A DNA stretch of 64,000 nucleotides from Hirudinaria manillensis (Eukaryota > Annelida > Clitellata > Hirudinida > Hirudinidae), in NCBI GenBank assembly GCA_034509925.1, contig CM067528.1, forward strand, positions 310,001-374,000. The letters are read 5' to 3'. The position numbers were made by a program, and so were the translations under genes. This document shows, piece by piece, positions 1 to 64,000 of this stretch. A model generated the notes under the pieces. That model was not told the origin of the DNA. It ran no database searches and saw nothing but the letters and a program-made list of their open reading frames with translations. How positions within the stretch are numbered: the stretch's first letter is position 1; every line of letters starts with the position of its first letter.

Positions 1-1004
1 GTTTGCTCTTCAGGGGCAATTTTGTTCTTGTGGGGAAGTAGGAAAACTAAACAATTTTCCCGAAATGGTGATCTCTGAAGGGGTCGCATGATTGGAACGT
101 TGTGCGGCAAGATAATGGCACTGATGGATTAACAGTCTTCCCAAGTGAATAGATCCTGCGTTGCCATGGTCACTCTCGTTTCCTAATTGTTTATAATTTT
201 TCATATTTGTTCTTTGCGATCACTTTTGCCCCTTTCTCACGACGTTTTCCGAGAAATTTCGGGATCGCCATCATGTGATTAATTTCGGTCTTGATTAATT
301 TATTTATTTTCATAGGATTTCAGTTCTCCATTAGTCAATTTTGCATAAAAGTGAAGTTCATTTCCAAATTAAATTCCATTCTATTTCTCCATTACGATTT
401 AATCTTCATCTTCAAAGACCTCGCCGTAGTAATGTTGTTGGACCCAAATCCTCCCGGGTTATTCTTGGAAAGCCCTTTGGAGTACTTTAAAAAATCCAGA
501 ATCCATCCGGAGGGGAAGAGTGGCCGGTAAATAACAGAACTCGATGCAATGTCTCTTGACACACGAAAAAACTCATCTCTTGCTACCATTTGGAACCTTT
601 GGGAACGTTGACTTTAATTGCAATTGGTCCTCTGAAGGGGCATTGAAGAGCCATTCGTGTATTTTCAGTGAAAACATGCGGAGGCGTTTCACGCTTTAAA
701 TCGTCAACATTTCAGCTTTTTATGTTTCTGCCAAAATTCCTGATAATATTCTTTAAAAATGTACTTTTTCTAACTTTAAGAAACTTTATGCTCATTTTTT
801 CGCCGGTCAGAAACATGCCAAACTTTGACTTGTTTAATTATTAATCGTTGACGTTGACTTTGGTGATGGTTTTCTCGTGAAAATTCATTTGAATTTTAAA
901 ACCAAATTTAAGAATTTACTAAGTCCGAAAATTGATCCAATGGCAATCGATAATTATCCAGCCATCTATCGAACCACGGCATCTTTTCCAAAAAAAAAAA
1001 AATT
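1..1004. other. Gene-free stretch at left edge
   Basis: AT-rich sequence with only short open frames of unremarkable composition. I see no recognisable exon, repeat array or RNA gene here. It lies beyond the stop codon of the minus-strand GPCR, so part may be that gene's 3' untranslated region. Confidence 0.5.
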
Positions 1005-4000
1005 TCAGATGATCTGAGGAGCAGCCTTCTTCTGTTGAGGTGAAGAACCAAAGGAAGTGGAGGATAAAACTGGAAATCTAATAGGACAAACCTTCTTCAA
1101 AAAGCTCCTAAATCGTCTCCCGAAGGTGACGTAGATGAGAAAATTGAGAGTTGACTTGAGAACCATGGTCATTTCGCTGGCTAGAGTCAGGCCGGCCAGC
1201 CTCTCGCCGTTTAATAGCCGGAAGCCGAAGTTCCTTTGACAGAAGGTCATGAACCTTATAATCAACTCTAGCGACTCGCAGGCGACGAAGACGGCCACGA
1301 CGACAACGAGTACCACAGTGGCGTTCAACTCGCTCCCTGTGAGTCTAACGGCCGGTCTCACAGTCGAAACGGGCGGATGCTTGTTGCCTCTGAAGGGAAT
1401 CCACACGGTAACTGGTCGGCACGACTCGCAGTTTTGACGTTCCTCGTCCTCCTTCTTGACGCTGAACGTCACCTGACGCCGGAAGTCACTTCGAGCGACG
1501 TCGGCGCGATTCTCCGATCTCGGATTTACGAGCGCCTCCTTGCGTCGCTTGCCGCCGCGATTTCCGTGGTAACAGTGGCATTGCTGGTGATGGAGGTGAG
1601 GGTTCTTTTGGTTCAAAGAGTGCTGTTGGAACTGTTGGAGGTAATTGTGGTTGTGACTGTACAGCAACGAACTGCAGCTACAAGCGGCTCTCTTCTCCTT
1701 GCGTCTCTCCTGACTGGGCAGCGCCCTCTGCCAGACGGAAAACCTGCGCCCGTTCAAGGGCGTGGCCGGGATGGCGCCGTCGTGGCCGCCATCGTGGTCG
1801 TCGTCGTCGTCGTCTTCGTTGGATGTTTTTTTGGCGTCGTCGACATAGCAACGGTCGCCATGGTTACGAACGTTTCCGTCGATTTTGTAGCTTTTGTTGT
1901 TGTTTGCGAATTTGAACGAGGCATAGTAGCACTGGTGATAACGCTGGATCCTCGACTTTCTGCGGACAAATTGATGATGATGATGATGATGATGGCGATG
2001 ACGACGACGATGGTGATAACGATTATGATGGCAGTGATGGAAACGAGTCACCTTCGGAAATTATCGCTCAACCGAGCGTGATGCAAAATGAAGCTCCTTC
2101 GAAGGTGTCTACGATGATGATGATGATGATGACGATGACGATGATGATGATGATTATGACGATGGTCTCGACGTTTACTCTTACGATTAAACATCCAGCT
2201 AATTCACGTTTCCTCTTACCTTATGGCATGGACCAAGTAGAGATTAATACAGGTAATCAATAAGACTGGGAGAACGTAGAGAAATGCCAGGTACATTCCG
2301 TCCAGGTAGACGTTGTGATAAATAGGACCGCTGAAGGCCAGTCTGTAAGTCATTATTGTCCTTCTTAGACACATCTTGACGGCTGGAATTTCCGAAGTCG
2401 TTATTCTTTCGCTTTCGCTTCTCTTCGACGCGTCAGAGATTCGTCGATCCGTGACAGATGACGTAGAGATCTTTGAGGTGACAAAGTCGAACACATCGTG
2501 CGTTCCAATGACGTCAGATATGGTGACGTCATCTTCGTCTTGAAAAAAAAATCTTGAATAAGGAAGTTTTGGTCCCTCTTCTGTTTCCCTACTGTTGTTG
2601 TTGTTGTTGATGTTATTCTGCTGCGATTTGTTGTTGTGGTTGTTGTGCAAGTTCCAGTCGATGCCGACGCTGCAATCATCGTTGTTCTCCTCGACGATGG
2701 CGCTGAGATTGAATTCGAAGTTTTTCATCTCCAAACAGGCACCGATCCAATCGGCCTCTTGCGCATCTCCATCGGACGTTACACGTTTGACCGTCGTGGC
2801 ATTCGATCCAGGCAAAAGTCGAGTCGAGCGGGCTTCGGCGAAGCAGGGTAGGTTGAGCTGGAAAACCTTGCTGTCCAGGAACCGAGGAGCGTTGTACAAG
2901 AGGGCCAGCAGGCAGACCAGTAGGGCGTATCTCTTTCTGGTGACGGCGTTGAATCGTCTAAGAGCGCTCTGCGGGAATCGAACCCAGGCGAAGCGATCGA
3001 TGGCCACCAATACTGTCATCCATATCGTCACAGTCTGAGTTGTTTTCAGGCAGGGAAAGATGACGGGCTGTCGATGAATGAATGAATGAACGAACGAATG
3101 AATAAGTGAGCGTGTGTGAATGAATGAATGAACGAATGAATAAGTGAGCGTGTGTGAATGAAGGAATGAACGAAATCGTCTTACGTATTTTTAGGCCTTG
3201 GCGACCAATACAAAAATATTTATAAAAAAGTTAATAATTAATTTTACTTGACGACACGGACGGGAATTATATTTTAGAATATTCCTTTAATCTTATGAAA
3301 AAAATACACCTACAGATGTCGCTTTTAACGCCAACGAAAAGAAAAACTGAAACTTAACGACATTGAGATTAAGAAGAGTTTTTGTATAAATAAAGATTTA
3401 AGGACATTTTTATAATTTATCATTCTTCTTTCATTCTTCTTTCATTCGTTCATTTTCTTAAGCGGACTGACATAGACTGCCAAGGAATGAATTAATTTTG
3501 CCTATTTTTAAATGTATAATTTATTTTGTAATACTGCACAAGCTGCCACCTATCGGCGATTTTGTATGCTTTCAAGTAAATCTGTTCGGGTCGTAAAGAT
3601 TAATCTTGATAAAATAAGACGGATTGCTGGACGAAGAATAAAGGAGATGCATTGATTTGTCGCATTTCCATTAGTATGTGAACTGCAAGGAGTAAAAATA
3701 GAAGGCTATTCTTGAAATAAACATTAAATAGCATTATTATCCTTTAAATATTTTAAACAAATGTTTGAACAATGCCTTTAATGGAAAAATTTGACGGAAG
3801 TCAATTGTTACTTTAATCGTTGGATGCAATTTAACTTTTCAAAAAATATTTACATGACAACGTGGCAGACTTGTTGAAGATAATTCTCGCAAAAAATCAT
3901 GAAACAATTTTAAAAAAAAAAACGGACTCAAAAAAACAAACGTTGGGGCACAATTGTACAACCCCGTACACCCTTGGACATCCAAGGGTTAAAGCCTGCC

Positions 4001-5039
4001 TGAAATAGATGAAATTCAACAGTATCATCACCAACACCATCATCGTCGTCGTCGTCATCATCACCAAGAACGACAACACGATCTGGAAGTCGGAAAACCT
4101 CCAGCGAAAATATCAGCCATCGTTTGTTTTTGTTTCTGAAAAGATCTAAAAATAGTTCCACGCAAATAACACCCTCCTAATGAATAATTAATCACGCGTG
4201 GGCGTTCGCAATAACATCTCTCTGTCGACATCTATCGAACATCAATTAACTGCTCAACGATTTTCAAAGCAAAATTTTGAAAGTTTTTAAAAGTTAATCT
4301 TTCAAATTACGATAGGAAATTATTCGAAAAAGTCGAATATGAATTAAAAAAATTTTTTTAATTCACACCCGACGTTCCATACGATGTTCTATTTCCACGG
4401 TCGTAGCCCAACTTGTTAACCATTTGTTGCACCGTCCCTCTGCTTCTCCATCCATCCATTCATCCATCCGTCCATCCATCCATCCATCCATCCATTCATC
4501 CATCCGTCCGTCCGCCGTCCGTTCGTTCATTAGTCAGAGTAGGGAAAGAAAAGTTTTCCATCCATTACGTTGGAGAAGAAGAAGAAGAAAAAGAGGAAGA
4601 GGAGGAAGAGGAGGAAGAGGAGGAAGAGGTTAGCATGCAAATTCAATACGACGTACTTGCTTCCAATGACCTTGACTCGGTAATGTCACTTGACAATCGC
4701 GGCAGCCCCTGAATCCAGCCTCACCGACCAAACTCAATCGACCGACCGACCGACCGACCTCCAAAAATCACGCACCTGCATTCGCACGTAGATGGGGCTA
4801 CTTCTGTCTCCACCCTGTCCCTCCGTCTCTGGATCGACCATCGGCAGCAGGTACTTGGCCGGGTATCGAAGGATGGCGAATAGGAGGTAAAAGAGGTCAG
4901 CCACTGCCAGAACTCTGAGCAGAAAGAGGGACTCTCTCCTCTGACGATCTCTCTTCAGGACCACCACTGAGAGGACGTTGCCGAAAGCACCTGCAGCTAT
5001 TAGGATTCCGATGACGTACAGTTCGATTATGAGGGCATT
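1005..5039 (-). CDS. Peptide GPCR, FMRFamide-receptor-like (5' end unresolved)
   Basis: Class A (rhodopsin-like) receptor for a neuropeptide, acting at the plasma membrane through G proteins. Three exons are visible. About 5039-4776 carries TM1 and TM2 ([20 protein letters not shown], then [20 protein letters not shown]). 3034-2220 carries TM3 ending in an IDRF (DRY-type) motif, TM4 and TM5. About 2051-1005 carries a very long third intracellular loop, TM6, and TM7 with NFLIY in place of NPxxY. The splice CGAATGCAG|gtgcgt to ctcag|ACTGTGACG gives a continuous TM3. The TM2 motif and the spacing resemble the invertebrate FMRFamide-receptor family. Oddities: the second extracellular loop is unusually long and Asn-rich, and the third cytoplasmic loop has His and Asp runs made by CAT/GAT repeats. 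The acceptor of the last exon and the N-terminus are unresolved; a Ser run encoded by 5060-5130 may be intronic. Family call firm, ligand inferred. Confidence 0.8.
1960..2165. repeat. GAT/GAC-type trinucleotide microsatellites
   Basis: Two imperfect (GATGAT/GACGAT) runs at about 1973-2033 and 2112-2163. The first lies inside the third-loop coding exon of the GPCR, where it encodes a His run on the minus strand. The second lies in the adjoining intron. Confidence 0.85.
3068..3175. repeat. GAAT-based tandem repeat with duplicated segment
   Basis: Imperfect GAATGAAC tetramer array in which a segment of about 53 bp ending in AAGTGAGCGTGTGTGAAT is repeated. It sits in the intron between GPCR exons. 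Confidence 0.7.
4436..4632. repeat. CCAT tetramer and GAA/GGA purine microsatellites
   Basis: (CCAT)n from about 4447 to 4505, followed by a purine-only (GAAGAA/GAGGAA) run at about 4573-4629. Both lie within the GPCR intron region. Confidence 0.85.
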
Positions 5040-5055
5040 CTGCAACCATCCAAAC

Positions 5056-5132
5056 GATGATGATGATGATGACGATGACGATGATGATGATGACGATGAT
5101 GATGATGATGATGATGACGATGACGATGACGG
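5056..5132. repeat. (GAT)n/(GAC)n microsatellite
   Basis: About 75 bp of GAT/GAC triplets immediately upstream, on the minus strand, of the likely acceptor of the GPCR TM1 exon. Read on the minus strand it would encode a serine run, but it may simply be the end of an intron. Confidence 0.85.
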
Positions 5133-5682
5133 AGTAAATGGGGATGAAACCATAAGAATAAGGTGTTCAGAAAATTGTCCATTTCTGCTTGAAATGGTAA
5201 TGATCATTAACATTTGCGAAGAACTTGAAAAATGTCTGAATTCGTGAATTTCTAATTGACTGAATTTCATCTTCAATATTCGTTCATTTTGTTCTTGGAA
5301 ACGCGCAGAAATCGTTCGAAAACGAAGATAAAACATCGGTTAAAAGTTTAGAACAAATGACAGACTTCTCATGAATACCAACCGAGGTGCCTGAAACCTC
5401 ACCTGTACGGAATGTTACAGTCTTTGAAAAAAAGACTTCCAGGACAAGAAAATGATTTACGTTTGTTTTTCATTTATCGCTTTATTTATTTGTGATTTTG
5501 CGAATAAAATCCTTAATAAATTCTTAAAAGTTTCAACATCTTTTTTCAATTGACAATTGACGTCAGTCAATATTGACGTTGCCATATCAACCACGACCTT
5601 CGAGCAAAAAAGGAATAAAATGAATTCCTCGTGGAGATTCAAACGTACAAAAATGTACAGTTTCTCGATTGCAAAAAATGGA

Positions 5683-5835
5683 TGATTTATTTTTATTATT
5701 TTATTTATTATGGTTATTTATTATTTATTATTTTTTATGGTTAGGTTAGGATAATTAATTAATTAACTATTAATAATTAACTATTAATTTATTTATTTAT
5801 TAAATTATTTATTTATTTATTTATTTATTTTTAGG
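5683..5835. repeat. AT-rich TTTATTTATTTA low-complexity tract
   Basis: Near-pure A/T sequence with ATTT periodicity, ending where the composite satellite begins at about 5836. Confidence 0.7.
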
Positions 5836-8800
5836 GTTAGGTGAAAAAGGTGAAAAATGGTGAAAATATGGTGATGGTAAAAAATGGTGAAAATATGGTG
5901 ATGGAGATAACCACTAAACCTAACCTTAACCCTAACACTAACCCTAACCCTAAACCTAACAATGAACCATAACACTGACCTTAACGCTAAACCTAACAGT
6001 AACCCATAGTGATCGATTGAACAAATTGATGGAAAATATGGTAATGGTGGAAAATGGTGAAAATATGGTGATGGTGGAAAATGGTTAAAATATGGTGAAA
6101 ATATGGTGATGGTGGGAAATGGTGAACATATGGTGATGGTGAAAAATGGTTAAAATATGGTGATGGTGGAAAATGGTAAAAATGGTGAAAATATGGTGAT
6201 GGTGGAAAATGGTGAAAATATGGTAATGGTGGAAAATGGTGAAAAATGGTGAAAATATGGTGATGGTGGAAAATGGTAAAAATATGGTGATGGTGAAAAA
6301 TGGTGAAAATATGGTAATGGTGAAAAAATGGTGAAAAAATGGTGATGGTGATAACCACTAATCCTAACCCTAACCCTAACCCGAACCCAAACAGTAACCC
6401 AAACCCTAACCCTAACACTCAACTTAACACTAACCCTAACCCTAACATTAACCCTAAGCCTAACCCTATCAGTAACCCTAACCCAAACACTTAACGTAAC
6501 ACTAACCCTAACCCTAACACTGACCTTAATACTAACCCTAACCCTAACACTGAACGTAACACAAACCCTAACCCTAACCCTAACCCTAACCCTAACCTTA
6601 ACACTGAACTTAACACTAACCCTATCCAAATCAGTAACCCTAACCCTAACACTGAACGTAACACTAACCCTAACCCTAACCCTAACCCTAACCCTAACCT
6701 TAACACTGAACTTAACACTAACCCTATCCAAATCAGTAACCCTAACCCTAACACTGAACGTAACACAAACCCTAACCCTAACCCTAACCCTAACCCTAAC
6801 CTTAACACTGAACTTAACACTAACCCTATCCAAATCAGTAACCCTAACCCTAACACTGAACGTAACACTAACCCTAACCCTAACCCTAACACTAAACTTA
6901 ACACTAACACTAACCCTAAACCCTAACACTGACATTAACGCTAAACCTAACAGTAACCCATAGTGATCGATTGAACAAATTGATGGAAAATATGGTGATG
7001 GTGGAAAATGGTGGAAATATGGTGATGGTGGAAAATGGAGAAAATATGGTGATGGTGGAAAATGGTGAAAAATGGTGAAAATATGGTGATGGTGGAAAAT
7101 GGTGAAAATATGGTGATGGTAAAAATGGTGAAAAATGGTGAAAATATGGTGATGGTAAAAATGGTGAAAAATGGTGAAAATATGGTGATGGTGGAAAATG
7201 GTGAAAATGGTGAAAAATGGTGAAAATATGGTGATGGTGGAAAATGGTGAAAATATGGTGATGGTGAAAAATGGTGAAAATATGGTGATGGTGAAAAATG
7301 GTGAAAATGGTGGAAAATGGTGAAAAATGGTGGAAAATGGTGAAAATATGGTGATGGTGAAAACGGTGAAAATATGGTGATGGTGAAAAATGGTGAAAAT
7401 GGTGGAAAATGGTGATGGTGAAAATATGGTGATGGTGAAAAATGGTGAAAATACGGTGATGGTGAAAAATGGTGAAAATATGGTGATGGTGAAAAATGGT
7501 GAAAATATGGTGATGGTGGAAAATGGTGAAAATATGGTGATGGTGGAAAATGGTGAAAATATGGTGATGGTGGAAAATGGTGAAAAATGGTGAAAATATG
7601 GTGATGGTGAAAAAATGGTGAAAAATGGTGAAAATATGGTGATGGTGAGAAATGGTGAAAATATGGTGATGGTGGAAAATGGTGATAAATGGTGAAAATA
7701 TGGTGATGGTGGAAAATAGTGAAAAATGGTGAAAAATGGTGAAAATATGGTGATGGTGAGAAATGGTGAAAATATGGTGATGGTGGAAAATGGTGAAAAT
7801 ATGGTGATGGTGGAAAATGGTGAAAATATGGTGATGGTAAAAATGGTGAAAAATGGTGAAAATATGGTGATGGTAAAAATGGTGAAAATGGTGAAAAATG
7901 GTGAAAATATGGTGATGGTGGAAAATGGTGAAAATATGGTGATGGTGAAAAATGGTGAAAATATGGTGATGGTGGAAAATGGTGAAAATATGGTGATGGT
8001 GGAAAATGGTGAAAATATGGTGATGGTGGAAAATGGTGAAAATATGGTGATGGTGAAAAATGGTGAAAATATGGTGATGGTGAAAAAATGGTGAAAAATT
8101 GTGAAAATATGGTGATGGTGAAAAAATGGTGAAAATATGGTGATGGTGGAAAATGGTGAAAATGGTGGAAAATGGTGAAAACATGGTGATGGTGGAAAAT
8201 GGTGAAAATATGGTGATGGTGGAAAATGGTGAAAAATGGTGAAAATATGGTGATGGTAAAAATGGTGAAAAATGGTGAAAATATGGTGATGGTGGAAAAT
8301 GGTGAAAATGGTGGAAAATGGTGAAAATATGGTGATGGTGGAAAATGGTGAAAATATGGTGATGGTGAAAAATGGTGAAAATATGGTGATGGTGGAAAAT
8401 GGTGAAAATATGGTGATGGTGAAAAATGGTGAAAATATGGTGATGGTGAAAAATGGTGAAAATATGGTGATGGTGGAAAATGGTGAAAATATGGTGATGG
8501 TGAAAAATGGTGAAAATATGGTGATGGTGAAAAATGGTGAAAATATGGTGATGGTGGAAAATGGTGAAAATATGGTGATGGTGAAAAATGGTGAAAATAT
8601 GGTGATGGTGGAAAATGGTGAAAATATGGTGATGGTGAAAAATGGTGAAAATATGGTGATGGTGATAACCACTAATCCTAACCCGAACCCAAACAGTAAC
8701 CCTAACCCTAACACTGACCTTGACATTAACCCTAACCCTAACAGTAACCCTAAGCCTAACCCTAACCCTATCAATAACCCTAACCCAAACACTGAACGTA

Positions 8801-9415
8801 ACACAAACCCTAACCCTAACACTGAACTTAACACTAACCCTAACTATATCAGTAACCCTAACCCTAACACTGAACGTAACACTAACCCTAACCCTAACCC
8901 TAACACTGAACTTAACACTAACCCTAACCATATCAGTAACCCTAACCCTAACACTGAACGTAACACTAAACCTAACCCTAACCCTAACCCTATCAGTAAC
9001 CCTAACACTGAACTTAACACTAACCCTAACCATATCAGTAACCCTAACCCTAACACTGAACGTAACACTAACCCTAACCCTAACCCTAACACTAAACTTA
9101 ACAATAACCCCAACCCCAACACTGACCTTGACATTAACCCTAACACTAACCCTAACCCTAACACTGACTTTAACACTAACCCTAACAGTAACCCTAACCC
9201 TAACATTGAACGTAACACTAACCCTAACCCTAACACTGAACGTAACCCTAACCCTAACACTGACCTTAACACTAACCCTAACAGTAACCCTAACCCTAAC
9301 CCTAACACTGACCTTAACGCTAAACCTAACAGTAACCCATAGTGATCGATTGATCAAATTGATGGAAAATATGGTGATGGTGAAATATGGTGAAAATGTT
9401 GTGAAAATATGGTGG
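5836..9415. repeat. Composite satellite: 27-bp minisatellite alternating with telomere-like hexamers
   Basis: Seven alternating blocks. Minisatellite blocks (about 5836-5907, 6009-6350, 6966-8667, 9346-9415) are built from a 27-bp unit close to GGTGAAAATATGGTGATGG plus TGGAAAAT, with many deletion variants. Telomere-like blocks (about 5908-6008, 6351-6965, 8668-9345) are degenerate CCCTAA hexamers. Block joins are conserved. Minisatellite passes into hexamers through GGTGATGGTGATAACCACTA at two joins, with a diverged version at about 5898. Hexamers pass into minisatellite through AACCCATAGTGATCGATTGA at all three. Because 27 and 6 are multiples of three and most units lack stops, long open frames appear on both strands; these are artefacts of periodicity. 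Confidence 0.93.
6602..6907. repeat. 102-bp higher-order unit of telomere-like hexamers
   Basis: The segment beginning CACTGAACTTAACACTAACC recurs at 6602, 6704 and 6806, an exact 102-bp spacing (17 hexamers). Variant hexamers keep the register and mostly end in TAA or TGA. A related unit recurs at 8820, 8904 and 9006, with spacings of 84 and 102 bp. Confidence 0.85.
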
Positions 9416-10307
9416 TTATTATTATTATTATTATTATTATTTTATTTATTTTTTTATTTTTTTTTATCTCAGCACTTCTCAGCCATGGAGTGCAGCAGCA
9501 CACACAACCAAAGTGGAGAACATTCCAACGACGAATGCGCTATTGATAATAAGTATGGTGGTGGCGATGATAATGATGATGACTCTATAATTCATATCCC
9601 CAAATGGAATTAATGTTACAAATCATTTAATACAATTGAGTCGTAAAGCATCCACTCATTCATTCATTCATTCATCCATCCATCCATCCATCAAAATCTT
9701 CAGATTCCACTCGGAAATGTCAAAGAGCTATTGTTGTTTTCAATCTTTACATTCAAAGACGAACATCAATTGAATATGTACTGCATAATAATGCATATTC
9801 AAACATTATGCACTGCATATTATGCTTACGACGACGATGATGATGATGATGATGAGGAGGAGGAGGAGGAGGAGGGCCAATAATAATGACTTTCAGGTAA
9901 AAGAAACCTTGAGAGTGGAACGCGAACGAACATTCGTCATTTACGTGTTTGCATCGAAAGAACATGATTTTCAATTAACTTATTTTTGTTCATAAATTTC
10001 AATCATTTAATCAGTAATTCAATCAGTTGATGCTGGAGCGTGTAACGCGCTTTTCTCGTATGACGTCATCAATATGGAGGGCAACCGAAACTTTGTGCGG
10101 AGAATTATTTATGAAGGCAAAACAGGCACTCATTTGAACATAATTTCATCCATATTTGTAAATGTGAATAAATTATTTCTCGCAATTAATTTCTTATGAT
10201 TTTATTAATAATTTGTAAATTTTCCTTGCAGTCAAATGGAAATATTTTCACAATAGTAAAACACCAATAAATATCAGCTTTAATTTCGCTTGAAATTCCA
10301 CCATCAT
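9416..10307. other. Gene-free stretch with simple repeats
   Basis: Holds an (ATT)n tract at 9415-9440, CATT/CATC tetramers at 9655-9690 and a GAT/GAG microsatellite at 9832-9875. No exon is recognisable. The part just left of 10308 is probably the 3' untranslated region of the minus-strand gene that ends there. Confidence 0.6.
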
Positions 10308-10664
10308 TCACTTCTTGAACGTAAACAATCCATCGAAAGCCAAATCAAAACTTGCCACCTTCTTCCAAAATTCCTGATCAAATCTCTCGCTTTGGGCGCC
10401 TCCCGATTTGACGCTGAAAATCATCTTCTGACTGGCTTGCGGACTCGTCGTCTTCAGAATCAAAAACGGCGAATCGAGGGTCACGGAATGGTCCAGCAGG
10501 GCCAATAACCCTCTATGGCTGTCCCTACGGACACCCTTTGGTGGATCGTTGCAGTTTCTTGCCGAGAGGCAGTCGTCAGGAGTTAAGGAGACGACAGCAT
10601 TGGCCTGTCTGATCTCTTCGGGGTAAGGTTCCAGGAAAAAACCCGGCCAGGTCGTTAGCATGGT
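10308..10664 (-). CDS. Terminal exon of an unrecognised gene
   Basis: An open frame of about 118 codons runs from a good acceptor (cccgcttgtgcag|ACCATG) to a stop at 10308. The translation starts TMLTTWPGFFLEPYPEEIRQ, contains DDCLSARNCNDPP, and ends in LAFDGLFTFKK. Base composition is clearly more GC-rich than the flanks, as in the other exons of this window. No signal peptide or transmembrane segment is present in this exon. Upstream exons on the minus strand were sought between 10.7 and 11.7 kb and not found with confidence. I do not recognise the family. Confidence 0.5.
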   Translation of the reverse strand, partial: TMLTTWPGFFLEPYPEEIRQANAVVSLTPDDCLSARNCNDPPKGVRRDSHRGLLALLDHSVTLDSPFLILKTTSPQASQKMIFSVKSGGAQSERFDQEFWKKVASFDLAFDGLFTFKK

Positions 10665-12436
10665 CTGCACAAGCGGGTGGAAAAGAGAAATTGAAAAGGC
10701 TTTCGTGGCGATCGATAGTCGATTTGAATCTCAGAGGAATTCAGTTTTCAGAACTTTCAGTTTTTTTTTTCGCTATTCTGTCGTCAACAGCCTTGCTTTG
10801 AATGCCTCATTCGACTTACCTTTGCTAAGCAGGAAAATGTTTTAATTGCTGTTTCTTTTTCTAAGCTTGTAAACTTATCGGTAAGTGTCTTGTATCTTCG
10901 TGTTGAAGAAACATTGAAACATTCACGAAAGCATTGGATTGGACCCAACAACCACTCTCGTTCAGATGACGAATCACTTCGGACCTCCAAAGACCTAAAT
11001 AACTAGTTTCTCCTCTTTTTTTTGTTCAAGAAAATCCACAGAATTTTCATTTTAGTTTGTTGTCGCCAAAATGGAAGATCCGTGACGCTGACGTGAAAAT
11101 GTCAGAAATGTTCTCGTGGCAAAATAAAGTTAAATCTACGATTTCACGAGAAAACCGTTTCGATTTCTGTATATTTTTTAAAAACTAATTGCAGTTAATT
11201 GATTGTCACATTCACGTGAGACGTTCGTGTTGCTTCAACAGTCACGAATAGCTTTAATTTATCGGCATCGTTCGCAAAACCTTGGAATTTATTCAACCGA
11301 GCCTCCAAAATTACAGAATCGGATTGTGGAGAACTCACTTTAGCTGCGCGTCGATACAAAGCGAGGTGAGGCCTTCGGGTTATATGGAGTTGTAATCTTC
11401 CGCGTCATTTCCGTCCGGATCTATATGACGTGCATCCAACCCATTCCACAATATCGGGGGAAAAGGGATCTTTTCATCACGGTTTATGATTCGTGTTGTT
11501 GCGAGTTTCGTTTCAGATTGTTGGACTGTAGATATTGCATTTAATATTACATGTCTTGAGCAGCTTCTATGCCTTTTACGCATTGCGAGAGAAATTATTT
11601 TTAATTTCACAAGTACACTGTTTCTAGAAGTAATCATGACTTTTCGTAAGATAAGCATCAAAGACAGGCCCTAATATTTTTTATTCAATGGATTTTCTTT
11701 CAATTAATTTCCTTAATCGTTCAACGTCAAGAAATTTGCCTTCAAAATAATTCAAACGTCCAAGACAAAACACTCACCGCGCTCTGATGGGCCGAAAAAG
11801 TAAACACCCAAGAATTAAAAATAAGAAACTGTCGTGCGTCTGTTTTTCATCTGGAGCAGGATCGAGAAACAGAGACGAAATAAAAATTATTTTGGTGCGG
11901 AAAACGCACATACATCTGGTGGAGATTTTTACGCATCGATTATCGATTTAACCATACTTTATCTTGCTCCCACAATTTCGCCTTTCGATCGATAGGAGAA
12001 TGTCTTTTAGAATCTTTGTCAGTTTTTTACCGGACATGTGCCGTAAATGTCATAAATTTTGACGCGTGCCACTCCCAAAAGGCCAATAAGAATGAAACAC
12101 TCAGAAAGAAAGTAATTCAATTATCTGCAAACAGCTGAAACTAACAACCTCCAAATTGATATCAATACCATCGAAACCTGCAACGGTAATCATGCTTTGA
12201 TAAACATTACAAAGAAGACAAAACTTATAAAAACGCACGTTTGGATTTAATCGAAAATATGTCAGACCGGTACGACGCGTAAGCATTTGATCGAAAATTT
12301 AGTAACAATCGTGACGTGCTTATTTAGACACTTTAGAATCACGTACGGATTTCATAATAATTATTCGGAAACCCACGACAAAAAATTAAGTCTCGTCGGT
12401 CCGGAGAGAGAGGAGATAGATGCGTTACGAATTCCA
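10665..12436. other. No gene identified
   Basis: Ordinary AT-rich DNA. It may contain introns or upstream exons of the gene ending at 10308, but no splice-bounded frame stands out on either strand. Confidence 0.4.
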
Positions 12437-14094
12437 TCAGACCGGAGAGAGCATCATGATCGAGGACATGAGCGCGATTCCGAGCGTCAGTCCGAGGACT
12501 TTCAGGAGAGGGCTGGGCCTCCTCTTTCGAGTGAAGAACTCGTGAGGAAGAAGTTCGAAAAAGACGATGTACAGGAAGGAACCGCAGGCCAGGCCCTGCA
12601 ACGAGCCGATCACGGCTCCGGCTATTCCCTCGTCGAAACTGACCATCTCGATGCCGATCCTGAAATTTAGAATTTCGTCGAATGCGCCGATTCAGAAATT
12701 AACCGATTTAAATTAAATTCGGCGATTAGGTTTAAATAACGATAGCATTAACCGATCAAATTAATTAATTAATGCCGCGTTCGTCCTGAAAATCTACGTC
12801 GGTATACGAGAAAGTTTTCGCCGCTCACCCTGCCGAAGTTCCTATCGGCGATGCCAGGCAGAAGATGAGCATGGTAATCGTCTGAGTGCATTTTCCGAGG
12901 TCGCTCTGAGCCATGTTGACGCCGAAACTGAAGGCCACGATGCACTTGTGGATGGCGATGGCCGTAAACAGCTGCACCACGGAGGAGAGTTTGTCCATGA
13001 GGCCGAGTGCAAGTCCCTCGAATACGGAATGGATGGAGAGGGCCACGGCCAGCATGACGTACCTCATCTGGGAGTGGGCGGCCGGATCGTTCTGTACCTC
13101 CCTTCTCTCGATCTCCTCCTCGCGAAGATCTTCCGCCGTGTTTTCCGCCTCGGCTATCTCCTCTTCCAAGTCGTTTTCCGCCAGACGGTCTCGAACCGCC
13201 GCCTCTTCTATGGCGCCGTAAGTCTCGCGGTCCTCGGAAGAGACGAGAACCTCGTTCTCGGCCTCCTCGTTCGGTAGACGGACAGATTCGTGGGCATGAT
13301 GATGATGACGATCGTCGTGATGGTTGATGATGGCTTCGTAGTCCAACCTATTGGGAGGGATGGTGGAAGCCGTCGAAGAAAACAGCGACTCCGCACCGCC
13401 CGGGTGATGGTGTCCATGGAATGAGTGGCCTTCACCTTTACATAGATTTCCCAACTGCCATAAAAAATCATTGATTCATTTGATAAGCTTTTACAATGAC
13501 AAGAATGGATGAAATAAGAATAAATATTATATATATGTGTGTACATTCATGAAGATCTCCCTGGAGCCATTGAGGATTGCTCTGCCAATCGGCTAAACCG
13601 CACCTGTTCGACGGTGATGAGAATGAGGAATCCTAGAACGACGCAAAATTGTGGAGTCGGGAATGTACGGTTCACTTCTGGAAAAGCATTGAAGAAATTC
13701 TCAAAGTTTTCCTCGACTTCTGGAAGTACATCCAAAAGGCAGACGCCGAGAAAGACTCCGGAAGCAAAGCAGTTGGTCAGGCTGATTAAGACTTTGTGCA
13801 GACGCCTCCGCCTCCTCAGTTTTCTAAACTGGTGCCTGAAATGAATAAGAGAATAATTTACATTGCCAGAATGCAAAAAATTGCATGAATGTGGATAGAA
13901 ATTTGTTATTTAATTAAATGGCTAATTGTCGCATCAAACCTGTCCATTTCAGTGGCTTCTTTCTTGGAGGCACAGTATAGGAGAATTTTGGGCAGGAAGC
14001 AAAAAATGGTAGTGACGATGAGCATCGACACAATTAAGACGATCTTCAAGTTCCGCCCCATGGTTTCCTCCACTGATTCCTTAAAGTCTGTCAT
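12437..14094 (-). CDS. ZIP family zinc/divalent metal transporter (SLC39-like)
   Basis: Membrane importer of Zn2+ into the cytosol. Four exons with matching phases: 14094-13940, 13835-13604, 13454-12829 and 12659-12437, about 411 codons. The first ATG at 14094 precedes TM1 (KIVLIVSMLIVTTIFCFLPK). TM2 is in FASGVFLGVCLLDVLPEVEE, with TM3 following. Next comes a loop of about 100 residues with His clusters (GHSFHGHHHPGG and HHDDRHHHHAHE) and an acidic, probably coiled region. TM4 has the signature LSIHSVFEGLALGL, TM5 has IAIHKCIVAFSFGV, and the join SPIGTSAG|IGIEM restores TM6. The LPHEFF motif lies before the last helix. The metal-site His and Glu of TM4 and the His of TM5 are present. Motifs place it near the SLC39A1/2/3 group. 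The loop is longer than usual for that group. Confidence 0.92.
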
Positions 14095-14976
14095 TTCTTT
14101 CAGAACGGCAGAAAATCAAATATTTAGTAATTCGACAGAATTCATCATATTAAGTTGAGTTAAGAATGATCAATCCACTCAACAAGGCTTTTAGTAATTC
14201 ACTTAGAAATGAGTTATTTCAATAATAAAGTGATCTTTGGTATGGACTTAAAATAAAATCTTTAAAAAATGTTTTCTGTTTATAGTTCCTGCTAACCATT
14301 TGATGGCATCCTTATTTGGGTTGGGTTATTAGCAATTGAATTAAATTGCATCAAATTCATTTTGTATTAGGTTTAATCACTCAATATACAGTTTAAATAT
14401 GTTGATTTTCGCAACATTTTAATGCAGTGCAACAACAAAGTCTCGTACTTACTTCATTCAATTCATAAAACCGAGTAACTAGCAAAGTTTCTTGTTCGCT
14501 TATAAATCGAAGGCGAGACAAATACTATCCTAAGAGAAAATTCTCAATTTGCAATAAAACCGGCATATGACATAAATCATGTGATACTATCTAATGTGTT
14601 TACAATTTTAGGTGTGATTAAAAGTAGACGAATTTTAAGGAAATATTCCTGTGCTGGCGGTGAGTGGACTCTTCTTGTGTAATTAATATTCATGAAGGGA
14701 GGAGTCACAATAGGGGAGGAGCTACAGTCTGCGATGTGCTATATTTACTAACTTTAGTTGTATTTAATGTCATTTCCTCCAAATAATTGTTTACACCTTA
14801 CTCATTTCTATTCAAACATCAAAAATATACATTGAAAAAGTTAATGCGTTTTGTTCGGGGTTTCTCCACTTTATTAGTAAACACGTAGAAATGGGCCCCA
14901 TCCAAGACAAATCACAACTGAAGCAATACTGGTGGTATTGTGAGTCAATAAAAATAAATTGACAAACTAAACGGTA
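14095..14976. other. Intergenic, no feature seen
   Basis: AT-rich spacer between the start of the ZIP gene and the stop of the next minus-strand gene. It should contain the ZIP promoter and the neighbour's 3' untranslated region, but no motif is distinctive enough to mark. Confidence 0.5.
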
Positions 14977-15835
14977 CTACGCCGATATCTTCTCGTAAGA
15001 CTCAATGGATGACTTTGCCGCAAGCTTGACTTCTGCATAGCGCTTGATGGGATCTCTTCTCAAGGCGTCTCTATACATCTTGTCCATGTCTTCCAAAATG
15101 TCTCGTCTCTGCCTGTAACCATTCTTGAGCGATTCCGTTTCTTTTCTCAAGATTTTTATTTTGTTCTCCACTTCCACACTACTGAGACCTTTAGGAGATA
15201 GGATGCTAAATAAACTAGAAAGTTGAATGAAAACTAAGATCAGTTTGTGCATCCTCACTTTCGTCTATTGAAGTTGTTCCATCGACAAAAGGGTTGCTGG
15301 CAGCGAATTCTTTGGCTGACCTCAGAAGGCTACCAATTTTGCCCTGGACGATGTCACGTGCCTGACCTGTCTCCGATTTCCTCAGATGTGCAAGAGCCAA
15401 CTCTATCATATTTTTGAGTGCTTCAAAACGTAAAGGAGCAATGTCATGTTTGTGTTTTGCATAGGAATTCTTCAGTTCTCTCAGAATTGCGTCCGTCTTG
15501 TTGAATTCACGAAGTCTTCGCTCCTTTTCTTCCAATTCTCTCTTGTATTCAGCAATCTGATCTTTGGAAGCCGGAATGGCTTTTGACTTTGTTATTTTAC
15601 CTAATATGAAAAGGCACATTAATTTATTAATCTTTAAATTTGTTGGTTAAATTCGTAAGTCTCGCGAAATTAAAACATTAATTAACTAACGATAAGCATT
15701 CGCAAAACAATAAAACTTAAATTAACCTAAACTAAAACTAATCAAACCAACAAATTCTCTATAGTTTTTTTTATTGTATCGCTCACCCAGTGCTTTCAAC
15801 ATGTCCATCCTTTCTTTATCAAAATGGTCAACTTC
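14977..15835 (-). CDS. Coiled-coil protein, unrecognised (5' end missing)
   Basis: Three exons join in phase: about 15835-15787, 15600-15259 and 15188-14977 (stop). The joins are KALG|KITKSK and SIDES|LSSVEVENK. The product is charged and strongly alpha-helical, with heptad-like stretches (EYKRELEEKERRLREFNK; ENKIKILRKETESLKNGYRQ). It ends ALRRDPIKRYAEVK followed by about 14 residues. No signal peptide or membrane segment is seen. An upstream exon beginning with ATG should lie in 15.9-16.3 kb but was not identified. The family is not recognised; a structural or centrosomal/kinetochore-type role would be a guess. Confidence 0.65.
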
Positions 15836-16330
15836 TTAAAGCAAGCCAAAAGTATGATTAATTCACTTGACTCCAAAGCATGTTAAAAGCCTATTTTGAA
15901 AATAAACTCTAAGAATGTGAACTTTGGCCAGATCAATATGTATTTGAAATTGTTCAGGTAACTATATGTTCTTTTACTGAACGAATTCCTAGTCAAGTAA
16001 ACTTTCGAACCCAAACGACGCAGCTCGACCCTTATTCAAGTAATTCAAATAGGCTGATCCAAAACGATCACAGCTTTAACGACTTTTCGCATAGACATCA
16101 AATTCTCGAGCTAATTGTTATTCGTATACAGGTAAAAATTCCGAACGTAACCTGGGCAGTGAAAATCTCAATCTTAATTTTTTTCAATTTAACATAGTTT
16201 TTTTTTTTATAAATACGCTTGTTATCATTCTGACTTTAATTAAATAAATTCAGAAACATCTTATAGCAAAAACTTGTGACCCCCCCCCTATCGAAAATTC
16301 GGAAAACAATTTCGAAATATGAAATAAATT

Positions 16331-17694
16331 TCATTCGCCATCATCTTCCAATGATACAAAAGTTCTGCCGATGCTCCAATTGTCGTCTGCGATAAAAGGG
16401 TCTCGTGCTTTGGCGTCCACGGCTCTGGGTATGTGTAGTTTCGAAGCGTGAAGCATCATTCTGTAAGGATCTGTGTCAAGACCATTTGAATACGTGAAAT
16501 CACCTATGATGGGGTGCCCTACGTGGCACATGTGAACCCTAAGTTGGTGCCTTCGGCCTGCAATCGGGGAGAGATTTTTAACGACAGATTTTTAGTCCTT
16601 AATTACGGCAAATCCCGGCTTAATTCGATTTGAAGATTGAATTAATCACAATTAACTACTGATAAAATTCACAGATGACCATTCTTTGTTCATTTTGTCA
16701 TGGCACAGCAATCAAGACATTTTAGTTTGTGAAACATCACATCTTGAATTAGTTTTCTCAAACAAAACGTATACCAACGAATCAAACATACCAGTCTTAG
16801 GTATTAAAAGCACTTTAGAGGCAGGTGTACCATTATAAAGACCAATCTCTAACAGGGTCACAGAAGTTGTAGCTAGTCTGGGTTTTGAACAGTTTGGGGA
16901 CTGATGGGTACACATTTTGTGAGCACCTTCGCTGGAAGAATCCTCTCCTATTGCAGCTTCGATGGTCAATCTTTCTTCATTCATGTGACCTCTGACCTTT
17001 CAAAGTAAGATAGAAATTCAGAAACAAAGAAAAGGTAACCGCCTGCGCATTTGATAAATTTTAGATTTAGTCGTTACACGGTACGTACGAGGGCGACGTA
17101 ATGCTTCTGAACTAAATGATTTCTGAAAGCTTCCGATGCTACTTCAGCCGAAGATTTGGTCAAGGCCACGCAAAGACAACCGCTTGTAGAGTAGTCAAGA
17201 CGATGGACAAAACTGTCATTAGAAAACATTTGACTTGAAATGGTTATTGAGGATACAGCAAATTGAATTTTGATTAGAAAGTAACTGTAATTGAGTTGTT
17301 TGCCAAAATGTTGGTGCATAAACGTTCACAACTAGCTCTTATTTATAAGTTTAGGATCACATCTGAATTATGGCCTCTGCATAGATATTACATTATGGGT
17401 GAGTGTGTAATGGTCAACGAATTCTCGAATCCAAATTGCCGGATTCTTGATTTATCTAAAGAACTAGTAACACGTCCACAACGCGGTGAGAATGCTTGGA
17501 ACATAAGAACATCATCATAGCAATCACCGGAAGTAATGTTTCACTTTGGGATCCACGAGCTTAGGAAACATGACAGCCAATTTGGTAGCCACAGTCTCGT
17601 CAATCGGATCATCGCTGTTTATTTTTACGTCTGGTGGCTTGTTTACGACAATAAAGTGCTCGTCACGGTAAACAACTTCCAACAGTTCCATCAT
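16331..17694 (-). CDS. RPUSD1: RNA pseudouridylate synthase domain protein 1
   Basis: RluA-type pseudouridine synthase, which isomerises uridine to pseudouridine in RNA. Four exons in phase: 17694-17528, 17212-17089, 16996-16792 and 16557-16331. Exon 1 starts MMELLEVVYRDEHFIVVNKP. Exon 2 holds the catalytic motif HRLDYSTSG, with the Asp nucleophile. Exon 3 holds RGHMNEERLTIEAAIGEDSS and ends PKTG. Exon 4 continues RRHQLRVHMCHVGHPIIGDF and YRMMLHA. Each block lines up with vertebrate RPUSD1 as I know it, including the conserved intron-spanning GRxHQLRVH. The C-terminus (SLEDDGE) is much shorter than in mammals, which carry a Pro-rich tail. The start is chosen at the first of two tandem ATGs; the frame is also open upstream. 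Confidence 0.93.
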
Positions 17695-19049
17695 TTCTAT
17701 CGCGAACGATAACCTGCGTTCATAAACAACATGGACTATTTATTATTAGCTTATTTATTGACGATTAGCCTCGTATCTGACAGAAAAAGATTAACAAATT
17801 ACGAAAAAAGTAAAATAAGGATACCGTGATGCAGATAAATTTTTTAATCCATAAAATATAAATTAAAATATGTTTGAAGGCACTACTATACGTAAAGCTA
17901 ACTAGCACTCAATGACAACGTGAATTACTCATCTGGTTGCCATTAAGAATCTGCTTGTTTTTGCAGTCGACTGCAGCCTTTGGAGTTATATTTAGACGCC
18001 GGTGTTTTCCCCAGACTCGCTTTGCATTTTTAGGAAATGGACTCGCTGGTTATAAGACTTGCCTTGATCGGATAAAAGAGGTTTTTGCGTAAAGTAATTT
18101 GGGTGTAATGTGCATCGTGTTGCAAAACAATCATATTGCTTTGCAAATTAAATATCTTTAATTAACTAATAATTGAATTTAATTAACTCATTCATAGACA
18201 CAAGGGAAGAAGTGTTCTCGTTATTAACTGGAACGCTATTTGATTCCTGGATTTGTTTTGGCAGGTTTGAATAATTCTTGACATTTCTTCGCGTTTAAGA
18301 TGCCATTATCTTAGGATTCAAATTTTGTTTTCATTTGGTGATATTGTTTTTATGGGATTTACCCGTTGAGGTTGCACAGTTACTAGTTGGTACATGGTAG
18401 TATTTATGTCAGAATTTATGTTTCACCGAGAATTGATTGATTGGCAAATGACCGAGAAGCGGATGTCGCTCTGAACTTAACACTAATAATTCGCCTCTGA
18501 TGAGGTCATAACTTTAGATTTTTATAAGATTTGAAATATTCAAATTCGAGTTCGTTTAATCAATTTAAAATGCAACGAATTTTCTTTGGAGAAGGTAATT
18601 GAGACGATGATGGCGATGTTCAAGAGATATTAGTTATTCAATAAAATTCAGAAACCACCGAAAGTCATTAACCTATATTATTCAAGAATCTGTTGACCTG
18701 TTGACCTGTTGATCTGTTGAATCCTATCACAGAAGGTTATATTTCGGGTTCGTTAAGGTCAATTTGTCCAAATGGTTTTCCATTCATCAACTCCTCAGCT
18801 TGTAATCCCTCAAGCGAGACTTTTAATTCATTGAAATTGTGTCTCTGATTGTTTGATGTACTTTATTAGGACTGAAATGCTTCATTTTAAATTGTCTAAG
18901 TACGTTTGATAAGACTGATGTACCTTGCTCGTAATATTACATTTTATGCGCTGTAGTTGGATTTATTGCATTTTATTGCAAATTAATAATTATCCTGCTT
19001 TCAAAACTATTCATAGACCACGTTATCCACTGGTAACTTACTTGAATCA

Positions 19050-19115
19050 TAGTAATAACAACAATAATAATAACAACAACAATAATAATAACAACAACAA
19101 TAATAATAATAAACA
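19050..19115. repeat. (AAC/AAT)n microsatellite
   Basis: AACAATAATAAT-type triplets. A further (GTC)n run follows at 19296-19320 and ATT triplets at 19335-19375. Confidence 0.85.
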
Positions 19116-19962
19116 AAATATAATTGATTGATCACGAAAGACCAAAGAACAAAGCATTTCCTCAGAAATCCTTCGTCTCTGAGATGCTACTCGTCAAAGG
19201 TTTGCCTGAGTTGGTCTTTCACGAACATCTTTGTTCTTTCGATCTTTGTTTCAAGACGACATTTTAGCAAATTCGAAATGCTTGTGATCATCATCGTCGT
19301 CGTCGTCGTCGTCGTCGTCATCATCGTCAATATTATTTTTTATTACTATTATTATAATTATAATTAATATTGTTATTGATGTTATTCTTTATGAACATGC
19401 TTGTTCATCTCGAAGTGGATTGCTGAAAATGCAGTGGAATTAAATGACAATAATATAAAATTATAATTAATAATTATATTTTAATTTATAAAAAATAAAA
19501 AGAAAAGAAAAGAAAATGGTTCACTTTAGTCTCTGCATCGCAATCACACGTAGAATCTGCGGGCGTGAAACGTTTTATTATGATTTATTATGATTTATTA
19601 TTATGTTTTATTATGATTTATTATTATGTTTTATTATTATTATTATGATAATGTTATGCGTTCCTAGAAACTATTAAGCGTTATTATAACCACGAGATTT
19701 ATGCAACACTCGAGAAACTCCACAACAGTTCTTGTTTTCATAGACGACTTTGAACTGTACAAATGTAATTATTAAACATAATTCAAAATAGTTTCTGAAT
19801 CACAAAGTCTTTCATTATGAATTGTTAATGTTCTTTATGCCTACCTTGGATGCACATTCAGCACAATAACGAATGGCCGAACAAAAATTCAACTTTAAAC
19901 GTTGCTTGATTTTTTTTTTTTTTGGGGGGGGGGGAAGTTTGAGATGTCAGTGAGAGATCGTG

Positions 19963-20221
19963 AGGTGATTGTGAGGTGATTGTGAGAGATTGTGAGAGAT
20001 CGTGAGGTGATTGTGAGAGATCGTGAGGTGATTGTGAGGTGATTGTGAGGTGATTGTGAGGTGATTGTGAGGTGATTGTGAGGTGATTGTGAGGTGATTG
20101 TGAGGTGATTGTGAGGTGATTGTGAGGTGATTGTGAGGTGATTGTGAGGTGATTGTGAGGTGATTGTGAGGTGATTGTGAGGTGATTGTGAGAGATCGTG
20201 AGGTGATTGTGAGGTGATTGC
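19963..20221. repeat. 11-bp minisatellite GTGAGGTGATT
   Basis: About 23 near-perfect copies of GTGAGGTGATT. Occasional variant units GTGAGAGATTG and GTGAGAGATCG cluster at the left end and recur once near the right end. It is preceded by a T9-10 then G10 homopolymer junction at about 19911-19935. Confidence 0.92.
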
Positions 20222-20299
20222 GCAGGCTTAATTTTTTGCCAAACGCCCAAACTTTTTCTTGCTATTGTTGCCTTTGATATGGTTTCCTTGGTAACATTG

Positions 20300-20342
20300 C
20301 TATAATAATAACAATTATAATAACAACAATAATAATAATAAC

Positions 20343-20432
<90 letters not shown>
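20300..20432. repeat. (TAA)n microsatellite, first block
   Basis: About 130 bp of TAA triplets with AAC variants at the left end only, consistent with degeneration from one edge. Confidence 0.9.
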
Positions 20433-20511
20433 CATGAGGTGCAAACTTTTTTAGTCATCAATAAAGTTCTTATATTTTTTATAAGCTTTTACTTGTGGAC
20501 CACCTGCCCGG

Positions 20512-20685
<174 letters not shown>

Positions 20686-21063
20686 TTAAAGACCAAGGTG
20701 TAATAGTGTTAATAATAACTTCCATTGATGTTATTATTATTGTTTTTGTTATTAATAGTGAAAGTATTATTATTATTACTATTGTTATCGTTGTTATTGT
20801 TGTCGTGTTAAAATATTATGCTATGTATTATGCACCAGTCGCGAGTGGGGATTGAGCTCTTATACCTTTGGGAATTAATCATCGGACTTTTTTCTTTGGT
20901 ACCAATGTTTTCGTAGTTAAGATTTTTTTTTTTGTGCTTTAAATTTAAATGAGTGAAAATTAATTATTGATAAAGGAATGAATAAAATTAATTTAAACTT
21001 GTATTTTAATGGATTTTCAGAAAAATCGAAATTCCAAATTGAAAATCGAGATCAAAAGTGGCA

Positions 21064-22794
21064 ATGAGACTGGACTCTGTAAGCTATCAGATGGCCCTGA
21101 AAATCGATGAAAAAAATTTCCTCAGTTTATATCCCCAGCTGGCCATAAGGCCAACCATCAACCGTATCATCATCTCGAGGACCGCCAGCGATGCAGCCGG
21201 TACCTTTAGTAGGGGTCCGTCCACGGTCCCCTCCTTCAACGAGTCCACAGTTCGGATGACTCATAACGCAGGGATGACGAGAATGTCGTTGAAAGAGTTT
21301 CTGAGGAGCATGGCTTCGAAAGGAGAAGGAGTAGAGTTTCACGATGGCGACCCTAACCTCATCAAGATACCCTGGATACACGCCTCCAAAAAGAACTGGA
21401 GAGGACAGCAGCATTGCAAGATCTTCATCGAGTGGGCCAAAAACACAGGTAAGATCCAAAGGTCGTCAAAGCGACGGATAAAACAAAGTCGTTTGTCAAG
21501 GACGATGATTTAAAGACAGCACGCTTGAAATTGCATGTACGAGTTTGTTGTAAAAACTCAAAGGTCACCAGGTTAAACTGTTGCAGCAGCTTGTCGTTAT
21601 ATCTTAGGAGGTATTAATAATATTCAATAAAATGATTACTTCAACAAGTCTAAAATGCACCGTTCAAGGTAGCATTATTATCGCTGATTCTGAACAATTA
21701 TATAAGGAGACTGTTATGAAAACCGTACTCGATAATAAGCTGATTGTGGTGACGACGAAGACGACGACGACGATTATTATGGGAAACCAAGATGATGATG
21801 ATAAGTGAAATGGCAAGTGGGTTTCAAGGCGAAACGAGAGGTTAATTGGTACCAAAAAAGTGAGTTCAAAACAGACATCAGATTCTATCAAGTTTTATAA
21901 TTTTAGACTTTTTTTTTTAACTCTATTCGACATTTTTAAGGGTCCAAAGTAAACTTTAGTAATGAAATCCATTCGACCTCCGACGAACTCAAAGGAACCG
22001 TGTTTATTAGTTACGTCATGGTCATGGTGATTATCACCATCGTCGTCGTCATCATCTCCATCGTCATATAATTATTTTCTTAGGCAAGTCTACTACTGAT
22101 GCCAAGAAATGCAAAGCCAACTTTCGCTGTGCTCTAAACAGTCTGAAAGATGTGAAAGAAGTGCCGGAACTCTCCAAGAAGAATGGCAACGATGGGTACA
22201 GGGTTTTTAGAATTTTGATGGAAAAGTCCAAGTCGATCAAGTGCACGAAAGGTGAAGTGAATCCATTTTAACTTTTTTTTTTGCATCTAAATCGATACGC
22301 TAAGGAATCCCAGGGCTGAAAGGCGACCTTAAGATTTACATTAATGATGGTGTTTGTTTTGCTTTGATTTTGTCTAATTGTTGTCGTGGAATAACAACCG
22401 GGTCACAAATTCCGCGTGTTTGAATGTATACAAAGATATAAATTAAAAGTTCAATGAGGCCTTGAATCGAGTTCCTTTCGGTTGTTCATTCGTTTGTAAA
22501 CAAAAATGTTTCTCCTATCGCTTGCGCGATGGCGATAATTTCAAGCAGACAACGGAGGCAGATAATTTACGTTTAAATATAGACTAATAAACGTTTAAAA
22601 TTAATTCAAAATCTGAACGTCCCTCTAAATTGAATGACTAAGTGTCATATCCGGAGCGATTGAATGAATATGCAATTGATGCGTTATGCATTCACGAACG
22701 AATGTTAACGAGGCAGCTGCTATTCGAAAGGAGACCCTCGGAAATCCCGAAATTTTCGAAGAAAGGCTGCAACTGCGCAGATAAACAAAGGGAA

Positions 22795-22865
<71 letters not shown>

Positions 22866-23527
22866 TAGATAGAGAGAGAGATAGAAAGTGCCCGTACTAT
22901 TTTTAGATAGTCTAAGACTTAGTATAACCATTGACAGTGCTGGTTGTTATTACCGAGTTACAAGCTCCCTGTTCTACAATTAATTGCTCTACAAACAATG
23001 AATGCCCACTTAATGTGGCTGATTGAATTAATCAAAATTATTAATGCTCTTTTTGAATTAAAGCATCGAAAGCAGCAAGGAAGGAATCATTCCAAGGTTT
23101 TCCAGTAAAAAATGACTCTGTTTTTGAATCACCTCCAGTCTCTCCAGACGATGACAACAATGATTGCATGGGTTCGTATTTTATTTGCATATTCCAATTA
23201 ATTGCCATTTATGATTAATTATCACTATATAATAGTTAAGTTAATAATCTTCAGAATAAGTCGTTTTCATAACTCAAAATGATGACTTCTTATCTGAATC
23301 GTTCCTTAAATCGTTATTTTTTTTAAACCCGTTTTTGAACTTCGATTCCAGATTTCGACCTCTTTGCTTCCGACTACGGCATCGACTTGGACGGATTCGA
23401 AAACGCCTGCGAAATGGAGAACGCCGATCCGTCCAATATACCTCTTCACGTCGCCAAGATGCAAGTGGACGACGACGAAACGGAATGCAAGCAAAAGAAA
23501 TCCCGTGCTCGTAAAAATAGAATTTAA
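21064..23527 (+). CDS. IRF-type DNA-binding protein lacking an association domain
   Basis: Interferon-regulatory-factor-family protein, expected to bind GAAA-type elements in the nucleus. Exons: up to 21448, 22084-22251, 23064-23171 and 23352-23527, all phase-compatible. The DNA-binding domain spans exons 1 and 2: MSLKEFLRSMASKGEGVEFH, then IPWIHASKKNW, FIEWAKNTG, and in exon 2 CKANFRCALNSLKDVKEVPE and GYRVFRIL. The recognition-helix core (KANFRCALNSL) is intact. Two of the five signature tryptophans are replaced by Phe, and the W of WKANFRC is Cys. Exons 3 and 4 encode an acidic tail (SPPVSPDDDNNDC; VDDDETECKQKKSRARKNRI) that ends without an IRF association domain. Several in-frame ATGs exist; the first is at 21064, and a start near 21274 just before the domain is equally possible. 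Family call strong, role inferred. Confidence 0.85.
21449..22083 (+). other. Intron 1 of the IRF-type gene
   Basis: Donor ACACAG|gtaagatcc and acceptor tttcttag|GCAAGTC keep the Thr-Gly codon in phase. The intron holds GAT/CGT triplet islands at 21755-21805 and 22019-22068. Confidence 0.75.
22794..22884. repeat. (GA)n dinucleotide repeat with GATA tail
   Basis: About 65 bp of AGAG repeats followed by GATAGATAGATA, inside intron 2 of the IRF-type gene. Confidence 0.92.
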
Positions 23528-25215
23528 GATGGCCGAATTCTTTGCGACCGGCGTTAAATCTGGTGTTTTGATCTACAGAGAACTGATGCCATTCTGCACA
23601 AAGGTTTTGGTTTCCATGCTCGATTTTGTTGCAAAAGTTAATCGTGCGAGGCGTGGTCTCGAAAGGAGCTTAAATGCTTGACTTTATGTGGCAGGAAGTT
23701 TGGGTAATTTTGTAAACTTCTATGTAAAGATATTTACCTTTTGCAAATCCTATCTATAGGAGCTCTGTGCAGAGTAATAATAATAATAATTCGTAGATTT
23801 GATATTTAGGTAAAGTGAGAATTGATTGCAAAGTCAAAGATTGCTTTTCTTTATGGAAACAAATATTCATCTTATTTTGTAAGCAAACAAATATTGACTT
23901 CATTTTGACATCTTGATGCAACAACATCTGTGGAAAACAAAAGCATTCCTGCTTCAGAGAACATTGAATCGCTTTAAATTTTACTGTGGCGATTTGCACG
24001 TTTGCTATTTGCCCGAACTTAGTTGAAATTCGTTACTTTAGGACGTACGCGCTCGTGTCGAACATTCTCGTCTGCTCCTTTAAAGGCCGCGTCCTCTTCT
24101 TTTGTTAAAGTTTCAACAATTCAAGATATTTTTGGTGCAATTTTGAGAGATTAATGACTGACGGACTGCATCGATTTGTTTGATTTTTTTTTTATTTGAA
24201 GCTTTAACGATAAGGATCGGTTGTTTAAGTTATGAATAATTAATTGTCTGATAGGCAAAGATTTTACTCCGGCAACTTTGTCTTTTGAGTTGGTAGCATA
24301 ACTCATTGCAATATTTTCATATTTTAAATTGAGAAATCCTTGGATGAACATTTCAAAATTTCAAAATAGTTTATTAGGTGCACTCATTTTATTATTAACC
24401 TCTTTTTATATCCATTATTAGATATCTGTCTGTTGATGTAACTAAACTTGTTTATTGAATATTAGATATCTGTAGATGTGACTATGAATTTAGTTATTAA
24501 TCTCTTCAGGTCATTTTAATGACTTTGCTACTTGGGCTTACTAACAAAAGTCATTTGTGGAAGATGTTCCCAATAAACGTTTAAAGTTTCTTATCTAGAA
24601 TCCAGGGATAAACCGCACTCAGTTGGGTTATGCGAATTAATAAAGCGTTCAGTTTTAAGAGCATGAAAGCAGTCTCCTCAGCTCTTGATCTGCTTAATTC
24701 TCGTAAAACGTACGGTTTTCCTGACAAAAATCATTAAAATGTGTAATTGCATCTCTATTTCTTGAGACGGGATGTAGATTGTACAAGCCACATTATTTTA
24801 CAAGAGTACTCTGTAGCGTGTAATAATGAGCGAACCCTAGTCTTAACCCCAAACTTTTAACTAGTTACAATTAATTCTATTAATTTAAAATCGGTTTGTT
24901 ATCTAGAAGATTTTCGGGATTTTCCATGATATGTGGAAGGAAATGCGTCACCTTTTAATAATGATTCAATAATATATCTGATTTAGAAACTCATTTCTTA
25001 TAAATTTCGTCTATGAAATAATTTCATAACATTTTGTTTATACAATTTTTCATTAAAGAACAAGTAAGGTGTGTCACTAATGATTGCCATGGAAACATTT
25101 TTCAAAAAAGTTTACAAATGCCTATTTGTTGGACCTGAATATTTTAGATTGCCGACAAGTTTTGTATAAGATTTACCGTGTTGTGTTATATTGGATATCA
25201 CACGCTATAATCGAC
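23528..25215. other. Intergenic, no gene seen
   Basis: AT-rich spacer between the IRF-type gene and DNAAF4, two plus-strand genes. A pair of short related segments containing TTAGATATCTGT occurs at about 24418 and 24463. The last 130 bp are open in frame upstream of the DNAAF4 ATG but do not resemble that protein, so I read them as 5' untranslated leader. Confidence 0.5.
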
Positions 25216-27801
25216 ATGCCAATATTAGTTAAAGATTTTAGCTGGGATCAAAACGACGAAACCATTGTTATTATGGTGCCCTTAAAACGTGTCAATCACA
25301 AAAACGTTTCCGTTTTTACCACAGATTCTTATTTAAAGGTTAACTTTTAAATTTATAATAAATTACTTCGTTCTTGTTTGCTGTGTAATTTAACTACCTC
25401 AATTGTTTTGCTTTGCTCAATATTCAATTGGCATGCTTTACAAGATACTTGACTAATAATCTATTATGTTGGGAGTTTAGTAAAACAAATTCTGATCTTG
25501 CCACAGATTAGCTTCCCACCATTCTTCTATGAATGTTTTTTAAAAGCACCAACCCTAAATGAGGAGAGTTCTGTGCGGATAGGCAATGGCCAGGTAGTGT
25601 TTAAACTAAAAAAGCGTAAACCAGGTATTTGGGACAAATTGGAAACTGATGCAATAGGTAAGATTAACTTTGATTAATCTTTGTTAAATTTGATTAGCTT
25701 TTGTTGCTCATCATGTGATCGCAAACTTCACACATTTAGGGACAGAGCAGGAAAGGCAGTTACTGAGAGAATTAGCAATTGAAGAACATCGAAGGATAGA
25801 AGAAGATAAAAAGAAGAAAGCAGATGAACTCAAGCTTGAACTCAAAAATTTTGGTGTCAGAGAGCAGATTAAGGTCAACTAATAGTGCTATTAATATTAA
25901 GTGAGATGATGGCATATAAATTTATATATAATTAACTTTAAGAAACTAATTTATAATAAATATTCATTATAAAAAACTTATGAAGCCTAATAATAAAAAT
26001 TAACTATATTAACATTACACGTACTGCTCTGCGTAAACAATATGAGTTTACAGCTTGAACAAGACAATAGGCAATGGATTGAAGGTGAGAAGAAGAAAGA
26101 AAGAAACAAAGCAGAACAGGAACTAGAGGCTTGGAAAGACCAGAACAAGGATAAAAAAGACCTCATAAATATTAATGGGGTAATACTGAATAGTGAATAT
26201 GTATTTTGAATTATTATGAAAGTTCCTGATGTCTGCAGAATGTTGGATACAACAGTATGGAACCCAGATGTAATCCAATATCAAAATCTCAACAAGGTGA
26301 GTAACTCTTCTCTGATGCCTTTTCAGAATGATTATCATTAAATCCAATGCCTGCCAAGCAAATTTAATGACGTCTTTGTCATTACCTACCTCCAAAACCG
26401 TTCTTACATTTAAATACATCATAAATAGCCAAAGCAAAGCCTGCCAAGAAAACAAACATATTTAAGGAGGATGCACCAATCAGATGCCAGGCTAAACTGA
26501 GCATCAATTTCACACCTCGGGCTTTTCCAACACCCACGAGGGAATCCATGGCAGACGAGGAGAATGAAGTAATGAACGTCAAAACGTTTTCCACATCACT
26601 TAATGAATTAATTTCATAATCGATGAACATCTTGCATGAATAATGAAGTGGCTGAGCAAGCAGGCAGAGGCTCGGAAGATAATAGAGCTCGAAGACATGA
26701 ACCTATCGGAGGAGGAGAAGAATCCAATATGGCTGAGAGACAAGGCAAAGTTGGTCAAATAAATTATCATATTCACCTTTAATTAGGATAATGATGCTGC
26801 AGTGCATACTTGCAATGTTCAGATTTTTGTAAGCTTAATATGGATGAACTTAAATTTACCACTGTATTTCAAAAGTCGGGTTATTATTATTATAAGTATT
26901 AAAATCAATTGGCTTAATTAATTCATGAAATTTCAACCCAAACAGCCGGTTCTTCGAAGAAGGAAACTATGAGTCTGCCATCAATGCCTACACCCATGCC
27001 ATCAGAATGAGCAGCAAGATGGCTTCGTATCTTTATGATTAAACAAACAATTATCATAATAATTAACATTAAATAATTATCATAAAATAATGTCAACAAC
27101 GAACGAATCTAAACATTAATCCGACCTCACGTGTTTTGCTCGATGAAAAGCTCGACCGGCTTGTTCGCCTTAACTCCACGGATGCCAGTTTGTATTCAAA
27201 CAGGGCCGCCTGCCATCTTAAGTTGGGAAATTGCTTCAAATGCCTTGAAGACTGCACTAAGGTGATTCTTAATTTATTTATTTATTTACATCTACCTACC
27301 AAAAGCAATGCGGTAAATTTATTGTCGCGACACGAACCACGCCAGCGAACGGGCTTAGGAGGTATTTTAAAGTCATTTAAGACTCTTCTTCATGACAGGC
27401 TCTCGAGCTTCTGACTCCGCCCATAGAACAGAATCGTTCGAGCAGGATCAAAGCACACCTGAGGAGAGGGACGGCCCTGGTGGCTCTCGACATGTACGCC
27501 GAAGGTGGTCACGACTTTTTATTTTTCTATTTTCTGGGGTTAGGTTTCGACTCTCTATTTTTGACCGTCGCCATCGTTTCTAACGAACGTTTTGCAACAT
27601 TAAACGAACACCGCAATTGTTATCGTAAAGCAAACACAATCGTGGCCGTTGGCGACCGACGGGATTCGAACTCGACTCGACCTTTTTGCAGGACTTTCGG
27701 ACTACGAAGCCGCCCTGAAACTCGATCCGAGCAACGAACTCGTCAGTAGGGACGCAGAACGGATCCGGAAAATCGTGGAAGGTGCGACCGAGGACGACTG
27801 A
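25216..27801 (+). CDS. DNAAF4: Dynein axonemal assembly factor 4 (CS and TPR domains)
   Basis: Orthologue of DNAAF4/DYX1C1, a cytoplasmic co-chaperone that preassembles outer and inner dynein arms for motile cilia with HSP90/HSP70. Eleven exons: 25216-25338, 25507-25657, 25740-25873, 26054-26179, 26239-26296, 26429-26568, 26649-26749, 26946-27026, 27189-27261, 27399-27504, 27692-27801. Their sum is 1203 nt, an exact 400 codons plus stop, against 420 residues in human. The N-terminal CS domain starts [12 protein letters not shown] and continues through [16 protein letters not shown] charged helical linker follows, then the DYX box region [16 protein letters not shown] and [14 protein letters not shown]-terminal TPRs include [37 protein letters not shown] and [16 protein letters not shown]. 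The gene is complete, and its presence implies an animal with motile cilia or flagella. Confidence 0.96.
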
Positions 27802-27999
27802 AGATCCTTTTGTTCGCAAAACTTGCATTTACCGAGAATAAATATCCGACCGATGGCAGAAGAAGTTTTATTTTCGATGCGTTTTTTACAATGTTTCGTG
27901 GCGTAGCGTAACGAAGGAATAACGATTAGAAAGGCGATGGAGTCGTGAAGAAAGAACGAGTTTAAAATTCGCGAGGAAGACAAAGAAACATTCGTGCGC

Positions 28000-30875
28000 C
28001 TAAAAGTGAAGCCTTTTTGCAGGTCCTGGAAATGAAAACGTGGAATGGCTTTAAAAACCGGATAGATAATCAGAATCCACAAATTTTATGTTAATTTATT
28101 CATTAATTATCATAATTTATTCTCGAAAGGTAGGCCTACTCACCTCCCTCTCTGTCGATGAGCTTTCTCTTTCTGTTTTCTTTCGCTTCTTCTTCCTTTT
28201 TGTTTCCTTCCGAAGGTCTCGGTAGGTGGTCGAAGGCTGTCGGTCGAGGCATGTTCGTGAAGTACGGCATTTGCAAGGCCTGATGGACGAGTTTGGATTG
28301 CATCGATGATAAAGTTAAGTGATAATCAATTGAGCGATAATGATAATAATAATAATAATAGTATTTTGTAATACAATGAACAACATTCATTGAAAAGTTA
28401 TTTTAAAAAATCAGAAAGATGTTTAACTCTGTTTAAAAAACCGTAAAATTTTGATTAAGCGGTTCAAACTTTGTGAAGAAAAATGCCATAATTACTCCAG
28501 GTAATTGGATCAAATGCATTTTCAATTCTTACAATTCAACATTGAATCATACACAAGGAATCGAATGCATTTTCAATTCTAATAATTCGCGTGAAATCGA
28601 CCAAACCAAGAAATCGACGGGAAAGAAATTGTAAACAAACGAAAGCTGCGACCTTTTTGGCAGTGCACCTGTTCAGCGGGTTGAGACTGAGCATGGAGTC
28701 GAGGAGGAAGATGAGGTCGTCGGAAGCGGCCGTGAATATGGATTCGAGAGGCACGGGGGTCTTCGGTTCGAACTTGATGTAATGGGGAAGGTGGACAGCA
28801 TGCTGGGAGAGAGATCGAGCATTCTTTTGTTTATTTTGTCGGGTCGTGGTTAATAATTACTTATTTATAATATAACTTATATAATTATTTATCTATTTCT
28901 TGCTTACGGGCCATTTTTCTTCGTTGGGAGTTCCCATCACGTTAAAGATTTTGTTCAACTGGTCGATGTCAGTGTCACCGGGGAGGAATGGTCTCTGAGT
29001 GTCATTAACTTTAAAAGTTAATTACCATAACATGCAACATCATCATCATTACCATAATATGCAACATCATCATTATCATAACATGCAACATCATCATTGT
29101 CATAACATGCAACCTCTTTGCCAGCCAAAATGCACTGAGGTCATCGCAACGAACATTTTTAATATTAATTACATTATGAATGCACACAATTGCTAATTAT
29201 AATATAGCGATGATTATAATACAATTATAAGGAATCACCCTGAGCAGGAGTTCGGCAGCTATGCAGCCGACGGACCAGATGTCTACGCCCGTTTCGTAAA
29301 TGTCGGCTCCGTACAAGAGTTCGGGGCATCGGTACCATCTGAAAACCATTTACCGGTCACGAAAATGCTAATTAGCAATGTGCTAAAACCGTGCTCGATC
29401 GAGTTAAAATTCATTTTAATCAATGGAATATTAATTTATATTTGTCAACCTTCATTTTAAATAATCTGAATTTTATGAATAAATTAAATGAAAAATAAAA
29501 CGTCGAGGCTCCGACGGAGGAGCGTCGCGAGATCACCTCGTCACGACCTGACTCGTGTAGATCCTCGTTGGAGAACCGAAATATCTCGCGAGACCAAAAT
29601 CTCCCAGCTTCACATTTCCTTTGAACAAAATACGATTTCGATCGACGGTTTCAGACTATTTCATTGCTTCTGATTTTAAAATAAATGAAGAAGCAAAAGT
29701 GTTTATTTCTCAGAATAAGTGGAGGTTCACAAAAGGCGGCAGAAACTCAAGACGATCGGCGACGGAGAAATTAATTTCAAATTAAAAGTCAATAAATGAA
29801 AGAACTTGCCTTCGAGTCATTTATAACTATTATAGAAATTGTTGAAAGTAATAAACAAATCATGAAAATTATCTTTTACCTTTCATGTCAATGAGCAAGT
29901 TGTTAGGCTTGAGATCCTGAATTAGCAGCCCCAATGTGTATAAGCTTATTAAATAAGTCATAAATATTCAGATTTTACAAGTATTTTATGCATACCCTGT
30001 GCAATATCCAGTTAAAGTGTAGAAACTCAAGACCCCTGAGTATTTGGAGGAGGTAAGACTTTATGTTTGGCATGGTCAGAATGATACTCGAATCGCGTAT
30101 CACTTTCTGTTTTGCAATAATTTCCAAATAAACAAAGATGTCTCATAATTTATTCAATCCCATGTCTATAACATTCCACTAATAACATAAATTCGTTAAC
30201 CATAAATTGTTTATTCAACATGCAGGGCCTCACCTCCAAGTCAAACTCCATGAACTCAAAGACAAGGTTGATTTTTGACTTTGAACCATAAACATCAAGT
30301 AGCTGAAAGTATTGAATGAAATTTACATCTTTGAAATCACGAACGAATTGAGAATTAAAATCTAAAAATGTACTTTGATGATGTGCTTATGCTCAATCTC
30401 TTGCAATAGTTTGATTTCTCTGAGAGCAGTTCTGCTGATTCCATCTCTGCTCTCTTCTTTTGTTCCTGCCTTTATCTGTTGTAAGTGCAACTCTTGATTT
30501 ATTTAATGAAACCAGGCCATTATTTAAGCACTGTAAACCTTTTTTATTGCTACTATGCTGTCTTTATGAAGCAGATCTTTTGCCTTGTACACTGTTGCAT
30601 ACTAGAAAAGGTTTAGGATGTTTTACAATCATGAGTAAGATAATGGCTAATTTTCTTAGCCTTGATTGAGAATAAACAATATCAATTATACTTCTTGCAA
30701 ACTCTTTATAATAAAAATTTAATTAACACATGAAGCTTATCCTTAAATCTCATTTATCTATTTTATTATGATTTTATTAGTATGAAACATCTGGTATGAT
30801 TAAATGTAACACTTCACTTACTTGCCCTTCACCTAAAAAATCTAACTTCTCGTATCTCTCTGCACCCTTCAGCAT
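28000..30875 (-). CDS. CDK7: Cyclin-dependent kinase 7 (CAK/TFIIH kinase)
   Basis: Kinase of the CDK-activating complex and of TFIIH; it phosphorylates CDK T-loops and the RNA polymerase II tail. Twelve exons: 30875-30822, 30601-30539, 30475-30374, 30302-30234, 30106-29996, 29916-29880, 29618-29537, 29338-29239, 28994-28908, 28802-28653, 28279-28144, 28025-28000. They sum to 1017 nt, 338 codons plus stop, against 346 in human. Visible elements: [12 protein letters not shown] glycine loop; VAIKK catalytic lysine; [20 protein letters not shown] (the NRTALRE helix of CDK7 rather than PSTAIRE); [29 protein letters not shown]-loop with both phospho-site positions; [24 protein letters not shown]. 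The tiny last exon restores the C-terminal GGPAKRLHF, typical of CDK7. The stop lies about 200 bp from the DNAAF4 stop (convergent). Complete. Confidence 0.97.
28999..29115. repeat. Short minisatellite CATCATCATTACCATAACATGCAA
   Basis: About four imperfect 24-bp copies within a CDK7 intron. Confidence 0.8.
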
Positions 30876-31505
30876 CGCCGAAAATCTTTTGCCCCGGGAA
30901 ATAACCAAAACACCCAAATATTGCCAAAACTAAAAGCGAAAAACTCAAATCTTCCACAAAAAAGAACTCTAAGATGGATGAAAATTTATGAATTATAAAT
31001 TACACACCTCAAGGATTCTAAAACAAAATTATCCATATTTATAAGTTGAAAAATAGTTTTACGTATATCTATAAACTATATCGATTTCATGTATTAGAAC
31101 TGTCTAAAAATTGTCTTTTGCCAATTTTAGGTAATAATTAATGAATTGATGATATTTTAATAAATATCGTCGTATTCAACATAAATATTTATCATTTCCA
31201 GAAATTTATATTAATAATGTTTTTCCATTTTTCAATTAATTGTATTTTTCGAACAAGATTAATTGCGGACAATAAATCAGTGTAATCATGTCAAGTTTAT
31301 GTTAAATTGCTGTTGATGACCGTCGAATGCGCATGCATTTTACATTTTGGAGTAATATTTAAAACATTTTTAATGCAAGACTTCAAGGTGGTCGTATGCC
31401 CAAAATCTTATTAATTTATTCAATAGAACTGCCGACACTATTCGTTCTTTCGGTCTCTGTTGTTTTTGTTGAGAAGAAAACAATTGGATTTAGAATTTTG
31501 TAACA
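30876..31505. promoter_or_regulatory. Shared 0.63-kb divergent promoter region
   Basis: The CDK7 start (minus strand, 30875) and the start of the zinc-finger gene (plus strand, 31506) face away from each other across 630 bp. Both promoters must lie here. The interval is AT-rich. I see no convincing TATA box or CpG-rich core, so this is positional inference only. Confidence 0.55.
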
Positions 31506-33911
31506 ATGAAAGCTGACCAGGAAAGGGTTGCGAAGTTGCTTAATGATACCGTTACTTTGCTGTGTAAAAACGGATTAATCTATAAAAACAATCTTACAGT
31601 TCAGGGTTTGCTTGGAATAACTCTCGACAAGAATGAGGTTTTTATCGTACACATAAATGAATCAATAGGAGCTTCGGTAACAGTTGATACCACCCAGAAA
31701 CAAAAGCAGACGTTACCTCCGGCTACCAATGTAGTAGACTTGACTAAAATAGCCGATCCTCCCATCACGCCTAGTCATCAGCATCAGTCAACACTGCGTT
31801 ATCATAATGCAGTATCTTCACCAATGCTGGGGCAAGCCAGAAAGCAACGACCTCAAATGATTAACCAGACAATGTTGTTGCAGAGAAATGAGCTGTTGCA
31901 GCAGGTTCAGAATAGGCTGAGGATGAACACGTCCGCGATGCCACAAGCGATAGGGCCCATGCCGGTGCCAATAGCACCTATGCCAACTTATCAGCCACGT
32001 CAACAGATCATAAGGCCCACGAACCAAAGCCGACAGCGACCTGTCATAAGCCCGAGGCGACCAAGCTCACTGCAACAAAACCAAGTACCAATATTGCTTT
32101 TGGACGAAGATGACGTCGTAATTGTTGGTACGGGCAGGGAGGAGCCCCACTCCAGCCCTAGGAGAAACCAGGGAGTCAAGGTCGGCCGAAATTTTCAACC
32201 AAGCAAGAACTTTCGGATGCCCTCCAACGAATCGCAGCCTATCATCATACCTCAGGACTGCCCCCCGTTTCATGATGCCAATATAGGCACAAGTCTGACT
32301 TATCCTCACCACAGAATGCAGTGCATAGAAGGGATGCATGGTCTGAATCCTGGATTCGTCGAGCCAAAGAACTTTTTGGGAGAGATCGTCATAGAGCCTA
32401 CTAATTCTGCCGACGTGGACATCACGAGCGTTTTGGGATTTCCTCAGAGCTCCCAAAGATTAGAAGAGTGTCAGATGGAAATCGGCAGTTCTCAGGGAGT
32501 CGAAATTCATTCCGACGGGAGAAGGCCCGACGAAAACGTCATCCAGGACGGGGTCACGGTCTATCTCGACGTGGCTGAGGACGGACTACAAAATGACTTC
32601 AAACCCTGCTATGGCAATGTGGAAGAACAGGAAAGTGTGCAACGAAAGGCCGATGATGCACCAAGAGAATTCAGAAAAACAGTTAGGAAAACCGACTGTT
32701 CAATTTGTTGTAAATTATTTAAATTGCTAAATAATTCAAACAAGACTGAAATCTTTTAAAATAGGCTTTCATAATTCATTCATTCATTCATTCTTTCGTT
32801 CATTCATTCATTCATTCTTTCGTTCATTCATTCATCATTTTTGGTATATTGAGATTTGTGCGACCTTACGCCTTGTCCTTTTCGTGACGAGGGCCAAGTC
32901 TCTTGAATATTATAAGGCTTCCATCTCTTATGATATAAATTCACTCTTCAGGGAGCTCTTAACAGTTTGATTTTGAGCCCACCTGATGATAGCAGTGAAC
33001 CATTTGATTTGTTAGTTGAAATGTTTCATCAACAGGGCGACGAAACCATAAACCTCGATTCCCTGGGACTTCACATGTTGACGGAAGGCGAGGACGACGT
33101 GCAAGCACCTGCGACGTCGTGGCACTGCAAGGTTCCGACCTGTCAGGCCTTCTATGCCGAGTCCTCTCAACTGGCCTCCCACTACGTCCACGAACACACT
33201 CGGCAACTGGATCTTTCGATGGAGAACTCGACCGCTTTCGAATCCGCCGTCGACGAGAGCCCCTCGGAAGCCCGGCAGGACCCGGGCCGAGGAGGGGCTT
33301 CGGAAACCTCGACGGCGAGTCCTTCGACGCGATCGGATGCGACGTCGGAAGACCGGAGCGAAGAAGGTCCCGGTCGTCCGTCGGGCCGATCGGAATCGAG
33401 GGTTCGCACGTCGGATACCGCGACTTGCGTCGCAGGTCGATCGTCGAGAACGAAAACCGATTCGACCGAACGAACGGACGTCGGCGCTCGTCCGCCAGAC
33501 GAACCGGATTCGGGACCGGTAGCGGCAGATGCACGAACGGAGGAAAGGTTTGCGGAGACGGCTTCGGTCGCACGACTTCGAGAACGAATCGACGAGGAAG
33601 CGGACTTTGCAGACGCTTCGAACGACGCCGGGTACCGAAGAAGGGGTTTTCTGACACCAAGAATGGATGCCACTGGAATGGATGCTGGGACAACTTCAGC
33701 TCAATTCCCCATCCCCATGATTCCACACAATCAATTGCTTCGAATCGCACCGCTGCGGCCGTCGCACTTCGAAGAAGCCGTCGATCCTCGTGACGTGGGA
33801 ACGCCGTTTTTGGGCGACTGCCGAGGATCGGAGGGCGACCCGACCGGAGGTTTCGAGGGAGCGGAGGGAAACTCGTTGGAGAGTCCTCGCTCGATGATCG
33901 ACGATTCCTAA
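31506..33911 (+). CDS. C2H2-finger-containing nuclear protein, unrecognised
   Basis: At least two exons. Exon 1 from 31506 (ATG after GTAACA) encodes an N-terminal block KLLNDTVTLLCKNGLIYKNN and VQGLLGITLDKNEVFIVHIN, which looks like a small conserved domain. A Gln/Pro/Arg-rich disordered stretch follows (YQPRQQIIRPTNQSRQRP), then an acidic part to about 32690. Exon 2 (acceptor ttcactcttcag at about 32952) runs to the stop at 33911. It starts with SEPFDLLVEMFHQQG, then a single C2H2 finger WHCKVPTCQAF-(12)-HYVHEH, then a long low-complexity tail rich in Arg, Ser, Asp and Glu. The exact donor is unresolved; AAAACA|gttagg at about 32683 keeps the frame. Exon 2 is far more GC-rich than its surroundings. 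One finger plus disorder suggests a transcriptional co-factor, but the family is not recognised. Confidence 0.7.
32771..32835. repeat. (CATT)n with CTTTCGTT variants
   Basis: CATTCATTCATT tetramers interrupted twice by CTTTCGTT, in the intron of the zinc-finger gene. Confidence 0.8.
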
Positions 33912-35184
33912 AAACCGTCAGGACGCGAGACGTCTCCGTCGAACCGACCCGTCGTTAGGATTTATATTCACAAATTCGTCGTCTTTAAACATTTATCATC
34001 GATTTGTATTTATTTCCAATTTTGTCTCAAATGTTTCGCACTATTGAATAGAAGATTTTGAAATTAAGAAGTGACATAATAAAAGATTGGATGCGCAAAA
34101 ATGCAAATTTCATCAACGTCCGGATCGTGCTGCCAATGCTCTTGTCGTGTGAAACAAAAGAAAAACCAAAGAAAAAAAAACCAATAAACAAAAGAAAACC
34201 AAAATATCATTCACTTTGGCGGCCATGGAAATTTTGTTCTAGGTTTTTATTAACTGAAATAATGTCACATTAAAATAAAAAGCCAGAAAAATAAAGTAGA
34301 ATGTAGGAAATGCTAGTCTCACCAAATTGGAATATACATGATGGACAATGATACAAACCTGCCTTCAAACAATTAATTGAAATGATTTCAAGATTATTTA
34401 TATTTACCTACAAAGTAGCAAATACATCAAAAGCTTACCAGGTCTACCGGCGAAACATCGCAAACGATCGTTTTCAACAAAATCGTGTGGTCCTCGTTTG
34501 GAATGAGGACCTTTCTGCTCACGGAATGAGTGTTCATGGAAATTACAAAAGCATGAAACGGGTCAAAGTTCAAAGATGGCGATGCTCATGATAGTAAACA
34601 GTAAACCGGTTTTATGTCAAAGCGAGTCGTAGTTTGAGAGGCATGACTTTCATCAGCTCGAACAACGATTACAATCGTTATCATCGCAACGAGGATATGA
34701 AGCTTATCACTTTCAAAAATGCTCTGTATCGTCCAGTCACTATAAATCGTGCGCATTGCGATGACGCGACCGAATCAATGTTTAGTAAGGCAAATGTAAA
34801 ATTCTTACATGATTGAAGTCTTCAATAAAAACTAAACAAAGAATGTTTGGAGGTGTGACACACATCATCATCATCATCATCATCAATAATAAGAAATAAA
34901 AAATAATTATTCATATATATTCAACTTTGATTCAATCATTCCTAAGAAGGAAGAGACTGTCAAACTCTAAGGCCGGGCATAAAGATTATTGTCAACCACT
35001 TCCAGATGTTCTGAAAAATGAAATCATAAACAAAACAAATCCAAATGCCAACAGAATTGAAGCAATCGCAAACTGTTCAATCAGTCACGACGTAATAAAA
35101 GTAGATTCAATCACGAATTTTAATGTCTAAACAAATCTAAAAATTGATTCGAAATAAGCCAAGCTCAAACTTTTTCACCTTTAC
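33912..35184. other. Intergenic; possible last exon of IgSF gene 1
   Basis: Low-complexity AT-rich DNA with a (CATCAT)n at 34864-34886. The minus-strand IgSF gene 1 needs one more 3' exon after its phase-1 donor at 35185, which should lie here. I could not identify it. Confidence 0.45.
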
Positions 35185-37094
35185 CTGCTTCAGCAACTTT
35201 GTTTTTATCTGAGATAAAAATAAAATCAACTTTAATAACTAAACAGTTGTGAAGATGAAAGCAAAATGGGACTTAAAGAGGTCTCATTCATAATATGATT
35301 ACCAACCTTTTATCTTTGCAACAACCCTACCATCTTTCTTGAGCTTCCTGTAGATGAAGAAAGATACCAACACTACCAATGCCAACCCAGCAAGACTTCC
35401 AAAGACGATACCAATAATTTCACCAACAGGTTTATCTTTTGAAAAGTAGTTAAGAAATCATTTGATCCGATAATTTGCATTTGATGCTTGATAGAATCCT
35501 AAAAATGTGTGAAGGTACTTCATAATTGCCATAGGCTATCCATACCTAGCACTGTGCAACTGTTAGACCATCCAAGGGTGTGTAAAATCTTTGGCCTTTT
35601 ATATATTATCAATTAGTGATGCTCATCATATCATATCATACCAGTTAATTGTCAGCAATATATTTAACAAGGAAAAACATTTCAGATTTTAATTCAATGA
35701 ATTGATAAGCAAGATTAAAATAACAAATCAAATTCTAAAGATAATGGCCCAGTGAACAAAAGCAATTTTAAGATAATTTTTTTATAAATTTCCTAAAAAA
35801 AGGATACCTTTCAAATCCTCTGCAAAACACAATAAAATATCGTTATTTATTAACAACCTATGAAATGAAAAATTCTAAATTTAGACAAACCTTCAGTTAC
35901 AACTTCAATGATACCACTCCACAGTGACTGGTATTCTTTGCTCAAAATGTTATTCTTGGCATTGCAAGTGCAGTTGTAAACACCAATTTGAAGGAACGTG
36001 ATTGTTGAATCACTGGAAATGAAACTGCTTTTATCACATTTCCACTGATACTGAGCAACTGGATCAGCATCAGAAAGACAAGTGACGGTCGTGTTAACTT
36101 GCGCTTTTGTCTTGTCGGGGCGAACATTCCTTGAAGGCACTGTGAGCATATTGTAAAACAATAAACACTCGAGAGATGCACATGTATGAGTGATCAATGT
36201 ACAAGAACATACCGTATACTCTTAAAGAAATATTTTGAATATCAGTGCCATAAACATCAGTCTCCAGGAAACGTGATATAGTTGAATATGTCCAAGAACA
36301 AGAATACATTATTGTTCCATTTGTATCCAGCTTAATTGAAGCTGAGGTTTTTCCTTCAATTGTAGCATTTATAGCTCTATCCGCACGATTATTAAAATCG
36401 TGAGTAGAATTATGGATTTTTATATTACTATTTATGTAATCAAGATAAGATTGGAATTTTACAGAACAAAGAAATGTCACATTATCCCCAATAACAAATT
36501 CCTTTTGTGCAGGATCGTTTTCAAATGTCAGCTCTCTGTCTGGAAAAACATGCAAATAATAACTAATTAGCTTTTCATAAAATGAAACCAAAAAACAGAA
36601 ATTCTCCCCACCTACTGTAAATACAAAAATTTCTGTTTTCTCTGATACGCAAAAATAGAGTCCAATCTTTTCCTTAGTCATAGCAAATTTATTGGCGACC
36701 TCCTTATAATTTTGCAGCCATTTTTCACATTTCGCATAATTCTGCAGGTCGACTGTTTCATTTGTCTTGACGTGGTATATATTGGCTGAGTCTAACAAGG
36801 TGTTACAAAGGTGTTAACAAGTATTTGATCAATGGAACTTCAGACAACATCTTCTTACAAACAAATGTATACTTATTTATAAATAAATTAAATAAATCGC
36901 CATCTCCAGGACTCGCACAGTTTACTTCAAACATAAAGTTGTCGATCAGATTTGATTGGTCTAGTTCCATAATTTCCAAATTATTTTAATGCTATTGTGG
37001 CTTATTAATTTATGACGAAACTGCCAGTATTCCTACCTGCAATAACCTCCAATAACGGCCAATAAAGTATCCAAATTATTGTAATTGTCTTCAT
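35185..37094 (-). CDS. IgSF receptor gene 1 (transmembrane)
   Basis: Type I cell-surface protein. Exons: signal peptide 37094-37037 (MKTITIIWILYWPLLEVIA), D1 36791-36612, D2 36539-36213, D3 36139-35891, TM 35435-35307, tail 35208-35185, all joined by phase-1 introns. D1 is short, with KCEKW and KIGLYFC. D2 is V-like, with VTFLCSVKF and YSCSW. D3 is C2-like, with VTCLSDADPVAQYQWKC, GVYNCTCNAKN and SLWSGIIEV, giving an extra Cys pair. The TM is EIIGIVFGSLAGLALVVLVS, followed by FFIYRKLKKDGRVVAKIKG. Several N-glycosylation sequons are present. No tyrosine-based ITAM or ITIM is visible in the part seen; the last exon was not found. Paired with gene 2 as a recent duplicate. Confidence 0.85.
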
Positions 37095-37341
37095 TTAGAA
37101 AATCGTCACTTTTCCGGCACAAACCAACAAAACCTCAACAAGGAAGTTTTCTTTTCAATGGGCATCAAATAATTGAAGCGCCAGGATCATATTGATGAAT
37201 TTTGGCGACTTCTGAATTTATCAATGTAATAAATAATAATGTAACTTAATATTATCAAACTTCTCTAAACATGCTTTAAGGGAGGGCGTTTGTTAGATGT
37301 ATCATTTTTGGACATCCCTTAAATAGAAACTGATTTCTAAA

Positions 37342-37803
37342 ATGTTCGAAGTGCAACAATGGCTTCTAAAAAATTATGGATATTCGAAGAGATCATACAA
37401 GGTGAAATACGGGCAGCCCGCTCCTAGATTTATCATGCCCGCTCGGCCCGCCTCCTACCATTTAAAAACACGACCCGCACAGGCCCGCTCGAATAATGCA
37501 CCCATCCCATACAAGATCTTAATAATCACACCACACTATATAAGTCGGATATACAAAAACATGTTTGATAGACTAAATTTTGTTGTTATAATGCAAAAAT
37601 AACACTGCATCCATCGTTTCTGGAGCTAAATTGGTTCTCCATTCACTGTAGACGTAACCGGAATTATTGCTTAAATTTCTCTCGCTGGTACAGTTTGTTG
37701 CCGGTATTGCAAAAACTTTCTTCGCCAGCGATGGCAAGGACGCCTCTCGTGACTTCTGCCACAACAGAAGAAAATCAAGGTTGTCAAAGCCAACAGCTTT
37801 CAA
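37342..37803 (-). mobile_element. hAT-family transposon remnant
   Basis: On the minus strand, 37803-37573 encodes the C-terminal dimerisation region typical of hAT transposases: FLLLWQKSREASLPSLAKKV, then AIPATNCTSERNLS, then LAPETMDAVLFLHYN. The AIPAT-x3-SER core and the final LFLH are diagnostic of the family. The rest of the transposase is absent. A GC-rich stretch with repeated GGGC/GCCC words at 37405-37500 lies downstream of the stop and probably belongs to the element's 3' end. Terminal inverted repeats were not defined. The insertion lies between IgSF genes 1 and 2. Confidence 0.85.
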
Positions 37804-38511
37804 GATAAGACAAACAGATATAAATTATTACCTACCTTAACTAAAATATACACTTACTCAAATGTGAGACTAAAAATGCCTATTTTGTAGAAACAAGACT
37901 GTACTTAGCTAAAAAGACTTGTATCCACTTGTGTACCTGGTAAATCTATTACTTTCTCAAAATATATGATGTACTTCTCGTATGAATATTTATATTTAAT
38001 AAAAGATGTAATAAAAGATGTTTTTATCGTGCAAATGGCATTCATGCGTATGAATATCGTGATGATAGTCGACCGCCACTAAAATCTGGATCTCGGACGT
38101 AAATCAAAAATAAAATTTGGCTCTTCACACAATTTAGTTTAACATAACTAGTTTAATTTAATCAATTTAATTGATTTTACCTAGTTATTAATTTAGCTGA
38201 ACTCACCTGCCATGCACTCTTGGTAGCACCCTAACTTGCCCAGCCAGAAATTTGTAGATAATAAACGAGTTACAATATTTTTTTAATTTCATTATTCACA
38301 AGAATAAACACTGAAAGACTCTAACGACATAAAGATTGTTTTCAACTACTTCCAGATGATTTGGAATTCAAAACATAAACAACAAAATAAAAACGCCAAC
38401 AGATTTGAAACTGTTCAATTGGTCATAATGTAATAACAGTTACACATTACAATCACGCATCACAACAAAGTTGATTCGAAATAAGCCAATGTCAAACTTT
38501 TTCAAGTTTAC

Positions 38512-41500
38512 CTGCTTCGGCAACTTTGTTTTTATCTGAGATAAAAATAAAATCAACTTTAATAACTTAAAAATCGTGAAGATTGTTGATTATGAATACA
38601 AAATGTGCTTTAAAGACGATCGCATGATCACCAAACAGAATCGAACCTTTTTGCAAGGAAGCAAAAGGCAAAAAGCCCACCTTTCTTGAGCTTCACTAAA
38701 ACAACAACAACCAACACAAGCAATGCCAAAAGATAATACTGATGGCAAGAATGCAACCACTGGAAGCAGCTTTTGAAAATTAGTTAAGAAATCATTTGAT
38801 CCGATAATTTGCATTTGATGCTTGATAGAATCCTGAAAATGTGTGAAGGTACTTCATAATTGCCATAGGTTATCCATACCTAGCACTGTGCAACCATTAG
38901 ACCATCCAAGGGTGTTCTTGGGTTTTGCCTGCATAGCTGGTCTTCAAAACACGTCGCGTAACTACCGCTGGCATTTCTGCCATAGTATATAGGCTGTCCG
39001 TTCAACAACCCAAGGGGACCTTATTCGTAAGTCTGTCGGTGCGGTGATTTCCCAAATGAAATCGACGGTTCTTTAATTGAGAATACCAGTGAAAATAATT
39101 AATTACAATGTGTTTGATTATTGCAAATATTTTTCTTCTACTTGAATGAATTATAAGTTAAGCCAAGCATGCTACAATCACGATATCCTCCAATCTCAAA
39201 TCTAAACGCAGCTGAATCGTCGTTAAACTTTTACGCTTTAAAATATTATTGATTACTGCTTCTTATCATAATATAGTGACGTATCGCACCATATCACATC
39301 AGTTTAACTACCGATCGTTATCAAGCATTATGCAAAATAACGAATTCAACTTACTTAAAAAAAACTTAACTTCATAAACTAAAATACAAGACCACACTGA
39401 GAAATTCTAAAGGTAGTGGCTAAATGATGAACAAAAGGACGATTTTTTTTTATAAATATTTCATAAATTTCTTTAAAGACAAAAAGGATACACAAGTCTG
39501 CAAAACACAATAAAATATTGTTATTTATTAACAACCTATAAAATGAAAAATTCTAAATTTAGACAAACCTTCAATTACAACTTCAATGATACCACTCCAC
39601 AGAGACTGGTATTCTTTGCTCAAAATGTTATTCTTGGCATTGCAAGTGCAGTTGTAAACACCAATTTGAAGGAATGTGATTGTTGAATCACTGGAACTGA
39701 AATTGCTGTTATTACATTTCCACTGATACTGAGCAACTGGATCAGCATCAGAAAGACAAGTGACGGTCGTGTTAACTTGCGCTTTTGTCTTGTCGGGGCG
39801 AACGTTCCTTGAAGGCACTGTGAGCATATTGTAAAACAATAAACACTCGAGAGATGCACATGTATGAGTGATCAATGTACAAGAACATACCGTATACTCT
39901 TAAAGAAATATTTTGAATATCAGTGCCATCAACATTAGTACTCAGGAAAAGTGACATAGTTGAATATGTCCAAGAACAAGAATACGTTATTGTTCCATTT
40001 GTATCCAACTTAATTGAAGCTGAGGTTTTTCCTTCAATTGTAGCATTTACAGCAATATCCGCATGATTATTAAAATCGTGAGTAGAATTATGGATTTTTA
40101 TATTACTATTTATTACATCAATAAAAGATTGGAATTTTACAGAACAAAGAAATGTCACATTATCCCCAATAACAAATTCCTTTTGTGCAGGATCGTTTTC
40201 AAATGTCAGCTCTCTGTCTGGAAAAACATGCAAATAATAACTAATTAGCTTTTCATAAAATGAAACCAAAAAACAGAAATTCTCCCCACCTACTGTAAAT
40301 ACAAAAATTTCTGTTTTCTCTGCTTCGCAAAAATAGAGTCCAATCTTATTCTTAGTCACAACAAATTTATTGGCGACCTCCTTATAATTTTGTTTCCAGG
40401 TGCCACATTTCACATAATTCTCCAGGTCAACTGTTGCATTTGTCACGATGTGGTATATATTGGCTGAGTCTAACAAGGTGTTACAAAGGTGTTAACAAGT
40501 ATTTGATCAATGGAACTAAAGACAATATCTCTTTAGTCAGCATCCTCATAAAGGTGAAAATAGTAAAAATAACATTATATTAGTAAAATAACATTATGTA
40601 CAAACTAGGCTAATGTAAATTTAATAAAGTGATATTACTATTATTATCAAAATTTTGGGTATCGTTTTTCTCTCGGGTTTTTCCAACAAATGTGTACATT
40701 TACAGACGTAAAAGTGTTAAGTAAACAATATTGGCAGATTATTCTTGAATTTGGCTCGCTGAACAAATCGTGTTGTTTTTTTTTTAACTCGGCGTTTATA
40801 GGATACTGTCCATAATCAATTATCGGAAGATTATATTCTTAAAAAGTCCTTTGCATAACCTTAAATGTCTCACAGAGAATATGCCAGGAAGACAAGAGAC
40901 TAGAACATTTGCTTGAATCATTCGAAGCAGATTTCAAGAAACCGAGAAGTCGAAAATCGTCATATTTTGCATTAATTAACATTCACATGTAGAATGTTGT
41001 AACATTCACTTAAAAAATTATAGTTTATATCTGCTAATATACTTCATGGCTTGTAACATATTATCTGATAAATTCAGTCGTTTCACAAAAGATGTTTGAA
41101 TGCAGGAAACCAGAGCAACGTGTGCATTTAGTAATAACACACCTGACCTTTAATTTTTGTACGACTTCAGGACATCAATCAAAAAAAAAAAAAATATGGA
41201 CTCTTCACGAAATCTAATTGGATGCTCCTTCTGTGTTCAAATGTTATTTCCCTTAGGGCATTTATTTCCTACCTACTATTACGGTTATTACATTGATATT
41301 TATGATTTGACTAATTATCATTAATCTTGTATTTTGCATTTGTTCAATTGGCAATTACAAGGCAAAACCAAGGGCTAATACCTTCTGAAAAAGTTCATTT
41401 AAAAACTCGAGATCTAATAAATCAGTAAATCTAAGATTTAATTACCATAACTACTCTTCATGGCCACCTTGGATTTACTTGCAATCTAACTACTTCCTAG

Positions 41501-41752
41501 GTGAGCATTATAACTGGGAATTAAAATCAATACTTCCAAACGAATATGTGCCTATGTCGAAACAAAAATAAAATAAATTGCCTCTCCTCGGACATCATCA
41601 GTCTGCTTCAAACATAAACTTATCGATCAAATTTGATCGTTCTCATAATTTCCAAAATATTTTTTAAATGTTACCATTAACCGGTAACTATTCCTACCTG
41701 CCATAACATTGAGCAACCAATACAATATCCAAATTATTGTAATGATCTTCAT
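38512..41752 (-). CDS. IgSF receptor gene 2 (recent copy of gene 1, disrupted anchor exon)
   Basis: Same plan as gene 1: signal peptide 41752-41698 (MKIITIIWILYWLLNVMA), D1 40469-40290, D2 40217-39891, D3 39817-39569, anchor exon 38768-38681, tail 38535-38512. D1 to D3 are intact with all Cys and Trp landmarks. The anchor exon is aberrant. Read in the inherited phase it gives AASSGCILAISIIFWHCLCW and then LLLF before a stop. The sequence matching gene 1's membrane segment (LLALLVLVVVVLVKLKK) is in another frame, so a small deletion has shifted the frame. The product may end in a hydrophobic tail, or the gene may be decaying. The tail exon is still nearly identical to that of gene 1. Intron 1 is much longer (1.2 kb) than in gene 1. 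Confidence 0.75.
38917..39014. mobile_element. Possible small inverted-repeat insertion
   Basis: A 98-bp segment bounded by CTTGGGTT and AACCCAAG interrupts otherwise matching intron sequence: the alignment with gene 1 is lost at 38915, opposite 35582. Bases to about 39060 are also unmatched, so the true insertion may be larger. It is a MITE-like candidate, weak because the inverted ends are only 8 bp. Confidence 0.35.
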
Positions 41753-42589
41753 TTTTAATGCGTTCACCTTCGCCTCTATTCTGGCACAAAACCGAAAAAC
41801 TTCAACAAGGAAGCTCACGGCGCGAAGTTATCAGACGTCTGCCGAGCAACCCAAAAGCGAAATGAAAACATAGGAATATTCAAACTAATTAAATGAATTA
41901 AATTTAATATTAATTGCTTAAATTGTGAAATTAAGTAATTTTATTTACTTTTTTATACACTCATTTATTTTGTCGCAAGGCCGTTTAATACTAACCTCTG
42001 ACAGATTCCCAAGTGCTAAATCATTATTAAATATTCATAGATTTCTTGTTCAGGTCGAGAGGCGTGGTCTCGACTATCGAAGAATTTAAGAGATGAACAA
42101 AATTATTTGACATGCTTTTATTTTATTTGTTACATAATTTTATTTAACTTGCTATGTGGACGATTAAATCTTGCATTCGATTTTTCGATTACTTCCCGTC
42201 CAAATGAGCTGAAATTTTACAAACTCACGGTTTTTGGATGGCAATTCACGAATCAACCATTAATTTTAAATTTCGCTATAAATTTAAATGCTTGACCACT
42301 GGAATATGAATTCTTCTGCCACCCAACTAATTTACAGAATTAGAAAATAAATCCGTAATTACAATTTTTTTTTAAATTTGCGCTCTATTTTCCTTTCAAT
42401 GGATATCGGGGTTCAATAAATACACACTTTTTGAATCCTATAAATTGTTATGATTATGAAAATATAACGAGCAAAACCGTCCATATCGATCACATGTCCT
42501 GATCCTCTCCAGCTTCAACCTCAGGGAAAGTCACCCTCACTTCCCTCAGCCTTGAACTCCACCGGACATATGCCATTCTAACGAACCGA

Positions 42590-42633
<44 letters not shown>

Positions 42634-44169
42634 ATAAATATTCAGCTCTGCCCATCAAAATGATTGACGGCAGTGTTGGCGTTGCAAAATGTCAATAGTG
42701 GAGGGAGTCCGTTGGACGGGGTTTAGTTTCGATTTTACCGAAGCCATTAAAAATAAAAAAAACTGTCTTAAAATAAAGTCTTGTTTTCGAAATACTTGTA
42801 GAATTATTTCCGGAAAAAGCATCATGTTGTGGATAGAATTAGAGTTATTTAAATGGAAAGTGAAAGCTCACACTTTTCCGATTTGAATAATAAGTTCCAG
42901 AATATTTAGTATCAATTGATTATTCAGCCCGACATAAAGGAAAAATAATATATAAAATCAATTTATATAATGGTGAGGATTTGTAATGTTCAAATAATGT
43001 AATTAAATAGTTTCCGATCAACCGGCTGCATGCTTTATCGCTTTATAAAATCCAAATTATTCCATAAATATTTACTTCATTTGGCCAGTTAATTATATTA
43101 AATAAAGTAAACTGTAATTCAAATATTACTTAATTAATTAATTAAAAATTGGGTTGTATAATTTATTGTCGATCCCCAATGTTCCCAGTTACCCTATCAA
43201 CTTTATTGTAATACGAGCGTCTTTTTTCTTCGGTCATTTCATGTCTGATCCCGAGTTTCAAGCCGACGAAGCATTAAAAATCTACTTTCAAAGCAGCCTG
43301 CCTCAACAAGTACGTGAGATCCCGCCATTGTCATCGCTTTAATTCGAATTTGAATCTTTTTTTTACACAAAGTTCACTACAAGACTAAAGTTTATTTGAT
43401 ATGAAATTCAATTAAAATCCGTGCATAAGCAAGAAAACGAAATCCGTCAAGGAAAACATGCTTCAATGAATTTCTTTCCTCCAGTTCAACGCTTTTGACT
43501 TATTGAGTACGGGCTTCCAAATGCAGGTTAATCCCTATAAATCGGCAAATACAGATTCTCAATTATTACACCGCTTACACATTATCATATCACGTCAAAT
43601 GCTATGAATAAAGACATTCCTTACATTTTAATCGCATGAAACCGCTCATAATGACTGAGGCGAGGGATATAAAACCGTTCGGATATTTTCTTTCGGCTCC
43701 AGCTTAAAATAAAACACTTTTATGTAATAAATATTTCATTTTTAATTAAGAACAATCGAGAGCAACGATGCTCCGACTAGCTAGCTATCCCCTGGCTATT
43801 AGCTGGTTGTATCAAGCTAGTTTTCTAATCACGCTTGATCCTCCAGCTGGGAAAAGTAACTCGTGTAAAACTAGTGTCCTAATATCTTGAATAACCTCGG
43901 CTTGTCGGGCAATTTCGGGCTTATTGTTGCTGGAACGAGAGAGAGAGAGAGACGATTACTTTTTGTAGTTTATTTGAACTTAACTTAACTCTCGGGCAGT
44001 CACGATCTGAAAACCCGACCGAAGAACAACGGTCCTCTGCAGAGCGCGTGCGCTACATCCCTTATCTGCACAAATTCATCGCTGCAACATCCACACGATC
44101 GACCACGTAAGCCATTCAATGTTTAGAGCAAAAAACTTAAAAGATTAATTAGGTAATTAAATAACTAAC
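41753..44169. other. Gene-free stretch between IgSF genes 2 and 3
   Basis: AT-rich, with an (ATT)n at 42592-42632 and a short (GA)n at 43939-43952. IgSF gene 3 lacks an identified anchor exon, which could lie near 43.5-44.1 kb, but no hydrophobic splice-bounded frame stood out. Confidence 0.45.
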
Positions 44170-45384
44170 CTCCTATTATGACCGTACCGTTCCACATAGA
44201 CTTGTACAGAGTGCCATCTATGATATTTGTGGCATAACAGGTGCAAAAGTATTTTCCGGGATTTTGAATTTTAAGCTGTCGACCGTTACTTTTCCAGCTA
44301 TTCCCCTCACAATTCCACTTGTAGGTGGGCATCGGCTCTCCATCGGAGATACAGTTGATCGGAATGTCGGGCTCCCTCAGACCATCTTCGGGCTTTACAT
44401 TCGTCGGGGCCACTGGAAGGAAGGAAGGAAGAGCCCCTAGAGTTGCAAGCGCGGACGATTCGCAGCGAAATCTGCCTCAACGTACTGTATACGTGAAGAG
44501 GCTCATTCAATGCTTTGGTATAATTTGCAACCACTTGCCCTGCTCTCGTTTCGCTGCTAAAAGCGCACTTAATTGCCATTGACCCGGGTTTGGTCAATAG
44601 AATGCCCGCGACCACTCGCAATTCAATCTGGTGTCCCCGACCCGTTTCGACGTATCTCTTATGTTCACGGCCAAATGAATCGGTCAACACCAGTCGCATT
44701 GTCATCCAGTTGAAATTTCCAGCAGTGCATGCACAGAAACAAGTAGAATCCAAAATATCTCCGACCATGTTGAACTTTCTGGGGTGAGTGGCCAAATCGA
44801 ATGTTACTGGTTCTTCTATTGATAGTTAAATGCGTGTCAGTTGCTTTTTAGTTAACTCGATTATTCACGACAATCGCCCGTGTGCCATATTGTAAACTAT
44901 TAAGTTTATGAGAATTATCAGATTTTTGTGGAACTGAATTTTAAAAAATAAAATAAAATTTTCTTGAAATCAGAAATGGTGAACTGTAATGAAACGTAAA
45001 TAATAAATTATTAGATATAATTTTAAACTATTTAGGCATTAATGCCTTAAGAAACTGACTACATGCCAGGTAGAACACTTTCGATCTCCTGGGACAATGG
45101 TAAAAGCCCACTTTTGAAGTTGTCAACGTAATTATTTCGTTAGGCTCTAATTTCTTGTATTCGAAGATCCACCCTTCTGGACAGTCATCCAGAGAGATAA
45201 TGGCAGCAAACTTTTTTACTATCATGTCGATCCTTTCTGAAAGCAATTTATTTTTCTTTGTACGAAACTCCATATCAAAGATCGAAGATCGAAGTAATCG
45301 GCAAAAATTCCACTTCATTCGATGGCCATCCATACCCGCTTCTGCATTGCGAAAGACGACGATGAATAGAGTTGCAAGCAACAT
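44170..45384 (-). CDS. IgSF receptor gene 3 (3' anchor exon not found)
   Basis: Exons: signal peptide 45384-45336 (MLLATLFIVVFRNAEA), D1 45236-45060 (DDCPEGWIFEYKKLE with KVGFYHC), D2 44815-44486 (starts EPVTFDLATHPRKFNMVGDI; SMAIKCAF), D3 44412-44170 (APTNVKPEDG; INCISDGEPMPTYKWNCEG; GKYFCTCYATNIID; SMWNGTVIIG). All junctions are phase 1. D2 has a run of extra Cys (CFCACTAG) not seen in the other copies. The exon plan and D3 landmarks are those of the cluster, but sequence identity to genes 1 and 2 is low, so this is an old paralogue. After D3 a normal donor GGAG|gttagt follows, so at least one more exon is expected. Confidence 0.8.
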
Positions 45385-46769
45385 TTTCCTGTTGAGAATT
45401 AAAAGCCATCAAACTGAGACAATTCGTCCATCATTTGAGTAGAACCTCGTCCTGTCGTCTTCTCGAGAATTAAAAGAAATCTCGTTGAACGTTTTATTTG
45501 AACAATGGAGATGGTGTTTTCAAAACAGACCGTAAATTTTTCGATTTTTTTTCTCTTTTATTTATTTAAATATTTAAATATTTAAATTACGAACGAGCAT
45601 TACATTTCTTTTGCCGCGGGATTGATTGCGACGGTCACATGGCATGCGACACACCCAGACAAAAACCAGACCGATTGAAACCATATCAATTCTCATTCTC
45701 ACCTCTTTTCTTAGCTAATTCCCTTCAGCTCCCAGTAAAAAAAAAGCCAAATTAAATACCGCTGTGGAACTCTATTTTCAAATTCAAGAGTTTATTGTTT
45801 TTAATCTCAAATTCAACGAAATGAGTCGATAAAACGAAATCAAGCGCAACTTCCGGCCTTTTCGCCTTCTTGAAATTCATCAAAAAAAAGAATAAGAAAA
45901 AAAGAAATGTGTTGAAAAATGCAACCTCAACTGCCTGAAACGAAATCAGAGTCTTATTTCTACGATTTATTCGTAGTTCGTTGGTTCATGAACCAGGATT
46001 ACAATAAATTCAAGAAATATTTGTAACATACATTTAGGTGTTCGAGTAGTTCCAGTCAAGAGATATTAATAAAGGGCACCACTTCTGAACTGTAAAGTAG
46101 ATAATAGTTCACATAGAATCAAATGATTTCTCGCAACTTACCTTCACACGCTGTTGGTGATGATGGCAACAGCCAACAACGCTATTCCATCCATGCCGTT
46201 CCCAACGGTTCCAGCTTTAAAAATGTCGTTTTATCTTTTATTTATCAGCCAACAAGTGTTCAATTTCTTAATCAAGAAATGACCACTAATTAATTAGTTA
46301 AAACGATCACAAACACCCATCAAAATTTGTTTCTTGAAATCTTAGAATCGAAAAAGCAAAAAAATGTTTCGGACACAACTTTGCGCACCTCAAGTTGTAA
46401 TGTTTGTCGGTCCGAGGAATAATACCACGAAAAAGTTAAATTTGGTTGAAGCGACTGACAATGGAAAAAGCCATTTCTTGTAGTTGCTTACTGCAGTCAT
46501 ACAAGTTACAAGGACGACTACGACTACGACAACAACAATAACAATAATAATAATAATAACAACAACAACAATAATAAGCCGATCTGTTCATCATTCATCC
46601 AATAAAGTAAGGGCAATTCAAAACATAAACCTTCCTAAAAGATATTTTACAAGCAAAGACCACCACAGGAAAGACCTCTTGTTTTGTTAAACTGGCCACC
46701 TTTCAGAAGCTTATGAATAAGCAGATAATCAATCCGACATTTTACAGCCAATAATTAACAAGTGCTAAC
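45385..46769. other. Spacer between IgSF genes 3 and 4
   Basis: No exon identified. Holds an (ACG/ACA/ATA)n triplet tract at about 46509-46576. The anchor exon of IgSF gene 4 may lie in the right half. Confidence 0.45.
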
Positions 46770-47849
46770 CAATTAACATGAATGTACCATTCCACGATCC
46801 CTTATAAACAACTCCTCCGATGGTATTGCTGGCGCTACAAACGCAAGAGTACTCCCTGTAACTGGAGAGTTTAAGCTGGTGTCCTTCGCTTTGCCAGTCT
46901 TTTCCCTCACAAATCCAGTCGTAATCGGTGGGCGTCGGATCCCCTTCCGAGATGCAGTTAATCGGTATATCGATCATCCCGACATTGTTGTCGGGTCTGA
47001 CGTTCGTAGGAGGCACTGGAAGTACGTGGCAAGGAAATGCAAAAGTTGCAAAACAACGATGCATTACACTACAAAGTCGTACTGTTTACGTAAATTGTTT
47101 CATTCAATTCTTCGAAATAATCGACAGTTGCGAGCCCAGCCGTGACTTTATAGTTGAAGGTGCATAGGTAAGTTTCCCAGCCTGGCTTGGTCAATGAGAG
47201 AAGTTTGTGCGATACGAGAAGACATGGAATTAACAAGCATTCCGCATAGGATCGGACTATTATACTGTCGGAAGAATCGGTAATCCTTGTATAACTGAAT
47301 CCTGAAAAGTCATTGCCTGGGACAATCTCGGTACTGCAAGTGAGTTCAATTTTCCGTCCAACTACGTTATATTTTCCTAATTCGTTTTTCAAATCAAATT
47401 TCAAAGGATAGTCTGAAAATATTAAACATATTATTTTTCCTGTACAAACTTTAAGGTCTTTTCAAAATAATTTCTAACTGTATGCCAATATGAAGAGCTT
47501 ATCGACGTCTGGACAGTGATAAAAACCGATTTTTGACTGTGTCAAGCTAACTTCTACAGAATTCAAACTCTGATAATCGTATATCCATCCTTTCGCGCAG
47601 GTATTCAAAGAAACCTTAGATCCGAACTGAGCTGTATGTACTCGTACCAACTCTTAAAAGAGAAACAATAAGAAATACATAAGGGAAATGCATCGACCAT
47701 ATTTTGAATAGCAACATATTTTGAAAACAAGGACGGCGTCTCTGAAATATATTGAAATTAAGAACAGATATTTATAGTTTTTCTTTCTTATACGAAATCC
47801 TACCTGCCCCGGTACTTTGAAAGAGAAAAACAAAAAGTAAAACGAGCAT
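46770..47849 (-). CDS. IgSF receptor gene 4 (3' anchor exon not found)
   Basis: Exons: signal peptide 47849-47804 (MLVLLFVFLFQSTGA), D1 47651-47479 (NTCAKGWIYDYQSLN; KIGFYHC), D2 47411-47083 (YPLKFDLKNELGKYNVVGRK; ELTCSTEI; ETYLCTFNYK), D3 47015-46770 (PPTNVRPDNN; INCISEGDPTPTDYDWICEG; REYSCVCSASNTIGG; GSWNGTFMLIG). Phase-1 junctions throughout. Closest in D3 to IgSF gene 3 (PTNV-RP, INCIS-GDP, SWNGT), so the two are probably sisters. The sequence ends with donor ATTG|gttagc, and the anchor exon is not identified. Confidence 0.82.
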
Positions 47850-48907
47850 AACTTTCTCGATTGCAGTCGCCAGCCGAATCACGACACGGCAAAACACGCC
47901 GCGAGCGACGCCATTACGCTCACAACTAAAGCTAACTCAAAGCGGCTCCTTTAAATAGTAGGGATGGATTTTTCAAGTCGCAGACGGCAATTTCTAAAGT
48001 CCTTTTATTAACTACATTTAAAATTAGACATAAAGACATGAAAATATATCTATTAAACAAAATAAATAAGTGAAATCCAGTTTTCAACGAAGTGAGATAG
48101 TTCTCAAAAAAAAAAAAAAAACAAACAAAACAAAAACTTTTATTCAAACCCTATCCGAGTTTTGACAATTCTTTGATTAACTTAACTAATTACCTGTATT
48201 CTTGATAGCAAAGAATAGTATTAAGGTAAAAAGCCAAGTAGAAGTAAGTAAAAGATAATTGATGATTCGATAATCCAGAATAAATAATCAAATCTTCAGT
48301 CAGTTAATCAGGCCGGGATCTGGAACTGAAGAGTACGAACTGGTAGAAGATAATCTAAACTGAAAAATAGAAAAGATTGCTTGTTCCATTTTAATTCCAT
48401 TCTAAGAACATCTCATCCTTCTGACTCTAACATCCGGAAATGTCTGATGCGCCGATTGTAGCGGATGCTGTGATTTCGATTTCTATATTGGCATTGGTTA
48501 TTATTCTTATCATTGACTTTCCAAAGTACTTGTACGCCAAAATGTAAAGTCGAGACCATTACTTTTACCAGAGACAGTCCACCGTGGTTCTGCTTTATAT
48601 CTGCTTCTATCAAACACTATTTGAATGGATGCCTGCGAAATGTAGCAACAAAATTATATTTCTCAGTTAATTACAAAATTGTAAATTATTAACTCGCTTA
48701 GTTAATTAATCGATTATTAAGAATCATTTCACTTTCCGATTAATCAGCCATCCCTGCATCTGTTTTCATTTGGAACTAGGCGGGTATGATCTCACTGGAG
48801 ACTTATTTATAGTTTAAAAGAAATTTTATTTAACATTTATTATTTGAAATTACCTTACAAACCACATTATTAAACAGCAGATCGCCAAATAAAAGCATAA
48901 AGTAGAA
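47850..48907. promoter_or_regulatory. Divergent intergenic region between IgSF genes 4 and 5
   Basis: Gene 4 (minus) and gene 5 (plus) start back to back about 1.06 kb apart, so both promoters are here. An A-run and a CAAAACAAAAAC stretch lie at 48105-48138. No specific regulatory motif is recognised. Confidence 0.45.
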
Positions 48908-50334
48908 ATGCTCTTTAGCTTGCTTCTAGATTTCTTCTTTTTTGGGGCTACCTACGGAGGTAAATCGAAATGTTTCAAAATGTCCGCAGCGAATATTATT
49001 GCCGGCAATATTAAACAAAAACCTTAATCATTCTAGTAATATTCCATAGTCGATCGTATTTATGCCTTTAATTTGATGCTTTAAAAGTTGCGAAAGATTG
49101 TTCGAGATATTTTTTTTGTTTACAGTAACCAAAAGAGTTATGATACAACACAACGGAGCTAAAGTACAACTAACAAAGTGTGATTGGCTCTTCAAGGGGG
49201 GTATTTCTGGTGACCTAATAAATGTAGTCCAAAATACTGCCGGCTTTTATTATTGCAACAAAACCAAAGAATTGATTTTGCTAGTGGTTTTCGGTTGGCT
49301 AATTCTCGACTATTTTGCACCACGCATTTGGCGCTCTTAAACGAATTTCAGCCATAATTAAATAATTAGTGATTTTATTTTATTCTCATAGAACAATTTT
49401 TGAGACTTGACAGTCCAACAGAGGATAATTCGATGTTGGGAGACGAAATATCTCTTAAATGTATTGCGGAACTGTTGGTGGGAACGCACATAAAATTACA
49501 TTCTGTATTCAAAATTACGAATTCGACGGGCGCCGAAATAGAAACAATAGTGCATGACGTACATTCCAGAGATACCAAGGAGTACAAGATAACAATCAAG
49601 TACAAGACCATTGAATACGGTGAACAGTCGTTCAACTGTTCGTTATACATGGAATGGACTTACGAAGACCTGGTAATGGAAACCACTATTTTCTCAAACC
49701 TGACCCGATCGGTTTATGGTACGTCTTGCTTTTATGTTTTCCGTCATAAACGTAGCTCATTCCTCGTCTAAATTGTCCAACAGCAGCTCCTACTCTTGTC
49801 GTGCCCGACAAGCTTGTGGTTACGGTCAACAAAACTGTCACTTGCTCGTCCGACGGCTACCCGGTTCCGAATTTCACTTGGATGTGTTCGGATGGCAACT
49901 GGAGTAGTTCCAAAGAAAGACTGATCATCCATGCGAGGGGAAAATTCAATTGCACCTGCAAAGCAAGCGCCCAAATCCTTGGCACATTGAAAGAGGCAGA
50001 ATGGCACGGAGCAATCGAAGTAGTCGGTAAAAGGACACCTTTGGTAAAAAAAAAAAACAACAAAACAATCAGAGACTCTTCAATATTCTCGACGATTAAT
50101 CTTGCAGTGGGCCCTGTGCTTTGCCTAGGATCGTTATCTATATTATATGTAAAATATGCTCGCGTCATTCGTAACAAGGAAATTGTGCACGTACTACCGT
50201 TTACGTACAACTTGATGTTTGTACTTCTATCGGTTGACCTTAAATTTACAGACGGATCCGAAATGAAGCATCTTACCGGCATCGTCATCACGATCTCTGC
50301 CGTCTTGCATTTATGGAAACTAAATTTGAAATGA
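48908..50334 (+). CDS. IgSF receptor gene 5, hydrophobic C-terminal region in the D3 frame
   Basis: Exons: signal peptide 48908-48959 (MLFSLLLDFFFFGATYG), D1 49126-49293 (TKCDWLFKG; AGFYYCNKTKELI), D2 49392-49718 (EQFLRLDSPTEDNSMLGDEI; SLKCIAEL; SFNCSLYMEWTY), D3 from 49784 (APTLVVPDKL; VTCSSDGYPVPNFTWMCSDG; GKFNCTCKASAQILG; EWHGAIEVV). At the point where the other copies stop for a phase-1 intron (GTCG|gtaaaag, 50026) this one stays open for about 102 more codons to a stop at 50334. That stretch has three hydrophobic segments (FSTINLAVGPVLCLGSLSIL; VLPFTYNLMFVLLSVDL; LTGIVITISAVLHLW). Either the anchor is encoded without an intron, or this is intron read through. I cannot decide which. Confidence 0.75.
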
Positions 50335-50552
50335 CACGGAATGATTTCTAGACGATTCAGAAGAGAAGTGACAAGAACTTTATTGGACTCTTTATTATTA
50401 TTATTTTATTTTTATTTGTCACAGAAATTTAAAAACTTTGAATTTCTCAATCGTTGTCTGACAACATCTTTTGTGCAGAACTTTTAACATAAGGTTAGGA
50501 ATTTTATAGCTTGGTAAATAACGATTTGCGAGCTGCTTAGATGTAACATAGA

Positions 50553-51050
50553 TTGATTGAGGGAAGGGAGACAGGGATGGAGGGGAGAATTATTATTATT
50601 ATTATTATTTTTTTCCCTTTATTTTCTCGGCCAAAAAAATCATCCAACAGCAAACGCGATCATCAAACACCTCAACTAACATCCACTGTCCCCCCTCCGG
50701 GCCCGAGATCACCCCGGGACATACAACCGCATTCCCCAGCGCCAACAACACCGCGCTATAAACAAGCGACATCAACCATAATCAATCACTATAGTCCAAT
50801 TCGCCGGCGCCAATGTTTATGAGTTCTGCGCTTATGGAATTTCCACATAAGGTAGGTGTCCAGCAAAACCGATGTTGCCAGGTACATCATGCCGTTTCTG
50901 GACAGACCGATGCCCCGCCATGACGAGTAAGATCTGGAGGATATCACTCCTCTGAAGTTGCATACAAAGGCGGTTACTATGATCTTCGGAGAGAGAGCAC
51001 CCCCAGGGTTATTGTTAGACATCCAGATATTATTATTATTATTATTATTA
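50553..51050. other. Spacer with triplet repeats and a GC-rich island
   Basis: (ATT)n tracts at 50590-50612 and 51030-51054 flank a segment of about 400 bp that is clearly more GC-rich than its surroundings, with CCCGGGC-like words at 50695-50720. On the minus strand 51022-50792 is open, but I recognise nothing in the translation. It could be a fragment of a mobile element. Confidence 0.35.
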
Positions 51051-51272
51051 TTATTTTGTTATTGACGTGAATAAGCATTTTATAACTAAAAATAGTTGGG
51101 TTTTATAATTACAATTGCTTTGATAAACTAAAAAAAACATTGCCATCCCCTTGCAAAAAAATGATTACGTCATCAAGAATTTGTTTCGTCAGAATATCAC
51201 AACGTCCGTCCGGATTCGATTGCAGGGAGACAATAAAATAAATAAATAAAATAAACGACAATAATAAATTAA

Positions 51273-52775
51273 ATGATGTCCAATTCAAATCATTTGCGGC
51301 AAATATCTCACTATCTCACCCTCGTCTTATTGCTGGATCGATTATTCTGCCAAGATGAAGGTGAACGGAAATAGATGAATTGTTGGAAACGATTAATCAA
51401 TTATTTTACCTTAATTAATTAAACAAATAATTTTATTATTCGTTCTTTGAATCGGAAAAAAGTAAATTTTATTTTTTTTATTCCCCGCTGCCTTAATTCG
51501 AGAGACAGGATGTGATTATTAAACTCAAAAAAGAATAGCAAATTAAATTCTAATATTAAATAAATATTAAATAAATCAATAATAATAATTGAAATGCCAC
51601 GATTATTGTGCAATTATTCAAGCCAATGATTCGATTTCATGGATTGTTAGAAGTGCCGAAAGCTATTCTTTCCTTTGAAATGCTTAAGAATTTAACCTGC
51701 GAAGCTTGAAAGATCATAAATAAAATTAAACTTAATTAGTTGGAAATATAATTTCAATCGTTTATTTATCTCAATTCAATGTTACATTCGTACCACAAAG
51801 TTAATAATACTAATATTACTATTAACACCAATAATACTATTAATACTAATGCAGCATAATTTCAATTTTAGAAGAATTAAAGAATAAGACCTTCATCGTA
51901 GGAAAATTGTATGCGAACACCTTGGGAATTTTAGGTAATTGCACTGTTGGGTGGAAGAGAAATAATGAAGACATACGTGAGGATGATACCTTGTCTCAAT
52001 CAAAAATTGGATTTTATTACTGTGAGGCTACTCAGCATTTAGTATATCTCGGATTAAAAGGTTTGCAATCTAGGCTTGATGATTTGTCTTTTTTTTAAAT
52101 AAACGTCACTTTTGAACAATTTAGGAGAAAAGCCCTTCACATTTGTCCACTTTGAATCAAACAAGACTTCAAGAACGGGGGACGTGGCATCATTTTTTTG
52201 CAGCCTGGAATTTATGACGCCAAATTTTCCTTCAAACCTTACGTTGTTTTGTACAGGCCCGGATGGCACTATATTGAAAACACTAACAAAAAACACTCAG
52301 AAAGATACAACTGAGATTAAATTGAATCACACTCATACACTTACTGGCTATGGCAAGCAGACCTTTCATTGTATTGTTTATCATGGCGTGGACAATGAAA
52401 AAGGATGGAAAATGGATTACAAAGATTCCAAGTCATTGGACATTACAGTTTACGGTAAGCCATTTGCTGTCACGAAATCTTCGATCGTACACCTGAATGT
52501 TTAATAATCGTACTTAAACTCAGCGTCTCCGACAAACGTCAAGCCAAGCGAGACCAGGATAATGCTAGGCAATATCGTTGTTTGTACAGCGGAGGGCTAT
52601 CCATTTCCTGACGAAATCAGTTGGTCTTGCAAAGGCAGTGCGTGGAAGTCCGAAAAAGCAAATCTAACTTTAGAAAGTGCCGGGGAACATCACTGTAACT
52701 GTACTGCTAAGGCAACGGGTGAGTCTGGAGAAGACAGTGAAGGCTTTTGGAACGGTACTATCCATGTAAAAGGAG
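51273..52775 (+). CDS. IgSF receptor gene 6 (3' anchor exon not found)
   Basis: Exons: signal peptide 51273-51360 (MMSNSNHLRQISHYLTLVLL then LDRLFCQDE), D1 51872-52060 (GNCTVGWKRNNEDI; KIGFYYCEATQHLVYLGLK), D2 52125-52454 (GEKPFTFVHFESNKTSRTGD; SFFCSLEF; QTFHCIVYHG), D3 52524-52775 (ASPTNVKPSET; VVCTAEGYPFPDEISWSCKG; GEHHCNCTAKATGES; FWNGTIHVKG). All phase 1. D3 shares PTNVKP and WNGTI with genes 3 and 4. A donor GGAG|gtagtc follows; downstream exons between 52.8 and 53.5 kb were not resolved. Confidence 0.8.
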
Positions 52776-53819
52776 GTAGTCATGATTACCTAAATGTCAT
52801 CAGTGACTAGTGTTAGTTTTGTAATATCAAATATCTGCTAAAATTCCTAACAGATGGAGCCAAATTGGTCCTAACTAGCATGTTAGCATCCGTCGTCGCA
52901 TATGCGCATCTGATTCTTGCATGATAAAGTTTTCGAATTCGGAGAAAGTCACCGGCATTTGTTGAAAACATTCCCTCTTTATTTTGTAACATGTTTTCGA
53001 TTTAATTAAATTTCTTTGTTTGGGTTTTTGGAAAGTAAACAAGTCGTCGACTTTAAAACTGGAACGTTTCAGGATCAGCAACCGATAAACTCTCGGTGAT
53101 GACGCAAGTTCTACCAAAAAGCAAGGGCAAGCAGTGCAGATTCAAATAATTTAAATGCTCTTAAATTCTTCTTCCTTGACCTTAATGTCAGCTCTTTTCC
53201 CTGGGCGCCTCTTTCTGTCGTGAGAAGCGATAGAATTTTAAAAGTAATCAAAGCAAAACAATCCATCGCCGTCGTTTGGCACTTCGAGCAAAGAGGAAGC
53301 AGTTGCCATCAACGTTCTTTCCGGGTATCTTCGCAGAAGGATGGACAATTCCAGACATGCATCACATTGAAACTGCTTATACTTACGCAAGCACGGAGCT
53401 TGAACCCTAAAGAAGGATATTGAAATTTTTAGTGAAGCACAAGGACATCCTTAATCACACGATTTGCAAGCAATGCGTCAGAGTCCATCGTCCTCTTTCG
53501 GTTTTAGTGTAAAGTAACAAATCTCAACGCAACCCTCCAAAATAACATTCCAATTGCTTTCCACTCAATAAAAAGACCATTTAATTTCATAAATCGTCTC
53601 CACTTTTTTAATATTTGTTTATGTTGTGGGATTATATAATATAAATAATATTTGATCGTTGCTTTGCGTACCTCGTTGTGGATAAGTATGAAATTCTTGC
53701 ATATTTTGTAATGTAGTACTAATAATAATGTTATTCTTAAATATTTTAGTTTGCATATTTATTTATTTATTATTTTTTTTTGTTTTGTTTTTTGTTCTCA
53801 TTATTTCATTATGTGCTCG

Positions 53820-53925
53820 GTCGTGTCTATGGTAATGTGCGTCGGCAGTGCCTTGACATCCTAGGACTTGGATAAAAAAAGGCACTTAAAATATTGGAGG
53901 AATTGAATTGAATTGAATTGAATAG
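53820..53925 (+). mobile_element. Possible 3' end of a non-LTR retroelement
   Basis: A unique stretch (TGCGTCGGCAGTGCC onward) ends in a short tandem GAATTGAATTGAATTGAATA, an arrangement often seen at the 3' terminus of LINE-type elements. No reverse transcriptase sequence is present nearby, so this is tentative. Confidence 0.3.
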
Positions 53926-54482
53926 CTTTTAAATCGTTGTTTTATGATTAAAAGTGTCCTTAATCCAGATATGTCACCGCCATTAACGGCTGGTCGTTAA
54001 ATGACCGATTTTAGTGAAAAGATTAGTTCATGCCAAAAGGACATGATACACCTCGAGGATCTGCCAAATGAACGTTCGGTTCCCTTGGCAACATCTCTTC
54101 GCTCGTGTTCGTTTCGTACTGTGTCGTGTTGCGTGGTTTTGATAAACCAATTAGACAGAGATTTTATGGAATCATAAAAGCTCATGACTTTACAATAGCA
54201 CAGACAGGAGACCATTTCAAAGGGAGTTTAAATTTAAATTTAAATTTCAATACGTCAATATCACCAAAAACTGAAATTACTGCTGTTTTGTAGACCAATG
54301 TTATCGGTTACCATTAGACAAGAGAGAAACAAAAAATAAACATAAAATAAACATTCTATAGCCACTTCTATACAAACAGACGGACAGACTTAAGAGCCCT
54401 GTTCAATAAAAGAATATAACAAGTGCAAATGCAGCAACAAAATCAAAACAGCAACTTATTGAAGACAGTTTCACCGAACTTC

Positions 54483-55020
54483 TCATGAGAGACCGAATGA
54501 AATAATAATCAGGAAAATAGCTTCAATGAGTTTCTGGCGATGCGCACAAACTGCCCCGCTTCTGGCCGGAACCTTTCTGTCCTTACCTCCAGTTGTAAGC
54601 CTCGTCGGTGCCTTTTTTGTTCCGATGGATGCAGTGGATGGCTCTGTGGTCGTAGACTTGATAGTCTGGATTATCACGGTCGTCTCCAGGTAAATTGTGC
54701 TCTCCATAGTAGGCTCTTCTTTCTCCTGACCGTCCACTGCGGCTGAGAACCAATTAAAATGTTCCAACGATCTATTAAATTTCACAACTGCATGATTGGA
54801 TATGTGTTTGCATCAAATAAATATTGTTTATTCATTCATTTATTTATTTATTTATTTATTTTATTCACTAATATTTAATGCCGTCGCTTAGCAGTGGAGT
54901 TTTTTCCAAGCATCGGACCTTGTAATAGGTGATAATGTTCTCAACTTTTGTTAAGAAGGTAAATGTTTACCGTTATCAACCAATAAATCAACAGACCAAT
55001 CAGTTAACCGACCGACCAAC

Positions 55021-55060
<40 letters not shown>

Positions 55061-56506
55061 CAATCAATCAATCAACCAATCAATCAATCAATAAGAAATA
55101 TAACCGAAAAAGTCTTCTCCCTCGCCGTAACTGGATATGATCCCACTCCAGCTGTCCCAGTACTCCTTGCCATCAATGACGTTCATCGCCGTGCAGTTGC
55201 AGGTGAAGTTTCCGCTGTCTTTCATGACCATTGCCGAACCCTTGGACACCCAGTTACCTTCGTTCGAGTCGTTGAACCGGCAGACCCAATCGTAGGTAAT
55301 GGCCGGGTAACCGTCGGCCAAACAGAACACGGTATCGTAGCGATTTACGACGGCCTTGGAGATCCTCGCGTTTCCTACAGGTTCTGGAATTGCCGCAGTT
55401 AACGAGAGTCAACCGCTTTTCAATCGCTATCGCACTGCTCTTGGCGAACCGAACGATACGTTTCTTATACCGAATTTATAAAGAAAGTAAGCCCACATTC
55501 TTACAATTAGCAAAGAATCCATTATGGAATGGATGGATGGATGGATGGATGGATGGATGGATGGATGGATGGATGGATGGATGAATGAATGAATGGATGG
55601 ATGGAACGAACGAACGAACGAATGAATAACTCGAAAAGAAGTCGACTTACTAATGACCTCCACAGTAGCGTTCGTCTCGTCGAAATTTGCCTGTGTCCAC
55701 TCCTTTTTCTCGTTAGAGATTTTATACCTCCACAGGCAGAGGTAAGAATTGAGACCATAAGATGGGGTCTCCCTTACTTCTATCGAGCCTTGGTAGTCGC
55801 TTCCTTTGGCCGACTTGTCCGTAATTTCTGCGACGATTGTGCCGCTCGAGTTCATGATGGCCATGTAGTGATCGAAGAAGAATCCAGACGTGTTAAACTC
55901 CACACTGCAGTTCAGTTTCACCGCCTGGCCGTAGAATATGGAACCCGGCGACACGGAAACCATGTTCAGTTCTTTCTCTTGGTGAATGATTTCAATTAAT
56001 TTAATTCAATTAATTCTTTCGAATTGTTTACGTGACATAAACTGCAATAATAATGGCATCGACTAGCAAATGATTAAGCACTGGAAATCAGATCCACTCA
56101 CTCAAGACGATCACGAAGACCTCCTTTTCGACAGAGGGACATTTGTAGAAGGAAGTCATACCAGCCGTGGCCACTTGGGGCATGTTCATGGTCTCACCGT
56201 CGACTGTCCACGATTGGTTGCAGGTGAAAAAGTTGTTCAAGTCGAAAGGCTCGCCTGTCAGAACTTCGACGACCTCGTAGTTCTCTGATAAATTAATAGC
56301 TCTCTAACAATATTTTGAATCTTTTTGGAGCCGACAAAACTTTTCAAAATACAAAACTTATTTCATCAACGAGTCAAAGCTCTTATTTATTTTCACACTG
56401 CAAAGTCTGATCAGTATACAAAACAATGAATTGTTTACTTGCCACCATTTTCGTCACTAGCTAGTGTCAAGGCCATAGTGAACGTTGTTAAGAAAGTAAG
56501 GATCAT
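54483..56506 (-). CDS. IgSF receptor gene 7 with Thr-rich stalk and GPI-like C-terminus
   Basis: Exons: signal peptide 56506-56446 ([20 protein letters not shown]), D1 56284-56102 ([34 protein letters not shown]), D2 55977-55651 ([31 protein letters not shown]), D3 55383-55105 or 55126 ([58 protein letters not shown]), and a terminal exon 54743-54483. The last exon encodes a Thr/Ser-rich stalk ([20 protein letters not shown]) and ends [14 protein letters not shown] before the stop. A hydrophobic run with no cytoplasmic tail is the usual form of a GPI-attachment signal. The D3 donor is either GC (TTACG|gcgagg) or a GT 21 bp later. More GC-rich than the other copies. Confidence 0.8.
55013..55092. 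repeat. (CAAT)n tetranucleotide repeat
   Basis: ACCAACCAATCAATCAATC tract in the intron between D3 and the terminal exon of IgSF gene 7. Confidence 0.88.
55529..55625. repeat. (GGAT)n, then GAAT and CGAA tetramers
   Basis: About 60 bp of GGAT followed by shorter GAAT, GGAT and CGAA runs, in the intron between D2 and D3 of IgSF gene 7. Confidence 0.9.
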
Positions 56507-57605
56507 TTTCAAAGTTTATGCAAGACTCAATTTAGCTTCTCGTTAAGTCACCCAGTTGCATTTTAGCAGTCCACGATCAAAAATGCCTATCCAGCAATAG
56601 TCCTAGTAAAATAAAATTAGCAAAAATTGCAGATTATTTCATAGAAAGCTGATCAATTTCATTTGGTGAACGCAGTCCAAATCTTATCGTTGGAGAAGAA
56701 ACCAGCAAAACCAAAAAAAGTTTACATAACGTATTGAAAGAATTTTTTACTTAAACAACAATAATCTCAAATAGAAAAAACTCCTAAGGATTCCTTACTG
56801 TAAATATTAGTATCCAAAAGAAATTAATTACTTATCGCAGTCAGTAGTAATAAATATCAAAATTAGCTCAAGGAATTTACTTTAAAATTTTATGAGTGGG
56901 ACTTCTTTGCAAGATTATTTTACATTATCCACTAACTCCTAGGGATTAATATATAGTATATCAAAGATTTTTATTTGAAATAACTTGGTCGATAAACGCC
57001 GAAAAGATGGAGGATCTAAACAATTTGAATTGTCGTTTCGGAAACAATAAGGATGTGCAGTAACATCGTAGGTTCCACAATTCTAATTCATACTTAGCAT
57101 TTAATAACAAAATTAAATTCCATGAATTATTAACTATATCACAATATAAATTTATATTCATTTAATTCCGAAAAGATATTAAATATTACTGACATCTAGT
57201 TTTTGATTATGTTTCCTAGCTTTTTTAAGACACGACCTTAACCTAAATAAATGAACAAACTTGATTTTTATTTAGATATCTAATTTCGCATTTGAACGAA
57301 ATGAAAGTAACTATCCGCGAAATCAAGAACCCCGAACCAAGATGTCATCGCTAACACATATGTCTATTTCCAAATAAACTTTGAATAAAACTGACACTTC
57401 ATTCGCATTTTTAACGTATAATAAAAAAATCTTCAAAACCACCAAATGAAAACCATTAGCCAATAATAAAATACAAGTAAATTTAATGAAGCCATAAATT
57501 CGAAGGCAAAGAATTCTTGGTGTCCGCAAATATCGTTTAATAAATATTTATTCGGAATCGCATTCAAATTGCAAAAAAAAAAATCTGAGCGGACATTCTT
57601 CGCTC
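56507..57605. other. Intergenic, nothing recognised
   Basis: AT-rich spacer between the start of IgSF gene 7 and the stop of the EF-hand gene. No exon, repeat array or RNA gene seen. Confidence 0.5.
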
Positions 57606-59562
57606 TCAGTTCTTCTTCATGACCCTCAAGAATTCTTTATAAACAAACAGTAAACATATTGTTAGATGTATAATAATTGATTATTTAGTATATCACTTAT
57701 ATAGCCATAAGAGTGAAATAAAGGCAAAAAAAGAATAAATCTGTGCGTAAGCGCTAGAAATTCTACGTCTCTCAGTTATAGCTGACAATGAATTACTAGT
57801 AGATGCAGCATAAAAATAAAAATAGTTAAATAAAGTTAGAAAAAAGAACAACCTTCGTAGTCAAGTTGTCCGTCTCCATTAAGATCGATCTCTCTGATCA
57901 GCTCGTTAACTTCACTGTCCGTTATAATCTCCTCAAAGGCTTTCAAGACGCTTTTAAGTTCTTCTGGACTTATTTTACCTGATTTGTCTTTATCGATGAG
58001 CTAAAAAAATCAACAATAAAAAGGATGCCATTAGATAAACATCTCCTTGCAAAATGTCTCATTGACCGATTCTGATTGTTGTTGTCGTCCGTTAGCTTTT
58101 AAAAGTTGTCAAAATAACACTTGCGCCCTCATGATTGAGATTAATGAAACCATTAATTTTTTTAAAATACATTTAAAAGAGGGATTTTATTATTAATTAA
58201 ATAAGTCGATATTAAATTATGAATCTAATAAATAAAAATGTAATGGATACTAGCCTTAAAAGCTTCTCTAATCACCTCGGTCTCGTCTGCCTCGGAATGT
58301 GCAGTTATGACTTCAACAAATTCGTCAAAGTTTATTAGGCCATCGCCTGAACGAATGACAATTAAAGAAGAATTATTAGAAACGATGGAATCAAACAATT
58401 GAAAATTTGTCAATCACCATAGGAACCTCAGGTTGCTTAAAAATACTCGTCCCTTGTACATGTACCGACGTATCATGTCTATAAAAAGCCCTGGTTATGG
58501 ATTATTTTGCGTTCGATACATGAGTCATAATTTTCTCCATTTTCATCCATCTGTTCGGTCGGCCGTACACGTTCACTCACTCACTCACCCACTCACTCAC
58601 TCACTCACCAACTCACTCATTCACTCACCCATCCACCCACTCATTTAATCGTTCAATCACTCGTGACGTCATGAATGCCAAAGTTATGAGCACGTCTCAT
58701 TGACATCACATTGAATTCCGATGAACTTAACAATGGTTAGTAACTATTTAATCATATTTTGTATTTAATCATACTTCAACCCAGCATTTGACGATCATAA
58801 CAAACATCAACGATCGATGTTAGGTGCACATCTTGCCAATGGCAATCATAAAGTCCAAAACAAATTCTGAATCATGTATTAACCTATCATGAGTCGTGTA
58901 TAATTATGATTATATCCTTTATAATAACAATTGCGTTACAATTTTCCATGCTGACATTTAAGATTTAAAACGGGGCTTTGGTTCTAGCATAATCAATGCC
59001 TTTCATATCAATGACTCACTCACTCACTGAGTTATATAAATATCGGAAAAATTATGCAATTCATGAAATAATAAATAATTTATGTAATTCATGAAATTTA
59101 CATAATTTGTATAACTTAAACAATTTATTTTTATAATTTTATATAACACATTTTCCCATGCCTTGCAATCCTAAGACCAAAACACACGGAGGCGTCGATG
59201 CTGGTGACGATGACGACGGTGATGATGATGTTGCAAGAACAATAATAATACAGTAATAGTATGATTACCATCGCAATCGGCATTGTCCATAATTCTTTTG
59301 ATTTCCGTCGGGCTTGTGTCTTGACCCAATTTCGTCATCAACTGGATCAGTTCATTCCTATCTATTGTTCCATTCTTGTCCATGTCGAATATGTCGAACG
59401 TTTCCCTGAGGTCTGCTCAGATGATGATGTTGATGATAACGACGATGACGATGAGGATGACGATGAGGATGATGACATTTGATTGGTGATGATAACAGTG
59501 TCAGTGATAAGAAAGGTCAAACACTTGCCCTGAAGTTGTTCTTTGGTGTATTTTTTGGATGC
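57606..59562 (-). CDS. Calmodulin-like protein with four EF-hands (first exon missing)
   Basis: Ca2+-binding regulator of the calmodulin/troponin C class. Exons: 59562-59529 (SKKYTKEQLQ), 59412-59269 (LRETFDIFDMDKNGTIDRNE onward), 58346-58255 (DGLINFDEFVEVI), 57999-57853 (LIDKDKSGKISPEELKSVL onward), 57634-57606 (EFLRVMKKN, stop). The four loops are DMDKNGTIDRNE, DCDGDGLINFDE, DKDKSGKISPEE and DLNGDGQLDYEE. All have acidic positions 1 and 12, so all should bind calcium. The linker and length match calmodulin, but identity is too low to call it calmodulin itself. Two donors are GC rather than GT: CAGG|gcaagt at 59528 and AAG|gctagt at 58254. Phases agree at every junction. The initiator exon, probably only a few codons, lies upstream of 59.6 kb and was not found. 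Confidence 0.9.
58347..59268 (-). other. Intron of the EF-hand gene with CACT repeat
   Basis: An intron of about 0.92 kb between the EF1 exon and the EF2 exon. It contains a (CACT)n microsatellite at 58567-58640 and GAT/GAC triplets at its 5' end. Confidence 0.75.
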
Positions 59563-60712
59563 CTGTGACAATAAATGGTTGTTTATTTGAAAATAAAAGT
59601 AGCAATAAACAAAAACAACATAATAATAATAATATTGATTGATTGATTGATTGATCGATCGATCAATTGATTGAAGAACAGTTCCGAATAAGCATAACAA
59701 TAAACTAATATAAAAAATAATAATTAATGTAAACTAAAAGATGTGGAAAAAGTAAGCAATCGCTAAAAAAATGCCCATTTTTCCTGAAAACCCATTGATA
59801 TTACAATCAATGCAATGACGTCATCAGCGACGTGAATTATTCTCACCATATTATGATTGAATTGCTTTGTGAATTATTCTCACCATATTATGATTGAATT
59901 GCTTTCAATTGAATTCTTTTCACTCGAGTCTCTTGTGAACCTGTCAAGAAATGACAAATGTCAAGAAATTCATCTTTCAGTCAACATTTCGTTGAATTAA
60001 ACGAAAAACAAGTTTAAATTAAAATGGTGGAAAATGGCAGACACAAAAAGAGATTAATCCGACCTCATGTCAATTCCACAAATTTAATGAATAAATAATA
60101 ATTATTATTATTATTATTAATTAATGTAATTAAATTATTAGAAATAACTACGAAACAATTAATGGTCCGAACGTCATGCCTTATCAGGATTGATATGGAT
60201 TGGCATCACCATGCCGTTCGGTTAATTGTTTCTTGCACTGCTGTTCGTCATCAGTAAATACAGTGAAGTTTACATTGTCAAATGCTTAACTATCACAAAT
60301 GGCATGTAAATATTAAATCAAATCCTAAAATCAGCTTGTAGTTTGTGGACCTCCTATTTGACTTTAGTTCGATTACAAAATTAGTGAATTAGTGAATTGA
60401 TGCTTTAATTTGATAACCAGCAAGCAAATGACAAATGAATGAATGAATGAAAAACTTTTTTAAACGAAGAGGCAATCAGCCAACCGCTTCAATCAACCAA
60501 CCAACCAATTCAATCAAGCACTTCAATCAATCAATTCAACCAATCAACCACTTCAATCAACCAATTCAACCAACCTCTCACTTCAACGAAAGACAGACGA
60601 AGTAACACGTAACAACAACTTTGTACAAATATCGTCTGCTTTTAACTGAGGACACACACATAACACACAGCTAGACTCCGTAGAGCATGCATTTTTGTCC
60701 TGAGTGATAGAG

Positions 60713-61148
60713 CTATATTATATTATATTATATTATATTATATTATATTATATTATATTATATTATATTATATTATATTATATTATATTATATTATATTA
60801 TATTATATTATATTATATTATATTATATTATATTATATTATATTATATTATATTATATTATATTATTATATTATTATTATATTATATTATTATTATATTA
60901 TATTATTATATTATTATTATATTATATTATATTACATTATTATTATATTATATTACTATATTATATTATATTATATTATATTATATTATATTATATTATA
61001 TTATATTATATTATATTATATTATATTATATTATATTATATTATATTATATTATATTATATTATATTATATTATATTATATTATATTATATTATATTATA
61101 TTATATTATATTATATTATATTATATTATATTATATTATATTATATTA
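60713..61148. repeat. (TATTA)n pentanucleotide array, about 436 bp
   Basis: Around 85 copies of TATTA in two near-perfect tracts (60713-60860 and 60958-61148). They are separated by a zone of about 100 bp where TAT/TTA slippage variants break the register. Perfectly A/T. Confidence 0.95.
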
Positions 61149-61294
61149 ATCAACATTTAACTGATATTAATTTAATTCAAAACATTACTTAATTAGTCAT
61201 TAACCAGAAGCCACGACGAACGCTCCATTACTTCCGCACAGATTTGTGATGAATTAAATTAATTATTTTATATTCTTTTTTTAAACATAACTGC

Positions 61295-61378
61295 CATATA
61301 AATACAATACCATATAAATACAATACTATATAAATACAATACCATATAGATACAATACCATATAAATACAATGCCATA
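61295..61378. repeat. 15-bp minisatellite CATATAAATACAATA
   Basis: Five to six copies of CATATAAATACAATACC-type units with single-base differences. A (CATATAGATACAATA) variant lies in the middle. Confidence 0.85.
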
Positions 61379-63392
61379 TTATTATTATTACTATATTTAT
61401 TATTTCGTTTGTCCAAAAACTGGAGAGCATTCTATTCTCTTGATTTCTTAGAATTTTCTCGAATAATTTAATATAATATAATAATATAATTTAATTTAAT
61501 ATAATATTCAATTATATACACGTGGTTGGAAAAATCGGACAGAGGCTTGAAAACAATGTACTTCTCTTCGAGGGGGCATCGTTTTTGGAAAAATGTGGAA
61601 TGTTTTCTAATTATTTCAAAAATTATTTTTAAAATTTCTTTTTAAATATTTTCTTTCTGATTTTATTAAAAAAAAATAATTTAATTTTATAAAAATGATT
61701 CAGTTAACGAAACCCCGAAAAATTTTGAAAATAATTGCTTCTTAATCGAAAGGGTAAACATTAGATTTTCGAGTGCAAATGCCTTGCTTGTTTGCTGATA
61801 TCTCAAAATGGATGGAGATATTTTAAATGGAGACTTTACAAGTCCATTGGCATCTCACGTTTCAAAGAGGACGAATTTTTAATGCACAACTCCAGGTCTT
61901 CAGTCGTTTGAGTCGCATATAATGGAAAATAAAATTATTTATTTAGAGAGCACTTTGACGTTTCTTCAAAATAAAATGAATGAGTCGAAACAATATTTGG
62001 ATTTGTTTAACATCGGAAATCCTACCTAATTCTCTCCAGGAATGTATTTCCATTGGAAATGCAAAACATTCCAAAACATTGACGATTGCAAAAGTGCGGA
62101 AAAGCAAAATAATGCAAACAAAAAAAAAATTTTTAGTCCGCTGAGCGTCAGTGAATGAATGAGTCATTCTTAATTGCTGCCGTCTCTCCTAACTTCAGCA
62201 ACAGAAGAGTTATTTATGCACTCTGTCCCTCTAGGAGCTATTAGCTTTGTAAATAACTTGTTTGTAGACTTGTTTTTACAGAATATTCTAGGTGTTCTTT
62301 ACACTTCGAAATCTCTTCACGAAATTGTGAATTGTTAGAATAAGTTTAAGTTTCGGGAAAATGATTTGAGACGAGGAGCTGGTTCTCATTTAACTTAGGC
62401 GAACATTTGAGGCCTGTTTTTGACGTTGGCAAAACTCAGAAGAGACGGATAAAAGATTGGTGCTGAAAGCAAAAAACAGAATCGAATTAAAGTTGGTCTT
62501 TTTTGTGTTTTTGTAATACAAAATATGAGTGGTCTCGAAACGTTTGTCGTCATGAGTGGTGGAAAGCCAACAACTGTTATAAAGAAAAGCAAAGAGCTGA
62601 CATCAAATGATTTGGCAAACCAAAAGTTGCCTTACAAGTAAAGTAATATTTAGTATCATTTTCTTCCGATTCAAAGTGTACCCTAAATTCTAATAATTTT
62701 TTTAAGTGTTTAATTGAAAAATTCTCGATAATTTTTTTGTTATGGCGATTATTAAAAAACTTAAACAACGATAGCGTTAAAGAAAGAAACCCTAATGATA
62801 ACTTAATTTATGCAAATGGTCTTTCGCGGTACCTTCTACTTACGCTGTTCTGCTGTGAATGTTGCACGGATGGTTCCTAGCTAGATGTTTGTTTATGTTT
62901 CCATAGCCTGACGGCGATTAGACAATTTCGAACAATTTTTTTTTATTAAATTTTTGTAAATGGAATTCTGTTTGATGTAAGCCAGCTTCTCATTGATTTC
63001 TCTTATTCCTCCGCAATCAGGTTTTCTGGCAAAAGCAAAGAACATAACGATCAAATTGAGGTGAAGGTATCTGAGAAAATATTGATTCAATTGATCGTCG
63101 TCGAAAGTTGTGATTGCTGAGCTTTTTAATTCTCTTTTATTTTCTAACAGAGGTTGAAGACAGAAAATGCATTGCTTTTGCACAAAATACAAGTTTTACA
63201 AGAGGTTAGATTAACAGTCATTATAGGCTGTCAGAGATAAACTTAGCATTAATCTTGATATTGAACCTCAAAGGTAAATATTTGCATATCTGTGTTTTCC
63301 AGATAGTAACATGCAGCAATATTCGTTTGTGTTTAACATTACTGCCATTTGTTTGAGAAACTTTCTTGGAGAGACCCACATTTTGTTTTCAG
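61379..63392. other. No gene identified
   Basis: AT-rich DNA with short A/T homopolymers. It may contain upstream exons or introns of the gene seen at 63.4-63.9 kb, but no splice-bounded frame is convincing. Confidence 0.45.
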
Positions 63393-63902
63393 GAAATCGA
63401 TCTCGCAAAAAGCGAGACCATTTTAAGAGCATCGCAGCAAATCGAATCAAAAGTGAATCGAAGTTTCAACAAGGAAACGATGACTCACTCGAAAAGCATT
63501 TCGGACGCAGAAACTCAAACTTTCTTTCTTGCCCTCGACTATCGGACAGACGTCAACTGCAACAACACGACTTGCCTCCAGGTGCGGAAGTCGTCGTTAT
63601 CATCGTCGTCATCATCATCGTCTAATTGGTTCTTACTGATGTAGTTGTGTTCATTGAATATATACATATTTTAATATAATAAGTTTATAATAAGAGACTA
63701 ATGCTCTCTACGTAACGACGGCCTTGGAAATGTTGGTGATGGTTATGATGACGACGATGATGATGATGATGATCATGGTGATCATTTTGCCTCTCAGTGT
63801 GGTTCAACATCCAGCTCAAATGTGGATCTTGTGAGGCTGGTGGATCAGGCCAACAGGAACTCTGCCAGTCGCCAGATAATGCTGAAGATAGAAAGTCCCA
63901 AG
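63393..63902 (+). CDS. Two internal exons of an unrecognised gene (runs off the window)
   Basis: Exon a, 63393-63581: acceptor ttgttttcag|GAAATC, donor CTCCAG|gtgcgg, exactly 63 codons. Its translation includes EIDLAKSETILRASQQIESK and ends CNNTTCLQ. Exon b, 63798-63902: acceptor cctctcag|TGTGG, donor CCCAAG|gtgacg, exactly 35 codons, CGSTSSSNVDLVRLVDQANR and then NSASRQIMLKIESPK. Both are phase 0, so they join without adjustment and bring three Cys close together. An AG at 63950 may start another exon. The CNNTT sequon and clustered Cys would suit an extracellular region, but the family is not recognised. Confidence 0.5.
63738..63782. repeat. (GAT)n/(GAC)n microsatellite
   Basis: Short run of ACGACGATGATGATGATG triplets in the intron between the two exons at the right edge. 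Confidence 0.8.
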
Positions 63903-64000
63903 GTGACGATGACGATGACGACGCGTCACGATAATGATTTCAGAATGACGTTCATTAAAATTGAAAGTAAAACTCGTCACTTTTGTGCTGCGATTGCTAC

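Follow-up and report, generated by a model that had tools for sequence, protein, structure and literature searches.

A family of immunoglobulin-like genes was characterised in a leech genome, in which the two youngest pairs of paralogues are more diverged in their exons than in their introns, and this observation is new. The family probably represents a lineage-specific expansion of cell-surface recognition proteins of the immunoglobulin superfamily (IgSF) with three domains (D1, D2 and D3), whose outer domains would be under diversifying selection. In a limited literature search, no description of a diversifying IgSF receptor family in annelids was found. As the family is small and located, and as its exon/intron contrast is accompanied by two controls within the same genome, the question of diversification becomes testable.

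Within the window, i.e. the whole 64-kb stretch of DNA that was analysed and to which all positions refer, gene models were obtained for seven paralogous genes in 21.5 kb. Five genes (g1, g2, g3, g4 and g7) are located on the minus strand and two (g5 and g6) on the plus strand, and all follow one D1-D2-D3 exon plan, as had been proposed in the initial annotation. Gene g1 (34967-37094, minus) consists of a signal exon (37037-37094), the exons of D1 (36612-36791), D2 (36213-36539) and D3 (35891-36139), which were placed by profile, a membrane exon (35307-35435) and two tail exons (35185-35208 and 34967-35010) that end in NNLYARP followed by a stop. The cluster is present in the interval initially assigned to it (35185-56506), but the lower limit did not hold, since g1 extends beyond it to 34967. 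Gene g2 (38696-41752, minus) has its signal exon at 41698-41752, D1 at 40290-40469, D2 at 39891-40217 and D3 at 39569-39817; a terminal exon with a hydrophobic, GPI-like end (38696-38769) is predicted from an open frame and an acceptor, and its reading frame differs from that of the g1 membrane exon. Between g1 and g2 lies the C-terminal remnant of a hAT transposase (37576-37824, minus; Pfam PF05699, 3.4e-08), so that one transposon remnant of the initial annotation was recovered; an open frame at 50792-51058 (minus) was without Pfam match.

The remaining minus-strand genes are g3 (44170-45384; signal exon 45336-45384, D1 45060-45236, D2 44486-44815, D3 44170-44412), g4 (46144-47849; signal exon 47804-47849, D1 47479-47652, D2 47083-47412, D3 46770-47015, GPI-like terminal exon 46144-46214) and g7 (54483-56506; signal exon 56443-56506, D1 56102-56284, D2 55651-55977, D3 55105-55383). 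The 3′ part of g7 (54483-54742), with a tentative 3′ end, encodes a Thr-rich stalk and a short hydrophobic end, and phase 1 of its first exon fits only with a GC donor. On the plus strand, g5 (48908-50334) comprises a signal exon (48908-48959), D1 (49126-49293), D2 (49392-49718), D3 (49784-50026) and a GPI-like terminal exon (50252-50334), and g6 (51276-52924) a tentative signal exon (51276-51360), D1 (51872-52060), D2 (52125-52454), D3 (52524-52775) and a GPI-like terminal exon (52854-52924). Splicing across neighbouring genes is not favoured because g1, g2, g4 and g5, and tentatively g6 and g7, have signal and last exons of their own. For g3, no last exon was found, and splicing into a neighbouring gene is conceivable there.

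In all seven genes D1, D2 and D3 are encoded by separate exons, each preceded by AG, followed by GT and bordered in phase 1, in agreement with the phase-1 borders annotated before. The exons are 168-189 nt (D1, 56-63 aa), 327-330 nt (D2, 109-110 aa) and 243-252 nt (D3, 81-84 aa; 279 nt and 93 aa in g7) long, all lengths being divisible by three, and in D1-D3 none of the seven copies shows damage to its reading frames, splice borders or Cys/Trp patterns. An exon of its own for each domain, bordered in phase 1, is a membership feature of the IgSF, and the Cys-Trp-YxC pattern likewise supports membership. At loci outside the window, the best-scoring splice pair was in phase 1-1 for 9 of the 9 D1 exons modelled (10 tried), 9 of 11 D2 exons and 10 of 11 D3 exons. 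Shuffling of domains between copies was not shown, the order D1-D2-D3 being constant wherever all three were found. One member on C12 is intronless and encodes signal peptide, D1, D2, D3, a membrane segment and a cytoplasmic tail of a few residues in a single open frame, which supports the exon order independently of RNA.

When the host genome was searched with six protein queries, five returned the same 19 loci and one returned 18 of these, missing the C12 member; 15 of the 19 are located on contig C3. Profiles built from the window copies alone were applied to 12 outside loci and matched D3 at all 12, D2 at 11 (E<1e-4) and D1 at 9 (E<0.003), always in order and on one strand; at locus d1, D1 was found in addition. 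Because profiles derived only from the window recover D1-D3 elsewhere, the domain set is not a product of chance. That the copies form a single gene family is supported. Relative to g1, ectodomain identity amounts to 88% for g2 and to 20-27% for the other window genes. An Ig cluster on C13 looks like a different family.

None of the Pfam models reached its cut-off with the six ectodomains, and the C12 protein was without match at E values up to 0.01, in line with the earlier statement that no named family has this domain signature. The best Pfam result was obtained for D3 with Ig_3/I-set (7.7e-5, below the curated cut-off). Searched against the PDB, the three-domain profile matched Ig chains, the best among the 60 of 139 matches listed being DSCAM (9.4e-12) and Robo1 (3.5e-10), and nearly all matching stretches among these 60 extend into D3; single-domain profiles matched weakly (D2 best 0.021, D1 best 0.065). 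The same 60 matches include the IgLON proteins OBCAM (5.5e-7), IgLON5 (4.4e-5) and neurotrimin (5.9e-5). These matches, the three Ig-like domains and the GPI-like ends of g2, g4, g5 and g6 are what would be expected of GPI-anchored three-Ig receptors of the DIP/IgLON type, the diversity of paralogues providing distinct adhesive labels for neurons. Such a role in neural wiring is considered quite unlikely: other Ig proteins head the PDB matches listed, D1 has just 56-63 aa, and wiring receptors are usually few and conserved, whereas the paralogues found here are 20-27% identical with exons outpacing introns.

Between g1 and g2, 46 of 756 exon positions differ and none of 145 intron positions (Fisher 0.0006), the introns being D1-D2 (36540-36611 of g1, minus; 0/72) and D2-D3 (36140-36212, minus; 0/73). 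Over a block of 977 nt, the limits of which were placed where flank differences start, the counts were 46/756 coding versus 0/221 noncoding (1.2e-5). The dN/dS values were 1.57 for D1, 2.05 for D2 and 0.43 for D3. Compared with random placement of the changes, D1 and D2 together contain fewer synonymous codons (2 versus 7.1 expected, P 0.016) and more multi-hit codons (8 versus 2.8, P 0.0013); the direct comparison of nonsynonymous (33/396) with synonymous changes (8/157) alone was not significant (p 0.21). It was noticed post hoc that g1/g2 changes lie close to the Cys/Trp anchors. In the second pair, a3/a4, 189 of 768 exon and 64 of 487 intron positions differ (Fisher 5.6e-7), with dN/dS of 1.43 for D1 and below 1 for D2 (0.83) and D3 (0.88). 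Divergence at synonymous sites is likewise above that of the introns in both pairs (g1/g2 p 0.007, a3/a4 p 0.0005), so that selection on the protein alone gives no full explanation.

Two controls were taken from the same genome. In a trypsin array, exons exceeded introns in 1 of 57 close pairs, which come from 18 genes and are non-independent, with a median ratio of 0.70; an unrelated Ig pair on C13 showed the ordinary pattern (exons 76/330 and 40/342, intron 120/246). Older pairs of the family are mixed: D2 but not D3 exceeds the D2-D3 intron in d1/d2 and g3/g4, D1 and D3 are below the introns in b2/b3, exons are level with introns in a1/a3, and in g5/g6 they exceed them nominally only, near saturation. 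The designation of the locus as diversifying is thus supported on the scale of evolutionary time, because exon-over-intron divergence occurs in the two youngest pairs and is not the pattern of either control; it does not extend consistently to older pairs.

The mixed older pairs, the synonymous excess, the altered 3′ exons of g2 relative to g1 and the anchor exon not found in g3 would all suit relaxed, partly decaying duplicates with no special recognition role, whose introns are alike through conversion or a hidden splicing constraint. This explanation is given little credence, since all seven window genes have retained their D1-D3 reading frames, splice borders and Cys/Trp patterns, multi-hit codons are too many and synonymous codons too few, and neither control shows the pattern. 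Exon acceleration is equally typical of reproductive and immune proteins, and gamete or mating recognition in a hermaphrodite worm, with sexual conflict or species recognition instead of immunity as the driving force, is accordingly an improbable but coherent source of the acceleration seen; nothing speaks specifically against it, and for gamete proteins a set of 19 paralogues, some dispersed and some clustered, with anchors of different kinds would be unusual.

Under the preferred reading of a recognition family with diversifying outer domains, the signal peptide would direct secretion and, where the end was modelled, the protein would be held at the membrane by either a transmembrane or a GPI-like end. 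Binding to a partner that itself varies is the most likely role of the two outer domains, the compact D1 and the V-like D2, and for proteins recognising variable partners coding parts outpacing introns are expected. Candidates for such a partner are microbes, conspecific cells, gametes and neurons. New copies would arise by tandem duplication, and the roughly 1-kb block that spans D1-D3 in g1 and g2 probably became alike outside the exons by gene conversion; a search of the family loci for sequences that could have donated the variants of g1 or g2 found none. Amino-acid changes would build up in exons under diversifying selection, least in the membrane-near D3. An immune or allorecognition role may be envisaged for the family.

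The anchors of the near-twins g1 and g2 appear to be different, with a membrane exon in g1 and a GPI-like end in g2, and GPI anchoring is suggested by hydrophobic C-termini in g2, g4, g5 and g6; anchor assignments leave out a1-a4, b1-b3, c1 and e1. By eye, neither ITIM nor ITAM was found in the g1 tail, and its NNLY, which we take to resemble a PTB motif, is present in one gene. An unlikely extension would be an MHC-like annelid recognition complex, in which highly polymorphic D1-D2 exons are kept diverse, synonymous sites included, introns and flanks are kept uniform by conversion, and tail swaps create twin receptors of different signalling type such as g1 and g2; not only selection but also conversion or mutation focused on exons could underlie it.

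Introns more alike than exons are also known from vertebrate MHC class I, which resembles the leech family in having variable coding parts next to introns kept alike and differs in architecture, the leech data being those of one genome. Vertebrate paired receptors similarly combine near-identical ectodomains with differing membrane ends; the g1 tail differs by showing no ITIM or ITAM by eye, and the g2 end is a predicted one. Among DIP, Dpr and IgLON proteins, three Ig domains and a GPI anchor are the layout of DIP/IgLON, and the leech family resembles it in three Ig-like domains and a GPI-like end predicted from hydrophobic C-termini. The N-terminal Ig domain of DIP/IgLON is full-length (about 95 aa), whereas the leech D1 is short, paralogue identity is very low and exons are accelerated in young pairs.

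Alr proteins of Hydractinia have an ITIM/ITAM-like cytoplasmic tail; of the leech proteins, g1 showed none by eye, the C12 tail has a few residues and other ends are GPI-like or unsettled. Polymorphism, homophilic binding and a fusion/rejection phenotype are further features of the Alr system. The Alr family and allorecognition complex was reportedly studied by Huene et al. 2022. The leech family differs further in being a set of 19 loci in an annelid, known here from one genome, with a compact D1 and several GPI-like ends. Molluscan FREPs are a diversified invertebrate IgSF family as well (PMC11999971); the modelled leech proteins have a membrane or GPI-like hydrophobic end instead of a fibrinogen domain, for which there was no match in six ectodomains and the C12 protein. 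Alr V-set and I-set domains are described as unique (PMC11999971). A close parallel in arrangement is the Hydractinia complex with 40 Alr or Alr-like genes inside and 3 outside (PMC11876637): in both animals IgSF genes are clustered and mostly confined to one chromosome or contig, in the leech with seven genes in 21.5 kb and 15 of 19 loci on C3.

Gene models were built for the seven window genes encoding three-domain Ig-like receptors (g1, g2, g3, g4 and g7 on the minus strand, g5 and g6 on the plus strand). In all seven the exons of the ectodomain parts D1, D2 and D3 have lengths divisible by three, are flanked by AG and GT and lie in phase 1. Signal exons were modelled for g1 to g5 and for g7, where a GC donor is required, and the signal exon of g6 is a tentative model. 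At the 3′ end of g1 a membrane segment is followed by a short tail across two further exons with the C-terminus NNLYARP. The g2 ectodomain is 88% identical to that of g1, and its exon homologous to the g1 membrane exon is predicted to be read in a different frame, with a stop after a hydrophobic stretch. Short last exons with a hydrophobic C-terminus are present in g4, g5 and g6, whose predicted ends are like those of GPI-anchored proteins. A Thr-rich stalk was found in g7, the end of which is tentative, and the last exon of g3 was sought by gene modelling in the window and not found. Elsewhere in the window, an exon of an ordinary neighbour gene, a ZIP zinc transporter, lies at 12828-13475 on the minus strand (PF02535, 5.8e-22), and a long minisatellite-like stretch with several open frames and recurring short peptides occupies 5800-9600.

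No Pfam model scored above cut-off in six ectodomains (g2, being nearly the same as g1, was omitted). D3 is an Ig domain of I-set-like type that carries two additional cysteines (WxC and CxC). With the profile of all three domains, 139 sequences in PDB were matched at E up to 1 (top match DSCAM, 9.4e-12), and nearly all of the best 60 of these extend into D3. With D2, 16 weak PDB matches were obtained at E up to 1 (best 0.021), several to antibody, TCR or VNAR domains and others to neural Ig proteins. With an E limit of 10, D1 gave three matches, the best at 0.065; its 56-63 aa contain a Cys, a Trp 2 to 4 residues later and then YxC, and it may be a shortened Ig domain.

The host assembly (148.4 Mb, 23 contigs) was searched with six protein queries (g1, g4, g5, g7 and the outside members a4 and d2; E up to 0.1), which converged on one set of at least 19 loci, at least 15 of them on contig C3. 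Apart from the seven window genes (C3:310001-374000), these are a1-a4 (C3:541-552 kb), b1-b3 (C3:1.09-1.10 Mb), c1 (C3:6.587 Mb), d1 and d2 (C2:1.996 and 1.999 Mb), e1 (C2:2.962 Mb) and a member at C12:5.812 Mb. Five queries recovered the full set and g5 recovered 18, missing C12. The g5, g7, a4 and d2 queries each gave one weak extra match, and the weak matches (C7:6156513, C3:260091, C3:565131 and C3:7509448; E 0.001 to 0.07) were excluded from the 19. One of them, a D3-like match close to the 541-552 kb cluster (C3:565131-565418, E 0.03), is perhaps an additional or broken member. Profiles from the window copies matched D3 in 12 of the 12 outside loci, D2 in 11 at E<1e-4 and D1 in nine at E<0.003; the D1 and D2 matches are the more independent because the loci had been selected by protein matches, largely to D3. 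Exon phases of the outside loci agree with those of the window genes. The D3 of c1 (C3:6586870-6587418) continues in frame into a Thr-rich stretch, comparable to the g7 stalk. The C12 member consists of a single open frame spanning signal, D1, D2, D3 and membrane segment, and its protein had no Pfam match at E up to 0.01; it is probably an old retrocopy and therefore indirect evidence for transcript splicing. In trees, neighbours fall together (g1/g2, g3/g4, g5/g6, a3/a4, b1-b3, d1/d2), with seven or eight of 16 inner branches open.

Exons and introns were compared within pairs. Between g1 and g2 the D1-D2 and D2-D3 introns show no differences (0/145), whereas the exons differ at 46/756 positions (D1 20/180, D2 18/327, D3 8/249; Fisher 0.0006). 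Gene conversion seems to have homogenised the stretch from D1 to D3, because the units are less alike further out (signal-D1 intron 76%, D3-membrane intron 70%). Among 27 changed codons in D1 and D2, the amino acid is altered in 25 and two or three changes fell in eight; simulation (743 of 5000 runs retained, those without stop codons) gave means of 7.1 synonymous codons (P 0.016) and 2.8 multi-hit codons (P 0.0013). The dN/dS values are 1.57 (D1), 2.05 (D2) and 0.43 (D3), and nonsynonymous against synonymous change on its own was not significant (p 0.21). In the independent pair a3/a4, introns differ by 13.2% and 13.1% and exons by 27.1%, 24.9% and 22.6% (Fisher 5.6e-7), with dN/dS of 1.43, 0.83 and 0.88 for D1, D2 and D3. 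Synonymous sites also exceed introns in both pairs (g1/g2 p 0.007, a3/a4 p 0.0005), and protein selection would therefore be at most part of the explanation. In older pairs the contrast is mixed or saturated.

As a control, 18 trypsin genes of an array on C10 were compared in 153 pairs; exon divergence exceeded intron divergence in 1 of the 57 close pairs (both divergences under 0.30), which share genes and are non-independent, and the median ratio was 0.70. A second control was a tandem pair of Ig genes on C13, unrelated to this family. Their exons differ by 23% and 12% and the poorly aligned intron by 49%; the pair looks like a separate family with ordinary exon and intron divergence. The exon-over-intron pattern is therefore absent in both controls. 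The trypsin-like exons form a very large tandem array at C10:2.52-3.24 Mb; PF00089 had 172 matches genome-wide, with dozens in this interval among the matches listed. Groups of V-set Ig exons were seen at C13:952-966 kb, C11:0.50-0.61 Mb, C2:13.52-13.56 Mb, C1:2.98-3.03 Mb and C10:4.80-4.86 Mb, and a hirudin-family exon at C4:12249547-12249618 (33.9 bits, curated cut-off 25). Contig C23 (15,581 bp) is the mitochondrion, as identified by COX1 (Pfam), tRNA-Gln (ARAGORN) and the remaining genes by eye from translations. Its order, cox1-cox2-cox3-Q-nad6-cob, a stretch of N and nad1-nad3-nad2, is the usual annelid arrangement, and together with the hirudin-family exon it makes a leech the likely host. 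A complete COX1 at C9:3026446-3027786, scoring equal to that of C23, would be either a mitochondrial gene copied into the nucleus or the product of a join made in the assembly.

A putative role of the family in surface recognition of a changing target is suggested by its signal peptides and predicted anchors, its Ig-like domains, its growth in tandem and the accelerated change of its exons. No leech family of such receptors was named in the limited literature searched. Nearest in layout is the Hydractinia allorecognition family Alr (PMC11876637, PMC11999971). By eye, the g1 tail is without an ITIM or ITAM motif, and the leech family is therefore placed beside the Alr-type families as one that may resemble them in the way it works, and is not counted as a member.
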